Shown here: positions 1 through 64,000 of the stretch, piece after piece
How positions within the stretch are numbered: the first letter of the stretch is position 1
Layout of the letters: each line of letters begins with the position of its first letter
Program-made: the position numbers and the translations under genes
The notes under the pieces: model-generated
What the model was told of the DNA's origin: nothing
Databases searched by the model: none
What the model saw: the letters and a program-made list of their open reading frames with translations, nothing else
Virus record (IMG/VR): IMGVR_UViG_3300011254_000489
Location: 23,024 to 87,023 of that record
DNA: 64,000 bases
Strand: one strand, 5' to 3'
DNA from: a virus

Positions 1-1
1 C

Positions 2-322
2 GCAAATGAAGTACATCATGTGGCGGCTACATACAACCAATTCAATAAGAAAATGACAATCTACTATGGCGGGGTAGAAGTTGCTAGTACCTTTCACACT
101 CAAAGCACTGACTTTTCTTTTGATAGAGAAGACTTTTATTTAGGGGCTAACGGTTCAGCAAATACAGGAGCAGATTCGGCCAAACTCAACAATCAATTCA
201 TGGGTGAGTTGCATGAATTTGCGTTTGTTAATGGGGCTAGAGAACAGTTTGATGTGACTTCATTAAACCCAAGATTTACGGATGCGTTGCTTTATTTTAG
301 ATTTGAGGAAGTGGACGAATGA
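2..322 (+). CDS. C-terminal part of a LamG/concanavalin-like virion protein (truncated by window edge)
   Basis: The reading frame is open from the first bases of the window, so this is only the C-terminal end of a longer protein; an in-frame GTG at 20 is not the true start. Visible residues contain HHVAATY, a run of short beta strands and the ending FMGELHEFAFVNGARE. That pattern is typical of the last strands of LamG/concanavalin A-like lectin domains in tail and adhesion proteins. It overlaps the tail hub-like gene by 4 bases, so a role in host attachment or tail tip structure is inferred. The function of the missing N-terminus is unknown. Confidence 0.6.
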   Translation, partial: ANEVHHVAATYNQFNKKMTIYYGGVEVASTFHTQSTDFSFDREDFYLGANGSANTGADSAKLNNQFMGELHEFAFVNGAREQFDVTSLNPRFTDALLYFRFEEVDE

Positions 323-3300
323 CTGTTTATGCTATGAGAAAGGGTACATCACCAAACCCTACCGTAGTTACTACGGTTAATGATGCTACAAACAACATCA
401 ATTTCAATTGCCCTACTAATCCTCTTCTTGTAGACTCGGCTACTGTAGCCACTACAAACAGACTCTTTGCCTATATCTGCACAGAAGATGACCCCGTTTC
501 AAAAACTTTCGTACAGAGATTGCAAAGTGGCGATTCCGCAGGGCATCAATATTCTAATTTGAGCAATACAGAAGGATACAAAATTCATTGCTATGACAAT
601 AATTCCGAAACGGGACTAAGGCTCAATGGTATAGCCCCCATATCTAGCCAAGCAAATGAATGGTTTGTTTTAGTTTATTCCGATGATGCACTAACCCACC
701 ATTTTGCTAGAATAACTGAGATAAATACAGATGATGTTTCGGGCGATAGTTTTGATTTTGAACCGAGACTTGGTACTAAAATTCCTAGAGATACTAAGTT
801 TATGGTTTTTCAAGGGCCGACTAAAACTGATACATCGGTTATTGCAGTTTCAGCAGGTATTTTGAATAGTGAAATAACAGGCGGATATAGGTACAATAAA
901 GCCTACATTACTGCAAGACCTATCTTTTATTTCTTTGATGATAGGCTAGATAAGAAAAATGAATTAGACCACAATAAAAAATATTATCTTAAATACGATG
1001 ATAGTAATATGGGTTCTGCTACTGTTACGCCTTCTCAAACAAACTGTTTTGTTACTGTAGAGGACTTTAGTACTAGAATATTAGATTATAGTAAATACAC
1101 AATGAAGGCTAGCGTTATAGATAATTTAAGGGATTTAGATGACCCGACTAAAAACGCAGTTACTTCCAACGAAGGTAATACTTTACCCACAAATGATTTT
1201 ACAGATTACGATGAATGTTTTTTTAACTCTAGAAGAGATACCGATAATTATTTTTCGTCTAGTGCCGCTACCTTAGAATTAAAAGGGCCGTACAGATATA
1301 TTCACTATAATTATTCTCCCGAAAAAGCAAATACTAATTTTTCTTTAGTGGACTTTACAGTATTAGAATCAATAGGGGATAAAGGAGGCTACGCAGATGC
1401 TAAGTTATACGATACTCAAAGAATCTTACCAACTAAAATTAAAGAATTTGACTTGATGAGACTAAGACACCGAGTACATACTGCTAACATACACGAATTG
1501 TTTGCATTAAAGGCTAAGGTTAATTCTTTAACTTCGGGCCAAACTTATGTTTTTGACACGGAGTATGATTTATCTTCTCTACTAACTGTAGGTGATGAAG
1601 TGAAAGTAGGTAACAGAATGGTGATTGTAAAAACAATTGCTTCGTTTTCTGCTCAACAACAAACAATAACCTTTGAAACAAGCAGTAGATTAGAGACAGA
1701 ATCTTCCTTTAGTACTTCTTCCTACACTTTAACTGCGGGAGATAGATTATATCGTAGGGCTTGGAGTCAATCAAAAGGTAATCTTTTGACAACTTTCAAG
1801 ATAATAGATAATAGAAGTAGTAACCTAAAGGTAGTTTTCAATAATCTATTAGAGGCAACAGTAACGGGTTCAAGTGCGGAAACTAAAACACTTACAGTTT
1901 CTTATGACAATTCATTGTATGAAGCATCTTCCTCTGTGGGTTTCTTTAAGGGAGCCTACACTATTGAGATAGAGAGATTTGAAGGAGATATTGAACAGAT
2001 AGATTCTGTTAGAGAGCATGGACAAAACTTCACTACAATATCGGGTCGTAGCAATTATTCAAAATTAATTTCTCCTTTAGTAAATAAAAACTATTCTTTC
2101 AGTAAGGATATTATCTATTCTAGTAATAGCCCTTACAATTCTATGGAGAAGGTTGGTACTGCTCCTGTTTTGTTTAGTAGTACTGCGTTTACTTTAGCGT
2201 CCACCACTGTAGACCCTGTAGCGAATGACCACCTGTTTGTTAAATACACAAATAAGAATATGGCCTACATAGGTCAAGTACAGGCATTCAATACCTCAAC
2301 AGAATTAGTCACATTAACTTCTGCTTCCTTTACTTCTACTATTGATTCGGGAGGGGTGCAAGTAGAAGAGATTTGGAAAATCTCAAACAAGAATTATATA
2401 TTATCCAAAGCATTATCGTCGGACAATAGAAATTCTATCTTCCCTACTTCTCTAACAGGTGCAACTGAAAAGGGATTGTTCTTTGAAAGCGGTGTAGATA
2501 CTTCCAATAGTAATTCGGATTTAGTAGGTAGTTCTGCTTCTACGGACACTAGAGCGATTGGATACCACTTTAACAATCCTACAAACATAAGAAAGGATGA
2601 AGCATTCCAAGCGGTATTATCCGATGGAGGGACTACTTATTCATCAGTTGAGCCTGTAAATACCTTGATGGATTTCACAGTTGTTTCTTCTAGTACTAAA
2701 GACGGAAAGACTACACTTGAGTTAGCACCTTATGTTCCTTTGACATTAGGAAGATTGGAATACAATGATGCTGATGCTTCGGATACCACCTTTGACACAG
2801 TAGGAAATTCTGTTGGCGTTGTTGTTTTTGGTGACAATAAAAAGTACATAGAAGTTGATGGTCTAGCGAATAGCCCTGCGGAAAAAGACTCTGTTTACAT
2901 AGCGGGTATTTTTGCAGGATATATTACTCAGTTAGTCAAGCCTAGTACTAGCACCAATTGGAGGATATATACAGATAGGGTCGTGGAGTATACTGCAAGT
3001 CAAGTAGTTAGTATATTGAATACTATTACTAGGGGTACTACAATTATAGAAGAAAAATATACTAGTGATTTGTACTTTGTTAATGGTGGGCATTTACATG
3101 GAGGTAAATTTGTTAGCCTATTGCACCCGTTTTTCGGTAATAATAAGCCGATGATTTTCAACATAGCGGCTACTTACATAACCGGAGTCCAAAGCACTAC
3201 TTCGGAAATGTTTGGGCAACCACTGTATAGAATTTCCCACATGGAAAAAGGTACTTTTGATTTTGTTTCTCCTGCGGTAGTTTCTACTTCTAATAAAGAC

Positions 3301-6300
3301 GCTTCTAATTTTTACTTAGGTGGTAGTAAATTAGGGTATTATGCTTCGGGCTACAAGATAGGTGGTGGTTCATATATTGATTCTAGTACTTATTATGATA
3401 GCGTTATTGGTAGAAAGGTGGGTTTTCCGCATTTACCAATTGAAATGAGAGGGAACTTTCCTGCTAGTGGTTCCTTATTTTTTGATTATGATGTGTATGA
3501 AAACGGTCATACTAAACCCACAATTTTTGTTAGTAGTGACCCAACGGATGATTCAGCCGCAATATCGGGTGGTAGTAGGTATCGTATTAAAGACATTTTA
3601 GAACAATTTGATTCTAAAGCAAGTAGACTATTTTTGTTTAGCAACAGTGATTTATTTCCATACACAAGTAATAGAAGTGACAGTTTGATGAATAGTTCGG
3701 TTGTTACTGCTAAGGACGATTTAAAGAAATTCAAATTGATGTTAATGTCAGCACCTACCTCAACTGCCGGTAGTGTAAAGCAATCTAAAATGGCTACTGA
3801 AGGTTCATCACTAGCATTGACAGACGAAAGTTATGAAGATGCCGCTATCATTGATGTTGATAAAAACATTACAGAATTGAAAAGAGCAGGAATAATGAGA
3901 TTGACTGAGGTAGTATTTGATGTGGCGTTCAATCAATTTAACCCCGAAAAACCTCCTGCCGAAAATAGAACCATACCCGAAGTAACTTATTATTATCATT
4001 CGTTTGCTTCTTTAAGTTGCACTGTGAGTTCTTATGGGTCTTCTCAAATAGTAGTCAATACGGCTATTTCAGTAAGTGATAACGACATTTTAGTAGATTC
4101 TAACCGTAATTTTATTGGTACTGTTAATGGTAATCAAAGTTCCGTGACAACTATTTCTTTAGATGCTAACCCTGTGCCTACTAATGGAGGTTCCGCTTAT
4201 ACGGGGGCTTTATACAAAGTTGATGAACTGTATAGAACGGTTATTAAGGGCCACGGTGGAGAAAGCAGTTTCTTAAACTTTGAAAAGGAAATTAATTTCT
4301 TGAAAGGAGTTGTGCATAATGATGCTTATGCTCCTACTTCTAGTGAATTCGTTTCTATTTTTGGTACAAGTAATACATTAATACGGCCTTCCAATGTTGC
4401 AATTGCTTCACAACAATATTCCAATCTAATTCTACCTTTAAGTTTTAATGATGGAATAGATGCTACTACTTCTATTGATGGGGGAATTGGAAACTCAACA
4501 AGCGCACAACACTCTAGTACTTGGTTGAGTAAGGTAGATGCTTTACCTAATTCTAATAGTTCTAGTGTTGATACCATATTTCAAAATCAATTACATGGCG
4601 TTTTCTTGGGTAGATTTTCTGTAGAGGATGGTATTACTGATGCTGATGAAATGATGACTAAAGGGACTACTTTCCCTGCTAATAATAATACTCACTTAAG
4701 GAAGTACACAGAAGATATTACTACTATGAATATGGGATTAAGTAGTGCTAGCAATTTTATGTCATTCAAAAATAGTATTGCTACAGAAAGAACGGCTCAA
4801 TCTAATGACGCTGATGGAGTATTTATTGGGTTTAAGTTTAGACTTAATTTAGATAGTACTCTAGGCACAGTTACTAAAACCACAATAAATATGCCTAATG
4901 GTGATAGTGCCTATCAATACAAAATAACAGGTACAGAAATTCTAGATTTAGTAAAGGATTTAACAGGGTGCTATTTAGCCTCCGAATATGTGGCTGAATA
5001 TTCTACAGGTTTTGGACAAAATGCTAGTTATCCGGCAAATCCGAAGGGAATAAATAACTCAATGCCTGTAGAGTTAGCCTATGTTTTGAGCCATGCAATA
5101 GATAGAAATGCCTCAACTCTTACTCATATCATAACAGTAGATAAAAATTTAACAGGAAAATATTATAGAGTCATGCAACCTAACGAAACTACATTTTACA
5201 ACTTTACCCCCAACAGAATTAAACTAAATACTCTATCTAGTGAATATACCAAAATACCATTTGAAGACAAAACCTATCAAGGCACAAAGGATTACTTGCT
5301 TCTCAAAGGTTCGGGTAGTAGAGGTAATTTAGTAGGTTCAACTTATACTTACAGTAACGAAGGACACAACGAAGCGGTACTATCTATGTATGTTCTAGTA
5401 GACCCCGATATGCAAGCATTAGGTGGAAGTAGAGATGAAATAGTACCGAGAACCCATACTGCTTCTTATAATGTATTTGCTGATTCGGCTAATTACTATG
5501 AAAAGAATTATTCTTTATGCTTATCCGATGGGGATACAACCTACAAAACCTCGGCTGAATTTCAATACATAGGTGCTAGTGGCGGTGCATATGTAGAGTT
5601 TGGTGAAATGAAAACTATGAAAGGTATAGTTTCCATGTCCGAAACTTTCTCCGTAACCACATCAAAGAATGTTAAGATACGACCAAAGAGAGCCATGATT
5701 GGTTCCGTGGTCAATGTTTGCAGTGAGGCAGAAAGTATCCTAAACGATTTATTAGAAACTAATGACATAGAATATTCTTTCTCGGATACTAATGACTATC
5801 CTCTTTTCTTAGCACCAAATTACAAAAGCACTGATTTGTTTTCTTCAATAAATTATGTATTGGAAAGAAAGGATAAGGCTTTAATTTACGAAAATGATGC
5901 GTTCTCAATTAGAAATAAAACTAATTCTACTCTCAATCCAAAGGTATTCATAACAGATAGAAACGACAAGTTCCAAATCGGTGACTTTGGTAAGTCCGAT
6001 GTGTTGTTTGATTTCTTCAATGAGATAATTGTTTATGGGGATTCACATGTTTCTACTAAAAGAAACTTAAGAAGTATTAAGGCTAGAGGTAAGAAAACTT
6101 TAGAAATAGATGAGCCTACTATTTTTACACAACAAGATGCAGATAAAAGAGCAACTGAATTACTAAGACTACATTCAAGATTGAATCAAAAGGTAACTAT
6201 TGAAATAGGGCAGAAGGGAATTTCTCACCTAAGAGCAGGGGACATTATTTCTTTAGAGTTAGTTAGAGAAAACATAGAGAAAAACCAATACATAATTTTG

Positions 6301-6633
6301 GAGATGGAGCATGGATTTAGCGGCTTCGTTAAATTGCAATTAGGAAGATTCTCTAAAGGGCTAGAAGATAGATTCGCTGAATTGTTAATTAGTACTAGAA
6401 AGAATAAGACTTTGCTTAGACCTAAAGAATTAGCAGAAGCAAATGAAAATGCTTCCTTCTTGGATAGTATCAAAATCAATGAACGCCGTTTGGTAATACA
6501 GACAAGAGTTTCTTCGGGCGGAAGTTCTTTTAGTATAGGGTTCGTGGAAGAAATTGGGTTCGGATTAGAAATGGGATTCGGCACATCGGGTAGCACAATA
6601 ACAACCACAACAGTAAGGGAGGTAGAGTATTGA
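319..6633 (+). CDS. very large tail protein, baseplate hub/tail-tip like
   Basis: This 2104-residue protein is by far the largest in the window and lies between a LamG-like protein and tail fibre genes. Most of it is rich in Ser, Thr, Asn and short beta strands and has no recognisable motif. The last 250 residues look like the C-terminal domain of phage tail hub or tail-associated proteins, with the segments VYGDS, DADKRATELL, GISHLRAGDIISLEL and YIILEMEHGFSG. In that family the C-terminal part forms the hub at the tail tip. The ATG at 319 overlaps the upstream stop. Hub assignment is inference from domain style and gene order. Confidence 0.6.
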   Translation: MTVYAMRKGTSPNPTVVTTVNDATNNINFNCPTNPLLVDSATVATTNRLFAYICTEDDPVSKTFVQRLQSGDSAGHQYSNLSNTEGYKIHCYDNNSETGLRLNGIAPISSQANEWFVLVYSDDALTHHFARITEINTDDVSGDSFDFEPRLGTKIPRDTKFMVFQGPTKTDTSVIAVSAGILNSEITGGYRYNKAYITARPIFYFFDDRLDKKNELDHNKKYYLKYDDSNMGSATVTPSQTNCFVTVEDFSTRILDYSKYTMKASVIDNLRDLDDPTKNAVTSNEGNTLPTNDFTDYDECFFNSRRDTDNYFSSSAATLELKGPYRYIHYNYSPEKANTNFSLVDFTVLESIGDKGGYADAKLYDTQRILPTKIKEFDLMRLRHRVHTANIHELFALKAKVNSLTSGQTYVFDTEYDLSSLLTVGDEVKVGNRMVIVKTIASFSAQQQTITFETSSRLETESSFSTSSYTLTAGDRLYRRAWSQSKGNLLTTFKIIDNRSSNLKVVFNNLLEATVTGSSAETKTLTVSYDNSLYEASSSVGFFKGAYTIEIERFEGDIEQIDSVREHGQNFTTISGRSNYSKLISPLVNKNYSFSKDIIYSSNSPYNSMEKVGTAPVLFSSTAFTLASTTVDPVANDHLFVKYTNKNMAYIGQVQAFNTSTELVTLTSASFTSTIDSGGVQVEEIWKISNKNYILSKALSSDNRNSIFPTSLTGATEKGLFFESGVDTSNSNSDLVGSSASTDTRAIGYHFNNPTNIRKDEAFQAVLSDGGTTYSSVEPVNTLMDFTVVSSSTKDGKTTLELAPYVPLTLGRLEYNDADASDTTFDTVGNSVGVVVFGDNKKYIEVDGLANSPAEKDSVYIAGIFAGYITQLVKPSTSTNWRIYTDRVVEYTASQVVSILNTITRGTTIIEEKYTSDLYFVNGGHLHGGKFVSLLHPFFGNNKPMIFNIAATYITGVQSTTSEMFGQPLYRISHMEKGTFDFVSPAVVSTSNKDASNFYLGGSKLGYYASGYKIGGGSYIDSSTYYDSVIGRKVGFPHLPIEMRGNFPASGSLFFDYDVYENGHTKPTIFVSSDPTDDSAAISGGSRYRIKDILEQFDSKASRLFLFSNSDLFPYTSNRSDSLMNSSVVTAKDDLKKFKLMLMSAPTSTAGSVKQSKMATEGSSLALTDESYEDAAIIDVDKNITELKRAGIMRLTEVVFDVAFNQFNPEKPPAENRTIPEVTYYYHSFASLSCTVSSYGSSQIVVNTAISVSDNDILVDSNRNFIGTVNGNQSSVTTISLDANPVPTNGGSAYTGALYKVDELYRTVIKGHGGESSFLNFEKEINFLKGVVHNDAYAPTSSEFVSIFGTSNTLIRPSNVAIASQQYSNLILPLSFNDGIDATTSIDGGIGNSTSAQHSSTWLSKVDALPNSNSSSVDTIFQNQLHGVFLGRFSVEDGITDADEMMTKGTTFPANNNTHLRKYTEDITTMNMGLSSASNFMSFKNSIATERTAQSNDADGVFIGFKFRLNLDSTLGTVTKTTINMPNGDSAYQYKITGTEILDLVKDLTGCYLASEYVAEYSTGFGQNASYPANPKGINNSMPVELAYVLSHAIDRNASTLTHIITVDKNLTGKYYRVMQPNETTFYNFTPNRIKLNTLSSEYTKIPFEDKTYQGTKDYLLLKGSGSRGNLVGSTYTYSNEGHNEAVLSMYVLVDPDMQALGGSRDEIVPRTHTASYNVFADSANYYEKNYSLCLSDGDTTYKTSAEFQYIGASGGAYVEFGEMKTMKGIVSMSETFSVTTSKNVKIRPKRAMIGSVVNVCSEAESILNDLLETNDIEYSFSDTNDYPLFLAPNYKSTDLFSSINYVLERKDKALIYENDAFSIRNKTNSTLNPKVFITDRNDKFQIGDFGKSDVLFDFFNEIIVYGDSHVSTKRNLRSIKARGKKTLEIDEPTIFTQQDADKRATELLRLHSRLNQKVTIEIGQKGISHLRAGDIISLELVRENIEKNQYIILEMEHGFSGFVKLQLGRFSKGLEDRFAELLISTRKNKTLLRPKELAEANENASFLDSIKINERRLVIQTRVSSGGSSFSIGFVEEIGFGLEMGFGTSGSTITTTTVREVEY

Positions 6634-6968
6634 TTACAGATTCAACAAGACAGGCTATAGCCACGCACCTCAAAGACACCTACACGAAGGCTAGAATAGG
6701 CTTAGGAGGCAATTCTACAAGTCCCGTTGCTACAAACTTAGATGTACCCTTGTCAAATGTTATTGCTACAGTTAATTCTTTGTCCGATTTGAATGTCGTT
6801 GATTTCAAATTTACTGTGGCGGGTTCTTCAATTTCGGGTCTAACTATTAGAGAGGTTGCTATTTTTAATGCGGGCTATACAGAAATGCTAACAAGAATAA
6901 ACTTTGAAGGCATTGGGCCTTTCTCTTCGGGAGACTTAGACTTTTTCGTAACTATTGAGGTGGAATAA
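6630..6968 (+). CDS. small tail-module protein, function unknown
   Basis: This 112-residue protein starts with TTG, which overlaps the TGA of the tail hub gene and follows GGGAGGTAG, a good ribosome-binding site. It is predicted to be mostly beta and ends FVTIEVE. The segment GLTIREVAIFNAG resembles short tail fibre-associated or tail-terminator proteins of phages, but I do not recognise a named family. Its position between hub and fibre suggests a baseplate or fibre-connector part. Confidence 0.5.
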   Translation: MITDSTRQAIATHLKDTYTKARIGLGGNSTSPVATNLDVPLSNVIATVNSLSDLNVVDFKFTVAGSSISGLTIREVAIFNAGYTEMLTRINFEGIGPFSSGDLDFFVTIEVE

Positions 6969-6969
6969 C

Positions 6970-8859
6970 ATGGCGGCAAGTAATAACAACGGCGGATTTT
7001 CAAGAATGGGAGCAGACCCTACAGTTAGTGGTCTAAGAGATGGAACAGATTTTCCTCATAGTGGAATTTACCATGCTTTGAATTCTGCTACTCAAGGAAA
7101 TTATGCAATCATTGATGGTAATAATTTCAACATTACACAAACAGATGTTGCTTCCAATAGTAGATTTGTTGTAGCGGCAGGTAGGGTTTTTAGAGATGGG
7201 GCATTAGTAGCGGAAATTGCTACTGCTACTTTCAATCAAGGCACACCTTCTACATTTGATGAACCCACTAGCGGGAATGCTTACTTTTTACTAGTAGTTA
7301 ATTCTTCAAATGCTTTAGCAATTTTAGGAGATAAGGCTACTACTGATTTAGTTCCTAATTTAACAAATAGGGACGAGATACCTATTGCAGTTATTAGACT
7401 GACTAGTGGGGAAAACTATGACGCTAGACATATTCAATTTTTAACTACTTCTAAGGATGAAAATTCATTAAGTATTGGGCATAATGATAGCGGTTATACT
7501 GAATCGGGAAATATTACAGGGGATGCTAATAGCATAGATATTGTTTCAACTCCTAGTAATGCAGATATTAACTTAGTACCAAACGGTACGGGGAAGGTGG
7601 GCGTTGGTACTGCTTCTCCTGCTACTAAATTACATGTGGTAGGAGGGGCGACTCCTATTGTTAGAGTAGATGGGGGTACTAATCATGCTACTACTACCGT
7701 AGATAATAACATTCAAGGAGTTGAAATAAGTAAAAATGGAATGAATACGACAAATAAATACAACGGCGGATATAAATTTACTTCTACGGATACTGCTTTT
7801 ACTACTCATAGTCCTAAGATGTTAGCGGCTATGGTACATAGAGCATTACAGACTTATGATGCTGATTCTAAAGGTAATTCAGCAATTGATTTCTTTATCC
7901 ATGATGGTACTACTACTGACGGAACCGGCCCTGCATCTGTTAAACACACACTGACTTCTAGTGCTTTAGGTATTGGGACTGATGACCCCGCCGCAGAAGT
8001 GCATATAATGGGAGCAAATGCCCCCGAATTAAGGCTACAAGAAAACGGTAATGATGGATATACTTCTGTTGTCGCTTACTCGGATAGTTACGGAGGATTG
8101 GCGGTAAGAGATAATGCAGGAAGCGATTCCACCATTTTAGACATAGATGTGGAGTCGGCAGGAACAGGCGCACAAACACTTCGCTTATTTAGGACTAGTA
8201 ATGCTAGTGCTAGTTCTACTAAATTCCAAATATTATCAGCAGGAACTACAACCGAGGTTTTCCGAGTGGCGGCTGATGACGGAGATACCACTATTGCCCA
8301 ATCCTTAAAATTATCAGTGACTAGCCAAGATGGTTATATTGATAACATAATTGACGATAAAGATATAATCTTTAGAGCAAGTACCTCTAGTGCAACAAAT
8401 GAAATTATGCGTGTTGATAGTACTCAACAGGCAGTCTCTATTGGAACTGTTACCTCTAATGCTAAATTAACTGTTGATGGGGATATTTCTAGAAAGGGAT
8501 TAGTTAGAAATGTAACTATTGCTTTAGGTACGCCCTTACCTTCAGGGGATACTTATGTTATTGTGGATACTGATGATTATATCCAAGCCTCTGCCCCTGT
8601 GGGTTTACCTTTAGAGTTGCAGTTGCCCGATGCAGGAGCAGACGATTTAGGAAGAACATTCCGTAGTGTTGCTAGAGAAGTTACTGGCGGATTGACTTTA
8701 ACGAGAACAGGTTCAAGTGATAACCTCTTTGACCCCGCAGGTACTCCTATTACCGAAGCCATTACAGGAACAAGCAATATTTTAACTATGGTTGCGGGAA
8801 AGGTATATGATGTCACATGTAATGATGCAGACCAATGGACTGTAATAACACTAAACTGA
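6970..8859 (+). CDS. tail fibre protein
   Basis: The start at ATG 6970 is chosen because GAGGTGG lies just upstream and the previous gene ends at 6968; the longer frame from 6955 would overlap it. The 629-residue product carries tail fibre repeats: NADINLVPNGTGKVGVG, then ASPATKLHVVGG, then IGTDDPAAEVHI. These are the 'G[IV]GT.sPa.kLhV' units seen in phage fibres and in stalks near endosialidase-type chaperone domains. The C-terminus is a compact beta domain ending QWTVITLN with no obvious autoprotease. A role as host-recognition fibre is inferred. Confidence 0.7.
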   Translation: MAASNNNGGFSRMGADPTVSGLRDGTDFPHSGIYHALNSATQGNYAIIDGNNFNITQTDVASNSRFVVAAGRVFRDGALVAEIATATFNQGTPSTFDEPTSGNAYFLLVVNSSNALAILGDKATTDLVPNLTNRDEIPIAVIRLTSGENYDARHIQFLTTSKDENSLSIGHNDSGYTESGNITGDANSIDIVSTPSNADINLVPNGTGKVGVGTASPATKLHVVGGATPIVRVDGGTNHATTTVDNNIQGVEISKNGMNTTNKYNGGYKFTSTDTAFTTHSPKMLAAMVHRALQTYDADSKGNSAIDFFIHDGTTTDGTGPASVKHTLTSSALGIGTDDPAAEVHIMGANAPELRLQENGNDGYTSVVAYSDSYGGLAVRDNAGSDSTILDIDVESAGTGAQTLRLFRTSNASASSTKFQILSAGTTTEVFRVAADDGDTTIAQSLKLSVTSQDGYIDNIIDDKDIIFRASTSSATNEIMRVDSTQQAVSIGTVTSNAKLTVDGDISRKGLVRNVTIALGTPLPSGDTYVIVDTDDYIQASAPVGLPLELQLPDAGADDLGRTFRSVAREVTGGLTLTRTGSSDNLFDPAGTPITEAITGTSNILTMVAGKVYDVTCNDADQWTVITLN

Positions 8860-8896
8860 TAGCAAAGTTTATTTTCTACACCACCCTCCTTTGCTT

Positions 8897-9052
8897 GTGA
8901 GCCTATTAGTTTATTTTTTTGCCGCCTTTATTTTGGGATTTGTTACTGTTTGGTTGGCTACTCCGCCATCAAAAGACACTTTCATAATCTTTGAAAGCGG
9001 TGAAGAATTAGATGAAATGTGTTGGGGCGGTCTAAGGAGAGGCCACCAATGA
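8897..9052 (+). CDS. small single-span membrane protein
   Basis: A GTG-started 51-residue frame. Residues 2-21 form one hydrophobic segment (LLVYFFAAFILGFVTVWLA), followed by a short polar tail ending GGLRRGHQ. Its stop overlaps the ATG of the HMG-CoA lyase gene in an ATGA arrangement, which supports translation and coupling. The N-terminal span could be a membrane anchor; a holin-like role is possible but unsupported. Confidence 0.5.
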   Translation: MSLLVYFFAAFILGFVTVWLATPPSKDTFIIFESGEELDEMCWGGLRRGHQ

Positions 9053-9897
9053 AAATTAGAATTGTAGAGGTTTCTCCTAGAGACGGTCTACAATCGCTAG
9101 AAGAATTTGTTCCTACAGAAGTCAAAAGAGATTTGATTAACTCTCTTTACGGTGCAGGTTTCTCTCATGTAGAAGAAACAAGTTTTGCTCATCCTAAATT
9201 TGTGCCGCAAATGGCTGACGCAGAGCAAGTGTACCAGAAAGGTTCCGTTTTAGTTATGAATAATAGAGGTTTTATTAGGGCTAAAAAAATAGGAGTAGAG
9301 AAAATTAATATTGTTTTTTCTCCTTGTGAAACTTTTAACTTAAATAATATGGGCAAAACTAGAAACGAAATAGTATTGATGTATAAAACATTCATGGATA
9401 GAGTACCAAAAGAAAATGTTAGAGTCTATTTATCTATGGCTTTTGGTAGTCCTTACAGTGGTTCTTTTTCTCCAACTACGATTCGTTCTTGTATTAGGGA
9501 TGCTAAGATGTTTGGAAACACTGTAGTATTTTCCGATACTGTGGGGGTAGGAACTAGAAACGAAGTTGGCTTATTTGCTGAAATGGCTTTAGAAGAAGGG
9601 GTCATCCCCGCCTTACATTTACACCATAAGGGAGAAGAAGAAAGGGCTATATCTTTAGTTAGAGCAGGATTATTTTCGGGGATAAAAGAATTTGATAGTA
9701 GTATAGGTGGCTTAGGTGGCTGTCCTTTCGTTGAAGATAGTGGCGGTAATTTATCTACGGAAGCCCTCGTAGGACATTTAGAAGCATGGGGTTTTGATTG
9801 TGGAGTAAAAATAGATGATTTGACCCCTGCTAAAAAAATCGCACAATCCATAAAAAATGCCCAAAATGAAAAAATGGGCCGCATGACTCACCCCTAA
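9049..9897 (+). CDS. hydroxymethylglutaryl-CoA lyase-like enzyme (auxiliary metabolic gene)
   Basis: The 282-residue product matches the HMGL-like TIM-barrel family. It has VEVSPRDGLQS at 6-16 (catalytic Arg and metal-binding Asp), VEETSF near 41, SDTVG near 162, HLH at 190-192 (metal ligands) and GGLGGCPF at 220-227 with the active-site Cys 225. HMG-CoA lyase cleaves HMG-CoA to acetoacetate and acetyl-CoA. All key residues are present and the length is near the usual 300, so it is probably active. ATG 9049 is chosen over 9019 because it aligns with family starts and overlaps the upstream stop. It ends 22 bases from the convergent minus-strand array. A related aldolase-type lyase is the main alternative. 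Confidence 0.88.
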   Translation: MKIRIVEVSPRDGLQSLEEFVPTEVKRDLINSLYGAGFSHVEETSFAHPKFVPQMADAEQVYQKGSVLVMNNRGFIRAKKIGVEKINIVFSPCETFNLNNMGKTRNEIVLMYKTFMDRVPKENVRVYLSMAFGSPYSGSFSPTTIRSCIRDAKMFGNTVVFSDTVGVGTRNEVGLFAEMALEEGVIPALHLHHKGEEERAISLVRAGLFSGIKEFDSSIGGLGGCPFVEDSGGNLSTEALVGHLEAWGFDCGVKIDDLTPAKKIAQSIKNAQNEKMGRMTHP

Positions 9898-9919
9898 AGG
9901 TAAGCCATACGACCCTAAT

Positions 9920-10051
9920 TTATTTCCATATGCCGCCGCAACTGCGACATTCCCAAAGTTTAACCTTCTTATCCGAACCAATGTAAAATCCTTGAATCCT
10001 TATTGCGATTGTTTTTTCTTCGCAATAAATACAAGTTTGTTTTAGACTCAT
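9920..10051 (-). CDS. 43-residue zinc-ribbon protein
   Basis: The short frame has two CxxC pairs (CIYC near residue 7 and CRSC near residue 36) about 28 residues apart, a classic zinc-ribbon spacing. Its ATG overlaps the stop of the upstream 50-residue gene. It is the last gene of the leftward array and lies only 22 bases from the end of the convergent HMG-CoA lyase gene. Function is unknown; nucleic-acid or protein binding is the usual role of such ribbons. Confidence 0.5.
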   Translation of the reverse strand: MSLKQTCIYCEEKTIAIRIQGFYIGSDKKVKLWECRSCGGIWK

Positions 10052-10200
10052 TTCTTATCGGAATGGTTTTCTTTCATCAGTCTTTTCATGTAGTCCTCTA
10101 CTGATTGTTCAGTTAAATTAGACCCACCAAACGCCGCAAAAAACAACAAAATAGTAGTCAAACCAAACAACAATGCTCCAAACCATTCCCAAGTACTCAT
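10048..10200 (-). CDS. 50-residue single-span membrane protein
   Basis: Residues 4-24 form a hydrophobic helix (WEWFGALLFGLTTILLFFAAF), followed by a charged tail (EDYMKRLMKE). The ATG overlaps the TGA of the exonuclease gene by one base, and the stop overlaps the next ATG. This chained overlap argues that it is translated. No family is recognised. Confidence 0.5.
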   Translation of the reverse strand: MSTWEWFGALLFGLTTILLFFAAFGGSNLTEQSVEDYMKRLMKENHSDKK

Positions 10201-10793
10201 CACCAATCAACCTCCAAATCTACAAATTCTTCTTTTTCTATTGAGAAGGCTTTGACAAAACCATTCTCTTGACCATACTTCCAAATATCATATACGATTT
10301 TAGTATCCTTCATACAATATTCTACTACTCTATCATACTCTCCTTGTTTCCAAAGTTTGGGAGCATCTGCACTTTCCATTAACTTACTTTCATTAAGAGT
10401 ATTAACTCCTAAGTTTTGCAGTTGAAATCTTTCTCCGTGATTCTTAGTTAGGATTCTACTTGTATCAATGTACTTTTTATCCTTTAGGTACTTGTTAATG
10501 CAGTAAATATCCATTGAATCTTTAAGGATAGCCAAGTCAAAAGAAGCAATATTATGTCCTAGTAGTACTCCACCTTTCTGTAGGTGTTCATCTAAGTCGT
10601 ATTTTAAATCTCTTAGTGTTTTTATAATGTGTCCCGATTTAGCGAAGGTGTCTACTGCTTCATCAACATATACAGTGCCTACTGAACCATCCCAAGTAGC
10701 AACAGTTGAGACTTGAAACATATGAGTATTACCAAACCCACCAATTTCATGAGACATATTTTTTGTCTCTATGTCTAGTGCTAGAACTGACAT
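10200..10793 (-). CDS. DnaQ-like 3'-5' exonuclease
   Basis: The 197-residue product has the three DEDDy exonuclease motifs in order: ExoI LALDIETK at 4-11, ExoII GHNIASFDLAIL near 80, and ExoIII YCMKDTKIVYD near 165. This is the RNase H-like fold used for proofreading or processing 3' ends. ATG 10793 is chosen because the family starts just before motif I and because the upstream gene ends at 10798; the longer frame overlaps that gene. In a replication operon it likely acts in repair or primer and flap processing, since PolB carries its own exonuclease. Confidence 0.8.
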   Translation of the reverse strand: MSVLALDIETKNMSHEIGGFGNTHMFQVSTVATWDGSVGTVYVDEAVDTFAKSGHIIKTLRDLKYDLDEHLQKGGVLLGHNIASFDLAILKDSMDIYCINKYLKDKKYIDTSRILTKNHGERFQLQNLGVNTLNESKLMESADAPKLWKQGEYDRVVEYCMKDTKIVYDIWKYGQENGFVKAFSIEKEEFVDLEVDW

Positions 10794-10797
10794 ATTC

Positions 10798-11028
10798 TCA
10801 CTTCTTGGAATTACCCGACCACGCTTGTTTAATCTTTTGTTGAGTTTCATCAACTGCTTCAACTGGCTCATCTGTTCGTCGCTTTAAGAAAGCAACAATG
10901 TTAGTGTTGGCTACAGTTAGCATAGAACAACATTCCCATCCTTCTTCGCCATAAGTGTTCAGCGATTCAATAATTACCTTCGGCCCTTTTGTTACATCAA
11001 AAACAATAAATGTGTTTTCCCAATTCAT
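10798..11028 (-). CDS. DUF4177-like small protein
   Basis: The product of 76 residues begins MNWENTFIVFDV and contains LNTYGEEGWECCSMLTV followed by VAFLKRR. The arrangement 'LN..G.eGWE....' then a strand ending in basic residues matches the DUF4177 family, whose function is unknown. ATG 11028 is preferred because GGTGAATAAG lies just upstream. The C-terminal tail is polar. Confidence 0.6.
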   Translation of the reverse strand: MNWENTFIVFDVTKGPKVIIESLNTYGEEGWECCSMLTVANTNIVAFLKRRTDEPVEAVDETQQKIKQAWSGNSKK

Positions 11029-11029
11029 C

Positions 11030-12535
11030 TTATTCACCCTTTAATTTTATGAAAGTCTGCCTTCCTTTTTTCTTTATTGAGAAGTTGTTTTTTATTTTGT
11101 CAAAGTCACGGTACACTTGGGGTTGGCTTTTTCCTGTACGCTTCTGTATTTCCTTCAATAAGTCCGACTTAGAAATGAATCCTTCTTCATCTTTCTCCAT
11201 TTCTTGATATTGTTTTAGAAACGCTCCATTTGCCCTGTGTTTCAACTCGTCCTTGTTGGCCGACTTGAGGCTCATTTCTAACCACTCTATCAATGATTTA
11301 TAGCAGTTTCGTACAATAAACGCCGCTTGATTAACATTTCTTCCATTGACGATGAACCGCTTTTCATCATCACGGATTGAATTAGCCTCTGCTACACAAC
11401 AAAGAATTGCAATTTTACCTAGCAAACCTAACCATCTAGTTTGGAAATTCTTCACAATGTCCCGAATATCGCCCACTACAGAATCACTCCAAGAATCCAT
11501 ATCTGTCAATCTCATGAGTAGAGTATCATTAAATTCCGGTGCAAATCGTATTGTCAAATTAGCATCGGGTTTTCCCGTTTTGTTATTAGGATGATTTACA
11601 GTACCTTCGTATTGTTTCTTAGTCAATTCGTAGACCTTAAACAAAGCATTAGCGAATCTTTCTACGGGCATATTACTCTCTTCAATAACACCAAAATTGG
11701 CTACAATTGTTTCACGAATGCTTCTTTGTATGTCTTCCGGTACATGCTTTACTAATACCAAAGCCCTTTGAAATAAACCTGTTTCAACAATCGCTCTATC
11801 AAGATTTGATGGAGGGAAGGTAGTTGCTAGAATAGAACGCTGAGAACGACATTCAACTTTTGGCCCTTCCTTTAACTTCTTAGTAATGACCCAAGAAGAC
11901 CCACAAAGACTGTTACATAGAGTATTCAAGTAAGTGACAATTCCTTCTTTGTGTTGTGTTTGCTTGAAGATACCGGAGTTGGAAAATTCATCCCAACGGG
12001 CTAGCCCATGTCCGTCTAATTCTCCTTTGATGTGGTTCCATCTGTTATTACCGTCATCGTCAATGTACTGCTCTTGGTATCCAATCAAAGCGGCATCAGT
12101 ATATTCTACAATGTCAAAATTATCGTATTGTTCTAGAGGTTTACTCGTAGGTTCTTCGTAATCATCCAATCCTTGATTTTCTGCTCTTTGTTCGCTAGCG
12201 ATAACTTCTCTAGGTCTTAGATTTTGTGACTTGTTAATCTTAGCCCAAAGTATATTGGATACAGGCAATACGAAATCCATAATTGCCGTCTTACCTGTAC
12301 CGGAGTTTTGAATCCAAACAAAGTGTAGTCGGGAATCGTCGCTACCCTTTCCTCTAGGGATATGCACAAAATCCTTTACTGCTTGTCCTAACAAAACCAA
12401 ACAAGTTAATGCGGCGGGAACATCGTTGTATTTAGAATACTTCAACGCTTCTTTCATCCATTCACTAACCAATGTTGGTAGTTTTTCTCCGATAACTTCG
12501 GTTTCTTCTTCTTCGTATATTTCATCTTCATTCAT
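11030..12535 (-). CDS. AAA+/DUF3987-like ATPase, putative replicative helicase, with C-terminal winged helix
   Basis: This 501-residue protein has a Walker A motif NSGTGKTAI near residue 76, an acidic WDEFS segment near 197 in the Walker B region, and SILATTFPP near 235, a sensor-like position. The last 50 residues (SKSDLLKEIQKRTGKSQPQV then RDFDKI) form a likely winged helix-turn-helix. The layout resembles DUF3987 or MCM-like viral helicases found beside primases. No other hexameric helicase is visible in the window, so I infer the replicative helicase role. A terminase or packaging function is unlikely given the context. Confidence 0.55.
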   Translation of the reverse strand: MNEDEIYEEEETEVIGEKLPTLVSEWMKEALKYSKYNDVPAALTCLVLLGQAVKDFVHIPRGKGSDDSRLHFVWIQNSGTGKTAIMDFVLPVSNILWAKINKSQNLRPREVIASEQRAENQGLDDYEEPTSKPLEQYDNFDIVEYTDAALIGYQEQYIDDDGNNRWNHIKGELDGHGLARWDEFSNSGIFKQTQHKEGIVTYLNTLCNSLCGSSWVITKKLKEGPKVECRSQRSILATTFPPSNLDRAIVETGLFQRALVLVKHVPEDIQRSIRETIVANFGVIEESNMPVERFANALFKVYELTKKQYEGTVNHPNNKTGKPDANLTIRFAPEFNDTLLMRLTDMDSWSDSVVGDIRDIVKNFQTRWLGLLGKIAILCCVAEANSIRDDEKRFIVNGRNVNQAAFIVRNCYKSLIEWLEMSLKSANKDELKHRANGAFLKQYQEMEKDEEGFISKSDLLKEIQKRTGKSQPQVYRDFDKIKNNFSIKKKGRQTFIKLKGE

Positions 12536-13227
12536 ATTTTCACCTTCTTTTCACTAAATAATACATCTAATATTCTAGATGCAGTTTTTTCTCCTATGCC
12601 GTCAAGTTTAGTGAGGTCTTGTACGGTGTGGAGTCCTATTTCTTGTATGGAACCAAATTGCTTTAAGAGCATTTTGGCTTTCTTGACTGATACTCCCTTT
12701 ATTGTAGAGAGTACATCAATACGCAAATCTTCTGTTGTAACTCTTTTGATTACTTCGGGTCTTATGGCCTCCCTGTTTAGAGGCTTAACTTTACAGAAAG
12801 CGGTAATTAAAAGGGCCGCTTCCTTCTCGCTTTCTACCCAAAGAGGTTTGGTATCAGTGTCTAAAGCAATTCTAGAAATCCCTCCTAAGAATTTATTCTT
12901 GAGCATTAAGGCTCTTGTGCCGTGAGGCATTTTACTTTTAGAATTACTAATTACTGACTCTACGGCTTCGTTTAAGGAACCATAAATTATGACAAAGTTA
13001 TGCTTGTAGTGCCTATCCATGTTATCTATTTGATTCCACATTCTTTTATTCATCAAAGAACCTAAGAAATCTACAGTAGATTTTGCTTCAAAACACATAT
13101 CATCAAAGACATAATCTCCAACTTCTATCCATTTCTTCTCCATCTCAATTGACAAGTACTTGGCGTGATACTCAACCAATTCAACCAATTTTGAACCGGC
13201 TCTTTCTCTGCTATCAATAACCAACAT
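12532..13227 (-). CDS. ERCC4-family (XPF/Mus81/Hef-like) structure-specific nuclease
   Basis: The N-terminal domain has VIDSRER at 3-9, VGDYVFDD near 37 and FEAKSTVDF near 47, matching the ERCC4 nuclease motif GDy..ERK...D, but with Ala in place of the usual Arg of ERK. The C-terminal half contains tandem helix-hairpin-helix motifs (IKGVSVKKAKMLLKQFG and LDGIGEKTASRIL). These enzymes cut branched or flap DNA. It overlaps the helicase-like gene by 4 bases, which fits a role in fork or recombination intermediate processing. Confidence 0.82.
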   Translation of the reverse strand: MLVIDSRERAGSKLVELVEYHAKYLSIEMEKKWIEVGDYVFDDMCFEAKSTVDFLGSLMNKRMWNQIDNMDRHYKHNFVIIYGSLNEAVESVISNSKSKMPHGTRALMLKNKFLGGISRIALDTDTKPLWVESEKEAALLITAFCKVKPLNREAIRPEVIKRVTTEDLRIDVLSTIKGVSVKKAKMLLKQFGSIQEIGLHTVQDLTKLDGIGEKTASRILDVLFSEKKVKI

Positions 13228-13228
13228 C

Positions 13229-13567
13229 TCAATCAGTCCATTGTAAAAGTGTCCGGTATTTAAGCGAAGTGAGGATTTTGGGTTGGTCTTTTCTGTAGCC
13301 TCGCATTGTTTCTAAGAAAAGGAAGACTAGCCATTCATCCCATTCTTCGGGAAACTCACTTCCTTCATTAGAGAAGGACTTTGCTTGATAGTAGAAATCG
13401 CCCATGTGTAGTGGGTGCTTCCAAAAGACTCTATCTCCTTCCATGTAAACTTCCCAACCGTCTTTACGAATTATCAATTCGGGTTGAGGATATTCTCCAT
13501 CGGGGTCATCATCAAAATATGTTGGTGATTTAGTTAATTTCATCCATTTCTTTAAGTTAAATTTCAA
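13229..13567 (-). CDS. hypothetical protein
   Basis: A 112-residue protein with no recognised family. I chose the TTG at 13567 because it follows GGAGG at good spacing and overlaps the upstream TGA as TTGA; an upstream ATG at 13606 would overlap the previous gene by 43 bases. The product is acidic and aromatic, with DDDPDGEYPQP near residue 19 and many Trp residues. It may be a small soluble accessory protein of the replication operon. Confidence 0.5.
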   Translation of the reverse strand: MKFNLKKWMKLTKSPTYFDDDPDGEYPQPELIIRKDGWEVYMEGDRVFWKHPLHMGDFYYQAKSFSNEGSEFPEEWDEWLVFLFLETMRGYRKDQPKILTSLKYRTLLQWTD

Positions 13568-13857
13568 TTTAATTCCTCCATTGTTTTTCGTACTTTTTTT
13601 ACGCAATCATCACAAATGCCTCCGGCATCAAAACAATTAACGCAACCGTGTTTATCTTCTACAGATTTACTAATTTGTTTAAAGGACTTGTACTCTTGTG
13701 GCCCCACCATATCTACTAGTAATTTCAATATTATTCCATTCATGTAAACCATCTTACCCATATTTTCTTGGAGGGCTTCATGTATTGCTACATTACCTCC
13801 TAGTATTAGCAGGAACAATCCTACTAATGATACTCCTACAATTATTTCAATTATCAT
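13564..13857 (-). CDS. small membrane protein with CxxC pairs
   Basis: The 97-residue product starts with a membrane helix (IIVGVSLVGLFLLILGGNVA at 5-24). It ends in a soluble domain with CVNC and CDDC pairs about 10 residues apart, a possible small metal site. It overlaps both neighbours by 4 bases. The topology suggests an anchored cytoplasmic or external zinc knuckle. No family is recognised. Confidence 0.5.
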   Translation of the reverse strand: MIIEIIVGVSLVGLFLLILGGNVAIHEALQENMGKMVYMNGIILKLLVDMVGPQEYKSFKQISKSVEDKHGCVNCFDAGGICDDCVKKVRKTMEELN

Positions 13858-14894
13858 TTTTTCACCTCATCTAAGTAATTTGGATACCTCCAACATCTTC
13901 CGACGCAATATCCTTCGGGGATTAATTTAGTTTTACAGTTAGGCGTTTTATAATTACCATGTACTGTAAACTTAGCGTGTCTTTTTGTGGTTGATTTATC
14001 CCAATCTAACCACACACCGTCTATGGATGCAATCTTTTCTATTTCTTCAATGATTAAATCTAAGACTTCGTTTTTCTGTTCTGTAGAAATTAACTTTGTT
14101 CTCTGTGTTAGTAAGTCCCGATACCAAGAAACAAGATACGCTCTAGCCATATGACTAGGATTTTCCACCATGATAGCATTATGCAAACAAGGAAGTAGAG
14201 GCAAATTACCCTCAATCTTGCTAACTTTGACTTCTCCTTCTACCATTTCAATAGGAGGCAAATCGGGCCAAATTACAGGTGAATTATTTGTCACTTTTCT
14301 TGCAATTAGTCTAGGCTCGGAGGCCAATGTTTGCAATTCTTGAATGCCCGTTTTTAGGTCGTTTTCAAAGATTGGGATACAATAGTAAGGAACTCCGTTT
14401 TCATCGGAAGAAGACAGGTTTACTGTGTTTGGAATTCTCCTAAGCCTAGTAGTTTGACCTACTCTATCGTCCAAAGTAGAATCCGAGCCAAGTAGAGATT
14501 TCACCTCTCTGTAAAATGCTTGGATATTTCTAATGTCATCAGTGACTTCCCCGTACACAAACAAGTGAAACCCCTTGCCGGAGAAAAACATAGTGTGTTG
14601 GTAGTCGTGTTTATTGATGTAGTCTAAAACAATAATCAAATCATCAAGTGCTTCCTGTAAATTATCGTCATGGGCATCAAAGTCTAAAAAGACTCTATCC
14701 AAAATAACAGAAGATTCTACCTTTGCCGTTTCAGCAAAGATAGCGAAATCATATACACTAGTGTAAACATTCGTCCTATTGTTAAACTCTTTAACAAAAC
14801 TTGTGTATTCACTTTTTGATTTCACTATTCTTCTCTTCATCTGTGGTGCGTTCTTGATGTGACTCCCCGCCCACACTTCCCTCGGAAATTTCAT
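13854..14894 (-). CDS. archaeo-eukaryotic primase, PriS-like catalytic domain fused to a PriL-like Cys-rich C-terminus
   Basis: The start at 14894 follows GGAGG, while the longer frame to 14912 lacks a site. The 346-residue product has AEP motif I VFLDFDAHDD (Asp 71 and Asp 73), motif II SGKGFHLFVYG (His 110), and DSTLDDRVGQTTRLRRIPNT. The C-terminal part carries PCLHNAI near 236, then NCKTK, GYCVGRC and WRYPNYLDE. These four Cys resemble the Fe-S cluster domain of the archaeal large subunit PriL. The protein would make RNA or DNA primers alone. The PriL-like reading is inference from Cys spacing and length. Confidence 0.82.
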   Translation of the reverse strand: MKFPREVWAGSHIKNAPQMKRRIVKSKSEYTSFVKEFNNRTNVYTSVYDFAIFAETAKVESSVILDRVFLDFDAHDDNLQEALDDLIIVLDYINKHDYQHTMFFSGKGFHLFVYGEVTDDIRNIQAFYREVKSLLGSDSTLDDRVGQTTRLRRIPNTVNLSSSDENGVPYYCIPIFENDLKTGIQELQTLASEPRLIARKVTNNSPVIWPDLPPIEMVEGEVKVSKIEGNLPLLPCLHNAIMVENPSHMARAYLVSWYRDLLTQRTKLISTEQKNEVLDLIIEEIEKIASIDGVWLDWDKSTTKRHAKFTVHGNYKTPNCKTKLIPEGYCVGRCWRYPNYLDEVKK

Positions 14895-15186
14895 TTTTAT
14901 TGCCTCCTTCAAAACTGATTGTTGCTTGTCCTAACATTTCTCTAATTACTTCTGCTATTTCGCCTCGTAGTTGTATTTTAACTGCTTCCCTAAAAGCGTC
15001 TTCAAAAGAATATCCGACAAAACCTTCGTTTAATTTTAATTCTCTTACTAATTCAAACCTTTCAATTAATTTAGATTCGTTATAGATTTCTTCACATAGT
15101 ATTTCTATGGTGTCTTTTAGATTAGAAATCTCTAAGAAAGTCCAAGACCTAGATAATACTTTTAGTTTGATATTATTTTTATTCAT
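14809..15186 (-). CDS. hypothetical protein overlapping the primase start
   Basis: A 125-residue frame whose last 28 codons overlap the primase gene by 86 bases in another frame. The first 90 residues look like a helical soluble domain (ISNLKDTIEILCEEIYNESK). The overlapping tail is polar and low in hydrophobic residues (ISEGSVGGESHQE), as expected for an overprinted extension. No family is recognised. Its own start overlaps the stop region of a 41-residue upstream frame. Confidence 0.5.
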   Translation of the reverse strand: MNKNNIKLKVLSRSWTFLEISNLKDTIEILCEEIYNESKLIERFELVRELKLNEGFVGYSFEDAFREAVKIQLRGEIAEVIREMLGQATISFEGGNKNEISEGSVGGESHQERTTDEEKNSEIKK

Positions 15187-15304
15187 TATCCCACCCCATA
15201 ATAGTATTTATTCGTTCTAATAAAATTTTAGAAACATCATTTCTACCCATAGCACTAATAATACTGATTGCATCTGTGGCTACCGCCATTATACTATCTT
15301 TCAT
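15179..15304 (-). CDS. 41-residue hypothetical protein
   Basis: A short ATG frame (MKDSIMAVATDAISIISAMG...) ending GWDNE. It fills the gap between the Cas4-like gene and the 125-residue gene and overlaps the latter's ATG. It is predicted to be helical. Chained overlaps on its downstream side support it; no function can be assigned. Confidence 0.4.
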   Translation of the reverse strand: MKDSIMAVATDAISIISAMGRNDVSKILLERINTIMGWDNE

Positions 15305-15308
15305 AATA

Positions 15309-16208
15309 TCACATCAACCAAGTTTCTTCATCACACAATGGGAAATAACTACAATGGGCGCAAGTCTTGTAGAAGAACTTAGTGGGGAAGTTTTTATTCT
15401 CATAAGCGTGTATTAGTCTAGCAATAGATTTCATAGCAGAATTCTTAGATTGCTTTTTTACTTTCTCACAATACATATGATTGGAAATAGGATAATACCA
15501 AGACCAATGAGTAACAGGTACTCCTTCTTCTAGTCCTGCATTTTGCAGAACCGCAGGACTACTATTCTCAATAAGTATTTGATAGAACGCCATTTCCTTT
15601 CTCATAGGAGAAGTTTTTGTGTCTTTCCACGGCCCTGTTTTAAACTCCATAGGAATGTAGCCTTCCCCTTCTTGAAAGATTCTGTCAATGATTCCTTGTA
15701 AGTGTACCTTGTACGGGCGAGTCAATGGATACTTAGGGTCGGTATTAGCCTCAATAATAATCTCACAATCAAACTTACCTTCGTTGCATACAGGCAAAAA
15801 TTCATGAATTTTACCTTCTTTCTTAGCATCCATAAATCTCTGCGCTTCAAAGATTGCGATTCCTGCATAGTCATCAAAGTACTCATCTAAAGGAAACAGT
15901 GAAGAACAATAGTCAATAACTTCTGTACTGTTCATAGTTTCTGCTTTCTTAATATCAAACGCATTAAAGAAATCCTCTCTTGCGTTGTGCATAATCGTTC
16001 CTTTTCGCATTGCTTCGGATTGGTCTTGAGGTCTTCGTTCAATGTAATTATATTCGTATTTCTTAGGACACCAAATATGAGAACCCAAAGAAGACTTTGT
16101 AATCTTCAAAATGGGTTCGCTAGGGTCATCGTAATTTTCCGGCAACCACTGATATGTGTAGTCGTCCATCGCTTCTATTTCTGCATTATATTTTTCTTCA
16201 TTATTCAT
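15309..16208 (-). CDS. Cas4/RecB-like PD-(D/E)XK nuclease with Fe-S cysteines
   Basis: The 299-residue product has a lone N-terminal Cys in WCPKKYEY near 47, GTIMHNARE near 70 (conserved His), LQGIIDRIF near 170 (metal-binding Asp), PMEFKTG near 186 (Glu and Lys of the PD-DEXK site) and MAFYQILIE (the QxxxY-like motif). The C-terminus has CAHCSYFPLC. One plus three Cys is the Cas4/AddB Fe-S arrangement. There are no cas genes nearby, so a recombination or end-resection exonuclease role in viral replication is inferred. Confidence 0.8.
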   Translation of the reverse strand: MNNEEKYNAEIEAMDDYTYQWLPENYDDPSEPILKITKSSLGSHIWCPKKYEYNYIERRPQDQSEAMRKGTIMHNAREDFFNAFDIKKAETMNSTEVIDYCSSLFPLDEYFDDYAGIAIFEAQRFMDAKKEGKIHEFLPVCNEGKFDCEIIIEANTDPKYPLTRPYKVHLQGIIDRIFQEGEGYIPMEFKTGPWKDTKTSPMRKEMAFYQILIENSSPAVLQNAGLEEGVPVTHWSWYYPISNHMYCEKVKKQSKNSAMKSIARLIHAYENKNFPTKFFYKTCAHCSYFPLCDEETWLM

Positions 16209-16209
16209 A

Positions 16210-17115
16210 TTACCACCAATCCGATAGTTTCTTTTCTTTAGTTTTTATGCTTGCAGTGTCCCATTCCATTGCTTTGTAAACGGGTTCTGCTTTCTTAATT
16301 ACTTGGTCTGCATAATGTGACCAATCGGGAGAATACTCTCTTAGTTCGTCAAAGGTTCTTCCTGCAACATAGGTCGCCTCTACTTGTTTTCCTGTTAGCG
16401 GGTTAGTATAATGTCCTGCCGGTTTGCACTTGATGAAAACATAAGAGTCAATATTAGTAGGCAGATTTAGTTTTTCTACTCCGAATAATATTGCCGAATT
16501 ACCTGCTCCGAATACCGGCTTCTTACCTTCTTTAGTAGTGAAGGTTGTAAACTCAGCCGCACACTTAGAACAGAAATTTGTTCTCTTACCTTGTGTGAAT
16601 TTGTGCTTTTTCTGTAAATCAAACACAGAATAGCCCTTACCACAAGAACATTTTACCTTAAAGCGTTCTTCCTTAAACCGACTTCTTTTGACAATAGATT
16701 CAAAATCTATTTCCCCTTTCAGTACAGTAGAATACTTTTGATGTAGGTATTCGTTTATTTCTTCAAACGAACATTGGTCTACCCACATTCTAAGAACAGT
16801 GCTTTGAATATCTCTAGCAAAACCTGTTTCGGAAATTTTCTTAGCAGTAAATCCTGTCATTACAAACTTGGGTTCGTCCAACCAAACACCATCTAGCCAA
16901 GATACAAGACCTACATTTCGGTTCTTAGTAGTCCCTACTCCTAAACTAGAATAGAATTTCTCAAACTCCAATACTACAGGGTGTTGTTCTAGACCAAGTA
17001 CATTAGGAAAGGATTCTCTAACATGGTCGTTAATTTCTTCTATTGCTACCTTTGCTTTTTCTACTGAATCGCATTTAATATAAATAGAATCTGTGTGTCC
17101 ATATACTACTTTCAT
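16210..17115 (-). CDS. family B DNA polymerase, C-terminal fragment (motif C, thumb)
   Basis: The 301-residue product starts right before motif C: VVYGHTDSIYIK at 3-14, where the usual YGDTDS has His in place of the first Asp. The catalytic second Asp is kept. TTKNRNVGL near 62 corresponds to the thumb KxRY motif. A Cys4 zinc knuckle lies at 156, 158, 182 and 185, unusual within the thumb. The C-terminus EKKLSDWW resembles a PCNA-interacting box. Joined after the other fragment it completes a standard polymerase without missing residues. Four small genes separate the two parts. I infer a two-chain enzyme. Confidence 0.85.
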   Translation of the reverse strand: MKVVYGHTDSIYIKCDSVEKAKVAIEEINDHVRESFPNVLGLEQHPVVLEFEKFYSSLGVGTTKNRNVGLVSWLDGVWLDEPKFVMTGFTAKKISETGFARDIQSTVLRMWVDQCSFEEINEYLHQKYSTVLKGEIDFESIVKRSRFKEERFKVKCSCGKGYSVFDLQKKHKFTQGKRTNFCSKCAAEFTTFTTKEGKKPVFGAGNSAILFGVEKLNLPTNIDSYVFIKCKPAGHYTNPLTGKQVEATYVAGRTFDELREYSPDWSHYADQVIKKAEPVYKAMEWDTASIKTKEKKLSDWW

Positions 17116-17246
17116 TGTTTATCTCTCCCTATTAAAAACATTCTTGCTTCAATAGCCTTAGTAATACAGGGGTCACACACTTTGTATTTCCCGCATCTTA
17201 GTCCTCTTGATTCAGCATTCTCTTCTCTACACATATCGCACTTCAT
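17112..17246 (-). CDS. 44-residue zinc-ribbon protein inside the split polymerase locus
   Basis: The ATG follows AGGAGGTGATTG, a nearly perfect complement to the archaeal 16S 3' end, the strongest ribosome site in this stretch. The product has CDMC near residue 3 and CDPC near 25. It overlaps the acetyltransferase stop and the ATG of the polymerase C-terminal fragment. The strong site may also load ribosomes for that fragment. Function is unknown. Confidence 0.5.
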   Translation of the reverse strand: MKCDMCREENAESRGLRCGKYKVCDPCITKAIEARMFLIGRDKQ

Positions 17247-17665
17247 TCAATCACCTCCTGTAAAACTCCTAATGATAATATATAATTAATGAACTCATTA
17301 GAGCGTTCATTAATGCCTATTGTTGAAATGTAGTTGGCGTTTGTTTGTGCGATTGCAGTTGTGGCGAATCTTTTTCCTCTTTCGCTTTCACGAATCCATA
17401 CATGTTCTAGCGCACGGTATTCATCGTGTAGGTATTCCACAGTAAGAAAGCCTATGGTTTCATGCTCACCTTCAAAGCCGGAATAATGATGTTCTTCATT
17501 TTCCCAAGTTTCCTTGTAGATGAAATAAAATTCATTTTCACAGAAATGGTGTATTACTTGTTCCTTATGAAAATCCTCTTTCCATTCTTCGTATAAGTCA
17601 ATAAATGATATTAGGTCATCCCCAAACCTACAGTCTGCTTTTCTAATAAAAACTTCTTCAATCAT
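17243..17665 (-). CDS. GNAT-family acetyltransferase-like protein
   Basis: The 140-residue product contains ETIGFLTVEYLHDEYRALEH followed by VWIRESERGKRFATTAIAQ. The strand, beta bulge and RGKxxA loop match the acetyl-CoA pyrophosphate-binding motif A of GNAT enzymes. The substrate is unknown. It sits between two polymerase fragments, which is odd for a metabolic gene, and it overlaps both neighbours by 4 bases. It could modify viral or host proteins. Confidence 0.6.
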   Translation of the reverse strand: MIEEVFIRKADCRFGDDLISFIDLYEEWKEDFHKEQVIHHFCENEFYFIYKETWENEEHHYSGFEGEHETIGFLTVEYLHDEYRALEHVWIRESERGKRFATTAIAQTNANYISTIGINERSNEFINYILSLGVLQEVIE

Positions 17666-17835
17666 TCTTTCACCATCTTTGTAATTCCTAATATTTTCAT
17701 CGCTTCTCTAATATGATGGTGTGCTGATTGTAGTTCTTCAACGATTACTTGAGGGGTGTCCGTTGATAGTTGCAAGCAACTGTTCCATAATTCAAATTCC
17801 GCCATTCTTAATAATTCTTCTAATTCTAATTTCAT
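17662..17835 (-). CDS. 57-residue helical protein
   Basis: The ATG follows GAGGAGATG. The protein is predicted to be all alpha-helical (LELEELLRMAEFELWNS and VIVEELQSAHHHIREAMKIL). It overlaps the HNH gene and the acetyltransferase gene by 4 bases each. No family is recognised. Confidence 0.45.
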   Translation of the reverse strand: MKLELEELLRMAEFELWNSCLQLSTDTPQVIVEELQSAHHHIREAMKILGITKMVKE

Positions 17836-18659
17836 TGTTTCATCTCCTCAATCTCTTTTTGAAAGTGTATTGTCTTCAACCTAACCTCTTCTTTAAATTG
17901 AATTTCATCAATTTTACCCCAAAGTTTTTCAGCGCATTCATCAATCATTAAAATATTCATTAGGTCATATTTAGTTAAGTCGCTAAAATAATATAGAGTT
18001 ATTTCTAATAATTTATTCATAGAAACATGATAATTAGGGTTAAGTATCCTACTATGTGCGCCCGATTCTACTAATTTAGAATACAGTATTTCATGATGAG
18101 GAAAAAATCCCTCTTTAATTTTAAAGTAATTTTTAATTTGCTTTTGTTTGTGTGCGAACTTATATTCAGTTTCATAATCTAAAGCATAGAATACATATTT
18201 TTTATCGGGATGATTTTCGGGTAAGTGGTATTGTTTAGTATCCTGTTCTGTAGCAGTAAAAAAACCGTGATTGTATATTTGGGCTTTATTACTAATCCAA
18301 CACCAATATTCAAGCCCGTATAGATTTTCGCTTTCTTTATGACAGGTTTTACATAACATATGTAAATTACATATGTCATCGGAACCTTCTACCGATTTAG
18401 CAAGAATATGCGCTCTCTCTAAGTTGGTGTTTGCACTAACTCCACAAGCCATGCAACCTTGATTTATTCTAACACCTTTCTTGTCTTTAATAAGGCAATT
18501 AAGATAACTTCTATTTAAAATATGACTTAAAGAACAATTTTCCCAATATTGATAAATCGCATGTGGCTTTGGAGCAATGTTTTTTCGGTGAGTAGTTACT
18601 AGTCTACCCATAATATCAATTTCTCCTTTTTCTAAATGTCTTGTATTCAATTTATTCAT
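17832..18659 (-). CDS. HNH endonuclease-like protein inserted in the split PolB locus
   Basis: The 275-residue product holds an HNH domain in its middle third: CMACG, then LERAHILAKS about ten residues later, then DICNLHMLCKTCHKESENL. The paired CxxC knuckles and the A-H-I and N-L-x-x-L-C steps are the HNH signature. The C-terminal part is unassigned. Its start overlaps the stop of the polymerase N-terminal fragment as ATGA. The position suggests a free-standing homing endonuclease whose invasion split or fixed the split of polB. No intein splicing residues are present. Confidence 0.75.
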   Translation of the reverse strand: MNKLNTRHLEKGEIDIMGRLVTTHRKNIAPKPHAIYQYWENCSLSHILNRSYLNCLIKDKKGVRINQGCMACGVSANTNLERAHILAKSVEGSDDICNLHMLCKTCHKESENLYGLEYWCWISNKAQIYNHGFFTATEQDTKQYHLPENHPDKKYVFYALDYETEYKFAHKQKQIKNYFKIKEGFFPHHEILYSKLVESGAHSRILNPNYHVSMNKLLEITLYYFSDLTKYDLMNILMIDECAEKLWGKIDEIQFKEEVRLKTIHFQKEIEEMKQ

Positions 18660-20419
18660 ACTTCCATCTCCCTTGCCTTAAATGCGGCTAATCTAATTGC
18701 CTCTCTTGCGCTCGCAGTAATGCTAGCGGCTAGGTCTTTGTTACTCCAACCGAACCCTCTAAAAGCAAGGATTCCGTAGAACGAAGCCATCAATCTCTTG
18801 ACGGCCATTTGGTTGTTATTCCACTTGACATACTCTTCTTTATCGTCACCATCTCTAGCAACCTTCATCTTCTTCTTGTAGTCGTTTCTCAAGTCCTTGA
18901 GAGCCAACAAAGAGCGAGGGAGAAGGCCCAATTCATCAGTCTTGAAGTATAGCATGTTAGGCTCATAGTCCACCGATACAGGGCGTAGATTTTGTGGTGT
19001 ATTCAAATCAGCACCAAAAGCAGTGGGTATTTCGCTGATGGTTTCAAAACTGATGTTCCTAGCGATAATCATTGAAGGATAGAGGCCCGCAAAGTCAAAC
19101 GCCGCCACATTAAGATGTAGTCCATTCGTACCTTCATCCAATGGATTGTAAATCATAGCACCCGAATAAGACAAAGATGCACCGCACTTTTTACATTCTT
19201 TCAGTTGTTTATCTTTAGGATTTTCGTATCCGCAATCATCACACTTCTTTGTTTTCAATCTAACACCTGTCTTACATTTCCAACTAGCATTGTTCATAAA
19301 GTAAATACTACCCATGTGGGAAGCATAGAAACAAGACTCAAAAGGAGCCACTAGCAATCTTTGTAAGGATATAATAGCCTCACTGCAATGGTTTTCCTCG
19401 TCTATCTTTCTTAGTAATTCTACATCTATGATAGTGTATTGTAAATAAGAATATTTATCTTCTAACCAAGCCCTTGAATAAAACTCATTAGGGTCAGTAA
19501 ATTTAGTTTCAATATATTTACCTTCACCGAATAGTGTTTTAGAAACATAGTCCAAAGCAAGACTTGGTAGTGTTCCTCTTTGTGCATCATTCCATTGTCG
19601 CTCAAAAGCAACATCAAGATTTAAGTTAATCATACCTTTAACGGGTTGTGCAATAGGAGAATAGCCTCCACTTTTAGTAAACTTTAGACCGTCTAGACTT
19701 TCTTCTATTCCATCAATAACATTCATTGGAGAAATACTTCTAGGGTCAATTTCATTAGCAATACATCGTCCTAATAGTTTAGGTAGGTCAAACTTAAGAC
19801 CAAACCAAGCAACCATCATATCGGGTTTTTCTTCCGAAAGAAAAGCAATAAACTTAGTTAGCATTTCCGCTTCGGAAGTACTGTAATCAAGAACGCTAGT
19901 ATAACCATCTACTGATGGCTTAGTAACTTTAGCAAACGATTCTTTAGGATACCATACCCACACATGGAAGTTTTTAGAGAAGTTATCGTAAAGAGCAATA
20001 GCAGTAATCTTACCATCATGTACTCCGCCTTGCATCCATTCCATATCCCAATAATACTTCTTTAGGGTGTACGGTTTCATAACATCTAAAGAATCAACTG
20101 CGTAGCGATTAACTAATGAAACATCTGCTTCATATGTCATATCACCTAACTTGGGATGCTTAAATGGCTTCCTAGCACTATCTACATGAGATGGCTTCTC
20201 GTAGTAAACTCGCTTTAGTTTAGTACCATCAATAGAAAACCATTCGCCCTTTACATAGGAAAAGTCCCTTCTTAGCATACCTACACTATATTGAGCAGGT
20301 TCTCTGTAAGAATCCGGTACATAAAAATAAGGAGCAAAGTCTACTAGTTCTGTAGACAATTCTCCTTGTTGGTTTCTATTAGATGTGTATATTGTATTTT
20401 CATAATTAGCAATTATCAT
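18656..20419 (-). CDS. family B DNA polymerase, N-terminal fragment (exonuclease, motifs A and B)
   Basis: The 587-residue protein has ExoI WDMEW at 124-128, ExoII WFGLKFD at 205-211 and ExoIII YTIIDVELL at 328-336, so proofreading is intact. A Cys4 zinc knuckle lies at 393, 396, 409 and 412. Motif A DFAGLYPS is at 442-449. Motif B is KRLMASFYG at 540-548, with Ala where Asn is usual. It stops at REMEV, exactly before the strand that leads into motif C, which is encoded 1.5 kb downstream at 16210-17115. The split falls between fingers and palm. It sits next to the clamp gene, as expected for the viral replicase. Confidence 0.9.
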   Translation of the reverse strand: MIIANYENTIYTSNRNQQGELSTELVDFAPYFYVPDSYREPAQYSVGMLRRDFSYVKGEWFSIDGTKLKRVYYEKPSHVDSARKPFKHPKLGDMTYEADVSLVNRYAVDSLDVMKPYTLKKYYWDMEWMQGGVHDGKITAIALYDNFSKNFHVWVWYPKESFAKVTKPSVDGYTSVLDYSTSEAEMLTKFIAFLSEEKPDMMVAWFGLKFDLPKLLGRCIANEIDPRSISPMNVIDGIEESLDGLKFTKSGGYSPIAQPVKGMINLNLDVAFERQWNDAQRGTLPSLALDYVSKTLFGEGKYIETKFTDPNEFYSRAWLEDKYSYLQYTIIDVELLRKIDEENHCSEAIISLQRLLVAPFESCFYASHMGSIYFMNNASWKCKTGVRLKTKKCDDCGYENPKDKQLKECKKCGASLSYSGAMIYNPLDEGTNGLHLNVAAFDFAGLYPSMIIARNISFETISEIPTAFGADLNTPQNLRPVSVDYEPNMLYFKTDELGLLPRSLLALKDLRNDYKKKMKVARDGDDKEEYVKWNNNQMAVKRLMASFYGILAFRGFGWSNKDLAASITASAREAIRLAAFKAREMEV

Positions 20420-20438
20420 TTATATTCCTCGTATATTA

Positions 20439-21203
20439 TTATTCAATGTGAGGTACTCGTACTAAGAATCTATTTTCGTTAGAAAGAAATAGTGGGAAGT
20501 CGTCTTTCATAAAGAGAAAGAAATCTTCATCAAAGAATTTATGGATTGGTGCAGAAAAGGCTACAGTAGAACCATCTCCTATTTGTGTTTCCAATTCTAG
20601 ATTTTTAGCATAGTTCTTAGTAATGTTTCCCGAAGAAATAGTTAGTTGGTTTTCTTTGTGATTCAAAAGGTAAATTCCTGTGTTGATGTTTTCACACATA
20701 TTGATTGCTTCACTGAATTCTCTGTGATTAATCAAGATACCCGATTCAAATTGGGTCTTGTTAAAGGAAGGTAACTCTCCCGAAACAGGTTCAATAGAAG
20801 AAGCAAAGGGTAGTTTCATGCCCATAATAGTATTAATGGAACCGAAATTAGGATGCTCGTTTATCAAAGAAAGAGTCAAAGAAGTATCTTCTGTTTGTAT
20901 CTGTATTGTGTCGTTCAAATACATGATAACATCTCCATTCATCTTTTTTAAGAAAGGAGACATTTCTTTTGCATTTACACAGAACGGTTTTAGAGTTGGG
21001 TCTTCAACCGTACAATCTAAAGTTGAACAAGCAATAAAAGACATATCAGCATTCCAAACTTCTAGTCTTTCTTCTCTGTAAATCATAACTACATGTTTTC
21101 CTAGCATATCGGACTTAACACCTGTACCTGTACCATACTTGCCTCTTACCATTAAGTTAGAAAGAGTCTTTTCTAGTGTCTTTGCATCTACTGTAACTCT
21201 CAT
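20439..21203 (-). CDS. PCNA-like sliding clamp
   Basis: The 254-residue length matches archaeal PCNA monomers (about 245-250). The N-terminus MRVTVDAKTLEKTLSNLMV and the C-terminal LFMKDDFPLFLSNENRFLV fit the two-domain clamp pattern of helix then strands, and the end corresponds to the closing strands of PCNA. It is flanked by polB and by the RecA-like gene, with the clamp loader 3 kb away. Sequence similarity is low, so the call rests on length, fold pattern and neighbours. It would encircle DNA and tether the polymerase. Confidence 0.72.
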   Translation of the reverse strand: MRVTVDAKTLEKTLSNLMVRGKYGTGTGVKSDMLGKHVVMIYREERLEVWNADMSFIACSTLDCTVEDPTLKPFCVNAKEMSPFLKKMNGDVIMYLNDTIQIQTEDTSLTLSLINEHPNFGSINTIMGMKLPFASSIEPVSGELPSFNKTQFESGILINHREFSEAINMCENINTGIYLLNHKENQLTISSGNITKNYAKNLELETQIGDGSTVAFSAPIHKFFDEDFFLFMKDDFPLFLSNENRFLVRVPHIE

Positions 21204-22009
21204 ATCTTCATCTCCTTTACGCTATCAATTCCTACCCAATTTACTGAGCCGTCTCTAGCCACTGTTAGGAAGGTGTAATTCTTACCTACTAGGGAAGGGT
21301 AGTATTTACTACTTTTAACAGTAGCAACAAACTCTGTTCCTTTAGCAGTGACTCTTTGCTTAGTGCTAATAATAGAATACAATCGTGAATCTAATCTATT
21401 CCATATTGGTTGGGGTGGGTCATCTCTAAATGGTGGCTTAGTGTGTGTAATGTATATTTGATGACAATTAAGTTTCAATGATTCTTTCAAAACTTCTCTG
21501 TAAGGTTGGTTTCGCTGAAACCATTCTTGTTGTTTTGTAGCCTTCATTTTACGCATTCGGGAATTCTCCATCCCTGTCATGTAAAGAGTACAGTAATCTA
21601 ACCAAGTATCTACTCCATCCCAAACGAATAGAATAGGTTCTTCCGATGAGGCTATTTCATTTTTTACTATAGCAATGAAAGAACGAATGTTTCCTTGAGT
21701 TTGGTAAGGTAGAAACTCACCATCTTCGTCATAGGCCGCAGGATTAAAAATTAGAATTCTATCTGTACTGTTATGATTAGCCTTCCAAGTAGGGACTGCT
21801 CCTTCATCACAATCTAAGTAGAATGTCTTCATACCTGTATCCATAGTTATGCCGGATTTTCCTGTCTTTGCATCACCTTCAATACCCAATAGTAAATGGG
21901 ATTTATTGCTAGTGTTTGTCTTCTTTTGTTCGTTAATTAGCCTTTGAACCAAATCAACATCAATTGCGGTTTGGCTTTCTTTGCTTACTAAATTTTTATT
22001 TTGTATCAT
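21200..22009 (-). CDS. RecA/RadA-fold ATPase, Sak4-like recombinase
   Basis: The 269-residue product has Walker A GDAKTGKSG near 45-53, a Walker B strand ILFVWDGVDTWLDYC near 125, and CHQIYITHTKPPF near 180, typical of single-domain RecA-like proteins of the Sak4/AAA_24 type. These bind single-stranded DNA and promote annealing or recombination in viruses. It overlaps the clamp gene by 4 bases and lies two genes from an SSB-like protein, the usual neighbourhood for Sak4. RadA proper is longer with an N-terminal HhH, absent here. Confidence 0.68.
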   Translation of the reverse strand: MIQNKNLVSKESQTAIDVDLVQRLINEQKKTNTSNKSHLLLGIEGDAKTGKSGITMDTGMKTFYLDCDEGAVPTWKANHNSTDRILIFNPAAYDEDGEFLPYQTQGNIRSFIAIVKNEIASSEEPILFVWDGVDTWLDYCTLYMTGMENSRMRKMKATKQQEWFQRNQPYREVLKESLKLNCHQIYITHTKPPFRDDPPQPIWNRLDSRLYSIISTKQRVTAKGTEFVATVKSSKYYPSLVGKNYTFLTVARDGSVNWVGIDSVKEMKI

Positions 22010-22016
22010 GTGTATT

Positions 22017-22229
22017 TCACCTCTTATTATCTTTCCAAGTTTCTAGTAACTTGGTAACTTCTTCTTCTTCGTTAAAAACTAGTCTAACTTCTTTACCTCC
22101 AATGTGCATTTTTACATGGAAGTTATTGTCATCCCAATTCTGTTTCATGGTGATAAAATCTACATCTCGTAAATCAACCATCCACTTTCCGTCTTCATAG
22201 ACAAAGTTTGTACCTTGATATTCAATCAT
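22017..22229 (-). CDS. hypothetical protein, 70 residues
   Basis: The chosen ATG at 22229 overlaps the upstream TGA as TGATG and follows GAGGAATAC. The product (MIEYQGTNFVYEDGKWMVDL...) is predicted to be beta-rich and resembles its upstream neighbour in containing a sequence pattern 'D.d.Ity..' followed by 'HVKMHIGGKE' or 'YVTVKLYSSGG'. The two may be tandem paralogues with a PH-like or small beta-barrel fold. Function is unknown. Confidence 0.45.
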   Translation of the reverse strand: MIEYQGTNFVYEDGKWMVDLRDVDFITMKQNWDDNNFHVKMHIGGKEVRLVFNEEEEVTKLLETWKDNKR

Positions 22230-22435
22230 CAGTATTCCTCTCCTGTCCAACGGCAGTAACTAGACATGAACTCTTCAAAGAATTTCATAGTAGTTTTCTG
22301 TACGATTGTCCCTCCACTTGAGTAGAGTTTCACGGTGACATAATTATCCGGTTCGTGGTTCCAACTAATGTGTTGGATATTTTCAAACCTAATAAATGCT
22401 AAATCTGTTTTTATTGCTTTTCTGTATAGTTTCAT
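22229..22435 (-). CDS. hypothetical protein, 68 residues
   Basis: Start at ATG 22435 is preferred because AGAGGAATTAAA precedes it. The product reads MKLYRKAIKTDLAFIRFENI and then NYVTVKLYSSGG, a short beta-rich fold similar in layout to the next gene. The 76-base gap upstream (22478-22553) is one of few gaps in the array and holds AT-rich candidate promoter sequence. Function is unknown. Confidence 0.45.
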   Translation of the reverse strand: MKLYRKAIKTDLAFIRFENIQHISWNHEPDNYVTVKLYSSGGTIVQKTTMKFFEEFMSSYCRWTGEEY

Positions 22436-22553
22436 TTTAATTCCTCTAAGGATAGGGCTTTGCACCCATCCGAACATCAGTTTGTACCTTTAGTCTATGT
22501 TTACACTAAATTCCACTTAATCTGTTGGTATCATAAATTAGTGGGTTTGGAAA

Positions 22554-23765
22554 TCAAAACCAATCTAGGTCTTCCTCCGTAGCCTGTTCAATCTCTACTA
22601 CTTGACCTCGGCGTTCTTTTACAAGAAGCCCTGTAAGGTTGATAGTAACAGGTTGTAGTCCTTCATCTGTTTCCCTTTGTGAAGTTCTACCAACAACAGT
22701 AACGGCGGAGCCAATACCAAAGTCAATGTCCACATTTTCGGGAACCCAACAAGTTACCATACCGTCATTCTCGTAATCAAAGTCTGCGGCTAGGTCAGTA
22801 ATGTTAATGATTCTATTACCGTTACCTGTAGGTGTCATGTTGATATTACAAACAGTACCGTTAGTAATAACAAAGCGTTTTGGTGATGGTAAATCACGCA
22901 ACTCATCATGCTTGTCTTGTAGGTTTCCTAGATACACGACATTGTTAGATGCAACATTAGCAATCATGTTAGTCATGTTTAAGGAAGAAGTGTCACGGTA
23001 AAGGTCACTGTTAGGGTCTTGTTCTTCGTTAATTCTCAAACTACCAATGGTCTTATCGGTGAATCCATAGATAAATCCATCTCTATTAGAATCCTTAATG
23101 ACAACCATATTCAACCATGAGAATGTCTTAGGAGTAAATTCAATTCCTCCCTTGTTCTTATAGGAGAAGTTGTAAAGATTGTACTCTTCGTCATCTCCTA
23201 CCTTACCAATAAAGACACCACTTCTACGCATTACTGAGTTTAGTGGCTTACCATAGTTTTTGTTTTCGCCACCGTTTTGATAGCGAGCATTGTTGTCCAA
23301 AGGAATGATGATAGAACCATCTTCTAATTCCTGTACGCAGTCGGGTAGATTCTTAACCTTTCTCTCTTGGATTGCATCATTGTGGAAACGGGAGACTGAA
23401 TAAAATCCATTCTCTGCTTCTTCAACAATAGCAACGAATCCCTTTTGATGAGCGTTGTATGGGTCATTCTTCCATTCTTCTACGGCTCGTCGTCGGTTGT
23501 ATTCGTTTAAGTCTCTTGGTTCTTCAAGAGCCAAAAAGAATCCAAAGGCTTGCTTTGCAAGTCCCCCTCCCCCTCCGGTGGTTGTTGTTGTGTTCTGTGA
23601 CTTTTGGCTTCTAATTTGTTGTGCGGCGTAACTACGCCATAGTGCGATAGCAATTGGGCTATCAGCACCCACACCATTTTCGGCACAAATTTCGTCAAAT
23701 TTCAATTGAGCATCCTCTAGTGGAATACTCAACTTCTCTGCGGCTTTTACAATTTCGTTTTGCAT
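22554..23765 (-). CDS. putative single-stranded DNA-binding protein (OB-fold/RPA-like)
   Basis: The 403-residue product has an N-terminal helical domain, a flexible TTTTTGGGGG linker near 60-70, and a beta-rich body with OB-like segments (GAVTVVGRTSQRE-type strands near 360 and INLTGLLVKERRG near 375). It ends in an acidic tail with aromatic tip (EEDLDWF), which recalls the partner-binding tips of SSB proteins. Placement between the RecA-like ATPase and RFC supports an SSB role. The family match is by pattern only; a different replication accessory protein is possible. Confidence 0.5.
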   Translation of the reverse strand: MQNEIVKAAEKLSIPLEDAQLKFDEICAENGVGADSPIAIALWRSYAAQQIRSQKSQNTTTTTGGGGGLAKQAFGFFLALEEPRDLNEYNRRRAVEEWKNDPYNAHQKGFVAIVEEAENGFYSVSRFHNDAIQERKVKNLPDCVQELEDGSIIIPLDNNARYQNGGENKNYGKPLNSVMRRSGVFIGKVGDDEEYNLYNFSYKNKGGIEFTPKTFSWLNMVVIKDSNRDGFIYGFTDKTIGSLRINEEQDPNSDLYRDTSSLNMTNMIANVASNNVVYLGNLQDKHDELRDLPSPKRFVITNGTVCNINMTPTGNGNRIINITDLAADFDYENDGMVTCWVPENVDIDFGIGSAVTVVGRTSQRETDEGLQPVTINLTGLLVKERRGQVVEIEQATEEDLDWF

Positions 23766-23778
23766 TTGTTTTTCCCTC

Positions 23779-24690
23779 CTATATTAGTTGGCCTACCATC
23801 CATGAAGCAAGCAATTTCGGGGTCATGGTGGTAGAACGCCACTCCCCTTCTCCAATTACTCGCAGGAATTTCAATTTCATTTTAGCCTCCATATCACACT
23901 TGATTGTGTAATCGTGGAGTCCAATACAGATTTCCTTTACGGAACGACCTGCGTAAATAGACTGATGAATTTTTTCAAGTGAACCATTAGCATTTCTATT
24001 TACAATTTCATTTATTATTTCTTCGTACTCTTCTAGACCTTTTTCAATTTGTCTCGTTAGTGTTGTACCCGACACGATACCGGCCTGTAACTCGGTAAGT
24101 GTTCTACGCAAATCACCATGAAGAGAGTATATGAAGGTTCCCAAATCCTCATCCGTTAAGTGAGTATGTGCTTCCTTCTTCAAAATCATTTTCGTGATTC
24201 TCAATACCAAATCATATGGTAAAGGCTTGAATCGGTAGTTTGCACATCTACTTTGAAGTGCGTGAATGATTTTGTTTTTATCATTGCAAGTAATAATAAA
24301 TCTAACATTGTTAGAGTATCTTTCCATGATTCTCTTCAATGCGTTTTGAGCATCATTGGTCATCCCATCCATCTCATCTAACAAGATGATGCGAAAGGGA
24401 ACAGTACCAATAGTACCGCTTTGTGCGATTTCTTTAATCCTTGTTCTAACTGTTTCTAGTCTTCTGTCATCGGAGGCATTTATTTCAAAGAAGTTTTCTT
24501 TGACATGAATACCTAGAATAGCATTAGCAAGAACAAAGGCTACACTAGTTTTACCTGTACCCGATGAACCATAAAGTAGAACATTGGGCATTACTTGTTC
24601 TTTAGCCCAAGACTCTGCATCCATTACAAAGTGTTCTTGTCCTACAATTTCACTTAGTTTAGTTGGTCTGTATTTCTCTGTCCATAACAT
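23779..24690 (-). CDS. replication factor C small subunit (clamp loader)
   Basis: The 303-residue product begins MLWTEKYRPTKLSEIVGQEH, the RFC box, followed by Walker A YGSSGTGKTS near 41, Walker B LLDEMDGM near 104, sensor I FIITCNDKNKI and the SRC motif LQSRCANYRF near 147. All loader motifs are intact, with the SRC arginine present. Length is slightly below the 315-330 usual for archaeal RfcS. It would load the clamp at 20439-21203 with the large-like subunit at 25995-26843. Confidence 0.93.
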   Translation of the reverse strand: MLWTEKYRPTKLSEIVGQEHFVMDAESWAKEQVMPNVLLYGSSGTGKTSVAFVLANAILGIHVKENFFEINASDDRRLETVRTRIKEIAQSGTIGTVPFRIILLDEMDGMTNDAQNALKRIMERYSNNVRFIITCNDKNKIIHALQSRCANYRFKPLPYDLVLRITKMILKKEAHTHLTDEDLGTFIYSLHGDLRRTLTELQAGIVSGTTLTRQIEKGLEEYEEIINEIVNRNANGSLEKIHQSIYAGRSVKEICIGLHDYTIKCDMEAKMKLKFLRVIGEGEWRSTTMTPKLLASWMVGQLI

Positions 24691-24902
24691 TATATCCTCT
24701 CCAATTTATATTTTATATCTACTATCTTACCTTCAACTTCTCTAATTGCTCTAGGTAATTCAATTTCAATATGATGGGGTTTGCAAATATCTACCCAATT
24801 TAAATTGTCATAAATCATTTCTATGTCTATCAATTGTTCTAGTAGTTCGTTGTAGTCTCTTAGATTGTTTTCTATTTCTTTTACTCTTTCTACTGCGCTC
24901 AT
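24690..24902 (-). CDS. small coiled-coil protein
   Basis: The 70-residue product is strongly helical with heptad-like leucines (VKEIENNLRDYNELLEQLID). It overlaps the RFC gene start by one base. No family is recognised; it could be a small partner of replication proteins. Confidence 0.45.
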   Translation of the reverse strand: MSAVERVKEIENNLRDYNELLEQLIDIEMIYDNLNWVDICKPHHIEIELPRAIREVEGKIVDIKYKLERI

Positions 24903-24904
24903 TT

Positions 24905-25138
24905 TTATTCCTCCTTAAAGAAATACCTAAGAGCCGAAGGTAATTGCTCAATTATCTTCGCTCGTATTTCATCGTCCATTCTAGATTGGTATTCTCTAGA
25001 CATTTTGTTAATTTGATTGTAGGATTGCACACTGTCAATTTTTGAATTGAGTTTGTTGGTCATGTGCATTAACCTATTATTGATAATTTTAATCTCTCTT
25101 TCTATATCTTCTATTTTAATTTCTATTTCTGTCTTCAT
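24905..25138 (-). CDS. small coiled-coil protein
   Basis: A 77-residue helical protein (MKTEIEIKIEDIEREIKIIN...) with clear heptads in the first 50 residues. ATG follows GGAGGAATAAAA. It resembles the next gene only in its highly charged N-terminus. Function is unknown. Confidence 0.45.
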   Translation of the reverse strand: MKTEIEIKIEDIEREIKIINNRLMHMTNKLNSKIDSVQSYNQINKMSREYQSRMDDEIRAKIIEQLPSALRYFFKEE

Positions 25139-25140
25139 TT

Positions 25141-25542
25141 TTATTCCTCCATTATCACTCCGTCTTTAACATTAACATTTTTTATTAAAATGTTCGGTTG
25201 TTGTTGTTCTCTAAAAACAGGAACTTCTTTTATCACTTCTATTTCTCTAAGAACTTCAACTTCTTTTATCACTTCAACTTCTTTTACAGTAGTCCTCATC
25301 TGCACATACCAAAGTTGAGGATAATAAAATATATGATACATTAAAGGAAAACCTGTTAAATGGATTAACAACAATAACATAAACCAATCAACATTTCCAT
25401 CAGTAATCACATACACATATGCTATTAAAGTACACAGATTTAGTGCGAAAAATCCTGCTAAAGACCTCATTCTTATTCTATCATAATGAATTAATTTTAT
25501 TCCGCCTTTACTTGCTATTCGTATTTCATCGTAATCAATCAT
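25141..25542 (-). CDS. two-span membrane protein with a repetitive charged tail
   Basis: ATG 25542 is chosen after GGAGAAATAAAA. The 133-residue product has an internal duplication at its N-terminus (DYDEIRIASKGGIKLI and HYDRIRMRSLAG), two hydrophobic helices (near 30-48 and 55-75), then a repeat of VKEVEV, IKEVEV, LREIEV, IKEVPV. The tandem 6-residue repeat likely forms an extended charged strand or coiled coil in the cytoplasm. No family is recognised. Confidence 0.5.
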   Translation of the reverse strand: MIDYDEIRIASKGGIKLIHYDRIRMRSLAGFFALNLCTLIAYVYVITDGNVDWFMLLLLIHLTGFPLMYHIFYYPQLWYVQMRTTVKEVEVIKEVEVLREIEVIKEVPVFREQQQPNILIKNVNVKDGVIMEE

Positions 25543-25544
25543 TT

Positions 25545-25784
25545 TTATTTCTCCTTTAATTCCCATAGGGATATTTTGTTTGGTAGATAGGAATGTCTAC
25601 TAAACTCTTTTTGTCGCATAATCTGTCCTATTCTATTAGAACAAATCCTACTGTTCTTCAACTTAATATTGTTAAGTAGTCTTTCTTTTAATTCAATAGT
25701 ACTAAGAGGCGACTCATTATCAAGCACCCGCACTATTTCTTTTTTAATTCGTTTGTAGTTTCCCGATGATTTACTCTTTCCCAT
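25545..25784 (-). CDS. small winged-helix-like DNA-binding protein
   Basis: ATG 25784 has GGAGAT at correct spacing, while the ATG at 25793 abuts its site. The 79-residue product has helices IKKEIVRVLDNESPLSTIEL and NRIGQIMRQKEF followed by SYLPNKISLWELKEK, the helix-helix-helix-wing layout. The next upstream gene has the same layout, so the two are probably tandem paralogues. A regulatory role is inferred. Confidence 0.5.
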   Translation of the reverse strand: MGKSKSSGNYKRIKKEIVRVLDNESPLSTIELKERLLNNIKLKNSRICSNRIGQIMRQKEFSRHSYLPNKISLWELKEK

Positions 25785-25998
25785 TCTCTTCATCTCCTAC
25801 TTCCCATTCAGCATTCTTACCTTCTCCTATTTTAGTAAATTTGCTAGATTTTAGAATGGAGCCTAATTGATTAGCAGTTATGCCCCACTTGGTTTTTCTA
25901 TTAATATACTCAAAGATTTCTTGAGTTGATTTCTTCCCACTACTGATATATTGTTTTATTTTATCAGCGTGTCTTTCTGTTTTTTTCTTTTTGCTCAT
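25771..25998 (-). CDS. small winged-helix-like DNA-binding protein
   Basis: The 75-residue product reads ADKIKQYISSGKKSTQEIFE, then TANQLGSILKSSKFTKIGEG and AEWEVGDEE. This is a compact winged-helix pattern similar to the following gene and to 38811-39062. The basic N-terminus (MSKKKKTERH) could contact DNA backbone. It may regulate the array; target unknown. Confidence 0.5.
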   Translation of the reverse strand: MSKKKKTERHADKIKQYISSGKKSTQEIFEYINRKTKWGITANQLGSILKSSKFTKIGEGKNAEWEVGDEENGKE

Positions 25999-26843
25999 AG
26001 GAATTCCTCCAATGAAAACTGTTTAGTTTTTTTCTTTCTAATACTGAGTGTTTTTTTCTCGCCTAATCCCATCAATCTGCATTCTTCGTTGTTGAATTTT
26101 GACAGTGCATATTTTCTAAAGTCGTTATCCTGTAGTAGTTGCTTGAATAACTTATGTTCGTGAGGGGCCAAACCGACCCTTTTTAATAATCTAGGAACCT
26201 TAGAGTACTTTCCCCTCTTAGGCATAGTGGCCCTTCTAAACATTTTACCTTCATGACAATAGGCAAGCATCTCATAAAAGTAGCGTTGAGGCCAACGGCG
26301 TTTAACTACACCATCAACAAAGAGTAATTTGTTTGGGTGTAGGTTTTCATTTAACCAAGAAATGATTTGAGTGTCTGCGGGTTTGTTAAACAAAAGTAAT
26401 TCTCTAATTAAATCTCTATTGCCGCTTTTTAGGTATTCATTTATTAGACTAAATACATCTCTTTCGTAGGAAAAAGGTTCTTCACTTCTAGGTGCTATTT
26501 CTTTTAACTGCTCCTGTATGTGTTGTTTAGAACCGACTCTTTTAATTTTGCAAATCTTTTTTATTTCCTTCGGGATAGATTTTTGATTAATAGAAGTTAA
26601 TACTACTGTACCTCTATACTTAAGAATAATATCTACTATTTCTTTCGTCATTGGTTTATAGTGTATGTCTTCTATGATTATACCTAACTCAATAGGTACG
26701 GAGAAAATATCCTTTATGTCAATGACATTAGCATACTGATAAACTGCATTGGGTAGCATTTCTTTTACTGTTGTAGTCTTACCTGTTCCTGCCTTTCCTA
26801 CGAAAATTTCTGTTCTGTCTTTATTTATATTCGTTAAACCCAT
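25995..26843 (-). CDS. AAA+ ATPase, RFC large-subunit-like, with C-terminal PIP box
   Basis: The 282-residue product has Walker A GKAGTGKTTT at 16-25, Walker B GIIIEDIH near 54 and sensor I VVLTSINQ near 80, in a shortened AAA+ module. The extreme C-terminus is QFSLEEFL, which fits the PCNA-interacting consensus Qxx[LI]xxF[FL]. Archaeal RFC large subunits end in just such a box. It is much smaller than RfcL (about 480), so this is a reduced, diverged loader subunit by inference. Neighbouring RFC small subunit and clamp genes support this. Confidence 0.6.
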   Translation of the reverse strand: MGLTNINKDRTEIFVGKAGTGKTTTVKEMLPNAVYQYANVIDIKDIFSVPIELGIIIEDIHYKPMTKEIVDIILKYRGTVVLTSINQKSIPKEIKKICKIKRVGSKQHIQEQLKEIAPRSEEPFSYERDVFSLINEYLKSGNRDLIRELLLFNKPADTQIISWLNENLHPNKLLFVDGVVKRRWPQRYFYEMLAYCHEGKMFRRATMPKRGKYSKVPRLLKRVGLAPHEHKLFKQLLQDNDFRKYALSKFNNEECRLMGLGEKKTLSIRKKKTKQFSLEEFL

Positions 26844-27216
26844 TTAGATTCCCCTTTATTATTAGTATTTGTTCTAGACCTTCTAAGGTCAGATGTTTTT
26901 TGTGTTGGACTATATCATGTATCCTTCTAAAGTCTGTGAGTTTCTTTGAGAGGGAGTCCAACCCTCTAGGGATTATATGTAATAGGTGTTTTACATTGTT
27001 TTTGCTTATTACTAATCGGTCACTTTGTAGACTATGAGGAAAATTCCTTTGTGTCAAACTTCTAGACAATGCCGCTAATAACTCTTGATTAGAAGACGCT
27101 ACTATTATTTGAAGAGTACAAGAGTACCCAATGTTCGTACTTTCACTAATTTCTACCTTAGAATAAAAATTACCCTTTGCTAAAAGAATACCAACTATCA
27201 TGTCTCTAGATAACAT
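26821..27216 (-). CDS. LAGLIDADG-fold-like protein, probably without nuclease activity
   Basis: The 131-residue product reads IVGILLAKGNFYSKVEISES and later LQIIVASSNQELLAALSRSL, ending LDSLSKKLTDFRRIHDIVQH. This is the layout of a single LAGLIDADG domain (helix, glycine-acid turn, beta sheet, helix), but the acidic residue of 'GLIDADG' is Lys here. That suggests a domesticated DNA-binding relative of a homing endonuclease. It overlaps the RFC-L-like gene by 23 bases. Confidence 0.45.
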   Translation of the reverse strand: MLSRDMIVGILLAKGNFYSKVEISESTNIGYSCTLQIIVASSNQELLAALSRSLTQRNFPHSLQSDRLVISKNNVKHLLHIIPRGLDSLSKKLTDFRRIHDIVQHKKHLTLEGLEQILIIKGNLNGFNEYK

Positions 27217-27484
27217 AATCTACAACTCCTAGATAATTATTATTTATTCCTTCATGTTTCAAGAAAAATTGTATATTAGATACTACAAGGGATTCATCTA
27301 AACTAGAAAGATACACTTCTATATTTGTATTAGTATATTTGAAGAATACTCTACTTGTATCTTTTTTATGTCTTAACCAATGGGCATTAAACAGTTCTAA
27401 AGTCATTCTTTGATTCACCGAAATGTCGTCTTCTAAATAGAAGACTAGTTTCTTCTTGTTTGGTAGTCTGTCAAATTCCTTCAT
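27206..27484 (-). CDS. hypothetical protein, 92 residues
   Basis: The ATG at 27484 follows GAGGGATTGT. The product (MKEFDRLPNKKKLVFYLEDD...) alternates strands and helices and is rich in aromatic residues. It overlaps the following gene by 11 bases. No family is recognised. Confidence 0.4.
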   Translation of the reverse strand: MKEFDRLPNKKKLVFYLEDDISVNQRMTLELFNAHWLRHKKDTSRVFFKYTNTNIEVYLSSLDESLVVSNIQFFLKHEGINNNYLGVVDYVI

Positions 27485-27492
27485 ACAATCCC

Positions 27493-29022
27493 TCAAAATA
27501 AGTTTATTACATCTTCAATGGTGTTTATTTGGCTAAGGATTTTATCATCTCTAATTCTATCCTTTCTAGGAAACCTTAGTCCTAGTTTCCCATTAGTATT
27601 TCTAGTAACTGCGTCAGCAGTAACAGAGATAATTATTGAAGGTGTTACGGAATAATTCTCGGAAGAAGAATCATAATTAGAAACGAGTCTACGGCATTTA
27701 GAAGTCAAAGAAACTAAATCATCATCGCTAAAACCAATACCAACTCTACCTATTGGTTCGTATCCGCTATCGGAAGACGAAGATAATACGCTAATTTCAA
27801 AACTAGAGAATAGATTTGCGTTAGAATGTTCTCCATACCTTGCTCCGGTAATCACCACATCTAAATCAATTTGAGCCGGTTTGTACTTAATCCACTTCCT
27901 CTTAGAAGGGTGATATTCCTCGCCCATGTCCTTGACCATGATGCCCTCAAAGCCTCCTGCAATCGCTTGATTGTAAAAGGCGAAAGGGTCGCCATCAACC
28001 ACCCGTAGGGCTTGATGAGGTAAAGAAGAGAAGGTTTCAAGGCGCACTCTCAAAGGATAGGCCATTATAGACACACCATTCATTTTCAAGCAATCAAACA
28101 CTACCCATTCTACAGGACACTTCAAAATCAAATCCGAATTTATGTTCTTTGAATGAACCCGTTTATTCATTTGCTGATGAGCAACAGGATAGCCGCTACC
28201 ATCTACAGGATATATCTCCCCGTCTAAGATGAAATCGTCCTCTTCATATACTAGTATCTTTTCTATAATATCGGGAAATTGATAATTAACTACTTTCCCT
28301 TTTCTATTAAAGATAATAACTGAATCCTTCTTCTTATGTATTTGATACCTATTACCATCGTACTTAATATCATAGATTGCATCCTCCGGCCATTTCTTGA
28401 AAGGTTGGACTTTAGCCAACATTGGTGAAACAAATTTACCATGCACTAAATTTAGTGGTGGGCTTCTATTCATTTCATAATAAGAAGTAACTGAAACTAT
28501 ACTGTTTAGAGAACAGTCTCGTTGTACTTCCTGTTGAGTTTTATTGTATTTCTTTGCTAGAACCTTTTGTATGGTTTTCTCGCCTATCTTGTTGTTGGGG
28601 GTTCTAATCCAAAATTTGACAAACCACTTTCTTTCGTAGTCCGACATTGATAGGAAGGCTTCTTGAATTGTGTCAAATGAAAGTGTCCTAGAAGAACAGT
28701 CTAACTCTAGAAGTTGGATAATTCTCTTGAGACTATATTCTTCTTCCGAATCAAAGGTTTCCATTAAAGATACCGCTTCTCCAATATCATTAGTAGCGTC
28801 ATACAATGCGTCTAATTCTTCGTCAAAGACTCCGAAGAAAGAAGATAACCACTTCTTTGCTTTAGTCAAACCTATATTATTCTTCTCTAAATCAAGACTT
28901 AGAATCTTTACTAAGTCTGTTGGACTAAAATTCTCCATTTCCTTTGTAAGTCGGTTCACTTGTGTTGTCGGCGTTTGGTAGCAAATCGCTTCCATTAATC
29001 GGGATAGTCTTTTCATCGTCAT
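27493..29022 (-). CDS. ATP-dependent DNA ligase
   Basis: The 509-residue product has ligase motif I DIKYDGNRYQIH near 220 with the AMP-accepting Lys. It continues with FNRKGKVV (motif Ia), DDFILDGEIYPVDG (motif III, ILDGE), EGIMVKDMG (motif IV) and RKWIKYKPAQ (motif V). The C-terminal part is the OB domain. The N-terminal helical domain (MEAICYQTPTTQVNRLT) is the DNA-binding domain of archaeal/eukaryotic type ligases; length is slightly shorter than the usual 560. It overlaps the upstream gene by 97 bases, so the true start could lie a little downstream. It seals Okazaki nicks. Confidence 0.92.
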   Translation of the reverse strand: MTMKRLSRLMEAICYQTPTTQVNRLTKEMENFSPTDLVKILSLDLEKNNIGLTKAKKWLSSFFGVFDEELDALYDATNDIGEAVSLMETFDSEEEYSLKRIIQLLELDCSSRTLSFDTIQEAFLSMSDYERKWFVKFWIRTPNNKIGEKTIQKVLAKKYNKTQQEVQRDCSLNSIVSVTSYYEMNRSPPLNLVHGKFVSPMLAKVQPFKKWPEDAIYDIKYDGNRYQIHKKKDSVIIFNRKGKVVNYQFPDIIEKILVYEEDDFILDGEIYPVDGSGYPVAHQQMNKRVHSKNINSDLILKCPVEWVVFDCLKMNGVSIMAYPLRVRLETFSSLPHQALRVVDGDPFAFYNQAIAGGFEGIMVKDMGEEYHPSKRKWIKYKPAQIDLDVVITGARYGEHSNANLFSSFEISVLSSSSDSGYEPIGRVGIGFSDDDLVSLTSKCRRLVSNYDSSSENYSVTPSIIISVTADAVTRNTNGKLGLRFPRKDRIRDDKILSQINTIEDVINLF

Positions 29023-29149
29023 CTATTATCAACTCTTTATTTTCATTTAATGTTTGGATTATTTCTCTAATGTTGTCCTTCATTTTTGGTTTTACTTTGG
29101 AAACAGACCAAAGATATTTTGCTAATTCAACCCATTCATTCTTCTTCAT
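28925..29149 (-). CDS. hypothetical protein, 74 residues
   Basis: The ATG at 29149 follows AAGGTGATGTT, a strong site, so I prefer it over 29182. The product reads MKKNEWVELAKYLWSVSKV and ends in a disordered polar tail (LLPNADNTSEPTYKGNGEF). The tail overlaps the ligase N-terminus in another frame. No family is recognised. Confidence 0.45.
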   Translation of the reverse strand: MKKNEWVELAKYLWSVSKVKPKMKDNIREIIQTLNENKELIIDDDEKTIPINGSDLLPNADNTSEPTYKGNGEF

Positions 29150-29501
29150 TAACATCACCTTGATGGGAAGAAATCTCAGCATTTATTCTAGAAAAGTTCT
29201 GCATCATCTTCTGCAAAACTTCGGATAGGTCTAACCTATCTACTGACTCGGCGGCTAATTGCATGTAAGTCATTGTCCCTATGACAATAGGAAAAGAAAT
29301 TGTATTGAAAGTGCTACCAACAATAAGTGACCAATGCACTACAAAAGCACCTCTTACTTGTTCATTGGTATTTTGTACTTTAGGCCAAACAGAAGAAAAG
29401 TCTTCTTTGAATTGTTTGGGTATTTTCTTTTCGTGTCCAATAGCCCACTTTGAAAATTCTTTTGGTTTTTTGGACAACAGTTTTAGTTTACTAATCTTCA
29501 T
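29136..29501 (-). CDS. hypothetical protein with a hydrophobic central segment
   Basis: The 121-residue product has a basic N-terminus (KISKLKLLSKKPKEFSKWA), a hydrophobic stretch (WSLIVGSTFNTISFPIVIG) near 57-75 and a helical acidic end. The stretch could be a membrane helix or a buried core. No family is recognised. It overlaps both neighbours by a few bases. Confidence 0.45.
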   Translation of the reverse strand: MKISKLKLLSKKPKEFSKWAIGHEKKIPKQFKEDFSSVWPKVQNTNEQVRGAFVVHWSLIVGSTFNTISFPIVIGTMTYMQLAAESVDRLDLSEVLQKMMQNFSRINAEISSHQGDVNEEE

Positions 29502-29713
29502 TATTCTTCCTCTCCTACAAACATATTTGTTAGAATTCTATAAAGGACTTTGGCTTCTATCATATTGAGCCGTATCCCTTTTCTTGTTGGTTTTTCATCT
29601 TTATACCAACGAACATCTAGAACCTCTATTCCATAATAGCGGCCTTGATGTACTTTTACTTCTTGAGTACTATTTCTAATAACTCTACCTTTGAATTCCA
29701 TATCGTCATTCAA
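29501..29713 (-). CDS. PC4/Sub1-like transcription cofactor
   Basis: The 70-residue product contains VKVHQGRYYGIEVLDVRWYK then PTRKGIRLNMIEAKVLYRIL. The order of strands, the 'vDiR.wy' step, 'PTrKGi.L' and the final helix match the ssDNA-binding domain of the transcriptional coactivator PC4. Such domains bind melted DNA at promoters or repair sites. With the virus TFB (33911-34735) it could redirect host RNA polymerase. The match is by eye but covers the whole domain. Confidence 0.65.
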   Translation of the reverse strand: MNDDMEFKGRVIRNSTQEVKVHQGRYYGIEVLDVRWYKDEKPTRKGIRLNMIEAKVLYRILTNMFVGEEE

Positions 29714-30107
29714 GCATCCATCCCTCCTTGAATTTCTTTACTTCCTTCCTAGAAAGAAAATATCTAGGCGTATCTAATTCATCTAAACGATTAACAACCC
29801 AACAGGCTCCGCCTAAACTGGATATTTGTACGATTTCGTACTGGCCTCCGCTAACTTCACAAACTTCTTTTGTGTTTATGTCGGGGGTTAGACCATACAT
29901 TCTAGTAATTTCCGAGGCAACATCGTGTATGTTATCAACTACATACTTGATAATATGCGCCCTTTGGATAGGTATTTTAGGAGCAACATTGATTTCTAAC
30001 TTACCACTCAAGTTACAGACTTTGCATTTATTACCTTCGCAAATAGGACAGGTAATCCTAGACTTATGAGGGGCAGGAAGCGTAACAGTGATTGCTCTTT
30101 TTTTCAT
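29706..30107 (-). CDS. zinc-finger protein next to the chaperonin
   Basis: The 133-residue product has CPICEGNKCKVCNLSG at 20-35, a DnaJ-like pair of CxxC knuckles with glycine. This is followed by an alpha/beta domain ending SRKEVKKFKEGWMLE. It is encoded two bases downstream of the GroEL-like gene, so it could be a co-chaperone or client adapter; that is inference only. Confidence 0.5.
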   Translation of the reverse strand: MKKRAITVTLPAPHKSRITCPICEGNKCKVCNLSGKLEINVAPKIPIQRAHIIKYVVDNIHDVASEITRMYGLTPDINTKEVCEVSGGQYEIVQISSLGGACWVVNRLDELDTPRYFLSRKEVKKFKEGWMLE

Positions 30108-30109
30108 TA

Positions 30110-31627
30110 CTATTCCTCTTTAAGTACTGCGACTTCTGTAGATAAGAACATTAGAGCGATTGACATAGCGGCGGATAGACTGCTCTTAGTTACTTTAACA
30201 GGGTCAATGACTCCTTCTTCCCAAAGGTTTTCTACTTCTCCTGTTTTTGCATTGTAGCCTATTAGGTCACTAGGTTTGATATTGTCCCAAACTTCTTCGC
30301 TAGCATCTCCGTTCTGTAATAGAACACTAATTGGAGTCATAAAAACATCAGCAAGATATGGTAGATTAGGAATATCAATTTCTTTCTTCATTTCTTGGAA
30401 GGCCAATAACAAACCTAGACCTCCGCCAACAATAACTCCTTCTTGTAGTGCGGCCTTCGTAGCGTTTAGAGCGTCATCAAGCCTTTCTTTGGTTTCTCTT
30501 AATTCAACACTAGAACCGCCACCTACAGTTATTACTGCAATGCCTCCCTTTAATCTAGAAATTCTAGTGGTGAGTCTTTCCCTAATCCAATCATTGTTAG
30601 CAACCTTGTATAATTCAGTTAGTGCTTCTACTCTTTCTTGGGGATTTCCAATACCGCCTATGATTGTTGAATCAACTTGGTTCAATATGACCTTATCACA
30701 TTCGCCAAAGGAAGACTCATCAACAATTCGCAAATCATCCTTTGCTTCATCGGAGAATAATTTCCCCCCTACGACAGAAATAATATCTTTCAATTCATCT
30801 AGTCTAGCATCACCATGATTAGGGGCTTGTGTTACACCAATCTGTATTCTTCCTTGAACAACATTCGCTAATACATTAGATAGAGCAGAACCTCTTAAGT
30901 CTCCACAAATCAAATATAATGGGCGACTCTTAGAAGAAGCATACTCTAGCGCAGGAAGAATATCACTAAAGTTAATGATTGTCTTATTAGTACAGAACAC
31001 TAGGGGCTTCTCTAGAATACATTCGCCACTATCTTGATTAGCAAATAAGTGACTAGCATATCCATTATCTAACTCTAGACCTTCTTTTAATTCAAAATCT
31101 GTGCTTAGGCCATGTCCTTCTTCAACAGAAATAACTCCGTCTTTACCTACATGGGAAAATACTTCCGCAATCAATTCTCCCAAAACAGGGTCATTGTTAG
31201 CGGCAATTGTAGCAACATCTAGAATAGAATCATCGGTTACTGGTTCAGCCAAGTTATCTAGGTACAACATCATTTCATCCCTAACATACTCTAAATTATT
31301 TCTAATAGAATGTAGGTTGTTTAAGGGCATAGCCATGATAGAATTACAAAGAGACTGTGCTAAAACACAGGCCGTTGTTGTTCCATCACCTGCCTTAGAT
31401 TGTGCTTTGAATGCTAGATTCTGTACCAATTGGATTCCCATTTGAACATAAGGGTCTTCGTGACTAACATATTTAGCAATTGTTACACCATCATTGATGA
31501 CAACAGGCGGAGTACCCTGTAGGATAGCAGTACGGGCTTGTGGGCCTAGTGTTGGTCTAACAGTGTCAGCAACCAAATTGATGCCCTGTAGAATTTTTTC
31601 CTTTACTTCATTACCAAATAGAATCAT
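30110..31627 (-). CDS. groEL: group I chaperonin (GroEL/Hsp60-like)
   Basis: The 505-residue product aligns with bacterial GroEL, not with the archaeal thermosome: FGNEVKEKILQGINLVADTV at the start, LGPQARTAIL, INDGVTIAKY with Asp 46 (GroEL Asp 52 position), KAGDGTTTACVLA with Asp 81, and LDDALNATKAALQEGVIVGG near 365. All ATP-site Asp residues are kept. The C-terminus lacks the GGM tail. A GroES-like gene overlaps its start. It probably folds virion or replication proteins. Confidence 0.95.
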   Translation of the reverse strand: MILFGNEVKEKILQGINLVADTVRPTLGPQARTAILQGTPPVVINDGVTIAKYVSHEDPYVQMGIQLVQNLAFKAQSKAGDGTTTACVLAQSLCNSIMAMPLNNLHSIRNNLEYVRDEMMLYLDNLAEPVTDDSILDVATIAANNDPVLGELIAEVFSHVGKDGVISVEEGHGLSTDFELKEGLELDNGYASHLFANQDSGECILEKPLVFCTNKTIINFSDILPALEYASSKSRPLYLICGDLRGSALSNVLANVVQGRIQIGVTQAPNHGDARLDELKDIISVVGGKLFSDEAKDDLRIVDESSFGECDKVILNQVDSTIIGGIGNPQERVEALTELYKVANNDWIRERLTTRISRLKGGIAVITVGGGSSVELRETKERLDDALNATKAALQEGVIVGGGLGLLLAFQEMKKEIDIPNLPYLADVFMTPISVLLQNGDASEEVWDNIKPSDLIGYNAKTGEVENLWEEGVIDPVKVTKSSLSAAMSIALMFLSTEVAVLKEE

Positions 31628-31839
31628 TCTTTCACCCCGTAAATGTCACTGTATTGGACAAAGATAAATCCACGATTCTTCTTTGCTTTCTCTATAGAAT
31701 AGAAGATTGTTTTTCCTATCAAGGAAGAATCACATTGACAATCAATGACTGTCCCTTTGTTTTCTTCTAAGGAAATGATTCCGTGTGTACTCTCTTTCTC
31801 TTCGCTTTTAACGACGACCCAATCACCGACTGCTTTCAT
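31624..31839 (-). CDS. groES: GroES-like co-chaperonin
   Basis: The 71-residue product begins MKAVGDWVVVKSEEKESTHG, the GroES opening (MKpLgDRVlVk...e..t.GGI), and ends FVQYSDIYGVKE like the GroES closing strand. It is shorter than the usual 95 residues because the region between the two halves is reduced; the mobile loop is the STHGIIS segment near 17-23. It overlaps the GroEL start by 4 bases, so the pair is co-expressed. Confidence 0.82.
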   Translation of the reverse strand: MKAVGDWVVVKSEEKESTHGIISLEENKGTVIDCQCDSSLIGKTIFYSIEKAKKNRGFIFVQYSDIYGVKE

Positions 31840-31860
31840 ATTCTAATCATCACATCAAGA

Positions 31861-31870
31861 GTATATATTG
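31861..31870 (-). promoter_or_regulatory. candidate archaeal TATA box for groES-groEL
   Basis: On the minus strand this reads CAATATATAC, with a purine-rich GGGAAA stretch just before it as a possible BRE. It lies about 22 bases before the groES ATG. An archaeal start site 25 bases below the box would give a leaderless or nearly leaderless groES mRNA. This is one of few gene-free gaps in the array. Confidence 0.4.
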
Positions 31871-31879
31871 TTTCCCAAA

Positions 31880-32074
31880 TTATCTCTTACTTTTCTTTCC
31901 ATCGTGCATGATGAGATGTGAAGCCGCTTCTAGGTATTGCCTAACCATTGTTGTTTTTTTACCCAACCAAATATGATAGGTTGCACTTTTGCAGTCTAGG
32001 CAATAATACAAACGGTTCTTTTTCTTAACCTTGATTATCTCAAAGTTTTCACTTTTACAATTAAAACACTTCAC
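31880..32074 (-). CDS. 64-residue zinc-ribbon protein
   Basis: I place the start at the GTG at 32074, which follows GGAGGTGACGGC and overlaps the upstream TGA as GTGA; the longer frame to 32104 would read through that site. The product has CFNC near residue 3 and CLDC near 25, about 19 residues apart, then a basic helix and KKSKR tail. This is a typical single zinc ribbon with nucleic-acid-binding charge. Function is unknown. Confidence 0.5.
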   Translation of the reverse strand: MKCFNCKSENFEIIKVKKKNRLYYCLDCKSATYHIWLGKKTTMVRQYLEAASHLIMHDGKKSKR

Positions 32075-32163
32075 GCCGTCACCTCCACACCACAAGCAAT
32101 ACATTTACCATCCACTACTCTGTTCTTATAGAGGGCAATATCGCAGTTAGGACAATTCTTCAC
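32071..32163 (-). CDS. 30-residue zinc-knuckle mini-protein
   Basis: A GTG start follows GGAGGCTTGATT. The product is only 30 residues with CPNC and CIAC pairs separated by 13 residues. It overlaps the next gene's start by 4 bases. The matching site, chained overlap and Cys pattern make a real mini-protein likely. Its role is unknown. Confidence 0.45.
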   Translation of the reverse strand: MKNCPNCDIALYKNRVVDGKCIACGVEVTA

Positions 32164-32165
32164 AA

Positions 32166-32381
32166 TCAAGCCTCCATACCATTAACACTAACCATGTTAG
32201 CAAATTCCCATTGATGGAACATTTCATGTCCACCAATAAAACCACCTGCTTCTCTAATAGGCCCAATAAATTGTGCAGAACAAATTTGACAATACACCAT
32301 TACTATTCTTTCATCAATATGTGAACCTACTTTTGTTTCGTAAGAAATTATTTTTCCTATATCTTTTTCTGTATAAGTCAT
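32166..32381 (-). CDS. small C2H2-like zinc protein
   Basis: The 71-residue product contains YCQICSAQF followed by GGHEMFHQWEF, a CxxC...HxxxH arrangement near 30-56 that could bind one zinc ion. The N-terminus is a beta strand-rich segment (KIISYETKVGSH). It overlaps the JAB gene stop by 4 bases, so the two are translated together and could act together. Confidence 0.5.
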   Translation of the reverse strand: MTYTEKDIGKIISYETKVGSHIDERIVMVYCQICSAQFIGPIREAGGFIGGHEMFHQWEFANMVSVNGMEA

Positions 32382-32923
32382 TCTTCTTCCCCTCCAATAA
32401 AACCTTTATTCATGTGTTGAATTCTTGTTGAGAATTCGTCAATACTTTCGTAGGTAATTATCTTTAGTAGTTCGGGTAGTTTATTACTCCAAACTCCATA
32501 ATGGTCATACCCACCTAGAACATAGGCGGATTCCATCTTGGCTCCCCAAATTCTAATTGTTCTCCAATCAACCCCACTGAAATAAGCACTACCGAAAGGA
32601 TGCGTATGTATCCAACACTTAATCGGTAACTTCATCCCTACAGGGTTAATTTGAAAATCAACATAGCCCGATGAACCACTAGAAATATGTAGATTCCAAT
32701 TAGCATCAACTACTACCTGTACTTCTAAGTTAGGCAATATCACTGTAGACGCTTCCCAAATCGCTGAATGGAATGTGGTGTGTTTTATTATTTCTTCACC
32801 GTCTTGGTTTATTAACATCTCATCAAAGACTCCTTGAATGTAAGGCTCAACTAAACCTCTTAATTCCTGTAGATGTTTCGCTTTTAGCAATTCAACTGAA
32901 TTCATTGTTGTTCTACTACTCAT
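32378..32923 (-). CDS. JAB1/MPN (JAMM) metalloprotease-like protein
   Basis: ATG 32923 follows GGAGGAATTTAAA. The 181-residue product carries the full JAMM motif at 106-119: HTHP, six residues, S, two residues, D. A Glu near 57 could be the upstream catalytic acid. JAMM enzymes remove ubiquitin or ubiquitin-like proteins or trim their precursors. An E1-like gene lies 173 bases upstream and a ubiquitin-like gene ending GGSC lies 3.5 kb upstream in the same array. I infer that it trims the two residues after Gly-Gly or cuts conjugates. Confidence 0.85.
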   Translation of the reverse strand: MSSRTTMNSVELLKAKHLQELRGLVEPYIQGVFDEMLINQDGEEIIKHTTFHSAIWEASTVILPNLEVQVVVDANWNLHISSGSSGYVDFQINPVGMKLPIKCWIHTHPFGSAYFSGVDWRTIRIWGAKMESAYVLGGYDHYGVWSNKLPELLKIITYESIDEFSTRIQHMNKGFIGGEEE

Positions 32924-32924
32924 T

Positions 32925-33086
32925 TTAAATTCCTCCATTTAAAAAATAACCAAAATATAGAAGTGAAAGGACTCCTGCTGAAAACAAAAAACAAGTATAA
33001 CAAGTGTAAATTAAAAGTATTCCAGTAGTAAATTCCTCTAAAGTTAGTTTTTTATTGTTTTCTGTTTCTATATCATATACTCCCAT
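32925..33086 (-). CDS. 53-residue single-span membrane protein
   Basis: ATG follows GAGGTGATAAT, a strong site. The first 18 residues are polar (MGVYDIETENNKKLTLEE) and then a long hydrophobic helix runs to the end, ending YFLNGGI. It sits between the E1-like and JAB genes. Possible roles are a membrane anchor or target of the conjugation system; nothing in the sequence decides this. Confidence 0.5.
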   Translation of the reverse strand: MGVYDIETENNKKLTLEEFTTGILLIYTCYTCFLFSAGVLSLLYFGYFLNGGI

Positions 33087-33095
33087 ATTATCACC

Positions 33096-33650
33096 TCAAA
33101 CATTTATCACGGCAAAGCCGTTTACTTCTTCATCATTAAACCAACGCTGAATCCATTCAGCACCCATTCCTGCAATAGCAACCTGTAAGAAATGTACTCC
33201 TTCTGTAGAGCCATCCCATGAATCACCTTGACAGGAAAAACTACCATCCGGCCCTGCTAGCATAGTATCATACATTTTAGGGTCGGCCTTGTAGGATACA
33301 TAGGCGGCGTTCCTTGCTTGGGAGCGAAGGTCTAGCCACGCTATGTTTGAACGGTATAGCATCCTTCGTGCGGATAGATTATCCACACAACATACTACCA
33401 AATCATATCCTTGTATTTGCCCGTCTGTTAGGATAGGGAATTTACTTGGACTGATGGGATACCTCTTTTGTAGGGCCATCACTTTCAATTCACCCACTTC
33501 ATCTTCCGTGAAGTTTTGGTAAGGTAGGTTCTTTGTATCTACGGTGTCGGGGTCACTTACGCTAATCGTGTAAAGGCCCGTCTTATCTAGTAGTGGGATT
33601 AGAAAACTTCCAATTCCACCGGCTCCAATTATCAATATTTTTCTATTCAT
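33096..33650 (-). CDS. E1-like (ThiF/MoeB fold) adenylating enzyme
   Basis: ATG 33650 follows GGAGGAATAAAA. The 184-residue product has IIGAGGIGSFL at 7-17 (nucleotide loop), SDPDTVDTKNL at 32-42, Lys 56 and DLVVCCVDNLSARR at 83-96. All are core elements of E1/ThiF/MoeB enzymes that adenylate a Gly-Gly C-terminus. The usual NLxRQ is NLPYQ, so the ATP-contacting Arg is replaced. Cys 140 (SFSCQG) is a possible thioester site. It is shorter than ThiF (about 250) and lacks zinc cysteines. It is the likely activating enzyme for the ubiquitin-like protein at 36430-36636. Confidence 0.82.
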   Translation of the reverse strand: MNRKILIIGAGGIGSFLIPLLDKTGLYTISVSDPDTVDTKNLPYQNFTEDEVGELKVMALQKRYPISPSKFPILTDGQIQGYDLVVCCVDNLSARRMLYRSNIAWLDLRSQARNAAYVSYKADPKMYDTMLAGPDGSFSCQGDSWDGSTEGVHFLQVAIAGMGAEWIQRWFNDEEVNGFAVINV

Positions 33651-33909
33651 TTTTATTCCTCCAATCTTCAAATGCTGATTGTGATTCTTTCATGGTATAT
33701 GACATACTTATCATACTAGCAAGTCCTCTGTATAATTCATCTTGAATTGACGCATCAAACTGAGAAAACAGTGGGGCTAACATCATTCTAGTTGCCGTCA
33801 CATAACAATTACATTCACGACAAACTCTATCTTCAAACTTAGTTAGAATCGGTTGAGGGTTATTCCCTTCCCAAGTCTCCATTTCTTTTTCACATATTTT
33901 ACATTTCAT
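33643..33909 (-). CDS. small zinc-ribbon protein
   Basis: The 88-residue product has CKIC at 3-6 and CREC at 30-33, then a helical domain (LFSQFDASIQDELYRGLAS). It overlaps the E1-like start by 8 bases and follows TFB by one base. No family is recognised; it could be an adapter for either neighbour. Confidence 0.5.
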   Translation of the reverse strand: MKCKICEKEMETWEGNNPQPILTKFEDRVCRECNCYVTATRMMLAPLFSQFDASIQDELYRGLASMISMSYTMKESQSAFEDWRNKNE

Positions 33910-33910
33910 A

Positions 33911-34735
33911 TTACCATATCCATTGTGTTCCTTGTCCTTTTATTTCGGACTCTGTTTTACCTACTGTTCGTAGGAGTTTTTTTGTTGTATCTCTACAAGT
34001 GCGACTAGTCACACCTACAACATCACCAACTTCTTTTTGAGTTAGTTGTTTAAATTCGCAAAGATTTGCTATGTAGAGTATCCCCGCTACTGCGCTTTTA
34101 TTTAGAGTAAGAGTACGCATTTCGTATTCCCTCTCAAAGAAGGAAAGTAACATACTACAGGTACTAGCAAAATACCTGTCCCCTAATTGAAGGGAATACT
34201 TCTCTACCAAAGAATCAAGAGATTGAATAAAGACTCCACTATTCTTAAAATGCTTTGAAATCTTCTTGGCTACTTTAGCAACCAACCTTTGGTTAGAGCC
34301 GTACTCAGCACAGACTTCTTTTAGAGTGAAGGGCAGATTTCTTTCCCTTAATACATAATACACCAAAGCACTAGCCCTATCTTCATAAGTAGATTGACTA
34401 AATATCCCTGCTCTAAAACAAGTCATGTAGGCGTTTTCTACTCTCTCCATTTGGCTCTTTGAATTAGTCAAAGAAGACATTAACATTTTAGAGAAACCCA
34501 AACCTACATCAACATGGCTTCGCTTACCCCTTTCGTATCTATGAACGGGCCTAGAGCCTAGAGTTCTATCTCCATGCCTAATAATTTCTCCATCATGAGT
34601 AAATAGAGAAACCGTTTGGTCAAAGGGTTCAGTTACTACAATCAACCCACAGTCTTGACATTCCTTCTCGCCCATGTATTCGTTGTACGAAAAAACAGTA
34701 CTGTTACATTCAGTACAATTAATCAAGGTTCTCAC
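33911..34735 (-). CDS. tfb: transcription initiation factor TFB (TFIIB-like)
   Basis: The 274-residue product has an N-terminal zinc ribbon (CTEC at 7-10, CQDC near 26-29), a B-linker segment with RSHVDVGLGFSK, and two cyclin-like repeats (SKMLMSSLTNSKSQMERVEN and onward to LTQKEVGDVVGVTSRTCRD with a helix-turn-helix). Length is near the usual 300. In archaea TFB recruits RNA polymerase to TATA promoters. A viral copy could redirect the host polymerase. Its start overlaps the 405-residue upstream gene by 17 bases. Confidence 0.9.
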   Translation of the reverse strand: MRTLINCTECNSTVFSYNEYMGEKECQDCGLIVVTEPFDQTVSLFTHDGEIIRHGDRTLGSRPVHRYERGKRSHVDVGLGFSKMLMSSLTNSKSQMERVENAYMTCFRAGIFSQSTYEDRASALVYYVLRERNLPFTLKEVCAEYGSNQRLVAKVAKKISKHFKNSGVFIQSLDSLVEKYSLQLGDRYFASTCSMLLSFFEREYEMRTLTLNKSAVAGILYIANLCEFKQLTQKEVGDVVGVTSRTCRDTTKKLLRTVGKTESEIKGQGTQWIW

Positions 34736-35936
34736 TCTCTACGGGTTCTACATATCTTTCTATGTGGTTAGCATAAGCAATTTCCAACCTACTGTTATCA
34801 TCCACCAATTCAAAATTTATTCTATGTGAAGCAGAAGGAATACTCTTCATGGTAGAGACTCTTTGTTTAGTCATTCTGTCATTAATACAGACCAACAATC
34901 TAGTTACTAGTTGGTCATGTATAGGAGAATTGTTTTGAAGGTTATCAACACAAACTCCGTTCCATTTGTAGTCTCCTTCAAGAGATAAGAAAGCAGTTGA
35001 TACCAATTGCCTACCCGACGATTTCCTATTACTATTCCAAGTGAATAACCAATCGTTATCTATTCCTTTGACTAGTAGATATTGTTCGCTTGTTTCTTTA
35101 TCGCTCAACATCTTGACTTTATTCTTATACTTAGCAAGCGTTTGCTCTAACAAAATTTCTGCCCTATCTTCTATTAATTTAGAAGTCCTATTCTGTTCTA
35201 AAAAGGCAATCATAACATCGGAGTCCGATTCAGTTATCTGCTTACCCATCAATAAGAAGTACAATTTTTGCGGCGAAAGAAATTTCCAAGAACCTCTATT
35301 GTGTCCATGTAAATAGTGTCCTAAATACTTAGACAAGTCTTTGAATGAAATAGTACCCCAAACAGAATCACTTATCTCTATGGCTACTTTATCATCACTT
35401 ATTTGTTTAGCATTTAGTCTAACATTAACTCTTCTCCCGTTATTAAAGAAGTAATAGGGTACTCTATTTTCAAGAACATGGCTAATCTCGTAAGGAGTAT
35501 TGCATATCCTGTAGAATAACATCATCGTTTCCGACCTACTCATGTCATTATTTACACGGTAGAGGAATCTAGATAGATTGTAGAAAATCTCTCTCTTAGT
35601 ACCCTTCAAACCATTAATAGAAATTGGTGTTTCGTTGGTTACTATAACTGAGAAGTCGTTTATTACAAATTCTAGATAGTCCTTTGGACTATTAGTTATG
35701 TCTCTCATCATTCCTTTAATTTTTTCAGCAAAAGAGACTATTAAAGAATCTAGTGAGGTATTTACTTGGTTCGCCCTACCATTAAAGTAGTGAGTAACAG
35801 TACTTGCATGTCCATTCCGTATAATTTGAACAGTTCCCCGTATAATTTTCTTCTCTCGGTACTGGCCGTCACTGTGTAAGGGGAGTTCTAGGCTTTTTTT
35901 CTCTGTATTATAATTTATAATTGTTGATTCGGTCAT
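34719..35936 (-). CDS. hypothetical protein, 405 residues
   Basis: I do not recognise a family. The protein is soluble and basic in its first half, with strands (SLELPLHSDGQYREKKIIRG), several helices, and a possible helical DNA-binding part near 180-240 (SFKDLSKYLGHYLHGHNRGS). It overlaps TFB at its end, which suggests a transcription-related role. No nuclease or ATPase motif is seen. Confidence 0.5.
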   Translation of the reverse strand: MTESTIINYNTEKKSLELPLHSDGQYREKKIIRGTVQIIRNGHASTVTHYFNGRANQVNTSLDSLIVSFAEKIKGMMRDITNSPKDYLEFVINDFSVIVTNETPISINGLKGTKREIFYNLSRFLYRVNNDMSRSETMMLFYRICNTPYEISHVLENRVPYYFFNNGRRVNVRLNAKQISDDKVAIEISDSVWGTISFKDLSKYLGHYLHGHNRGSWKFLSPQKLYFLLMGKQITESDSDVMIAFLEQNRTSKLIEDRAEILLEQTLAKYKNKVKMLSDKETSEQYLLVKGIDNDWLFTWNSNRKSSGRQLVSTAFLSLEGDYKWNGVCVDNLQNNSPIHDQLVTRLLVCINDRMTKQRVSTMKSIPSASHRINFELVDDNSRLEIAYANHIERYVEPVESENLD

Positions 35937-35940
35937 ATTA

Positions 35941-36099
35941 TCACATCATTCTCATTTTTGTTTTGTAATTGTTTACACATTCTTCATGTGCTTCTATTTT
36001 CATATCTTGTGGAGTTAGTAAAGAGCCTCCACAAACTCTGCATTTTGTCGCTATCTTGCGACCTCTTGAATTGTCTGTATAGTTTGGATTGTTTGACAT
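35941..36099 (-). CDS. 52-residue zinc-knuckle protein
   Basis: ATG follows GAGGGTTAAAT. The product has CRVC at 20-23 and later H38 and C41 (HEEC), a possible CCHC zinc site. The N-terminus is polar (NNPNYTDNSRGR). It fits between two genes with only 2-4 bases either side. No family is recognised. Confidence 0.45.
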   Translation of the reverse strand: MSNNPNYTDNSRGRKIATKCRVCGGSLLTPQDMKIEAHEECVNNYKTKMRMM

Positions 36100-36101
36100 A
36101 T

Positions 36102-36383
36102 TTAACCCTCTAATTTATTTACTTCGTGGTATTTAACATATACATCAAAATCTTTAATGTATTTTGCTAAGTATTGGTTAAACCCAATAGTCACGGCTTC
36201 ATCAATATCAAAAAGATAATTCTTTAATTTAGAATTTAAGAAGAAGACTTGTTCTTTTTCGTCGTCAATCAACAACGAATGTCGTAGTGCCGTCTCAACG
36301 AATAATTGCCCCTCCACCGATAACATAGGTAGAAGTGACTTAACTACTGCTCTACAATGAGCAAAGTTACGATAGAGGGGCAT
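36102..36383 (-). CDS. hypothetical protein, 93 residues
   Basis: I chose ATG 36383; an alternative GTG lies 9 bases upstream. The product (MPLYRNFAHCRAVVKSLLPM...) is predicted to be mostly helical. It lies directly downstream of the ubiquitin-like gene (46 bases) and could be a partner or E2-like factor, but it shows no E2 motif. Confidence 0.45.
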   Translation of the reverse strand: MPLYRNFAHCRAVVKSLLPMLSVEGQLFVETALRHSLLIDDEKEQVFFLNSKLKNYLFDIDEAVTIGFNQYLAKYIKDFDVYVKYHEVNKLEG

Positions 36384-36429
36384 AAGCACCACGGTTTAAG
36401 GGATGGTTTTATTCATCAACAAGGGGGGT

Positions 36430-36636
36430 TCAACAGGAACCTCCAACAATAGCAGGAGTCAAGTCCACGCTACTAACAGTATCCCAATTGATTGTGTTAA
36501 TGTCTTGGCGGCTTACCATCTCACCATCAACGAAAACCCAATGTGTGGGGTGTGTTTCAATTTGTTCTACAACCTTCTCTACTGAGAGTTGCAATTCAGT
36601 GTGTCCTGTTTCATTTAAAATCGTTAGTGTAATCAT
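36430..36636 (-). CDS. ubiquitin-like beta-grasp protein with C-terminal Gly-Gly-Ser-Cys
   Basis: ATG follows AGAGGTGAATTAAA. The 68-residue product has the ThiS/MoaD/ubiquitin plan: strand ITLTILNET, strand ELQLS, helix VEKVVEQIE, strand WVFVDGEMVS, then VSSVDLTPAIVGGSC. The 'vD...P.ivGG' ending matches sulfur-carrier and ubiquitin-like families, where Gly-Gly is adenylated by an E1 enzyme. Two residues (Ser67, Cys68) follow Gly66, so a protease must expose it; the JAB gene in the same array could do this. An ordinary ThiS/MoaD sulfur carrier would end at Gly-Gly. Confidence 0.75.
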   Translation of the reverse strand: MITLTILNETGHTELQLSVEKVVEQIETHPTHWVFVDGEMVSRQDINTINWDTVSSVDLTPAIVGGSC

Positions 36637-36637
36637 T

Positions 36638-37798
36638 TTAATTCACCTCTGTTTTGTTCACCTTGTCATGACTATTTAAGCCATCCCCTTTGTTAGCGGA
36701 AATCCAAACGGTTGCTTGTCTTTTTGTCACTTTTTCGCTACCGTCATATCCTAAGTTTTTCATGTATTGGATTTGGTTACTTGTTGCCGCTTCCATACAT
36801 TTAGTTAATGTTTCAATTTGCCTTTGGGATAGAGCATTACCCCAATTAGAATTCTTCAATTTGATTTCTATATCCCGAAGGAAGTTAGTTGTCCAATCAT
36901 CAAAGGGAAGATTATTCTTCACTTCGTAGTAATTACTAATCCCAAAGAATTCCATCTTATTAGAAATATTGCGAGAATATTTCCTCTCACGAATCCTATC
37001 CACTTCGGCCATTTTCTTTTCCATAATAGCATCTTCCTCAGTAATCATAGCAATGGTTTCTCTTGATGAATAATAAAAATCATCTAAATCCTCTAACAGT
37101 TTTTTGTTGGGGTAGCCCTTAGTATTAATTTGTGCTTTGTGGTTATCGGGATGATTCCATCGCCATACAATAGAAGCCATTTCTCCATCCATAGCCCTTT
37201 TACGAATATAGGTCTTAGGACGATGAGTATTTAGTTTCTCATCCCAATAGAACCCTTTACTTCTAACATTGACTCGCAAATCTAAGTCCTTAATCTTGTT
37301 GAATTTAAATTCAAAGATTGAACCATTAGTAGCCCACCAAGCAGTTTTCTTCATGCCTTCAATCCGAACATTAATCCATTGGTCAATCATTTCATCAGTA
37401 ATGTATTCATCCTCAAGACCTGTCGCCTCTTTGATTGCTCTAAGGATTAGATAGGAATTGATGTGGTCGCTACCAACACATTCCTTTCTACCGTTCTCAG
37501 TATTCTCTATTTCAAAATGGTAAATAATACGATGGCCGCATAGACAACTACCATATCCCATGCTAGAATTCATAACCCACAGAGGGGCATCTTCGGCTCT
37601 ATCGCCACCATATTGTGACCACCAAACATTACCTGTAGCCAACCACTCTAATTTAGCATCGTCGTAATTGTCTGCATTAGAAAGGCGTGTAAGAGCCTCT
37701 TTCAAAGCCCTATCCCATCGTCCATTTCCTAGTCTTCTTTTAGGTTGAATAGTCTCTCTTTCGTAACTTAATTCAATTGCTTCTCTCGGTATATCCAT
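36638..37798 (-). CDS. hypothetical protein with a zinc-binding CGH motif
   Basis: ATG follows GGAGAGAATTAAA. The 386-residue product has GSCLCGHRIIYHFEIENTEN near 83-102 followed by CVGSDHI near 107, a CxC-GH...C cluster seen in several phage proteins of unknown role that could bind zinc. The C-terminal third is helical and charged. It is encoded one base before the ubiquitin-like gene, so a functional link is possible. Confidence 0.5.
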   Translation of the reverse strand: MDIPREAIELSYERETIQPKRRLGNGRWDRALKEALTRLSNADNYDDAKLEWLATGNVWWSQYGGDRAEDAPLWVMNSSMGYGSCLCGHRIIYHFEIENTENGRKECVGSDHINSYLILRAIKEATGLEDEYITDEMIDQWINVRIEGMKKTAWWATNGSIFEFKFNKIKDLDLRVNVRSKGFYWDEKLNTHRPKTYIRKRAMDGEMASIVWRWNHPDNHKAQINTKGYPNKKLLEDLDDFYYSSRETIAMITEEDAIMEKKMAEVDRIRERKYSRNISNKMEFFGISNYYEVKNNLPFDDWTTNFLRDIEIKLKNSNWGNALSQRQIETLTKCMEAATSNQIQYMKNLGYDGSEKVTKRQATVWISANKGDGLNSHDKVNKTEVN

Positions 37799-37799
37799 T

Positions 37800-37970
37800 T
37801 TAATTCTCTCCTAATTCGTATTGTTCTTTCTTTGGTAGACATTTGTTATGTTTGACTTTCAAACCGTCTCTGCTAGGTATAATCCTAGCACATTGTTTAC
37901 AGGTAGCCAATGTGCAATGGTCGCAATCGGTTACTGTCTTAGTGCTATCACATGCTCCACAAGTACTCAT
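37800..37970 (-). CDS. 56-residue cysteine-rich zinc protein
   Basis: The product has CGAC, CDHC, CKQC and one more Cys (Cys 44) in 56 residues, a double zinc knuckle spacing like a small PHD/FYVE-type or B-box-like finger. The start overlaps the upstream stop. Function is unknown. Confidence 0.5.
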   Translation of the reverse strand: MSTCGACDSTKTVTDCDHCTLATCKQCARIIPSRDGLKVKHNKCLPKKEQYELGEN

Positions 37971-38212
37971 TCCATCATCTCCCTGTCTTCTTTTTCAAAC
38001 TTATGCGCTTCACTAAGATAACTATTCAAGATGAAGTCCATCTTCTCTTGTAGTGCTTCAATGACTCCTGCAATTGTTCTTCGCTTTAGACTAATCCAAA
38101 GTCTATGGTAAGTATTCAATACCACCTTAACTCCATCATCTTCTCCTTGCGTTATAACAATGGGAGGCATATCCTCACTGTCTATTATTCTAAATTCTAC
38201 TTTTTCATTCAT
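37967..38212 (-). CDS. hypothetical protein, 81 residues
   Basis: ATG 38212 follows GGAATGATAAAC. The product (MNEKVEFRIIDSEDMPPIVI...) has strands first and a helix-rich, charged second half (EALQEKMDFILNSYLSEAHK). No family is recognised. Confidence 0.45.
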   Translation of the reverse strand: MNEKVEFRIIDSEDMPPIVITQGEDDGVKVVLNTYHRLWISLKRRTIAGVIEALQEKMDFILNSYLSEAHKFEKEDREMME

Positions 38213-38588
38213 GTTTATCATTCCTTATTATTTTATTATTTATATCCATTACTTGGGCTTGTATTTTATCTTGGAAGAGTTTCAATAGCCCAAGTATATT
38301 CTTCAATATTTGTTCTTCCATAGACTTCACTTGTTCTTTTGCTACATTTTCAGCAATATCTCTTGTCATAGATTCAACTATAGTATCAAACATGGAAAAT
38401 TTCTCTTCCATTCTTTCTATTCTAGTTTGTAGAGCAAGATATTCTGTTTGTTTCCTTTTGTTTGCGGATTGAACCGCACTACTTTGTTTTCTCATAGAGC
38501 GACATTTTGTGCAAATGCTACCCTTTCTTTCTCCTTCAAATTTTAAAGAGGTTGGTTTAAATTCTATTTCACATACTATACATTTCAT
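38205..38588 (-). CDS. zinc-finger plus coiled-coil protein
   Basis: The 127-residue product starts with CIVC at 3-6 and CTKC near 26-29, then a basic linker (RKQSSAVQSANKRKQ) and a long coiled coil (residues 45-115). It could be a DNA-binding oligomer. It is the last protein gene before the tRNA pair. Confidence 0.5.
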   Translation of the reverse strand: MKCIVCEIEFKPTSLKFEGERKGSICTKCRSMRKQSSAVQSANKRKQTEYLALQTRIERMEEKFSMFDTIVESMTRDIAENVAKEQVKSMEEQILKNILGLLKLFQDKIQAQVMDINNKIIRNDKHE

Positions 38589-38657
38589 TTTTATTCCTCA
38601 TTTATATTGGGCCTTGCACCCTTTCGGCAATCATTTAACACTGCTACACTATTTGAA

Positions 38658-38744
38658 TGGTGTCGGAGGCAGGATTTGAACCTGCGAATCAATATGAACA
38701 GGAGTTTAAGCCCTGCGCCTTTGACCAAACTCGGCTACTCCGAC
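38658..38744 (-). tRNA. tRNA-Leu (anticodon UAA)
   Basis: The minus strand folds into a full cloverleaf: acceptor GTCGGAG paired with CTCCGAC, D-arm with GCCGAGTTTGGTCAAAGGC, anticodon loop CTTAAAC (anticodon TAA at its centre), a long variable arm and T-arm GCAGGTTCAAATCCTGC. The long variable arm supports a leucine identity. A CCA end is encoded. No intron is visible. Confidence 0.93.
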
Positions 38745-38750
38745 TTGAAT

Positions 38751-38825
38751 TGGCGGGCATAACAGGAATTGAACCCGTATCTTCGGCTTAGAAGGCCAAA
38801 ATGCTATCCATTACACCATATGCCC
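38751..38825 (-). tRNA. tRNA-Arg (anticodon UCU)
   Basis: The minus strand folds as acceptor GGGCATA paired with TATGCCC, D-arm, anticodon loop CTTCTAA with anticodon TCT, and T-arm ACGGGTTCAATTCCTGT. It ends in discriminator G followed by encoded CCA. It decodes AGA, a common codon in this AT-rich genome. It lies 6 bases from tRNA-Leu and overlaps the end of an upstream gene by 15 bases. Confidence 0.93.
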
Positions 38826-39062
38826 ATTTGTTATGTTCCAAAGGTTAGTTTGGTAGTTTGCCCCAACGCCCCCCATAACAGAGGCTTTTTCTCTTGAAAA
38901 GAATTGAGGTCGGGATGAGAGAATATTTCTCACCTTCTGTCTAGTTGGGGCTATTTTATACCAATTACTATTGATATAGCCCATGATTTCATTCAATGTC
39001 AAATCATCTCCTAGTTCTTTAAAAGCATTTTCAATCATTGTTATGTGGCTTGTTTTTCCCAT
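38811..39062 (-). CDS. winged-helix-like small protein
   Basis: The 83-residue product reads HITMIENAFKELGDDLTLNE, then PTRQKVRNILSSRPQFFSRE and ends NLWNITNGHMV. The helix-turn-helix and wing pattern resembles 25771-25998. Its last codons overlap the tRNA-Arg 5' end by 15 bases, which implies processing of the tRNA would cut this mRNA. A regulator role is inferred. Confidence 0.45.
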   Translation of the reverse strand: MGKTSHITMIENAFKELGDDLTLNEIMGYINSNWYKIAPTRQKVRNILSSRPQFFSREKASVMGGVGANYQTNLWNITNGHMV

Positions 39063-39087
39063 ACATTACACGAACCTTTACTACTAT

Positions 39088-39390
39088 TTAATGTAACCAA
39101 TTAAGGAGCCAAGCATCGTTTTTAGATTCAACTAATGTTCCTATTTGGAATTTGGAATATTCATCTTTATGTTTAGCCACAATAACAGAAGCCAAACTAA
39201 GAGCCAACTTTTCTTTACTTGTCTTTTCTAGGAAAACAGAAGCAATTCTCTTTGCTAGTTTTTCTTCCTCTCTACGGTGTTGTAGGACACAATAACATTC
39301 TTCTTTGTAGGTTACATCGTGAGTATTATCAATGACGAACATAATACCGCTACCATCACAATGACTACATTTACAACATTCCTGTGACAT
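39088..39390 (-). CDS. DnaJ-type zinc-knuckle protein
   Basis: The 100-residue product begins MSQECCKCSHCDGSGIMF, a CxxC-x-G-x-G knuckle like one repeat of DnaJ's zinc domain, with CYC near 33. The rest is helical and ends LLNWLH. Function is unknown; other genes in this array also use single knuckles. Confidence 0.5.
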   Translation of the reverse strand: MSQECCKCSHCDGSGIMFVIDNTHDVTYKEECYCVLQHRREEEKLAKRIASVFLEKTSKEKLALSLASVIVAKHKDEYSKFQIGTLVESKNDAWLLNWLH

Positions 39391-39494
39391 TAGTACCCCT
39401 CCAAGAAAAGGAAACTAGTAGTTATCCCTAAATCATCTATCGCAACATTGTAGTCGCTAATTATTGTCCATTCAATTATTTCTTCTATTGTCAT
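39390..39494 (-). CDS. 34-residue hypothetical protein
   Basis: ATG follows CAGGTGAATACA and the stop overlaps the next ATG. The product is MTIEEIIEWTIISDYNVAI... with no recognised motif. The ribosome site and overlap are the only support. Confidence 0.4.
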   Translation of the reverse strand: MTIEEIIEWTIISDYNVAIDDLGITTSFLFLEGY

Positions 39495-39499
39495 TGTAT

Positions 39500-40081
39500 T
39501 CACCTGTATTTGTTTAGTATTTTAGTAACTCTCCAAGAGGTAGGAAACCAACTTGGATTGTTTCGCTTTGTCCAAAAAGCAAACTCCCACTTACCTTCAA
39601 GGTAGTAGTGTTGATAGGATTTAATCACAAAATCCCATGTGTGCTTTTCTTCCGGTAGTCTGTATTCATCAGCCATAGCAATAGATACAGGACTCAATTC
39701 ATCTTCATCATAAGAGAAGGTAAAACTGTCTCGTATTCTAGATTCAGTTCCGTGTGTCTTACCATAGCGGTAAGAGTATTCTTTGCATAGGGCTACTGCA
39801 TGATTGTATAACCACATGAAGTTGGCCTTGTTTTTCCTAGCCCAAATAGTACTAGGGTGATTTAGCATAGCGGGTTTCATCATGTAAGAGAAGTGAGATT
39901 CTTTGTGGAATCCCTTCAATTCTTTTAGAGAAGGTTCTCTACCATGTGCTTCCCAAAATAAAAAGTAGAGGGAATTAGTGTGTAGCATTTGACAACTTTC
40001 AGTAGGCATTTTTACTACATGTTTGTCCAACATTTGTTGGGCCGATTCTACGGGGCATTTTGATAGTGCAAATATGTTCAT
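39500..40081 (-). CDS. conserved phage-type protein, possible DNA glycosylase-like
   Basis: The 193-residue product has the segments SAQQMLDKHVVKMPTESCQM at 13-32, NHPSTIWARKNKANFMWLYN near 75, and EYSYRYGKTHGTE near 100. I recall this pattern from marine phage proteins often annotated as pyrimidine dimer DNA glycosylase-like or hypothetical. The catalytic residues cannot be confirmed by eye. A DNA repair role would fit a virus of sunlit water. Confidence 0.5.
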   Translation of the reverse strand: MNIFALSKCPVESAQQMLDKHVVKMPTESCQMLHTNSLYFLFWEAHGREPSLKELKGFHKESHFSYMMKPAMLNHPSTIWARKNKANFMWLYNHAVALCKEYSYRYGKTHGTESRIRDSFTFSYDEDELSPVSIAMADEYRLPEEKHTWDFVIKSYQHYYLEGKWEFAFWTKRNNPSWFPTSWRVTKILNKYR

Positions 40082-40386
40082 TCTTCATCACCTACCATTT
40101 CTACCAATGCTTCAATACCAAATCGCTCAACCATTAGGTCAAGGTGGTGGTTCGTTTCTTCAAACAATGCTCGTAGTCGCTTGACTTCTGCAAGGAGGAG
40201 TGGTGCGTCGGCCATGATTCGTAGGTTAGCCTTTTCCTCTTTGGTTATTAGTTGGTCTTTGTTGTAATTCCAACAAGGGTATTCCGCTATGATTTCATTA
40301 CCGCCTTTAGCAGTAGCATGAATAGTAGCACTGTCGTATTCCCACGGCCCTTCTGTGTGTCCTTCGTATTTATCTGTGTCAATCAT
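40078..40386 (-). CDS. Ead/Ea22-like phage protein, paralogue 1
   Basis: The 102-residue product begins MIDTDKYEGHTEGPWEYDSA and contains NLRIMADAPLLLAEVKRLRA. The 'KYEGHTpgPW' plus 'DAPLLLAEVKRL' pattern is common in phage and marine viral accessory proteins of the Ead/Ea22 kind. Its upstream neighbour shares both motifs, so the pair arose by duplication. Function is unknown. Confidence 0.6.
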   Translation of the reverse strand: MIDTDKYEGHTEGPWEYDSATIHATAKGGNEIIAEYPCWNYNKDQLITKEEKANLRIMADAPLLLAEVKRLRALFEETNHHLDLMVERFGIEALVEMVGDEE

Positions 40387-40628
40387 TCAATCCTCTCCCA
40401 CAATTCATCTATGAGTGCTTTCCAAGCGGGGTCTGCGTCAGCCATTTTATACAATCTGTCAAACGCCCGCTTGTATTTCTGCAACCGCTTGACTTCTGCA
40501 AGGAGAAGTGGTGCGTCTTGCATCAAGGTCTTATCAATCCCTTTCAATTCCTCAATGGTAAAGTAACCACTAAGAATACCATCCCACGGCGCAGGTGTGT
40601 GTCCTTCGTATTTGTCTATGTCAATCAT
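40383..40628 (-). CDS. Ead/Ea22-like phage protein, paralogue 2
   Basis: The 81-residue product begins MIDIDKYEGHTPAPWDGILS and contains DAPLLLAEVKRLQKYK. It shares start and centre with the next gene while the middle is shorter. The duplicated DNA is still visible near 'cgcttgacttctgcaaggag' in both genes (about 40180 and 40490). Function is unknown. Confidence 0.6.
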   Translation of the reverse strand: MIDIDKYEGHTPAPWDGILSGYFTIEELKGIDKTLMQDAPLLLAEVKRLQKYKRAFDRLYKMADADPAWKALIDELWERIE

Positions 40629-40741
40629 TGTTCATCACCCCGACTACCTGCCCAACCGCAAGAATAACAAGAATAGTAATTCTTATCTTCGTGTTGTTCA
40701 GCCATCCCTTGACAACCTTTTCCATTACATTTTATTTTCAT
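40625..40741 (-). CDS. 38-residue zinc-knuckle protein
   Basis: The product has C5, C10, then CYSC and GWAG (residues 24-32). A CxxxxC...CxxC arrangement could bind zinc. Start and stop overlap the neighbours (ATGA style). Function is unknown. Confidence 0.45.
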   Translation of the reverse strand: MKIKCNGKGCQGMAEQHEDKNYYSCYSCGWAGSRGDEQ

Positions 40742-40914
40742 ATTTTCATTCTCCTTATTGATATTTGGTATGCTTTGTATGGGCGCATACCTAGACCCGT
40801 TAGTTCTTTGTAGATTTCACTACGCTTCTCTTCTTCTTCCGCTTTACGATTCAAAAACACTGACTTGAATAAGTGCATAGATTCTTTACGGATTATGTCT
40901 TTCATATATTTCAT
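40738..40914 (-). CDS. 58-residue basic helical protein
   Basis: ATG follows AAGGTGATAAT, a strong site. The product (MKYMKDIIRKESMHLFKSVF...) is basic and helical. It starts a sub-block after a 185-base gap and overlaps the next small gene by 4 bases. No family is recognised. Confidence 0.45.
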   Translation of the reverse strand: MKYMKDIIRKESMHLFKSVFLNRKAEEEEKRSEIYKELTGLGMRPYKAYQISIRRMKI

Positions 40915-41099
40915 ATTATCACCTTAAATTTAAATTCTCTAAGTAGATTAACCTAGAGGGGATGGGGGAAGAGAAGGAGGGGAACGAACCCCCCTAGTCA
41001 ATGGATAGAAACATCAAACATGGAAGTGTAGATAAATTTCTCTCTTATTACTGACAAACCCCAAACTCTTTCTGTTGGACATAAGCCCAACTAGGAGTA
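40915..41099 (-). other. intergenic region with possible terminator hairpin and promoter
   Basis: No open reading frame was found here. On the minus strand, just after the UvrD-like stop, GTTGG and CCAAC (41074-41091) form a short hairpin without a T-run, a weak terminator candidate. An AT-rich stretch AGAGAAATTTATC follows near 41030 and could be a TATA box for the sub-block starting at 40914. Confidence 0.3.
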
Positions 41100-42533
41100 T
41101 TACTGTGGACTAGGCCCACAATAAAATAAGTTTCGCTTTGCTCTTGTTATTGCAACATAGCAAATGTTTCGTTCTTCTTGTGGATTAGTTGCTCTCGGAT
41201 GAGGCATCCTTTCCGTAGCCAAAAGATATACATTATCGGCTTCAAGACCCTTTGCTTTGTGTACTGTGGACAACATAATGTCACCCTTACCATCGGAAGA
41301 AAAGACTCGGTTAATCTCATCAATAATTCCTTGAACAGTGTTTGCCTTACCAACAAATATACTCAAGCAATTGTATTTATCTTCTAGTGCAAGTGCTTGA
41401 TTCTTTTTCTCTTTCAAGAGAAGTCTTTCTGTCTCTTTACTAAAGTGCTGATTCAACAACAGGTTGAACTCACTTGAAGACATTCCCATATTCTTACGGG
41501 AAACTTTCTTCACATAGTTTGTTAGTCCCTTTGTCATGTCACGCCCTAGAATATAAGCCGACTTTCCATCAGCCAATAAACTATAGAACGCAGTAGCGAG
41601 AGGTGCATTATAACGACACAAAACAATGTCGCCCTTGATTGGATTAAGGCTAGCAAATTCTTCTACACTACCTTCTTCCGCTTCATCTCTACAAGTGAAA
41701 TCTTTTACGAATCTGTTTGCTTCCTTTACAACAGACTTAGGGCAACGCCATGTTACGCTAAGTGGGAACTTACTAACTTCCCTATTGCTCGTCTTTAACA
41801 AATCTTCAAAGATTTGCATACTAGAAGAATCTGCTCCACGGAAACCGTAAATTGCTTGGTTAGGGTCGCCTACTACAATACATCGGCCATCCGGTTCAAC
41901 ACTACGATAGATTAGTTGTCGTTGTGCTTCATTGAAATCTTGTGCCTCATCAACAAACAATACATCATACTTTTCCAAAGGAAGATTGTTCACTAGAGGA
42001 ATCCAAATCATATCATCAAAATCAATAGTTGATGAATTCATACTCAACTTCATAATTTGAGGTAGAGCATCAAAAGCCAACACTTCATCATGGTCTGTAT
42101 CAAAGTTAATATTGTAAGAATCAACCAACTTAGCGATTGACTTCCTATCACTACCTTCAATCATAGCACCCTTCATTAGAGATACTAGTTTAGCCAAAGG
42201 CACTGCGAAATAATCCGCACCTAGAACCTTTTTGATAATGTTATATGTCTTGGACTTGTCCATCTTAGTTCGCCCATTTTGCTTAATTGCTCGGAATCCC
42301 ATTGAATGAAATGTCGCCGCATAAACATCTTCGGGAAGACGCTTACCAAGTGTTGTTGCAATACTCTTATTGAATGCTAAGAAAGCCATCTTACCGGACA
42401 TTCTTTTTGCACCTTCTACAATAGTGAAGGTCTTACCAACACCTGCTCCTGCATCAACTACAACATGGTTTTCACCATGCTCCATTTCAGCCCAAATGTC
42501 TTCTTGTTGTTGTGTGCCTACAATTACCATCAT
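41100..42533 (-). CDS. UvrD/PcrA-like superfamily 1 DNA helicase
   Basis: The 477-residue product has motif I DAGAGVGKTFT near 27, motif Ia FLAFNKSIA, motif II FVDEAQDFNEAQ near 195, motif III VVGDPNQAIYGFRGAD near 218, motif V STVHKAKGLEADNV near 432 and motif VI CYVAITRAKRNLF near 460. All SF1A helicase motifs are present; the size is reduced against bacterial UvrD (720). It would unwind DNA 3' to 5' in repair or replication. Confidence 0.92.
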   Translation of the reverse strand: MMVIVGTQQQEDIWAEMEHGENHVVVDAGAGVGKTFTIVEGAKRMSGKMAFLAFNKSIATTLGKRLPEDVYAATFHSMGFRAIKQNGRTKMDKSKTYNIIKKVLGADYFAVPLAKLVSLMKGAMIEGSDRKSIAKLVDSYNINFDTDHDEVLAFDALPQIMKLSMNSSTIDFDDMIWIPLVNNLPLEKYDVLFVDEAQDFNEAQRQLIYRSVEPDGRCIVVGDPNQAIYGFRGADSSSMQIFEDLLKTSNREVSKFPLSVTWRCPKSVVKEANRFVKDFTCRDEAEEGSVEEFASLNPIKGDIVLCRYNAPLATAFYSLLADGKSAYILGRDMTKGLTNYVKKVSRKNMGMSSSEFNLLLNQHFSKETERLLLKEKKNQALALEDKYNCLSIFVGKANTVQGIIDEINRVFSSDGKGDIMLSTVHKAKGLEADNVYLLATERMPHPRATNPQEERNICYVAITRAKRNLFYCGPSPQ

Positions 42534-42790
42534 TCAACACCCAACCCAATATCATACATTTCTTTGTGTTCTAGAACATCAACCCATCCGTTATTTACCG
42601 GAGAATATAATTGCTTTCTAACTGAACCATCTTTCATAATATAGAGGCAAACAAAACCCGACTCATCTTGATAATTACACATCAAGGAATTGTCCGGCCC
42701 TGCATACCACCTATCTTCAAATGTCCATCCTACTCCACCTACGGCGAAGTGTCGTTCTTGCTTCTCGTTTATTTCTATTATTATTTGCAT
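42530..42790 (-). CDS. hypothetical protein, first gene of the leftward array
   Basis: ATG 42790 follows GGAGGTAGAAAC and is preferred to the upstream frame. The 86-residue product (MQIIIEINEKQERHFAVGG...) is beta-rich and includes EDRWYAGPDNSLMCN. It overlaps the helicase by 4 bases. As the first gene behind a structured leader it may be regulatory. No family is recognised. Confidence 0.5.
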   Translation of the reverse strand: MQIIIEINEKQERHFAVGGVGWTFEDRWYAGPDNSLMCNYQDESGFVCLYIMKDGSVRKQLYSPVNNGWVDVLEHKEMYDIGLGVE

Positions 42791-42812
42791 GTTTCTACCT
42801 CCTATCAAGGGT

Positions 42813-42905
42813 GAGAGTAGGGCCACACTAAATAAATTAGTGATTATCTTAAAAGGCTCCATAGCCCTACTCTCTGTCTCTAAGGGATAAACCCCGATTG
42901 AGACA
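42813..42905 (-). promoter_or_regulatory. structured leader of the leftward array
   Basis: Two perfect inverted repeats follow each other in the presumed 5' leader. GAGAGTAGGGC (42813-42823) pairs with GCCCTACTCTC (42864-42874) and encloses a smaller CACTAA/TTAGTG stem. TGTCTC (42875-42880) pairs with GAGACA (42900-42905) around a GGG/CCC pair. On the minus strand these would form RNA hairpins just before the ribosome site of 42530-42790. They may control expression of the whole array. Confidence 0.45.
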
Positions 42906-42923
42906 CCTAGACCTCCCGATTTG

Positions 42924-42932
42924 CTTTATAAG
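42924..42932 (-). promoter_or_regulatory. candidate TATA box of the leftward array
   Basis: The minus strand reads CTTATAAAG preceded by CCTAAACC, which could serve as a BRE. It lies about 135 bases before the first ATG, and a start 25 bases below it would fall at the edge of the structured leader. The element is palindromic, so it could serve either direction. Confidence 0.45.
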
Positions 42933-43131
42933 GGTTTAGGGGCCATTTCGGGTTAAAGATATTGGAGAAAAAGTATAGCATTATCAAAATACCATTGAAC
43001 TAAATAGTACTAGCATCTTTACTACTTAGGTAAGACAAAACACCAATAGTATTTTTTTATGTAAAATATTGTTATCTTAATTATTATCATATTATTCTCT
43101 ATTCGTAAACGAAGCACTGCTCCATAATTCT

Positions 43132-43328
43132 CATTATTCTCATTTTTCTCTAGGGGTGTCAATTTCTCACACCCCCATATGAGAATAATGATAAAGATGA
43201 GAATTGAAAAATGCTCTTTAGATATATGATAATAATGATAATATGATAATAATATATTAAAATATACTTATTTTCTTCAAAAAGACACTTTTTGCCCATT
43301 TATTATTCTCACTTCGGATGAGAATAAC
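43132..43328. other. candidate replication origin: AT-rich palindrome cluster
   Basis: TCATTATTCTCAT (43132-43144) pairs with ATGAGAATAATGA (43180-43192), enclosing GGGGTGT/ACACCCC (43154-43176). A second palindrome TTATTCTCA/TGAGAATAA spans 43304-43328. The box TGAGAAT recurs at least five times in both orientations, with about 60 bases of nearly pure A/T (43215-43275) in between. The region is gene-free (42941-43520) and lies where transcription diverges. Iteron-like boxes plus an AT-rich stretch suit a replication origin; a divergent promoter region is the alternative. Confidence 0.5.
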
Positions 43329-43520
43329 ATGAGAAACTCAAAATTCCACACATATATGTTATATACATAAGCACAATTGAAAACCTGTAAAACAATATCA
43401 AGCAATAACAAACACAATAAAAAGGAGAGTTATCAAGGAAGGATAGTTATGTGATTTAGGTATTATGCGTAAGACGCTTTGTAGATGAGCATTAAATACC
43501 CTACCGTGATTCTTGGTTGT

Positions 43521-43539
43521 CTTAACCCACCACACACGG
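43521..43539. repeat. left arm of long-range inverted repeat flanking 43562-44092
   Basis: CTTAACCCACCACACACGG here matches the reverse complement of 44125-44144 over 16 uninterrupted bases, then one extra base and four more. The two arms lie in the 5' leader and just after the stop of the same gene, so its mRNA could pair end to end. The matching gene 46656-47171 has a shorter but similar pair. Confidence 0.7.
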
Positions 43540-43561
43540 AAAGATAAGGAAAGGTGAAAAT

Positions 43562-44092
43562 ATGCCCACAAAGAAAGAAACGAAAACAGAAACCGAAACT
43601 AGCGAAGCGGCTCAAGCCGTGGATTATTCAAAATATACCGCCCGATTGGGTGACATTCAAGGAGTCCTTGAACAGGCTCCAAACGCCAAACTTCAAATGG
43701 CGGTGGATGACATCAATAAGGTTATTGAACAACAACTTGATGAAAAGTTGTGCATTCAACTAATTGGTGCATTGAAGACCTACATTCAACTTGAAGGTGA
43801 AGCCGGAGCAATTTACGCTGACGCTATGCCTCAACGACTACGCTCAAGCGACCCACTCGCTCAAGCACATTATACACGAATTGACAACGAATTGAATACA
43901 TTGATGGACGATAACTCACCACTTCTTGAAGTGATGTTTAGTCTTAAAATCGGTATGCGAGTTAAGGAAGGAGAAGTACCCACCCTTGACGACTACCGTT
44001 CAACACTACGAAAGAAGAACCGAGCCGTGAACAAATACAACAAAACCGCTTCAACTACTGCTCAACCAACGGAGGAATCAAGCGAGGCTTGA
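43562..44092 (+). CDS. hypothetical protein, paralogous in layout to 46656-47171
   Basis: ATG follows AAGGTGAAAAT. The 176-residue product starts with a charged low-complexity segment (KKETKTETETSEAAQ), continues helically (LQMAVDDINKVIEQQLDEKL and LIGALKTYIQLEGEA) and ends polar. A weak common pattern 'MAV[DE]D..., D[DE]KL..., L.A..T...L.G' is shared with the protein at 46656-47171. GC content is higher than that of its neighbours. Function is unknown; it is the first rightward gene beside the origin-like region. Confidence 0.6.
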   Translation: MPTKKETKTETETSEAAQAVDYSKYTARLGDIQGVLEQAPNAKLQMAVDDINKVIEQQLDEKLCIQLIGALKTYIQLEGEAGAIYADAMPQRLRSSDPLAQAHYTRIDNELNTLMDDNSPLLEVMFSLKIGMRVKEGEVPTLDDYRSTLRKKNRAVNKYNKTASTTAQPTEESSEA

Positions 44093-44124
44093 AGCCCGCT
44101 TACCCCATGAACTAAACCCCTAAG

Positions 44125-44144
44125 CCGTGTGTGGTGGGTTTAAG
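44125..44144. repeat. right arm of long-range inverted repeat flanking 43562-44092
   Basis: CCGTGTGTGGTGGGTTTAAG pairs with 43521-43539. It is followed at once by GGCTCCATTATGG (44144-44156), a segment that recurs in inverted orientation after the paralogous gene at 46656-47171. Confidence 0.7.
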
Positions 44145-44156
44145 GCTCCATTATGG

Positions 44157-44172
44157 CCCCCCTACGGGGGGG
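44157..44172 (+). terminator. GC-rich hairpin, possible terminator of 43562-44092
   Basis: CCCCCC (44157-44162), loop TAC, GGGGGGG (44166-44172) followed by TT. It stands 65 bases after the stop and just before the double-hairpin element. Similar hairpins lie at the same relative place after three other genes of this region. Confidence 0.5.
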
Positions 44173-44180
44173 TTAAGTGG

Positions 44181-44251
44181 GGTTGTGTCTAGTCATTACC
44201 CCAAAGATTATCATTAAGACACAACCATATGGTATGTACTTTGAACATACC
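44181..44251. repeat. double-hairpin element 1 (CAAAG ... ACCATATGGT ... CTTTG)
   Basis: The first stem is GGTTGTGTCT (44181-44190) with AGACACAACC (44217-44226), a perfect 10-base pair that carries CCAAAG in its loop. It is joined by ATAT to a second stem GGTATGT (44231-44237) with ACATACC (44245-44251) around the loop ACTTTGA. The two loops contain CAAAG and CTTTG, which are complementary. Four further copies with different but still paired stems follow to 47.28 kb. Confidence 0.7.
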
Positions 44252-44280
44252 CTACTTGAACATAACGGGGAAGGTGGGGT

Positions 44281-44589
44281 ATGATGATAGATTTCAGCCT
44301 TGAAGAATTAAATGCAGACGAAGTGAAAGTAAACTACCAAACTAATTTAAGTGGTAGAGCAATGAACATAAGGACGACTTATTTTTTTACTTCCGTGGAA
44401 GATTATTGGTCAGCATACGACCTATTAGTAAAGCACAAACTAACCGATGGCTTCCAATTCCACTTTGACCAACGAAACGATAAGAATGTAATAGTTAGCA
44501 TGACAGAAGTTTCATTAGAATGGTATAGAAAAGAACAAAAACGAAAACAAGAACAGGGGGATTCACTGAGTAGTGAAATCAATGAGTAA
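44281..44589 (+). CDS. hypothetical protein, 102 residues
   Basis: The frame starts with two ATG codons (44281 and 44284) after GGAAGGTGGGGT. The product has strands and a helix (YFFTSVEDYWSAYDLLVKHK) and ends in a charged helix. No family is recognised. It begins 30 bases after double-hairpin element 1, as a separate cassette. Confidence 0.5.
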   Translation: MMIDFSLEELNADEVKVNYQTNLSGRAMNIRTTYFFTSVEDYWSAYDLLVKHKLTDGFQFHFDQRNDKNVIVSMTEVSLEWYRKEQKRKQEQGDSLSSEINE

Positions 44590-44695
44590 AGCGAACCCAT
44601 ATCTAGACATATGGGATTTCTTTACTGTTGAGTCGTCCACTACCCCCCCTACTACGAAGACGACAACAATTAAAGCAATCAAACAAGAGGAATAA
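44582..44695 (+). CDS. 37-residue possible ORF overlapping a nested hairpin
   Basis: ATG overlaps the upstream stop (ATGAGTAA). The product (MSKANPYLDIWDFFTVESST...) is Thr-rich and low complexity. The same bases form the nested hairpin GTAAAG-CCCATAT / ATATGGG-CTTTAC (44586-44625) and a second one GTTG..TCGTC/GACGACAAC (44627-44667). So the region may be a structural element similar to the double-hairpin repeats rather than a gene. Confidence 0.3.
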   Translation: MSKANPYLDIWDFFTVESSTTPPTTKTTTIKAIKQEE

Positions 44696-44697
44696 AA

Positions 44698-44871
44698 ATG
44701 AAAAAAGAAACAGAAGCAAAACTATACGAACTATTAGACTATCTAACTAGAACACTAAAATACTACAGTATGAATGATGACCATTGGAAAATATCACTTA
44801 GCCTAACAAGGCACACTGCAAGAGAACTAATCCCATTAGCGGAAAAAGAGTTGGAGAGTGAAGAAGAATGA
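44698..44871 (+). CDS. 57-residue helical protein
   Basis: ATG follows AGAGGAATAAAA. The product (MKKETEAKLYELLDYLTRTL...) is helical and acidic at its end. The stop overlaps the next ATG as ATGA. No family is recognised. Confidence 0.5.
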   Translation: MKKETEAKLYELLDYLTRTLKYYSMNDDHWKISLSLTRHTARELIPLAEKELESEEE

Positions 44872-45260
44872 CTAGATTTCTAACACACAAAGAATTTATG
44901 GAAATGACTGACCATTGGAGTTACATAGAACAAATAGCGTTTTTATTAGAGGATAGCGAGGTTCTAGATGCTATTTTAAAACACATAGAATGTTCATGGA
45001 ATGGTCGTTACGCATTCGTTAATCGTGAAACTAATGAAGTAGAAAAGGAAGACATTTACCATGTTACAGAGGAAGAAGTTAAGATTCAAGAAGATAAGAA
45101 CAAACTCACGGAGGCAATGCTCTTGCGTAAGCAGTTAGATAGTCTAAGAGAGTTTTGTCATAAAGAAGATTATGACATTTACGATTGGGAAGTAAAGAAG
45201 ATAGAGGTGATTAGAATAGAGACAGAGGAATGTGTCTTTGAAGAGTATTGGGAGGCTTAA
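44868..45260 (+). CDS. hypothetical protein, 130 residues
   Basis: The product begins MTRFLTHKEFMEMTDHWSYI and is highly acidic, with long helices around EEEVKIQEDKNKLTEAML. Its start overlaps the 57-residue gene. No family is recognised; it resembles other small cassette proteins in charge only. Confidence 0.5.
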   Translation: MTRFLTHKEFMEMTDHWSYIEQIAFLLEDSEVLDAILKHIECSWNGRYAFVNRETNEVEKEDIYHVTEEEVKIQEDKNKLTEAMLLRKQLDSLREFCHKEDYDIYDWEVKKIEVIRIETEECVFEEYWEA

Positions 45261-45262
45261 TC

Positions 45263-45355
45263 TTGGCTGAAATACAGACTCCACAGGGAACTGCGACCCT
45301 GTTATATGTTGCAGAGAGTGACGGCATTATTGAGATAGTCTTTTTAATAGATTAA
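45263..45355 (+). CDS. 30-residue possible mini-protein
   Basis: TTG start after GGGAGG, product MAEIQTPQGTATLLYVAESD and ten more residues. It stands directly after the 130-residue gene. Only the ribosome site supports it. Confidence 0.3.
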   Translation: MAEIQTPQGTATLLYVAESDGIIEIVFLID

Positions 45356-45370
45356 TTAATATCCCCTTTA

Positions 45371-45386
45371 GTCGGCTTTAGCCGAT
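45371..45386 (+). terminator. short hairpin before double-hairpin element 2
   Basis: GTCGGC (45371-45376), loop TTTA, GCCGAT (45381-45386) form a 6-base stem with one G-T pair, about 110 bases after the stop of 44868-45260. It could end the rightward cassette transcript. Confidence 0.35.
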
Positions 45387-45392
45387 TATCGG

Positions 45393-45433
45393 GGTATCCC
45401 AAAGTAATACCATATGGTTGTACTGATACTTTG
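45393..45433. repeat. double-hairpin element 2
   Basis: GGTAT (45393-45397) pairs with ATACC (45407-45411) around loop CCCAAAGTA, the same loop as in element 5. ATATGGT follows, and TACTTTG (45427-45433) is the exact complement of CAAAGTA (45400-45406). So the shared outline is GGTxx-CCCAAAGTA-xxACCATATGGT-...-ACTTTGA. Confidence 0.65.
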
Positions 45434-45440
45434 ACAGAGG

Positions 45441-45477
45441 TAAAAAACCCTAAGAGGGGTCGTAAGACCCCCCTTAA
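45441..45477 (-). terminator. hairpin plus T-run, terminator of 45507-45728
   Basis: On the minus strand GGGGTC (45466-45471 complement), loop TTAC, GACCCC is followed by TCTTAGGGTTTTTTA. A strong GC stem followed by six T is a good terminator for the minus-strand gene ending at 45507. It lies between that gene and element 2. Confidence 0.6.
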
Positions 45478-45506
45478 GACGATTATTTTTTGTGCTTATT
45501 CGCCCC

Positions 45507-45728
45507 TTACATTTTCCCCTCTCTAATCTCTTCTAAACGATTCTGTTCATTAGTAAAGAGTATTGCTTCTTCTACATTGTCAAAATATCTACAAGCCGTA
45601 GGGTAATTCAAGGCCATAACTACCCAATTGATGCTAACTATCATGCTATGATAGTACCATTTTCTTATGCCCGTTATTTCATCTTCTATATTGGATGCTG
45701 ACCAAAGCGTTATTGTTTCTCTTTGCAT
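45507..45728 (-). CDS. hypothetical protein, 73 residues
   Basis: The product (MQRETITLWSASNIEDEITG...) has strands followed by a helix (NVEEAILFTNEQNRLEEIRE). ATG follows GGAGAAATTAAA. It forms a single-gene cassette with its own terminator. No family is recognised. Confidence 0.5.
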   Translation of the reverse strand: MQRETITLWSASNIEDEITGIRKWYYHSMIVSINWVVMALNYPTACRYFDNVEEAILFTNEQNRLEEIREGKM

Positions 45729-45987
45729 TTTAATTTCTCCTTATGATATGTTGAATGGGATACCCTCACTGACCGCAACTCTTTATTTAATTCCACCTTG
45801 TCTGTGCTAATTCGTTTACTACTAAGTGTTCTTGGGCTAACATTGTCTAGAATATTGCTTTCTCTCTTAGGTTCACTACTGTTTCCACTACTCGGCGCGA
45901 TTCTCCGTCGTTATTGGGTTCTTTTCCGAAGGTGATTAACTAGTATTCGCCTTCGTACACCCAAGCCAACTACATTTCTTTAGATAA
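45729..45987. other. gene-free region upstream of 45507-45728
   Basis: This stretch has no supported open reading frame. It presumably holds the promoter of the 73-residue gene; TTTATTTAATT near 45781 is AT-rich, but no clear TATA/BRE stands out. It ends at double-hairpin element 3. Confidence 0.3.
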
Positions 45988-46034
45988 GGTAGCCACAAAG
46001 TTACTACCATATGGTTTGGCTTTGATGAACCCCG
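45988..46034. repeat. double-hairpin element 3
   Basis: GGTAG (45988-45992) pairs with CTACC (46004-46008) around CCACAAAGTTA. The palindrome ACCATATGGT is at 46006-46015, then GGCTTTGATG with CTTTG at 46020-46024. The stem pairs although its sequence differs from element 2. Confidence 0.65.
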
Positions 46035-46040
46035 AAGGGG
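46030..46040 (-). terminator. hairpin downstream of 46062-46349
   Basis: CCCC, loop GAA, GGGG (46030-46040), preceded on the minus strand by GGCGAAAGCC. It follows the stop of the minus-strand gene by 22 bases and abuts element 3. No T-run follows, so activity is uncertain. Confidence 0.4.
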
Positions 46041-46061
46041 GCTTTCGCCTAGTATTTTCCC

Positions 46062-46349
46062 TTATTCTACCTTGATAAGTGAACCGTCCCACAATTCACC
46101 GTTTAAGAACCATTGAAAATTCTTCTGCACGATATGAACATTAGGAAGGCCGTTCAAGCGTTCCTTTGTGGTTGTGGTTGCCCATCCTGCCGAAGTAATA
46201 AACAAACCATCAGCGTCAAGGGTTGCGATTACATGCCCATGAAGCAAAAGATAACTGCTTTTGCCTGTGACTACGACTTCACTATTTCCTCGCTTGAATT
46301 TTTCTCTATTCCTAAAAGCCCTTATTGCGTCCTCTGTTATCTTTCGCAT
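46062..46349 (-). CDS. conserved marine viral/phage protein of unknown function
   Basis: ATG 46349 is chosen because the upstream mini-gene stops one base before it (TGAAATG). The 95-residue product reads MRKITEDAIRAFRNREKF, then LLLHGHVIATLDADGLFITS and AGWATTTTKERLNGLPN, ending FLNGELWDG. The 'lHG..IA...GW.s.TTkeRLN' pattern is widespread in marine phage proteins without known function. Confidence 0.65.
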   Translation of the reverse strand: MRKITEDAIRAFRNREKFKRGNSEVVVTGKSSYLLLHGHVIATLDADGLFITSAGWATTTTKERLNGLPNVHIVQKNFQWFLNGELWDGSLIKVE

Positions 46350-46350
46350 T

Positions 46351-46482
46351 TCAAACACTCTCTCTGTTGCTTTTACAAATAGCACAATTCTTCAAATTAA
46401 ACATATGGCTAAATTGCGTACAGTTGGTCGTAACTATACCGTAATACTTAGCCATTATTTTTATTTCTTCAACATTCTTCAT
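46351..46482 (-). CDS. 43-residue protein with a CxxC motif
   Basis: ATG follows CGGAGAGATAAAA. The product has C21 and CAIC near 33-36, a possible metal site. It ends one base before the ATG of 46062-46349 and is probably translated with it. No family is recognised. Confidence 0.45.
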   Translation of the reverse strand: MKNVEEIKIMAKYYGIVTTNCTQFSHMFNLKNCAICKSNRESV

Positions 46483-46527
46483 TTTTATCTCTCCGATTAA
46501 CCTAGTAAATTAATACTGTTTAGATAG

Positions 46528-46576
46528 GGTATGACCAAAGTGCCTACCATATGGTTGCACTTTGATGCACACCTTA
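46528..46576. repeat. double-hairpin element 4
   Basis: GGTA (from 46529) pairs with TACC (46545-46548) around the loop with CAAAGTGC (46536-46543), which is the exact complement of GCACTTTG (46557-46564). The palindrome ACCATATGGT is at 46546-46555. After CTTTGAT comes GCACACC, which pairs partly with GGTTGC, giving the second stem. Confidence 0.65.
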
Positions 46577-46579
46577 TGA

Positions 46580-46594
46580 CTCCCATAAAGGGAG
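46580..46594 (-). terminator. hairpin downstream of 46656-47171
   Basis: CTCCC (46580-46584), loop ATAAA, GGGAG (46590-46594). On the minus strand it follows GGCTCCATTATGG, the same segment seen after gene 43562-44092. So both genes share the order stop, repeat arm, GGCTCCATTATGG, hairpin, double-hairpin element. Confidence 0.5.
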
Positions 46595-46611
46595 CCATAA
46601 TGGAGCCTATT

Positions 46612-46622
46612 GGGGAAGTTAG
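46612..46622. repeat. arm of inverted repeat flanking 46656-47171
   Basis: GGGGAAGTTAG here is the exact reverse complement of CTAACTTCCCC at 47194-47204. The arms flank the gene outside stop and start, as for 43562-44092, although the sequences differ. Confidence 0.6.
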
Positions 46623-46655
46623 ACTGACTAATAATTTCTAAGAGGCCTTAGCCCC

Positions 46656-47171
46656 TCAGTTGTCCTCCTGTGCGGTTTCGTTTAATTCGTTAATGTGTGA
46701 CTCGTAGTTGGTCGTTAGACTTTCCAACTGTCCGTCCCAAACCTTGTTCTTGAAGTCATCTTCAAGTCGGCGTGTGGTAGAGTTGTAAAGGAAATCAACA
46801 AGGGTTTCCTCTGTGTAGTAAACGATGTTCTCTTTGTTCTTCTTTCGGAAAAGATACACTAGAGCGTCGGGGTAGTAGTTTAGACCTGCGCCAACAAAGG
46901 AAGTAATGCTATCCTTAATTGCAGTAAAGGCAGGACTTAGTGCGTTGTTTGCATCTCGTTGTCCCGACTTAGGCAAGTAATCCCCGTACCCATGAAGGGT
47001 TGCAGTAGTACGACAAGCCGCATACAATGATGCTCGTAGTTTGTCGTCAATTGTGGTTAAAAGACAGTCTTCAACGGCCATTACGACTCGTTGATTTGCG
47101 TCCTTACCTTCCTTCTTCAATTGAGCCGATAGTGGCTCTAGTCTGTTCGTTATTCTTTCTAAATTTGACAT
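46656..47171 (-). CDS. hypothetical protein, paralogous in layout to 43562-44092
   Basis: ATG follows GGAAGGTGAAATATC, almost the same leader as 43562-44092. The 171-residue product is helical (LSAQLKKEGKDANQRVVMAV then DKLRASLYAACRTTATLHGY) and has a polar end. GC is raised compared with the flanks. The two genes point away from each other around the cassette region. Function is unknown. Confidence 0.55.
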   Translation of the reverse strand: MSNLERITNRLEPLSAQLKKEGKDANQRVVMAVEDCLLTTIDDKLRASLYAACRTTATLHGYGDYLPKSGQRDANNALSPAFTAIKDSITSFVGAGLNYYPDALVYLFRKKNKENIVYYTEETLVDFLYNSTTRRLEDDFKNKVWDGQLESLTTNYESHINELNETAQEDN

Positions 47172-47193
47172 GATATTTCACCTTCCGTCTGTG

Positions 47194-47204
47194 CTAACTT
47201 CCCC
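47194..47204. repeat. arm of inverted repeat flanking 46656-47171
   Basis: CTAACTTCCCC lies in the leader of 46656-47171, 22 bases before its ATG, and pairs with 46612-46622. Confidence 0.6.
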
Positions 47205-47225
47205 GTTAGACACCCAACTAATCGC

Positions 47226-47395
47226 ATACTATTCATAGGGTTGTAGCCCAAAGTACTACAACCATATGCTTTGCATCCAATTTTTATTTTTATTTATTAC
47301 TGTTTTACGGTATTAAAAGTACTATTTCCGGTAATAAACGGACTATTTGCATACTATTAATACTATTTTAGTAATACTATTACCACTATTCGGGG
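47226..47395. repeat. TACTATT repeat cluster before the rightward virion module
   Basis: The 7-mer TACTATT or its ACTATT core occurs about seven times between 47226 and 47390 (for example at 47227, 47319, 47352, 47361, 47375 and 47386). The reverse form AATAGTA occurs at 47674 and 47710. The stretch is AT-rich and gene-free. It could be a regulator binding array or promoter region for the late operon. Confidence 0.45.
47239..47280. repeat. double-hairpin element 5
   Basis: GGTTGTAG (47239-47246) pairs with CTACAACC (47256-47263) around loop CCCAAAGTA, identical to the loop of element 2. ATATGC-TTT-GCAT follows with CTTTG at 47269-47273. This is the right-hand member of the series and closes the cassette region. 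Confidence 0.65.
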
Positions 47396-47464
47396 TAGTT
47401 TCGCCACAGTACAATTTGGGTTAAGGTTATATCTTGATGGCCTCTGCGTCTATTTAGTGACGGC

Positions 47465-47671
47465 ATGAGTAACACGGCGGAAATGCTACAGTTATTCTTA
47501 GAGATTAAAACAGAATTACAAGAAGTTATTAGTAGACTTAACAATAAGAAAGATACAATAGATAGCGAAATACTAGTTAGAATAGTTAAAGATATTAATA
47601 AGTTAAAGATACTAATAACACAAATACAAGAAGAACGCAATCCAAAACAAAAACAATTAGGAGATTATTAG
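47465..47671 (+). CDS. small coiled-coil protein
   Basis: The 68-residue product (MSNTAEMLQLFLEIKTELQE...) is an almost continuous amphipathic helix with heptads. No good ribosome site precedes it, consistent with a leaderless or weakly translated first gene. It ends 110 bases before the tagged virion genes. No family is recognised. Confidence 0.45.
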   Translation: MSNTAEMLQLFLEIKTELQEVISRLNNKKDTIDSEILVRIVKDINKLKILITQIQEERNPKQKQLGDY

Positions 47672-47780
47672 AATAAATAGTATTAATTTTATCCTGTAAA
47701 TACATTAAATAGTAATAAAAAAGGCGGTATAGTGATAAAAAAATTCCGAGTGATTTTTGAAATATTTTTAGGTGATTAAG

Positions 47781-48218
47781 ATGAGTTGGTGGAATATAAT
47801 AAAAACCGACTTTGGTTCGTTTGACTTGAAGGGATTAAATTTTCCAAGATTGGCTGAACTTTTACAATTTTATGATATGTTGGAAAAGGAGATGGTGGAA
47901 AGAGAAGATGTTAAAGACTACCCCGATGTGGATTTCTACACCGATGAAGTTATGGCTGGGGACGCAATAGGCTACATAGAAGATAATTTTATGAACGAGT
48001 CGGGTTCCGTGTCTTTAAGTCTATCCGTGGCGTTGAATCTTTTCAGTAGAATAAAAACTTACGGTGGGGAAAACTTTGAAATGCTTTGGAAAGAACTTAA
48101 CGATGAAACCATTAAATACTTTCTTTTAGGATTTTTAGGAAGGGCTGAAAGGGCCGGTGTTGTGGACATTCGGGGTAAATTAAAAACCGCCGTTGATAAT
48201 TTTTCAAGAGATGTTTAA
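47781..48218 (+). CDS. tagged virion-module protein, 145 residues
   Basis: ATG 47781 follows AGGTGATTAAG and is chosen over 47772. The product begins MSWWNIIKTDFG, the first example of the short tag shared across this module, and continues as a helical acidic protein (LAELLQFYDMLEKEMVERED). No family is recognised. Its place at the front of the late operon suggests a virion or assembly protein. Confidence 0.5.
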   Translation: MSWWNIIKTDFGSFDLKGLNFPRLAELLQFYDMLEKEMVEREDVKDYPDVDFYTDEVMAGDAIGYIEDNFMNESGSVSLSLSVALNLFSRIKTYGGENFEMLWKELNDETIKYFLLGFLGRAERAGVVDIRGKLKTAVDNFSRDV

Positions 48219-48229
48219 GGGGTGCAAAT

Positions 48230-48583
48230 ATGGGTTGGGAAAATGTATTGAAGGTCTTTGGTGAGTATGGCTTTCCCGAAGGGGATGAGCGTAATGAGCA
48301 AACACGGAAAGCAAAAGAAAAATTTGCTAAAAACTCAATGGAAGTTTTGACAGGCCTTGCCTTTTCCTTAGAAACAATAGACGATTTAGAAGTAATAACG
48401 CAAAAACCTATTGGGTATCTTTTTGAAGAACTTGCTAAGTTATTAGAATTGAAAGCCGATTATTTAGAAGAAATTGCAGAAATTGAGGGAGATACTTTAT
48501 CTTCCCGAAGAGTAAGACCTAGTTTACAAGCATCCGAAAATAAAATGCGAGAATTGGCGAAAAAATTCCGAGCAAAATTTTGA
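48230..48583 (+). CDS. tagged virion-module protein, 117 residues
   Basis: The product starts MGWENVLKVFGEYGF and is helical throughout, with a coiled-coil-like segment (LFEELAKLLELKADYLEEIA). It overlaps the next frame's region by a few bases. Only the N-terminal tag links it to its neighbours. Confidence 0.5.
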   Translation: MGWENVLKVFGEYGFPEGDERNEQTRKAKEKFAKNSMEVLTGLAFSLETIDDLEVITQKPIGYLFEELAKLLELKADYLEEIAEIEGDTLSSRRVRPSLQASENKMRELAKKFRAKF

Positions 48584-48603
48584 GAAAAAAAGAGATGATT
48601 GAC

Positions 48604-49179
48604 ATGACATGGAAAGATATAATAAAAGCACAACTAGCGATTTTAGATAGAGAAGATGCTAGAGATTTAATGAGACAGTATCGGGGAAAACAGGCAAAGG
48701 CACTTGGAAAAAATATTGCTTTAATTCAACAGAACCTACCCGATGTAGTTAAAGAATTTAAAATAATGATGGATAATCCCGTTAAGGGCTATGATGGTAT
48801 TCCTTCATATAATACAGTTGATGCTACGGCAAATATAATTCTTGTTATTGATTACAAACAAATGAATTGGAATATTAACAGTAATAAATTTGGTGGCTAT
48901 GATGAATCTTATTATGGATTAGATAGTACACTAGAAGAATTATTCCGAGGGAATCCTTTATCTTTTCGGAATCCTTTATCATCCACTAGCGAAGGCGGGG
49001 TAAGAAACCGAAAAAGAAAAGACACCTTTACCGAGAAAGGAGAAATAGTATCCTACCAAAAAACCTTCCCGTTCAAAGTAGAGTTTGATGCGTCAAAACC
49101 AATGCTATTCGGTGCAGAAAAACTAATTGATTTTTTAGATGAGTTAGAAGATTTACTAGATAGGGAAGTTAGTCCTTGA
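48604..49179 (+). CDS. tagged virion-module protein, 191 residues
   Basis: ATG 48604 is preferred because the tag MTWKDIIKAQLA starts there and GAGATGATTG lies before it. The centre contains ANIILVIDYKQMNW and a compact beta domain ends FPFKVEFDASKPM. No family is recognised; a virion component is inferred from context. Confidence 0.5.
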   Translation: MTWKDIIKAQLAILDREDARDLMRQYRGKQAKALGKNIALIQQNLPDVVKEFKIMMDNPVKGYDGIPSYNTVDATANIILVIDYKQMNWNINSNKFGGYDESYYGLDSTLEELFRGNPLSFRNPLSSTSEGGVRNRKRKDTFTEKGEIVSYQKTFPFKVEFDASKPMLFGAEKLIDFLDELEDLLDREVSP

Positions 49180-49193
49180 GAAAGGTGATTATT

Positions 49194-49451
49194 ATGACAT
49201 GGAAAGATGGAATTAAAAAAGAAGCGGCGGATTTTTCAAGAGGAATGGAAGCGGCAAAAAGCCTTGCTAAAAACCACGACCATGCCTCATGGTTTCAAGT
49301 TGAAAATGACGATGAGTTTATGGCGAAATTACAGAAGCGTTTTGATGAATCCTATGAGAAATACGGTGGGCAGGACATTAATGTTCGTGTTTTGATTAGG
49401 AGTATAGGGCAACTTAATGGTGCTTTTTTACATCTAACAGAGGATGAGTAA
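49194..49451 (+). CDS. tagged virion-module protein, 85 residues
   Basis: ATG follows AAAGGTGATTATT. The product starts MTWKDGIKKEAADFS and is helical and charged (MAKLQKRFDESYEKYGG). The leader and first codons closely match those of the next gene, as if copied. Confidence 0.5.
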   Translation: MTWKDGIKKEAADFSRGMEAAKSLAKNHDHASWFQVENDDEFMAKLQKRFDESYEKYGGQDINVRVLIRSIGQLNGAFLHLTEDE

Positions 49452-49453
49452 TT

Positions 49454-49765
49454 ATGACATGGAAAGATGAAATTAGGAAAAACATATTTGAAAAAGACCC
49501 CGAAGACATGACTGCTTTTATGAATGTCAGTCCTCGGATGAAGCAAGAGGCTAAAAAGAAACAAGATAGCCTAAAAAGTGGTTTTAAAAACAATCAAGAA
49601 AACTATGAGACGGTTTTAGAAGCAATTGAGCGATTAATGGGATTAAAGGATTCAATTACTAGAGGTATGAAAGAATCTGAAGATGAGCAAATCAATGAAG
49701 ATGAGATGAGAAAAATTGCTATGGCTCTCAATAAAGCGGCTCAACAGTTAGAATCTTACTACTGA
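49454..49765 (+). CDS. tagged virion-module protein, 103 residues
   Basis: The product starts MTWKDEIRKNIFEKDPED. The rest is a helical protein with SPRMKQEAKKKQDSLKSG and a long C-terminal helix. It is separated from the upstream stop by only two bases (taATTATG). No family is recognised. Confidence 0.5.
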   Translation: MTWKDEIRKNIFEKDPEDMTAFMNVSPRMKQEAKKKQDSLKSGFKNNQENYETVLEAIERLMGLKDSITRGMKESEDEQINEDEMRKIAMALNKAAQQLESYY

Positions 49766-49780
49766 AAAAAGGTGATTATT

Positions 49781-49888
49781 ATGACTAATCAAGAGATAGG
49801 CGAAGCAACTGAAGATATTCGGGACTTTTTGGAACTTACAGAATCGGAGTGGAAGAGTTATTTTAATCGTTCTCAAGCAGGTAAGTGA
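49781..49888 (+). CDS. 35-residue mini-protein
   Basis: ATG follows AAAGGTGATTATT, the same leader as 49194-49451. The product MTNQEIGEATEDIRDFLELT plus ESEWKSYFNRSQAGK lacks the tag. It may be a small assembly factor or a leader peptide. Confidence 0.45.
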   Translation: MTNQEIGEATEDIRDFLELTESEWKSYFNRSQAGK

Positions 49889-49897
49889 GATATTCTT

Positions 49898-50857
49898 ATG
49901 TTTCAAATTTTCTTTGCCGTAGGTAGCCAGCCGTTTAAAAATTTAGGCAGTGTTGATTATCTAACTCGTAATAGAGCCAAAACCGCCCTACACCATTTTT
50001 GGGGTATCGTTGAAGGTGATGATGAGAAGGGTGAATTACTAGGAGGCGAAGTACCTGTGCGATATGAGATTAGGGAAAAGAAGTCCGAAGATAAGTGGAA
50101 GGATATACTCAAGCGTCGGAGGGTAGAAGACCCTAGAGCAAGGAGCAAGCGTAATGAGACTACTAACTTTAGAATGTCCAAGCCCGCTATTGCAACTAAA
50201 GAAGAAATAGCGGAGAGAGAATACGATAGAAAGAGGCAATTTGCCCCTTCTGTTTCTAAAGAAGTAATACTAGCCCTTGTTGATAGGTACTCTTCCGCCC
50301 TTATTTTTTCAGTAGTCAAGGAAGAAACTTTGCCTATAATAGAAAAATACACTGATATGGATAAGGGCTATGACGACGATTACAGTAAAGATGGATTGGA
50401 ATATTTTGAAAACCTCTTCAAAAGGGGTAGTGGTTCTCCGACTGAGATTTTTAAAGAAATTAAATCATTAAATGATAAAGACTATCGTTTATTTTTAAAT
50501 GAGTTACAGAAAGAATTCAAAAATATTCGCAATTTATCGGTTTACAGGGGTTCGGAAGAAGACTATGAAACGGGTGCTAATCTTGGTTCAAAGGGTAGAC
50601 GCTCCGAAAGCAGTACTTGGCCTAACACTTTTAGATTTCTGTTGAAGGAGGATGAGACTTTCATCAACGGTTCGTCATACGAGACTGCTGATGAGTATTG
50701 GGAAGATAGAGGAATAACGGCTGATAAATTTTTGGCTGAATTAACTCCTGCTTTGAATAAGGCCAAATCTTCTTTACAGGGTAGGGGTTTATTTAATACT
50801 GCTAAGAAAGTATTTGGAGATTACAGTAGAAAGATAGTTAGGGGTGAGAAAAAGTGA
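49898..50857 (+). CDS. virion-module protein with internal tag-like motif
   Basis: The 319-residue product starts MFQIFFAVGSQPFKNLGS and carries the tag-like motif KWKDILKRRRVEDPRARS near residues 66-83, inside the protein rather than at its start. The rest is helical with a possible catalytic-like part LSVYRGSEEDYETGANLGSK near 210, which resembles the R-S-E layout of ADP-ribosyltransferases, but I cannot confirm it. No clear family. Confidence 0.45.
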   Translation: MFQIFFAVGSQPFKNLGSVDYLTRNRAKTALHHFWGIVEGDDEKGELLGGEVPVRYEIREKKSEDKWKDILKRRRVEDPRARSKRNETTNFRMSKPAIATKEEIAEREYDRKRQFAPSVSKEVILALVDRYSSALIFSVVKEETLPIIEKYTDMDKGYDDDYSKDGLEYFENLFKRGSGSPTEIFKEIKSLNDKDYRLFLNELQKEFKNIRNLSVYRGSEEDYETGANLGSKGRRSESSTWPNTFRFLLKEDETFINGSSYETADEYWEDRGITADKFLAELTPALNKAKSSLQGRGLFNTAKKVFGDYSRKIVRGEKK

Positions 50858-51033
50858 GTTGGACTGATTTAGTTAAATATAGTGATAGGGAAGTTGCTTC
50901 TAAAATACAACAGACGGGTTTTTGTTCTCGTTGTAAGCGAAAGGTTAGAAAATATACAAAATGTCCTTTATCTTTACCTTCTCCTTCTACAGGTGTGAAG
51001 CCGGATTGTCCTATGAGGGAGGAAAAAACATGA
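50854..51033 (+). CDS. tagged 59-residue zinc-knuckle protein
   Basis: GTG start overlaps the upstream stop (GTGA). The product begins MSWTDLVKYSDREVA and then has CSRC near 24, C37 and C52, a possible zinc site with basic linker KRKVRKYTK. The stop overlaps the next ATG. Confidence 0.5.
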   Translation: MSWTDLVKYSDREVASKIQQTGFCSRCKRKVRKYTKCPLSLPSPSTGVKPDCPMREEKT

Positions 51034-51266
51034 GTTGGAAAGATGATTTGACGCGTGATGGTATAACTGCGGAAATGAAGAGGCAACTTTTTGATATTTT
51101 GGCTAATCAGCCGGAAATTACTCTTAGGGGTATTGAAGAAGGCCTCTATAATCGTGGTTATCAAAGAGTAAACAGGAAAAAAATTAGGAAATTTATGATG
51201 AGTTCTCCAAAAGTGCGATTTAACAAGAAATATAATGACACTAGTACCTATTCATTGGAGAAGTGA
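51030..51266 (+). CDS. tagged winged-helix-like protein, 78 residues
   Basis: ATG follows GAGGGAGGAAAAAAC. The product starts MSWKDDLTRDGITAEMKRQL and continues with a helix-turn-helix (TLRGIEEGLYNRGYQRVNRK) and a wing ending TSTYSLEK. A DNA-binding virion or packaging factor is possible. Confidence 0.5.
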   Translation: MSWKDDLTRDGITAEMKRQLFDILANQPEITLRGIEEGLYNRGYQRVNRKKIRKFMMSSPKVRFNKKYNDTSTYSLEK

Positions 51267-51271
51267 ATAGA

Positions 51272-51736
51272 ATGTGGTTTGATATTATTAAATCGGTTGA
51301 AATTTTGACCGAAAATTCGGCTAGCAAGATGTTAGACGGGTTTAAGACTGCGGTTGAGAAGGGTTATCCTGCAATTATTACTCCTTTGTCTCTTGTTGCT
51401 AAGATTCAAGATGGCGAATTGGCCGCTTTTACCTCTTTTAACGATATGGGCGAGTTTTTCTTTGTTGGAAATAGTTTAACTAATCCAAAATACAAGGGTC
51501 GGGGCTATTTTACTCAAATTTTGTCTTCTAGAGACGATTATACTAAGGGGAAGCCTAGAATTACTTTGCTAAATCCTTTAGATTCTAAGTCTAGGAGTAT
51601 TGTTAGGGCGGTTGTTACCAAAAAGGGTGGTAAGGAAGTGACTTCTTATGCTGATGTTCAAGATATTATGGATGAGCAGACCTACAAAGGGATGAAAAGC
51701 ACTAATTTAGATATGTTTAGGTACAAGGTGATTTGA
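51272..51736 (+). CDS. tagged GNAT-acetyltransferase-like protein
   Basis: ATG 51272 follows GGAGAAGTGAATAG and gives the tag variant MWFDIIKSVEIL. The 154-residue product has FFFVGNSLTNPKYKGRGYFT near 66-85, close to the GNAT motif A (strand then a K-x-x-GRGxF turn). The remainder is alpha/beta. It may modify virion or host proteins; activity is not certain. Confidence 0.5.
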   Translation: MWFDIIKSVEILTENSASKMLDGFKTAVEKGYPAIITPLSLVAKIQDGELAAFTSFNDMGEFFFVGNSLTNPKYKGRGYFTQILSSRDDYTKGKPRITLLNPLDSKSRSIVRAVVTKKGGKEVTSYADVQDIMDEQTYKGMKSTNLDMFRYKVI

Positions 51737-51927
51737 TGACATGGAAAAATATACTCAAAATTAGTACCGAAGAGGCAATTCAAGATGCTGAGAGGTATGC
51801 AGACTCCGAAGATACTGAAATGGAAAAGGTAGCAGGGGCGGTAACTACATCAAGTGCGGCCCATTCCCTTCTATTTAGGCCGACCTTTGGCGGTAAGCGA
51901 AGGAAGCGCAAAAAGAAGGAGGATTGA
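51736..51927 (+). CDS. tagged 63-residue protein with basic tail
   Basis: ATG overlaps the upstream TGA and follows AAGGTGATTTG. The product starts MTWKNILKISTEEAIQDAER, then YADSEDTEMEK, and ends with the basic tail GGKRRKRKKKED. Its first 30 residues resemble those of 52915-53376 (ILKIS, DAER[FY]AD, ED). The basic tail could bind DNA or the capsid interior. Confidence 0.5.
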   Translation: MTWKNILKISTEEAIQDAERYADSEDTEMEKVAGAVTTSSAAHSLLFRPTFGGKRRKRKKKED

Positions 51928-51929
51928 TT

Positions 51930-52913
51930 ATGCCTAAAGATGTAAAAAAGGTCACTGCTAAGGTTGGAGATGCCGTTCTTACTACTAAGGCGGGCATTAT
52001 TACCTTTCCTAAAAAGTTCACTGCTTGGGAGAGAAAGTGTCGTAGTTTAGGGCCGGATAAAGTTGGTGGTAAGACTCATCTTTTGGAGGCTTTGAAGCAA
52101 CATGGTGTTCCTACTAGACCTACTTCTCCTAATGCAGGTGGAGTAAAAGGGATGAAATTCACTTTGATGGAGATTAAAAAGGTGATAAAGAGTAGACCTA
52201 ATGGTATTTACTACGATAGTGATGTTGAAACCTTTCAAGAATTACTAGATGATTTAGATATTTACGGGGATGGAGGGCATTTAGACCCTGCTTCTATTCC
52301 TTTTACTACTTATCCTATGTCTAGAGGTAAGAGAATACCCGATGCTAAATCCAAACCCCTTTTCGGCCACTACATTGATGAATATTTTGCTTCAAAGTAC
52401 ACTACATCTGTTAAAGTTGAAGATGCTAAAGGTTGGAGTAGTAGGGCTAAAGATGGCTCGGCTAATCCTCCATTGAAACAGGCTATTTTTGGTGGGCCTC
52501 TATTTACTGAAAGTTTGAATGATATTTTGCAATTGGCTATCAAAGAGATAGGGAATATTGAATACAATATTGAGATTAAGACGGGGCGTTCTCCTGTTAG
52601 ATTAGTAAACATTCCTTCTTTTAGTTCAAAGTTAGCAGGTGCGATAAAATCTTCTTTAATTGATGGTGCTATTAGTGTCAAGGGTGTTAGAGGTAAAATG
52701 AATGGGATATTTTTCCCTATTAAGACTGAGAAGGAGGAATTATTCGTTGCTGATTATGCTAAGGCTAAAGGTATTGGTGGGACTTTTAGTTCTTTTAAGG
52801 TGAACATGACTCCTGCGGCAACCAAGAAATTAATTGAAACTTACATGGCTACTTCTAGGGCGCGCAAAGAGCGAGACATTGTGAAGTCTTGGGTAGAACT
52901 TTTGAGGGTTTGA
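51930..52913 (+). CDS. hypothetical virion-module protein, 327 residues
   Basis: ATG 51930 follows AAGGAGGATTGATT. The product (MPKDVKKVTAKVGDAVLTTK...) is basic and alpha/beta and has no tag. It includes the segment MNGIFFPIKTEKEELFVADY near 255. No family is recognised; a structural or protease-like role cannot be decided. Confidence 0.45.
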   Translation: MPKDVKKVTAKVGDAVLTTKAGIITFPKKFTAWERKCRSLGPDKVGGKTHLLEALKQHGVPTRPTSPNAGGVKGMKFTLMEIKKVIKSRPNGIYYDSDVETFQELLDDLDIYGDGGHLDPASIPFTTYPMSRGKRIPDAKSKPLFGHYIDEYFASKYTTSVKVEDAKGWSSRAKDGSANPPLKQAIFGGPLFTESLNDILQLAIKEIGNIEYNIEIKTGRSPVRLVNIPSFSSKLAGAIKSSLIDGAISVKGVRGKMNGIFFPIKTEKEELFVADYAKAKGIGGTFSSFKVNMTPAATKKLIETYMATSRARKERDIVKSWVELLRV

Positions 52914-52914
52914 T

Positions 52915-53376
52915 ATGAAGTGGGAAGACATTTTGAAGATTAGCGCAGGAGAAAGAAGCGATGCCGAAAGGTTCGCTGACCCCGAAGATTTGAGAATGGA
53001 TGATTCGGAAATGAGGGAGGTTGTTTTGGGCTATAGAAAGAGATTAAATTCTTTGATGAATAAGCCAAAGAAGATTGAAGAAACGCTAAATCGGGGGCGG
53101 CATAGTATTCCTCTTGTAGATGAGTTTTTGGAGCGTGAAGCGGAAGCCATAGTCGGTATGAATCTTGATTTCTTGGATGACAGGTTGAAGAGGATTGAAA
53201 ATGAAATGAACAGAGACTCGCCTAATATGTTTAAGTTGAAAAGAATGGTGAAGGCGTATGGAGAGGCTAAGAAAAATGCCTACAAGCCTGTTCGTGAACT
53301 TCTGCGAGAAAAGCAATATAGATTAAGTGAAGAACAAGAAAGATTGGCCGAGGAACGCCGAAAGAGATTTGAGTGA
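52915..53376 (+). CDS. tagged coiled-coil protein, 153 residues
   Basis: The product starts MKWEDILKISAGERSDAERF followed by ADPEDLRM, and continues as long helices ending in a coiled coil (LREKQYRLSEEQERLAEERR). The extended tag matches that of 51736-51927. It could be a scaffold-like or packaging protein, by inference. Confidence 0.5.
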   Translation: MKWEDILKISAGERSDAERFADPEDLRMDDSEMREVVLGYRKRLNSLMNKPKKIEETLNRGRHSIPLVDEFLEREAEAIVGMNLDFLDDRLKRIENEMNRDSPNMFKLKRMVKAYGEAKKNAYKPVRELLREKQYRLSEEQERLAEERRKRFE

Positions 53377-53385
53377 GGTATTGAT

Positions 53386-54039
53386 ATGAGAAGAAAAAGT
53401 TGCTCTTTTTGTCAGCATGAGAATGCTAAGGAGTTTGAACAACAGTTGGAAGACTGTGTTATTTCCTGTGATGATTTAGACCAACAGGAAAATTGGCGTA
53501 GTGGTACTGCGGCTCAACATCAAAGAAACCACATGGGGGATTATGTTACAAGTAGTAATCCTAAGTGTAATTTCTGTACTGACCCTCTAAGGAAACAATA
53601 TGAGGTTGGATTAACTGAGGGCAAGTTAGAAGTTTCTATTGTTGCAGATATTTTAGAGACTACTAAAAGTCAAATTCACCGACACATGAAGCATCATTTG
53701 GCTCCTATTGTTCAAGAGTCTGCCGCTACAATAATTGCTAAGAAGGAAGTTAATGAAGTTGATATGTTAGCCAATAACTTAGAAGTGTTGGATGGTAAAC
53801 TTACTGAGATTGCTTCAAGGGATGATTTAGATTCTAGGGAGTTAGATGCTTTGGTTAAGTTGGCTAGAGAGATTCGTGAGTCATTGAAATACATGATGGA
53901 GTTTAAGGGTAAGTTAATACACAAGAGACAGGACACAATAATTATTGCGCAGATGCAAATTGTCCAAGAAGTTTTGGCTCAAGGACACCCCGAAGTTTGG
54001 CTTGATGTAAAGAAGAAGATGCAGGAGAGATTACAATGA
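53386..54039 (+). CDS. zinc-finger/HTH protein, possible small terminase subunit
   Basis: The 217-residue product contains two similar units: CSFCQHENAKEF ending HQRNHMGDY, and CNFCTDPLRKQYEVG ending QIHRHMKHHLAPI. Each has a CxFC pair and an HxxxH or HxxxHH end, and the second carries a helix-turn-helix (EVSIVADILETTKSQ). The second half is helical. A two-part DNA-binding head plus helical body, located upstream of TerL, suggests a small terminase subunit; the identification is tentative. Confidence 0.5.
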   Translation: MRRKSCSFCQHENAKEFEQQLEDCVISCDDLDQQENWRSGTAAQHQRNHMGDYVTSSNPKCNFCTDPLRKQYEVGLTEGKLEVSIVADILETTKSQIHRHMKHHLAPIVQESAATIIAKKEVNEVDMLANNLEVLDGKLTEIASRDDLDSRELDALVKLAREIRESLKYMMEFKGKLIHKRQDTIIIAQMQIVQEVLAQGHPEVWLDVKKKMQERLQ

Positions 54040-54060
54040 GTTGGAAAGAAATATTGAAAA
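54019..54060 (+). repeat. duplicated ribosome-site-plus-tag DNA, copy 1
   Basis: The stretch ATGCAGGAGAGATTACA followed by ATGAGTTGGAAAG recurs at 54528-54569 with one mismatch in 41 bases, and partly at 54959-55000. It covers the end of the previous gene, the ribosome site, the start codon and the eight tag codons. So the start region of a tagged gene was copied as a unit. Confidence 0.75.
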
Positions 54061-54527
54061 GTGATGATGACCATAAAAAAGTATTACAGATGGCTAAAAA
54101 GGTTCTAAGGGACTTAGGATTAGATGAAAAGTTTGTTGATGATAAAGCGAGAGATTTAGCGAATAGTGAGAAGTTATTTGACCATATTTCTTTTAGTTCT
54201 AGTAGTGAAACCGAAGGAGAAATGTATTCTCAAGTAACAGAAGAATCACTTAAAGACATGATTATGGCTGATAAAGGATTTTATCTTCCTAATTTATTAA
54301 ATCAAGATGAAAGATTTATACAACGAAAGAAAGAAGATTGGGATGAAGGTGGGCATGAAATCTTAATGGAATTATATGAAGCAATAAAACAAGGGGCTTC
54401 TTTACCAAAGTGGGCGGTTGTTAAAGATGGTGAATTAGATGATAGGGCGACTAAAGAAAAATATATTAATGAAGCCACAAGAGATAGAACATCTAATTAT
54501 TATGTCTATTGGTCAATTAGAGATTAA
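54036..54527 (+). CDS. tagged virion-module protein, 163 residues
   Basis: The product starts MSWKEILKSDDDHKKVLQMA. It is an acidic protein with long helices (KKVLRDLGLDEKFVDDKARD) and an alpha/beta centre. Its leader is identical to that of 54545-54958, while the bodies are unrelated. No family is recognised. Confidence 0.5.
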   Translation: MSWKEILKSDDDHKKVLQMAKKVLRDLGLDEKFVDDKARDLANSEKLFDHISFSSSSETEGEMYSQVTEESLKDMIMADKGFYLPNLLNQDERFIQRKKEDWDEGGHEILMELYEAIKQGASLPKWAVVKDGELDDRATKEKYINEATRDRTSNYYVYWSIRD

Positions 54528-54569
54528 ATGCAGGAGAGATTACAATGAGTTGGAAAAAAATATTGAAAT
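54528..54569 (+). repeat. duplicated ribosome-site-plus-tag DNA, copy 2
   Basis: This copy matches 54019-54060 almost exactly but lies after a stop codon, so the part that encodes the end of the upstream protein in copy 1 is non-coding here. That indicates copy 1 as the source. Confidence 0.75.
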
Positions 54570-54958
54570 TAAGACCGATAGAGGATATACCCGATGAAAT
54601 GTATGATGATTCATATTCTTATCAAAATCCTAAAGAAATTGAGAGTTTGGTGAGAAGAAAACAAAAGAAGGGTGGACTACTTTGGTATATTGAAAAGGAT
54701 TTTGCACAAAACGCAAATGTGGCGGATTGGACTACTGATGAAGGAGTCAAAGCATGGGATACGATAGTTTCGGATTTGAAAAGAATTTACGATGATAATA
54801 ATTTGACACATAAGAACTACAAAAATGGAACTATTCTAGCGGGTAGAGAAGGCGTGGACAAATCTGTTTTTGCTATGATAATGAACCTAGACCCGAAGTT
54901 TGGTGCGCCTATAAGTGGTAGTCAATTTATGAGAGAAAATAAATTCCGAGGCTTTTGA
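54545..54958 (+). CDS. tagged virion-module protein, 137 residues
   Basis: The product starts MSWKKILKLRPIEDIPDEMY, then has IESLVRRKQKKGGLLWYIEK and DWTTDEGVKAWDTIVSDLKR, ending MRENKFRGF. It is alpha-helical with aromatic residues. No family is recognised; only the tag and leader connect it with its neighbours. Confidence 0.5.
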   Translation: MSWKKILKLRPIEDIPDEMYDDSYSYQNPKEIESLVRRKQKKGGLLWYIEKDFAQNANVADWTTDEGVKAWDTIVSDLKRIYDDNNLTHKNYKNGTILAGREGVDKSVFAMIMNLDPKFGAPISGSQFMRENKFRGF

Positions 54959-54974
54959 TACAAGAGAGATTACA

Positions 54975-55472
54975 ATGAGTTGGGAAGATATATTAAAACA
55001 AAAAACCTATGAGGTTTACATTAAAGACTATCGTAATGCTAAATCGTATCCTAATTGGACAAAGGTTAGTTTAAATATCGGCGGATATAAACAGAATGTT
55101 TTTTCTAGAGAAATAGCCAAGATGTTTTTTGAAGAAACTGCTTGGAATAAATCAATTATTAGAAATTATGGAAGACAACCCCTCCCTTCCATAGTTGAGG
55201 GAGATGAAAAGTCGGGGTATGTTGCTTCTTATATTATTGAAGCATACAGTCCCACACAACCCGATACGAGGTATGTTGATAAAAATGTTCTTTGGGAAAG
55301 TGGCCCTGTATTTGTTTACCAAATAGTTGAAAAAGGAGAGAAGCCTAGCGATTCTAATAGTCCCCCGTATAGTTTCAATTCTACCCTTAATGACATGAAA
55401 ACCAAAATTGAAAATTATGTAAGAATTGCTAAAAGATACGGTAATAAGAATAGTTGGAAGAGACTTGAATGA
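54975..55472 (+). CDS. tagged virion-module protein, 165 residues
   Basis: The product starts MSWEDILKQKTYEVYIKDYR and is beta-rich, with WTKVSLNIGGYKQNVFSREI and VFVYQIVEKGEKPSDSNSPP. Its leader AAGAGAGATTACA is a third, diverged copy of the repeated start region. No family is recognised. Confidence 0.5.
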   Translation: MSWEDILKQKTYEVYIKDYRNAKSYPNWTKVSLNIGGYKQNVFSREIAKMFFEETAWNKSIIRNYGRQPLPSIVEGDEKSGYVASYIIEAYSPTQPDTRYVDKNVLWESGPVFVYQIVEKGEKPSDSNSPPYSFNSTLNDMKTKIENYVRIAKRYGNKNSWKRLE

Positions 55473-55498
55473 TTATTAGCGATTGTTAAGGTGATTAA

Positions 55499-57076
55499 AT
55501 GGCTACTTCCGTATTAACTATTGATGAGGTTTTCCTCAAGTTGTTTAGGGACTTTGAAGATGCTAACTTGAAGGAGTACATTGAAATCCTTTCAAAGAAG
55601 AAGCCTAATCACACAGTCTTGAGGAAGATGATGGTTCCTTTTTTGGACAAGACCATATCCGATTTGAAGTTTATTTTGAGGTCATCCTACGGCAAGGAAG
55701 TAGAAGCGATTGCTACGAGTTTTAATGTTACTGATGCTAAGGTGAGGGGAGTTTTGAAGCCCAAGTTGTATGAATTGGCTAAATATGCCGGTAAGATAGA
55801 ACAGGAAATGTCTCTTACTGAATTGATTCAAGGGTTTACTAAGATTACCGATAAGGCAAAACGGGACGATTACAGAAAAAGGATAACCACTATTCTTGAA
55901 AGTAGAAAAGAATTATTCCAACACGAATTAGGAGGTGTTTCTGCTCAAAGTCTTTTTGATTTTTTGACAGAAGTAGAAGAAGAAGAGATGGACAAAACTC
56001 TACAACCCTACTCTAAGGAGAAACAAGCAAAAATGCTTAAGGAAATTGAGGGCAAGTTACTAACTGCCGTCATTGTTGTAACACATTCAACAGGCCGATT
56101 TATTTCTTATTATCCTGCTAAGGAAATAAATAAAAATATGGATTTAGACCTAGAAGGTAAAATTTATGTTACTCCTTCATATTCTCCTAGATGGGAAAAA
56201 TTGAGACAAGTTTTACAACTATCAATTCAAGGCACTTTTTCTATAGGTTCAAGTGTTGGGGTAGAAAAGGAAACTTATGCCCTTAATGATACGGATGCTT
56301 TCTTGGGTAATTATTTGGATATGTTAGTAAATTCTAAGGCTAAAAAGGGAATGGGGTATGCCCGTAAATTTCTTCCCGATATTGCAGGAAGAAATTTAGG
56401 AAAGAAGGGCGGAATTGTCGTTAAGAAAAGAGGTAAAGGTTATCAGTTTAACCCTCATTTGAAAAAGATGCTTACAGACCCTACTTATTTTGCTTCTTTG
56501 TTTAAGACGGGATATACTGACGATAAAATCAAGGAGTACTTTCCCAATGCTCAAGGTAGAAATTTAGGTACTAGATTGTTTCTCTTTGAAGGGGAGAACT
56601 ACACAGATGCTTTAGAAGAATTAGATGAAGCAGAAATAGATTACGAAGTTAATGAAGGTAGACAACTTGTATTGCTTGATGAAATGCTTAGTGATGAGGA
56701 CTTTTTTGACGAGCAAGGAATAGTCACCAAAAAAATTATTTCCGAAGAAGAAACTTTAGAACTAGACCCCGACTATTCCAAAGACAGTTATTTCTTTGAA
56801 GGGCGACCAATAGGGGAAACTAAACAAGATGTTATAGAAAGTTTAGAGGTTGCTATTTTGGCGGGCGAATTTTATGATGATGGTTTATCCTCGGTAAAAG
56901 GAAAAACAATTAGGGCAACCCCCGAACTTCTTGATAGAATAGAGGTGGCTATGAAGAAATTTGAAGAGGATTTCAATACCGCCATACGGAAAAAAATACG
57001 CTTCCTTGCAGACAACGCAGATGAGAGAGTGCTTAAATACCTAGCCGCATACGAATTAATCAATAAGAACGAATAG
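55499..57076 (+). CDS. large virion-module protein, 525 residues
   Basis: ATG follows AAGGTGATTAA. The N-terminal half is helical (LKEYIEILSKKKPNHTVLRK), the centre is alpha/beta with VVTHSTGRFISYYPAKE near 195, and the last third is acidic and helical. No family is recognised. Size and position before TerL suggest an internal virion protein; it may be injected or structural. Confidence 0.45.
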   Translation: MATSVLTIDEVFLKLFRDFEDANLKEYIEILSKKKPNHTVLRKMMVPFLDKTISDLKFILRSSYGKEVEAIATSFNVTDAKVRGVLKPKLYELAKYAGKIEQEMSLTELIQGFTKITDKAKRDDYRKRITTILESRKELFQHELGGVSAQSLFDFLTEVEEEEMDKTLQPYSKEKQAKMLKEIEGKLLTAVIVVTHSTGRFISYYPAKEINKNMDLDLEGKIYVTPSYSPRWEKLRQVLQLSIQGTFSIGSSVGVEKETYALNDTDAFLGNYLDMLVNSKAKKGMGYARKFLPDIAGRNLGKKGGIVVKKRGKGYQFNPHLKKMLTDPTYFASLFKTGYTDDKIKEYFPNAQGRNLGTRLFLFEGENYTDALEELDEAEIDYEVNEGRQLVLLDEMLSDEDFFDEQGIVTKKIISEEETLELDPDYSKDSYFFEGRPIGETKQDVIESLEVAILAGEFYDDGLSSVKGKTIRATPELLDRIEVAMKKFEEDFNTAIRKKIRFLADNADERVLKYLAAYELINKNE

Positions 57077-57084
57077 GTGTTAAT

Positions 57085-59610
57085 ATGGCTATACAAAAAA
57101 AGGTAAGATTAGACCAAGAAGCCTTTGATTCTTTGAATCTAACAGAGGAAGAGGTAATGGATGCCTTGTCCGGTGAACCTTTACAAGAGTACGAAAGGAC
57201 GGGTACTGTTAAGGTAGCACAAAAAGGTGTTAGAGATGTACTTTTGCCTATTCTAGAAAAGAGAATACAGGACATGGGTATTGAGTCTAACGAGAAGGGT
57301 AAGTCTTTGGTTGCTCTAACAATGTCAAAGGTCACAAGTATTCTAACTGAACCTAAGTTGATTAATTACATTAAAACAACCACAGGAGAAAAGGGTGAAA
57401 CAGATGCCGAGAGAAGATTAGTATTCCAAAGGATAATTAATAAATTATACAGTGGTGTTTTATACGAAGGTAGAAAGTTACAGGTAGAGGATTTTATTAG
57501 TGACATTGATTCTACTAAGGTTTCAAGGAATCTTAAAAGAACCATTACTACTTCTACGCTAGACAAAAGAAAAAATAGACTTTTAGAAGAAGAGGATGCT
57601 GACAATTATTCTTTTTGGTTAGATGAAAATTCGGTTAATATTAAGGCAATAGAAGACGGTTTGATTGCATTTAACAATCAACAAAGTGCTAAAAGAAGAG
57701 AAGGTATTTCTCCCGTAGTAGCAATTAGAGATGACATTCTAACTTTCATGGGTTCTACTTCAAAGAAGATTTTGGATAGGAAAGATACTATTTACAACAC
57801 TTGGAAACAAATTGAAGGTAGATTTGACGGTGTTAAAAAACAATCCGAGATAGTGAAGAAACAATTTGGTTTAGAAGACAATCACCCCTTTGCTAAGGCA
57901 ACGGCTGATTTAGAAAATTATGTTGTGGAGTATTCTCCTGTTTCAGTAAAAAGAGCAAATCCCGAATTGGTTGCTCTTGATTTGTTGGATGCTTTTATGA
58001 AAAGGTCGGGAAGAAATGTTTTTGAAACGGACACTACAATTACTATGGACTCTGTAGGTGCGCCTACTGTAGTAGAAGAAAGTAGGACTGAGACTGATAA
58101 GTTAGATGAGCAGAGTCAAATAACTAGGAAGGAAATAGAAGCGGCCAACAAAGGCTTAGGGGTTGCAGTAGACCCTATTTCTAGATACTACATGAATAAA
58201 ATGTTAGGTGGTGCTTTTATGGATGGAAGAGACACTGAGCGAATTATTGACTTACTCAAAGACTATTCTAAGAGAATTACTTTTGGTAAGCGTGATTATG
58301 AAAATCTAGATAAATTTATTGCTGATATTCCCAAAATTGCCGGTGCTAGTACTGACACAGTGTTTTTACCTATTCACTTCTCAAGAGGATTCTTAGATGC
58401 AGGGGATAATAAAATGGATTCCAAGATAGACCCAATAAATAAAATATGGCGAGAGTATTTTATGGCTTTAGGTGGACTAATTGAGCAGGGCTACAGAATG
58501 CCTAAGAAAACAGTAGATACGACACAAATAGGAACCATTGGAGAAGAGGTTAAAGGTGCAGGAGCGACAAAATATCCAAATACCTATGTGGCTCAATTTC
58601 AAGGAAGGCCCATGAATTTTAAAGAAACAAGTAAAGAACAGGCAGATGCTCTAAAGGAATTATTTGTTCGCTTGGAGTTGTATATGTTTAGTCCATTATC
58701 AAATCCATTTATCACGCTAGGATATAATTTTAAAGATATTAAGAAAACCTCAAGTTACAAAATCATGTCTGTTTATGCAGATAAAAATAATGTTTTGGAA
58801 GGAGAACTAACACAGGATGAAAACAAGAATTGGGTATTCGCAGGACAACCTTTTGAAACTAAAACAGAAGCGGAAACTGCAAGGTCAAAGGGTGCAACTA
58901 ATTCCACTAAGGCTATTTCTACACTATACCAACTTCTTGATAAAAGAGGGGGTAGCATGATTACCAATAAACAAATAAAAATCATTGAAGATTTTTTAGA
59001 ATCTCTTCGGGTTAATGTTGAGGTTGAAAGTGTCAAAACACAGACTAACAAACTATACAAATTTGTAATAAGAAGACTCTACAAAAAGGCAGGTAAGGGT
59101 TTCTTAGACCGAACAAGAGAAGGTCTAGGGAGACTTGTTGCTTCTGTATTCAATAAAATTAACGAAACAGGTAGCGTAACTACACTAGGAGTAGATAGTG
59201 CAGACTTCAAAGGCGAAGACTATGATATTGATGATGTAGTGGCGTTATTGGAATTGAAAGATTTCTTAGCAGAAAACGCAGATAGGCTAAACAATAAAAA
59301 GAAAGTAGAGACACTAGTAGGAAAATTCAATCAAATATCTAAGGCTAATCCTATCAAAAATAAAATCCTGCAAGCACACGATTCCTTTAGAATATTGAAG
59401 GGCTTGCCTATCTATTACGGTAGAGGACAAACAGATTCAGTGGAAGACCTTTCTAAAATGATTGATGTTGTGTATGATAAAATGGGTATTCATATAGTCG
59501 GTAATGAGATTGTTAAGATGGTGGAAGAGATTGATTCATTCACTTCTATTGCTACCAATGTTGGCGTGACAGAAGAAGTTGTCTACTTTGTCAAGGCTAA
59601 CTTTAGGTGA
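57085..59610 (+). CDS. large virion-module protein, 841 residues
   Basis: The protein is long, mostly helical and charged, without membrane segments or a recognised motif. It includes DRKDTIYNTWKQIEGRFDG near 232 and a helical C-terminal part. Its stop lies 5 bases before the GTG of TerL. It could be an internal virion or ejection protein; a tape-measure role is less likely because hydrophobic stretches are missing. Confidence 0.45.
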   Translation: MAIQKKVRLDQEAFDSLNLTEEEVMDALSGEPLQEYERTGTVKVAQKGVRDVLLPILEKRIQDMGIESNEKGKSLVALTMSKVTSILTEPKLINYIKTTTGEKGETDAERRLVFQRIINKLYSGVLYEGRKLQVEDFISDIDSTKVSRNLKRTITTSTLDKRKNRLLEEEDADNYSFWLDENSVNIKAIEDGLIAFNNQQSAKRREGISPVVAIRDDILTFMGSTSKKILDRKDTIYNTWKQIEGRFDGVKKQSEIVKKQFGLEDNHPFAKATADLENYVVEYSPVSVKRANPELVALDLLDAFMKRSGRNVFETDTTITMDSVGAPTVVEESRTETDKLDEQSQITRKEIEAANKGLGVAVDPISRYYMNKMLGGAFMDGRDTERIIDLLKDYSKRITFGKRDYENLDKFIADIPKIAGASTDTVFLPIHFSRGFLDAGDNKMDSKIDPINKIWREYFMALGGLIEQGYRMPKKTVDTTQIGTIGEEVKGAGATKYPNTYVAQFQGRPMNFKETSKEQADALKELFVRLELYMFSPLSNPFITLGYNFKDIKKTSSYKIMSVYADKNNVLEGELTQDENKNWVFAGQPFETKTEAETARSKGATNSTKAISTLYQLLDKRGGSMITNKQIKIIEDFLESLRVNVEVESVKTQTNKLYKFVIRRLYKKAGKGFLDRTREGLGRLVASVFNKINETGSVTTLGVDSADFKGEDYDIDDVVALLELKDFLAENADRLNNKKKVETLVGKFNQISKANPIKNKILQAHDSFRILKGLPIYYGRGQTDSVEDLSKMIDVVYDKMGIHIVGNEIVKMVEEIDSFTSIATNVGVTEEVVYFVKANFR

Positions 59611-59614
59611 TGTT

Positions 59615-61042
59615 GTGGAAATAAGCGCATTTAACTTAGAACATGAAATGGATATTAAATTATCCCAACAATCATTTTCTTATTTTTTTGAGCATGTGTT
59701 AGGCTTTCAAATGACCAACCATCAACTTGAATGGTTGTCTTTAATGGATGAAAGTAATCGTAATGTCATCATTTGTAGTCGTGGTCATGGTAAGTCTGTA
59801 TTCATGCACAGTTGGGTAGTTTGGAATTTAATTTTTCAACCTGCTCCATACCAAATAGTGTATATGTCTTCTAACCAAAAGCAGACAAATATGCACATGA
59901 AGTCTATTGATAAGTTATTCAACAATCCTGTTCTTTCCAAGTATAAACCTACAGGTTCTAAGGGTTGGGCCGTTGAAGAAATGAATTTGGTCAATGGTAA
60001 CTCTATTGTCGCTCGCTCTGTAAACTCACAGGTTCGTGGTCTTCACCCTCAAGAAATTATTATTGACGACCCTCTAAAGGAATTTAGTTTGGTAGGTATC
60101 CAAAAAGTTACAGATTGGTTTTTCGGAGATATGATTCCTGCTCTCCACCACACTGCTTCTCTAAGAATCATCGGCACTCCGTTTTCGTACACGGATATTT
60201 ATTCTCAATTAGAGGAAAATACTCAATACCTTGTGCGTAAGTATCCATGTTTGAATGCTCTTAATGAACCGCTTTGGCCGGAACGATGGGATTATGATTC
60301 TTTAATGAATAGAAAGGCTGAAATCGGTTCTTTAAAATTCACAAGAGAATACATGTGCGTTCCTATTTCTACAGGTACTTCTCTATTCAATCCCGAATAC
60401 TTAGAGAAAGCCAAAAATAAAGGTTTAGTTTTATCTTCCCGAAGGAGAGAAGGCTACAAATATTATGTAGGTATTGACCCTGCTATTTCTACTGATGGAG
60501 ACTACAATGTTATTACTGTTTTAGAAGTAGATGAGCATGATAATAAATCAATTGTCTATATTGACCGAGCAAAGAATGTAGAATTTAGAGAAAACATACA
60601 GAAGGTTAGATTGATAGGCAAAGTGTTCAATCCCGAAGTTGTTTTGTTTGAGACAAATGTTTTCGCTAAATCCTTTACTCAAGAGTTAAGAAATATATCG
60701 GATATAAATGTTCACGACTTCAACACTACAAGAAAGAAGAAACAAGATATTGTTTTGAATTTACAGATGAATTTTGAAAACAGTAAAATACATTTACCCT
60801 ATGGTAATGAAGAGAGTAGGCGAGTTACTACTGCTCTTATTGAGGAATTATCTATGTTTTCTATTACAGATAAGGGTAAGTTTGAGGGTGTTGGGGCGCA
60901 TGACGATATGGTTATGAGCCTTGCTTTAGCAAATGCCGCCACACAAAAGGCTAGTGAAAATTTCTTATTGTTAGACGACTTGGGCTTATTTAGCGAGAGG
61001 CCACATAACCCGTATCAAGGCATTATGGGGCTTAATTTTTAA
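59615..61042 (+). CDS. terL: large terminase subunit (TerL)
   Basis: I chose the GTG at 59615, which follows AGGTGATGTT; the longer frame to 59579 would overlap the previous gene. The 475-residue product has Walker A ICSRGHGKSVF at 53-63, Walker B QEIIIDDPLKE at 146-156, a motif III-like IIGTPF near 195, and nuclease residues YVGIDPAISTDGDYN near 290 and GAHDDMVMSLALA near 440. These are both ATPase and RNase H-like nuclease halves of a packaging motor. It pumps DNA into the capsid. Confidence 0.92.
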   Translation: MEISAFNLEHEMDIKLSQQSFSYFFEHVLGFQMTNHQLEWLSLMDESNRNVIICSRGHGKSVFMHSWVVWNLIFQPAPYQIVYMSSNQKQTNMHMKSIDKLFNNPVLSKYKPTGSKGWAVEEMNLVNGNSIVARSVNSQVRGLHPQEIIIDDPLKEFSLVGIQKVTDWFFGDMIPALHHTASLRIIGTPFSYTDIYSQLEENTQYLVRKYPCLNALNEPLWPERWDYDSLMNRKAEIGSLKFTREYMCVPISTGTSLFNPEYLEKAKNKGLVLSSRRREGYKYYVGIDPAISTDGDYNVITVLEVDEHDNKSIVYIDRAKNVEFRENIQKVRLIGKVFNPEVVLFETNVFAKSFTQELRNISDINVHDFNTTRKKKQDIVLNLQMNFENSKIHLPYGNEESRRVTTALIEELSMFSITDKGKFEGVGAHDDMVMSLALANAATQKASENFLLLDDLGLFSERPHNPYQGIMGLNF

Positions 61043-61051
61043 GGTGATTAA

Positions 61052-63025
61052 ATGGCTATTGCAACTACTGAGGAATTACAGGAGGCTAGTGATAAACTAG
61101 AAGAAGTTGCAGAATCACAAGAGGATGCAGAAAACGATTTAGATAACTTGTTTTCTAGTTTACAGAAAGGTTTGTTTATTCAGTCGGAACATGAAATTGT
61201 TAAGCGAATATGCAAGGAGTACAATATTAATGCTAGTCAAGCCAAAAGAAACATTGAATATTTTCCTCCTAAATATCAAATGTATGAGCAAGATATACCG
61301 GCGGTCATAAAAACCCTTAGAAAAGAAAGAAGGAGTCTCAAGGGTCAATACAGGGATAGCATGACTAAGAGCATTGATTCTTTAATAGAAGGATACAGTG
61401 AGCATATTGACAAGTGCATAGATAGTTTGTATTGGTTGCATCCTTACAAAACAACATTGAAAAAGATGACCTTCAAAGAATCGGATTTGAGAAAACTACA
61501 TTCTGTAAAAGAAACAGAAGGTAGAAGAAATATTGTAGATAGTCTTTGTAAGTATTGGGAAGCAGATTTGGATAAAAGAGAAGTGAATTATGGTAGGGTT
61601 TATGCTTCTTTAGATAAAGACATGAGGCTTGCTAAAAGCGAATTTAGAAAAAACTTGAAACAGATTCCCGATGTTGTTCTTAGAAAAAACATTAAAGAAA
61701 AGACTCAAGAGTTTATTTTAAAACAAGTTTGTGACAATCAAGGAATTAGTGCTAGGCAAATACATGATAGAATGCCTTCTCAACTATATGATAGAAACTC
61801 TTGGAATACTATTTCTAAAATATCCAAAGGGCTAGATATTGTTTCTTTAGAAGGCAAGTACTACAAACTTAATGGAGAGATAAAGAAAAATATTTGGGCC
61901 TATACTGCGGCTTTTATTGATTCGGATGGATATATTACAATGGATAGGAAATACAATCCTAGAGTTGGGCTTGTTGCTACAGGGGACAGAGGTAAAGTAT
62001 TCATGCAAGAAATTCATAAGGCGATTGGTTTTGGTAAGTTGCACCTTGACCAAAAATCACCTCAAGACACTAGGCCGGTTAATCGCTTAAATTTTTATTC
62101 CCAAGATGATGTTTATAATTTATTAGTTAAGTGTCTTCCTCATTTTAGAATGAAGGGGCCAAACGCACAACTTCTTTTGGAGTTAGTTAGAATAAAGAAA
62201 GGACACAAGAAGGCTAGTTGGTATAAAGATAGATGCGGCGAAATTTTTAAGTTGATGAAGTGGGAAAATCATCGTGACCATGTAGGTTTTGATTTTGAGA
62301 AAGAAGGTATTTACAAAGACGATATTCAAAAATACAGAGATAATTGTAAAATGTCTGTTATGGATTCATTAGAACAAATTGGTGGTATGGTTCTTAAACA
62401 AAAAGAATATGACCCCAAAGAGAATTTAAAAAAATATGGGACTAAAGATAGATTGCCCGAAAGACCCCCATATCAAAAACAAACTCCTGATTTTTTAAGA
62501 AGTCAAGGATATAATATCACTGAGGTTAAGCAAAAAGAATATGGAGATTATGTCGGTAAAGATAGAGACACTTATTCTCTTGCCTTAGTTAGAGGTATTC
62601 ATGCGGGTAGTCCTACATTGTATGATGATGAAGATAATAGATTAGATAAGAACTCATATGAATACGAACAACTACTTGAAGAATTAAAAGAAGCAACTGA
62701 GGATATTTTTAATCACAGTCAAGAATTATTTGATGCTAGAGAAGATTGGGCTATGGATGGTTGGGAAACTAAAACTAGAAAAGGCCGTAAATACAAAAAA
62801 ATGATGGACTATTATGATAAAAACTATCGCCCTATTGAAGAACAAAAAGAAAGGGAATTAGAAGAAAGAGTAGAAACCGCAAAGGATTTAATGTATAATA
62901 CTTACAACATGAATAGGAATCATCCTAAAGAATTACAACTACAACAATTGAAAATGTTTATGAAAGACAAACCCAAAGAATATCAACAGATAGTTGATGA
63001 TTTAAAAGAAGCAGGTGAATTTTAA
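61052..63025 (+). CDS. virion-module protein with embedded LAGLIDADG homing-endonuclease-like domain
   Basis: ATG follows AAGGTGATTAA. The 657-residue product has an N-terminal helical part (1-215), a winged-helix-like segment (ILKQVCDNQGISARQIHDRM near 232) and then WAYTAAFIDSDGYITMDRKY near 288, the hallmark of a LAGLIDADG domain. LLELVRIKKGHKKASW completes it near 380. The C-terminal 250 residues are helical and acidic. The whole may be an intact endonuclease, or a structural protein invaded by one. Its place right after TerL is where a portal gene is expected. Confidence 0.65.
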   Translation: MAIATTEELQEASDKLEEVAESQEDAENDLDNLFSSLQKGLFIQSEHEIVKRICKEYNINASQAKRNIEYFPPKYQMYEQDIPAVIKTLRKERRSLKGQYRDSMTKSIDSLIEGYSEHIDKCIDSLYWLHPYKTTLKKMTFKESDLRKLHSVKETEGRRNIVDSLCKYWEADLDKREVNYGRVYASLDKDMRLAKSEFRKNLKQIPDVVLRKNIKEKTQEFILKQVCDNQGISARQIHDRMPSQLYDRNSWNTISKISKGLDIVSLEGKYYKLNGEIKKNIWAYTAAFIDSDGYITMDRKYNPRVGLVATGDRGKVFMQEIHKAIGFGKLHLDQKSPQDTRPVNRLNFYSQDDVYNLLVKCLPHFRMKGPNAQLLLELVRIKKGHKKASWYKDRCGEIFKLMKWENHRDHVGFDFEKEGIYKDDIQKYRDNCKMSVMDSLEQIGGMVLKQKEYDPKENLKKYGTKDRLPERPPYQKQTPDFLRSQGYNITEVKQKEYGDYVGKDRDTYSLALVRGIHAGSPTLYDDEDNRLDKNSYEYEQLLEELKEATEDIFNHSQELFDAREDWAMDGWETKTRKGRKYKKMMDYYDKNYRPIEEQKERELEERVETAKDLMYNTYNMNRNHPKELQLQQLKMFMKDKPKEYQQIVDDLKEAGEF

Positions 63026-63738
63026 TGTGGTTTGATATTCTTAAAGTAAGAGTTGGCTCTAAGGTTCAGCAGGAAATGTCTACTTTAGCAGATAAAGTAC
63101 CTATACCTAAAATGGATAAAGATTTTGACTTTAAGAAAGAATATACATATGACGAATTTATACCATTATTAGAATTCGGTAGTAGTGTTGAATACGATTT
63201 AGAAAAGGTTCTTAAAGAGTTTATGTCCGAAAAATATAGAAATGAAAATTGGACTGAAGCAGACCGTAAGGCATTTAGGAGAAGAGGTGAGATGCCTAAA
63301 CCTTTTACTTTAGAAGAAGTAAAGGACAGGATTCTTTTTAGATTTGATACTGAATCTTTTGGTGTTAAAGAAGAAAATGGTAAAACAATTATTAATGTAC
63401 CTACATTTAAAGAAGATGTTGATAATCTAGAAACAAATGCCTTAGATGAATTATATTCGGGTAAAAAGCAAACTGCTAATCAACCTAAAAAACCTAAATG
63501 GTATACTGATTATAGGGCGAGAACAGCAAAAGACCCCGATGGTTATATTTCCGAAGAGATGAGAGATAATTCACCTCACATAAATTTGGCTAGGGTTTTG
63601 GATGGGTTAAGTAAATTACCTAAAGAAAGAAAGGGTTTCCATACACCATCAAAAAACAAACTACACCCTCAATACGGTAGATTTAGAGAACTTGAAGCCC
63701 GTAATAAAAAGGTGCATAGGAGAGAGGATTTAAAATGA
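63025..63738 (+). CDS. tagged virion-module protein, 237 residues
   Basis: The product starts MWFDILKVRVGSKVQQEMST, a tag variant shared with 51272-51736 and 63764 onward. It continues with KKEYTYDEFIPLLEFGSSVE and ends in a basic, Pro- and Lys-rich tail (KGFHTPSKNKLHPQYGRFRE). Its ATG overlaps the upstream stop. No family is recognised. Confidence 0.5.
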   Translation: MWFDILKVRVGSKVQQEMSTLADKVPIPKMDKDFDFKKEYTYDEFIPLLEFGSSVEYDLEKVLKEFMSEKYRNENWTEADRKAFRRRGEMPKPFTLEEVKDRILFRFDTESFGVKEENGKTIINVPTFKEDVDNLETNALDELYSGKKQTANQPKKPKWYTDYRARTAKDPDGYISEEMRDNSPHINLARVLDGLSKLPKERKGFHTPSKNKLHPQYGRFRELEARNKKVHRREDLK

Positions 63739-63763
63739 CTCGTAGTCAAAGGAGAGGTCTATG

Positions 63764-64000
63764 ATGTGGTTTGAAGAATTGAAGAAAGAGAAGGATGCCT
63801 GTTATCATAAGGTAAAGTCCCGCTACAAAAAGTGGCCTTCTGCTTATGCTTCGGGTGCTTTGGTTCAATGCAGAAAAGTTGGTGCAAAGAATTGGGGTAA
63901 TTCTGTAAAGAAGGCTAATCCTTTGAAAACATGGTTTGAACAAGAAGCCGAAGGTGAAGAAGGACAACCAAAGGTAAAGGGTTGGGTTTCTTGTCAATCA
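63764..64000 (+). CDS. tagged protein with WPSAYASG motif (cut by window edge)
   Basis: The second of two adjacent ATG codons gives the tag MWFEELKKEKDACYHKVKS. It is followed by YKKWPSAYASGALVQCRKVG and AKNWGN, a short motif that I recall from many marine phage structural proteins. The frame is still open at 64000, so only the first 79 residues are seen. It is probably a virion protein. Confidence 0.6.
   Translation, partial: MWFEELKKEKDACYHKVKSRYKKWPSAYASGALVQCRKVGAKNWGNSVKKANPLKTWFEQEAEGEEGQPKVKGWVSCQS

Follow-up and report, generated by a model that had tools for sequence, protein, structure and literature searches.

The described systems functionally nearest to the locus reported here are integrons and the promoter-early stem-loops (PeSLs) of T4-type phages. 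Integrons also occur in archaea, and clusters of attC sites without an integrase (CALINs) have been found in phages (PMC9668308, PMC9892861). PeSLs are intergenic stem-loops that are linked to modular shuffling in T4-type phages (as cited in PMC4503421). In the magrovirus locus, double-hairpin elements delimit swappable, mostly one-gene cassettes. The cassettes are reassorted at these borders, the break falls within a 10-bp core, and covariation is found within each half of an element only.

The window is a stretch of 64 kb, positions 23024-87023 of the 87,023-bp IMG/VR virus record IMGVR_UViG_3300011254_000489. The source record is a magrovirus, as judged from its gene content and its relatives. 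Magroviruses are tailed dsDNA viruses of Poseidoniales archaea, for two families of which the ICTV profiles list neither an integrase nor a transposase (PMC12999244, PMC10768690). The window encodes a family B DNA polymerase, clamp, clamp loader, TFB, chaperonin and terminase (named partly from the sequence by eye), together with two nucleases, one ERCC4-type (12532-13227) and one PD-(D/E)XK (15309-16208), and a UvrD-like helicase. No close relative of the magrovirus terminase was found in a collection of named phages. The two gene blocks of the window run in opposite directions, and the array sits at their divergence, which is the minimum of the cumulative GC skew (Table 1).

Table 1. Elements, cassettes and flanking genes of the array, in window positions; L127 and L129-L131 are related loci.
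Feature	Position	Strand	Remarks
UvrD-like helicase gene	41100..42533	-	beside array; phrog_1967, E 3.7e-93
Array-flanking gene, helicase side	43562..44092	+	position next to last element kept in L127, L129-L131
Element 1, helicase-side array end	44181..44251	.	hairpins GGTTGTGTCT/AGACACAACC (44181-44226) and GGTATGT/ACATACC (44231-44251); core ACCATATGGT 44224-44233; fold z -3.95
Cassette, elements 1-2	44230..45413	+	genes 44281-44589 and 44868-45260, plus small ORF
Element 2	45393..45450 (end approximate)	.	GGTAT/ATACC, loop CCCAAAGTA; right half GGTT...CTTTG...AACC; core 45409-45418; fold alone not significant
Cassette, elements 2-3	45414..46010	-	ORF 45507-45728; interior differs in L127 (98% helicase identity)
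Element 3	45988..46034	.	GGTAG/CTACC, CAAAG in loop; right half GGTT/AACC with CTTTG; core 46006-46015; fold alone not significant
Cassette, elements 3-4	46011..46550	-	46062-46385, Kyano_Gp96 / phrog_554; family elsewhere in array and in opposite orientation in L129-L131
Element 4	46528..46576	.	GGTA/TACC with CAAAG; right half TGCA-CTTTGA-TGCA; core 46546-46555; fold z -2.86, one central hairpin
Cassette, elements 4-5	46551..47265	-	46656-47171, family 0
Element 5, array head	47239..47300	-	single hairpin GGTTGTAG/CTACAACC, then ATAT-GCTTTGC (minus strand GCAAAGCATATGG), A/T-rich tract; fold z -3.59

The five elements described between 44181 and 47280 in the earlier note all lie at the coordinates given there. 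ACCATATGGT occurred four times in the 64 kb (44224, 45409, 46006, and 46546), and the fifth element had ACCATATGCT at 47261 in its place. The pattern CAAAGTN{3,16}ACCATATGGT gave six matches in the window vs. none in 100 shuffles, and the excess of elements over chance was very strong with the relatives included. The outline that had been proposed for all copies gives the second loop as ACTTTGA, but element 3 has GCTTTGA there and element 5 has GCTTTGC. Element 5, which had also been taken for a double hairpin, has the first hairpin; its right side is CATATGCTTTG, which forms no full second hairpin, and it is a special site at the array end. As single-stranded DNA, elements 1, 4, and 5 folded better than shuffles, the best fold of element 4 being one central hairpin instead of two, whereas elements 2 and 3 alone did not (z -0.31 and -0.41). 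The layout is symmetric and its reverse complement reads alike, so the location of all copies on one strand has no meaning.

Dozens of related viruses carry the elements. The full pattern was found in at least 119 stretches of viral contigs. Of 33 long records, 32 carried sites. Among the positions listed, these nearly always formed a single cluster a few kb long, and one long record had a stray site outside its cluster. Because this sample was partly picked by the pattern itself, relatives were also chosen independently of the element, using the helicase as bait. Forty relatives reached 55% helicase identity and had 7 kb or more of sequence upstream. The same kind of array was present in 39 of these 40 relatives, normally as one cluster per genome, and in none of 13 relatives with a helicase identity of 49% or less (35-49%). 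The arrays comprised 3-12 sites (median 6) and spanned 2.3-5.3 kb. The exception was L176, with six tandem sites of another form, ACCATATGCTTTGGC, on one strand, mostly followed by a TATA-like stretch. A host origin of the elements was rejected: the strict pattern was detected in only three MAG contigs among 84,980 genomes, of which L207, recorded under Altibacter, is a piece of a magrovirus, and the other two match none of the sequences compared.

The helicase-distal end of the array, termed the head, is nearly invariant and consists of an A-rich tract and TTTGGAACAAAGC(C)ATATGGTTGT, with CAAAG adjoining the core. Forty-three helicase-picked loci share the head CAAAGC(C)ATATGG, of which element 5 is the copy in the window. 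The array is bounded by this fixed head site on one side and by a fixed helicase-side flank on the other. By analogy only, the head site might play a role like that of attI in integrons.

Between neighboring elements, 424 distinct cassettes were found with a median size of 655 bp and genes in either orientation, and 300 of them had a single ORF when ORFs of 50 aa or longer were counted. The 411 main cassette proteins fell into 160 families, including 121 singletons. Family 0 was the commonest (123 of 411); 64 copies of its gene ran in the same direction as the helicase gene and 44 in the opposite one. Both orientations were common at the level of gene families, from which the evidence on orientation mostly comes; only one nucleotide-level cassette was found in both orientations relative to the helicase. 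No in-place inversion of a cassette was seen among the compared arrays. Fifty cassette gene families searched against Pfam, PHROGs, and PADLOC gave almost no matches except Gp96. The CAAAG/CTTTG motif was present at 96% of the start-side and 96% of the stop-side cassette ends, and on the start side it was often located directly upstream of a TATA-like box. The TATA-like sequence ACC(Y)TAT was found at 31% of start-side vs. 11% of stop-side ends, and GC hairpins at 17% of stop-side vs. 5% of start-side ends.

In the nearest relatives the cassettes were permuted, and whole cassettes had moved among L129, L130, and L131 with breaks at the element centers. L129 and L130 agreed up to the head site and then jumped: positions 1967-2720 of L129 corresponded to 5794-6546 of L130, and 3056-3588 matched 4637-5177, with the jumps at element centers. 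Across all loci, 561 distinct element contexts yielded 784 cassette-end clusters. Of these, 220 had two or more members, and 117 of the 220 had at least two partners. Where flanks were 85-95% identical, the other side differed in 121 of 267 comparisons at elements; the corresponding counts were 33 of 315 for positions within cassettes and 26 of 196 for positions outside arrays. A total of 151 distinct switches, in which the same cassette end was joined to different partners, were mapped, and homology was judged only more than 45 nt from the center to avoid bias. The near hairpin was kept and the far one lost in 108 of these 151 switches. Column identity around the core fell from 0.88 at -6 to 0.39 at +6, and identity broke inside the invariant 10-bp core ACCATATGGT. 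The cluster, switch, and non-redundant covariation counts were corrected for overlapping loci of one contig, while the 28 rows of gain and loss footprints include some from such loci. This reassortment with breaks inside the core showed that the cassettes of an array next to a fixed head site are exchanged at the elements. Reshuffling with cuts in the middle of the element points to an integron-like gene-shuffling system.

Each element comprises two half-sites placed head to head, GGT-stem-CAAAG-stem-ACC and GGT-stem-CTTTG-stem-ACC, with ATAT between them. On the strand leaving the cassette, the half-site reads GGT-stem-CAAAG-stem-ACC-AT, and two halves join as ACC-ATAT-GGT. The two hairpins of one element belong to two different cassettes. 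The spacing from CAAAG to ACC is mostly 3-9 nt and varies by many bases overall. In 88% of ends, vs. 40% of shuffled flanks, the 30 nt preceding CAAAG contained a GGT. Pairing of the arms by at least 3 bp beyond GGT/ACC was observed in 203 of 939 ends, vs. 30 ± 6 in a control in which the 3′ arms were reassigned to other ends. When each homology cluster was represented by a single end, the figures were 132 of 660 vs. 19.9 ± 4.2, and no shuffle exceeded 35. The earlier note had claimed that the first stems covary under selection on structure, and had proposed that a lack of copies in relatives and of excess covariation would count against it; further copies and excess covariation were both found, and the arm complementarity bears the claim out. 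About half of the ends had one base pair or none beyond GGT/ACC, so long stems are favored and not needed.

No covariation was detected between the two halves of an element, either as palindrome extension or in the assortment of halves. A single central hairpin was therefore rejected as the selected fold, palindrome extension between halves being below chance (0.45 vs. 0.61 ± 0.05). A polarity of the site in which an A end is joined to a T end was not supported, as the halves assort nearly at random. Covariation within halves and not between them would be expected of half-sites that are inherited as units, with exchange taking place between them. The CAAAG and CTTTG loops are nearly invariant, so pairing between loops can show no covariation; their invariance is compatible with contact by a protein as well as with loop-loop pairing.

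Taken as an array of exchange sites, the locus resembles integrons in several respects. In both, small one-gene cassettes, mostly without known function, form an array beside a fixed end site, the cassettes are exchanged at the sites, and the sequence of the site varies while its folded structure is kept. However, the magrovirus break lies in the central palindrome ACC-ATAT-GGT, whereas the integron crossover occurs in the R box, and the magrovirus site is symmetric, with cassettes in both orientations and a half-site at each cassette end. No IntI tyrosine recombinase was found by Pfam among about 40 window proteins or in the ICTV profiles. The attC boxes RYYYAAC/GTTRRRY were not evident, and the exchange core ACCATATGGT holds no GTT.

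Like PeSLs, the elements are conserved intergenic stem-loops that separate small accessory genes, and both occur in a hyperplastic region of large tailed viruses. An intergenic stem-loop motif that mediates shuffling describes both sites, as a site description and not as shared descent. In contrast to PeSLs, the magrovirus system belongs to archaeal viruses and has a symmetric double hairpin with covarying stems, a 10-bp invariant core, and a fixed head site. PeSLs combine an early promoter and a terminator stem-loop in a composite unit; the ACC(Y)TAT sequences of start sides and the GC hairpins of stop sides may or may not correspond to these two parts, and the element motif itself is at stop sides as much as at start sides. 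Judged by these features, the system probably falls under the definition of neither integrons nor PeSLs.

Serine-invertase sites of the hix/gix type are palindromic, with an ACC-n-GGT center and a central crossover that allows inversion. The elements share the palindrome, the center, and the central break, but no serine recombinase was recognized among about 40 window proteins, and a fixed dimer binding duplex DNA does not fit because the distance from core to CAAAG varies by many bases. IS200/IS605 and REP/RAYT elements likewise have DNA hairpins near the ends of the mobile unit that are read as structure. They differ from the magrovirus system, which has one gene per unit, head-to-head half-sites, and a fixed array; no Y1/HUH enzyme and no DDE or HUH transposase was found in the scanned window proteins.

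Recombination at folded DNA by a putative enzyme is the most likely explanation. The elements are the borders and exchange sites of a magrovirus gene-cassette array, and exchange probably proceeds by a dedicated reaction on folded DNA, either single-stranded or cruciform. Each cassette carries its own hairpin at both ends, with a GGT/ACC stem and a CAAAG loop on the outgoing strand, and recombination in the palindromic ACC-ATAT-GGT core joins cassette ends in either gene orientation. The hairpins may present ATAT to be cut or to exchange strands. Because the stems differ among sites and the loops are constant, the stems are probably read as structure and the loops as a sequence that must fit all partners. 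The invariant CAAAG and CTTTG loops may act between sites, by loop-loop pairing or through contact with a putative enzyme.

Pfam scans of about 40 window proteins recognized no recombinase, transposase, or HUH enzyme. The HUH motif occurred only in a 2104-aa structural protein and in an HMG-CoA-lyase-like protein. Two candidate recombinases were rejected: family 0 gave a confident all-helical model with no fold match in PDB or BFVD, and a conserved 405-aa protein (34719-35936) gave only weak matches, some of them to E2-like folds.

The chief rival to recombination at folded DNA needs no dedicated enzyme. The elements would be PeSL-like modules, conserved intergenic motifs with a regulatory or insulating function, and the cassettes would be shuffled incidentally, when strands anneal, templates are switched, or illegitimate recombination occurs at the shared 10-bp palindrome; such shuffling would be kept since it spares genes. 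This explanation, which we regard as less likely, predicts the same break point, as the core is the longest run common to all elements. It agrees with the lack of a recognized recombinase in the proteins and profiles mentioned above, with the uneven distribution of GC hairpins and ACC(Y)TAT, with the tandem ACCATATGCTTTG sites that precede TATA-like boxes in L176, and with the shuffling of modules by PeSLs in T4-type phages (as cited in PMC4503421). However, the motif is as common at stop sides as at start sides and occurs only within the array, not in front of other genes, and the covarying stems within halves and the fixed head site would be left unexplained. A core of 10 bp is also very short for ordinary homologous recombination. 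If this explanation is right, the system would be another form of an already known kind.

A structured RNA, in which the double hairpins act in RNA processing, stability, or regulation, possibly via kissing loops, is improbable. Covarying stems are compatible with a single-strand fold of either RNA or DNA, but the RNA role is made less likely by the equal presence of the motif at start and stop sides of genes in both orientations, by the adjoining TATA-like boxes, and by the lack of a match to any described RNA family in Rfam up to E 1 (window 40000-50000). In addition, the site is symmetric without a strand signal, although G.T vs. A.C mismatches gave no clear answer on strand preference, and the exchange at the element center would not be explained. 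Still less probable are replication origin repeats (iterons) or a partition or packaging site: the location at the gene-block divergence and skew minimum and the A/T-rich stretch adjoining the head site would suit them, but the spacing equals one gene, the copy number ranges from 3 to 12, and the content between copies is exchanged. A replication origin beside the head site is possible. An artefact of chance repeats or chimeric assembly is hardly credible, although the sequences are metagenome assemblies, since a switch shares only 10 bp, which is below assembler word sizes, the compared flanks are diverged lineages of 75-95% identity and not the same reads, and the expectation for the pattern is 0.

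We tentatively propose a further reading, which is plausible though short of probable: a third kind of cassette shuffling beside integrons and PeSLs. The half-sites would be DNA hairpins at each cassette end, whose complementary invariant loops would pair between sites and bring any two together, and ATAT would be exchanged by an undescribed type of viral enzyme or, with no dedicated recombinase, by enzymes of replication and repair.

The array likely allows small accessory genes to be replaced quickly. Magroviruses, which abound at the ocean surface and have been described as lacking integrases, have been detected in metagenomes only. A cassette platform that brings its own structured sites for exchange would be an added mode of modular evolution in archaeal viruses; it would explain the turnover of small genes in magroviruses and give a defined DNA site for an enzyme hunt. 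The element borders allow the cassette genes to be listed, and these are candidates for functions in host interaction or counter-defence.

The proteins of the commonest cassette gene family (family 0), one in the window with 123 relatives, were strongly diverged paralogues with the pattern HGKSGG...WDGT. The structure model gave a confident all-helical prediction, and a fold match sought for it in PDB and BFVD was not found. A second cassette gene belongs to the Kyano_Gp96/phrog_554 family, which was also found in cyanophages and is common to bacterial and archaeal viruses.

Contig NZTP01000027.1, filed under an Altibacter MAG, was a magrovirus fragment carrying three elements and sharing up to 97% identity with IMG/VR magroviruses. 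Another type of array was observed in the relative IMGVR_UViG_3300025803_000009: six ACCATATGCTTTGGC sites followed each other in tandem, all on the same strand, and standard double hairpins were absent.

The array head was adjoined by an A/T-rich stretch that contains repeats, TACTATT among them. This stretch is located at the GC-skew minimum, and it is a candidate replication origin. The two ends of the window's record, one being the end of the window and the other the start of L205, shared TTGTCAATCA, as would fit a near-complete genome with circular permutation.

Coordinates of the features (window positions unless marked L205)
Feature	Position	Remark
JAB-like protease, ThiF/E1-like protein, conserved 405-aa protein	32378-35936	adjoining genes
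Kyano_Gp96/phrog_554 family gene	46062-46385	cassette gene
Family 0 gene	46656-47171	cassette gene
A/T-rich stretch	47280-47470	beside array head
M[ST]WKDILK-type starts	47772-55472, 63025-63738; L205:91-5102	rightward block
Examples of these starts	48580, 49454, 54036, 54545, 54975, 63025	
TTGTCAATCA	63991-64000; L205:1-10	both record ends

Three adjoining genes possibly form a viral ubiquitin-like conjugation set: the ThiF/E1-like protein was matched at E 1.7e-16, the JAB-like protease weakly (E 0.036), and the predicted model of the 405-aa protein weakly matched E2-like folds (BRCA1-A complex, UFC1). Many proteins of the rightward block were observed to share the start M[ST]WKDILK or a near variant, possibly a tag for sorting or for targeting to the capsid.
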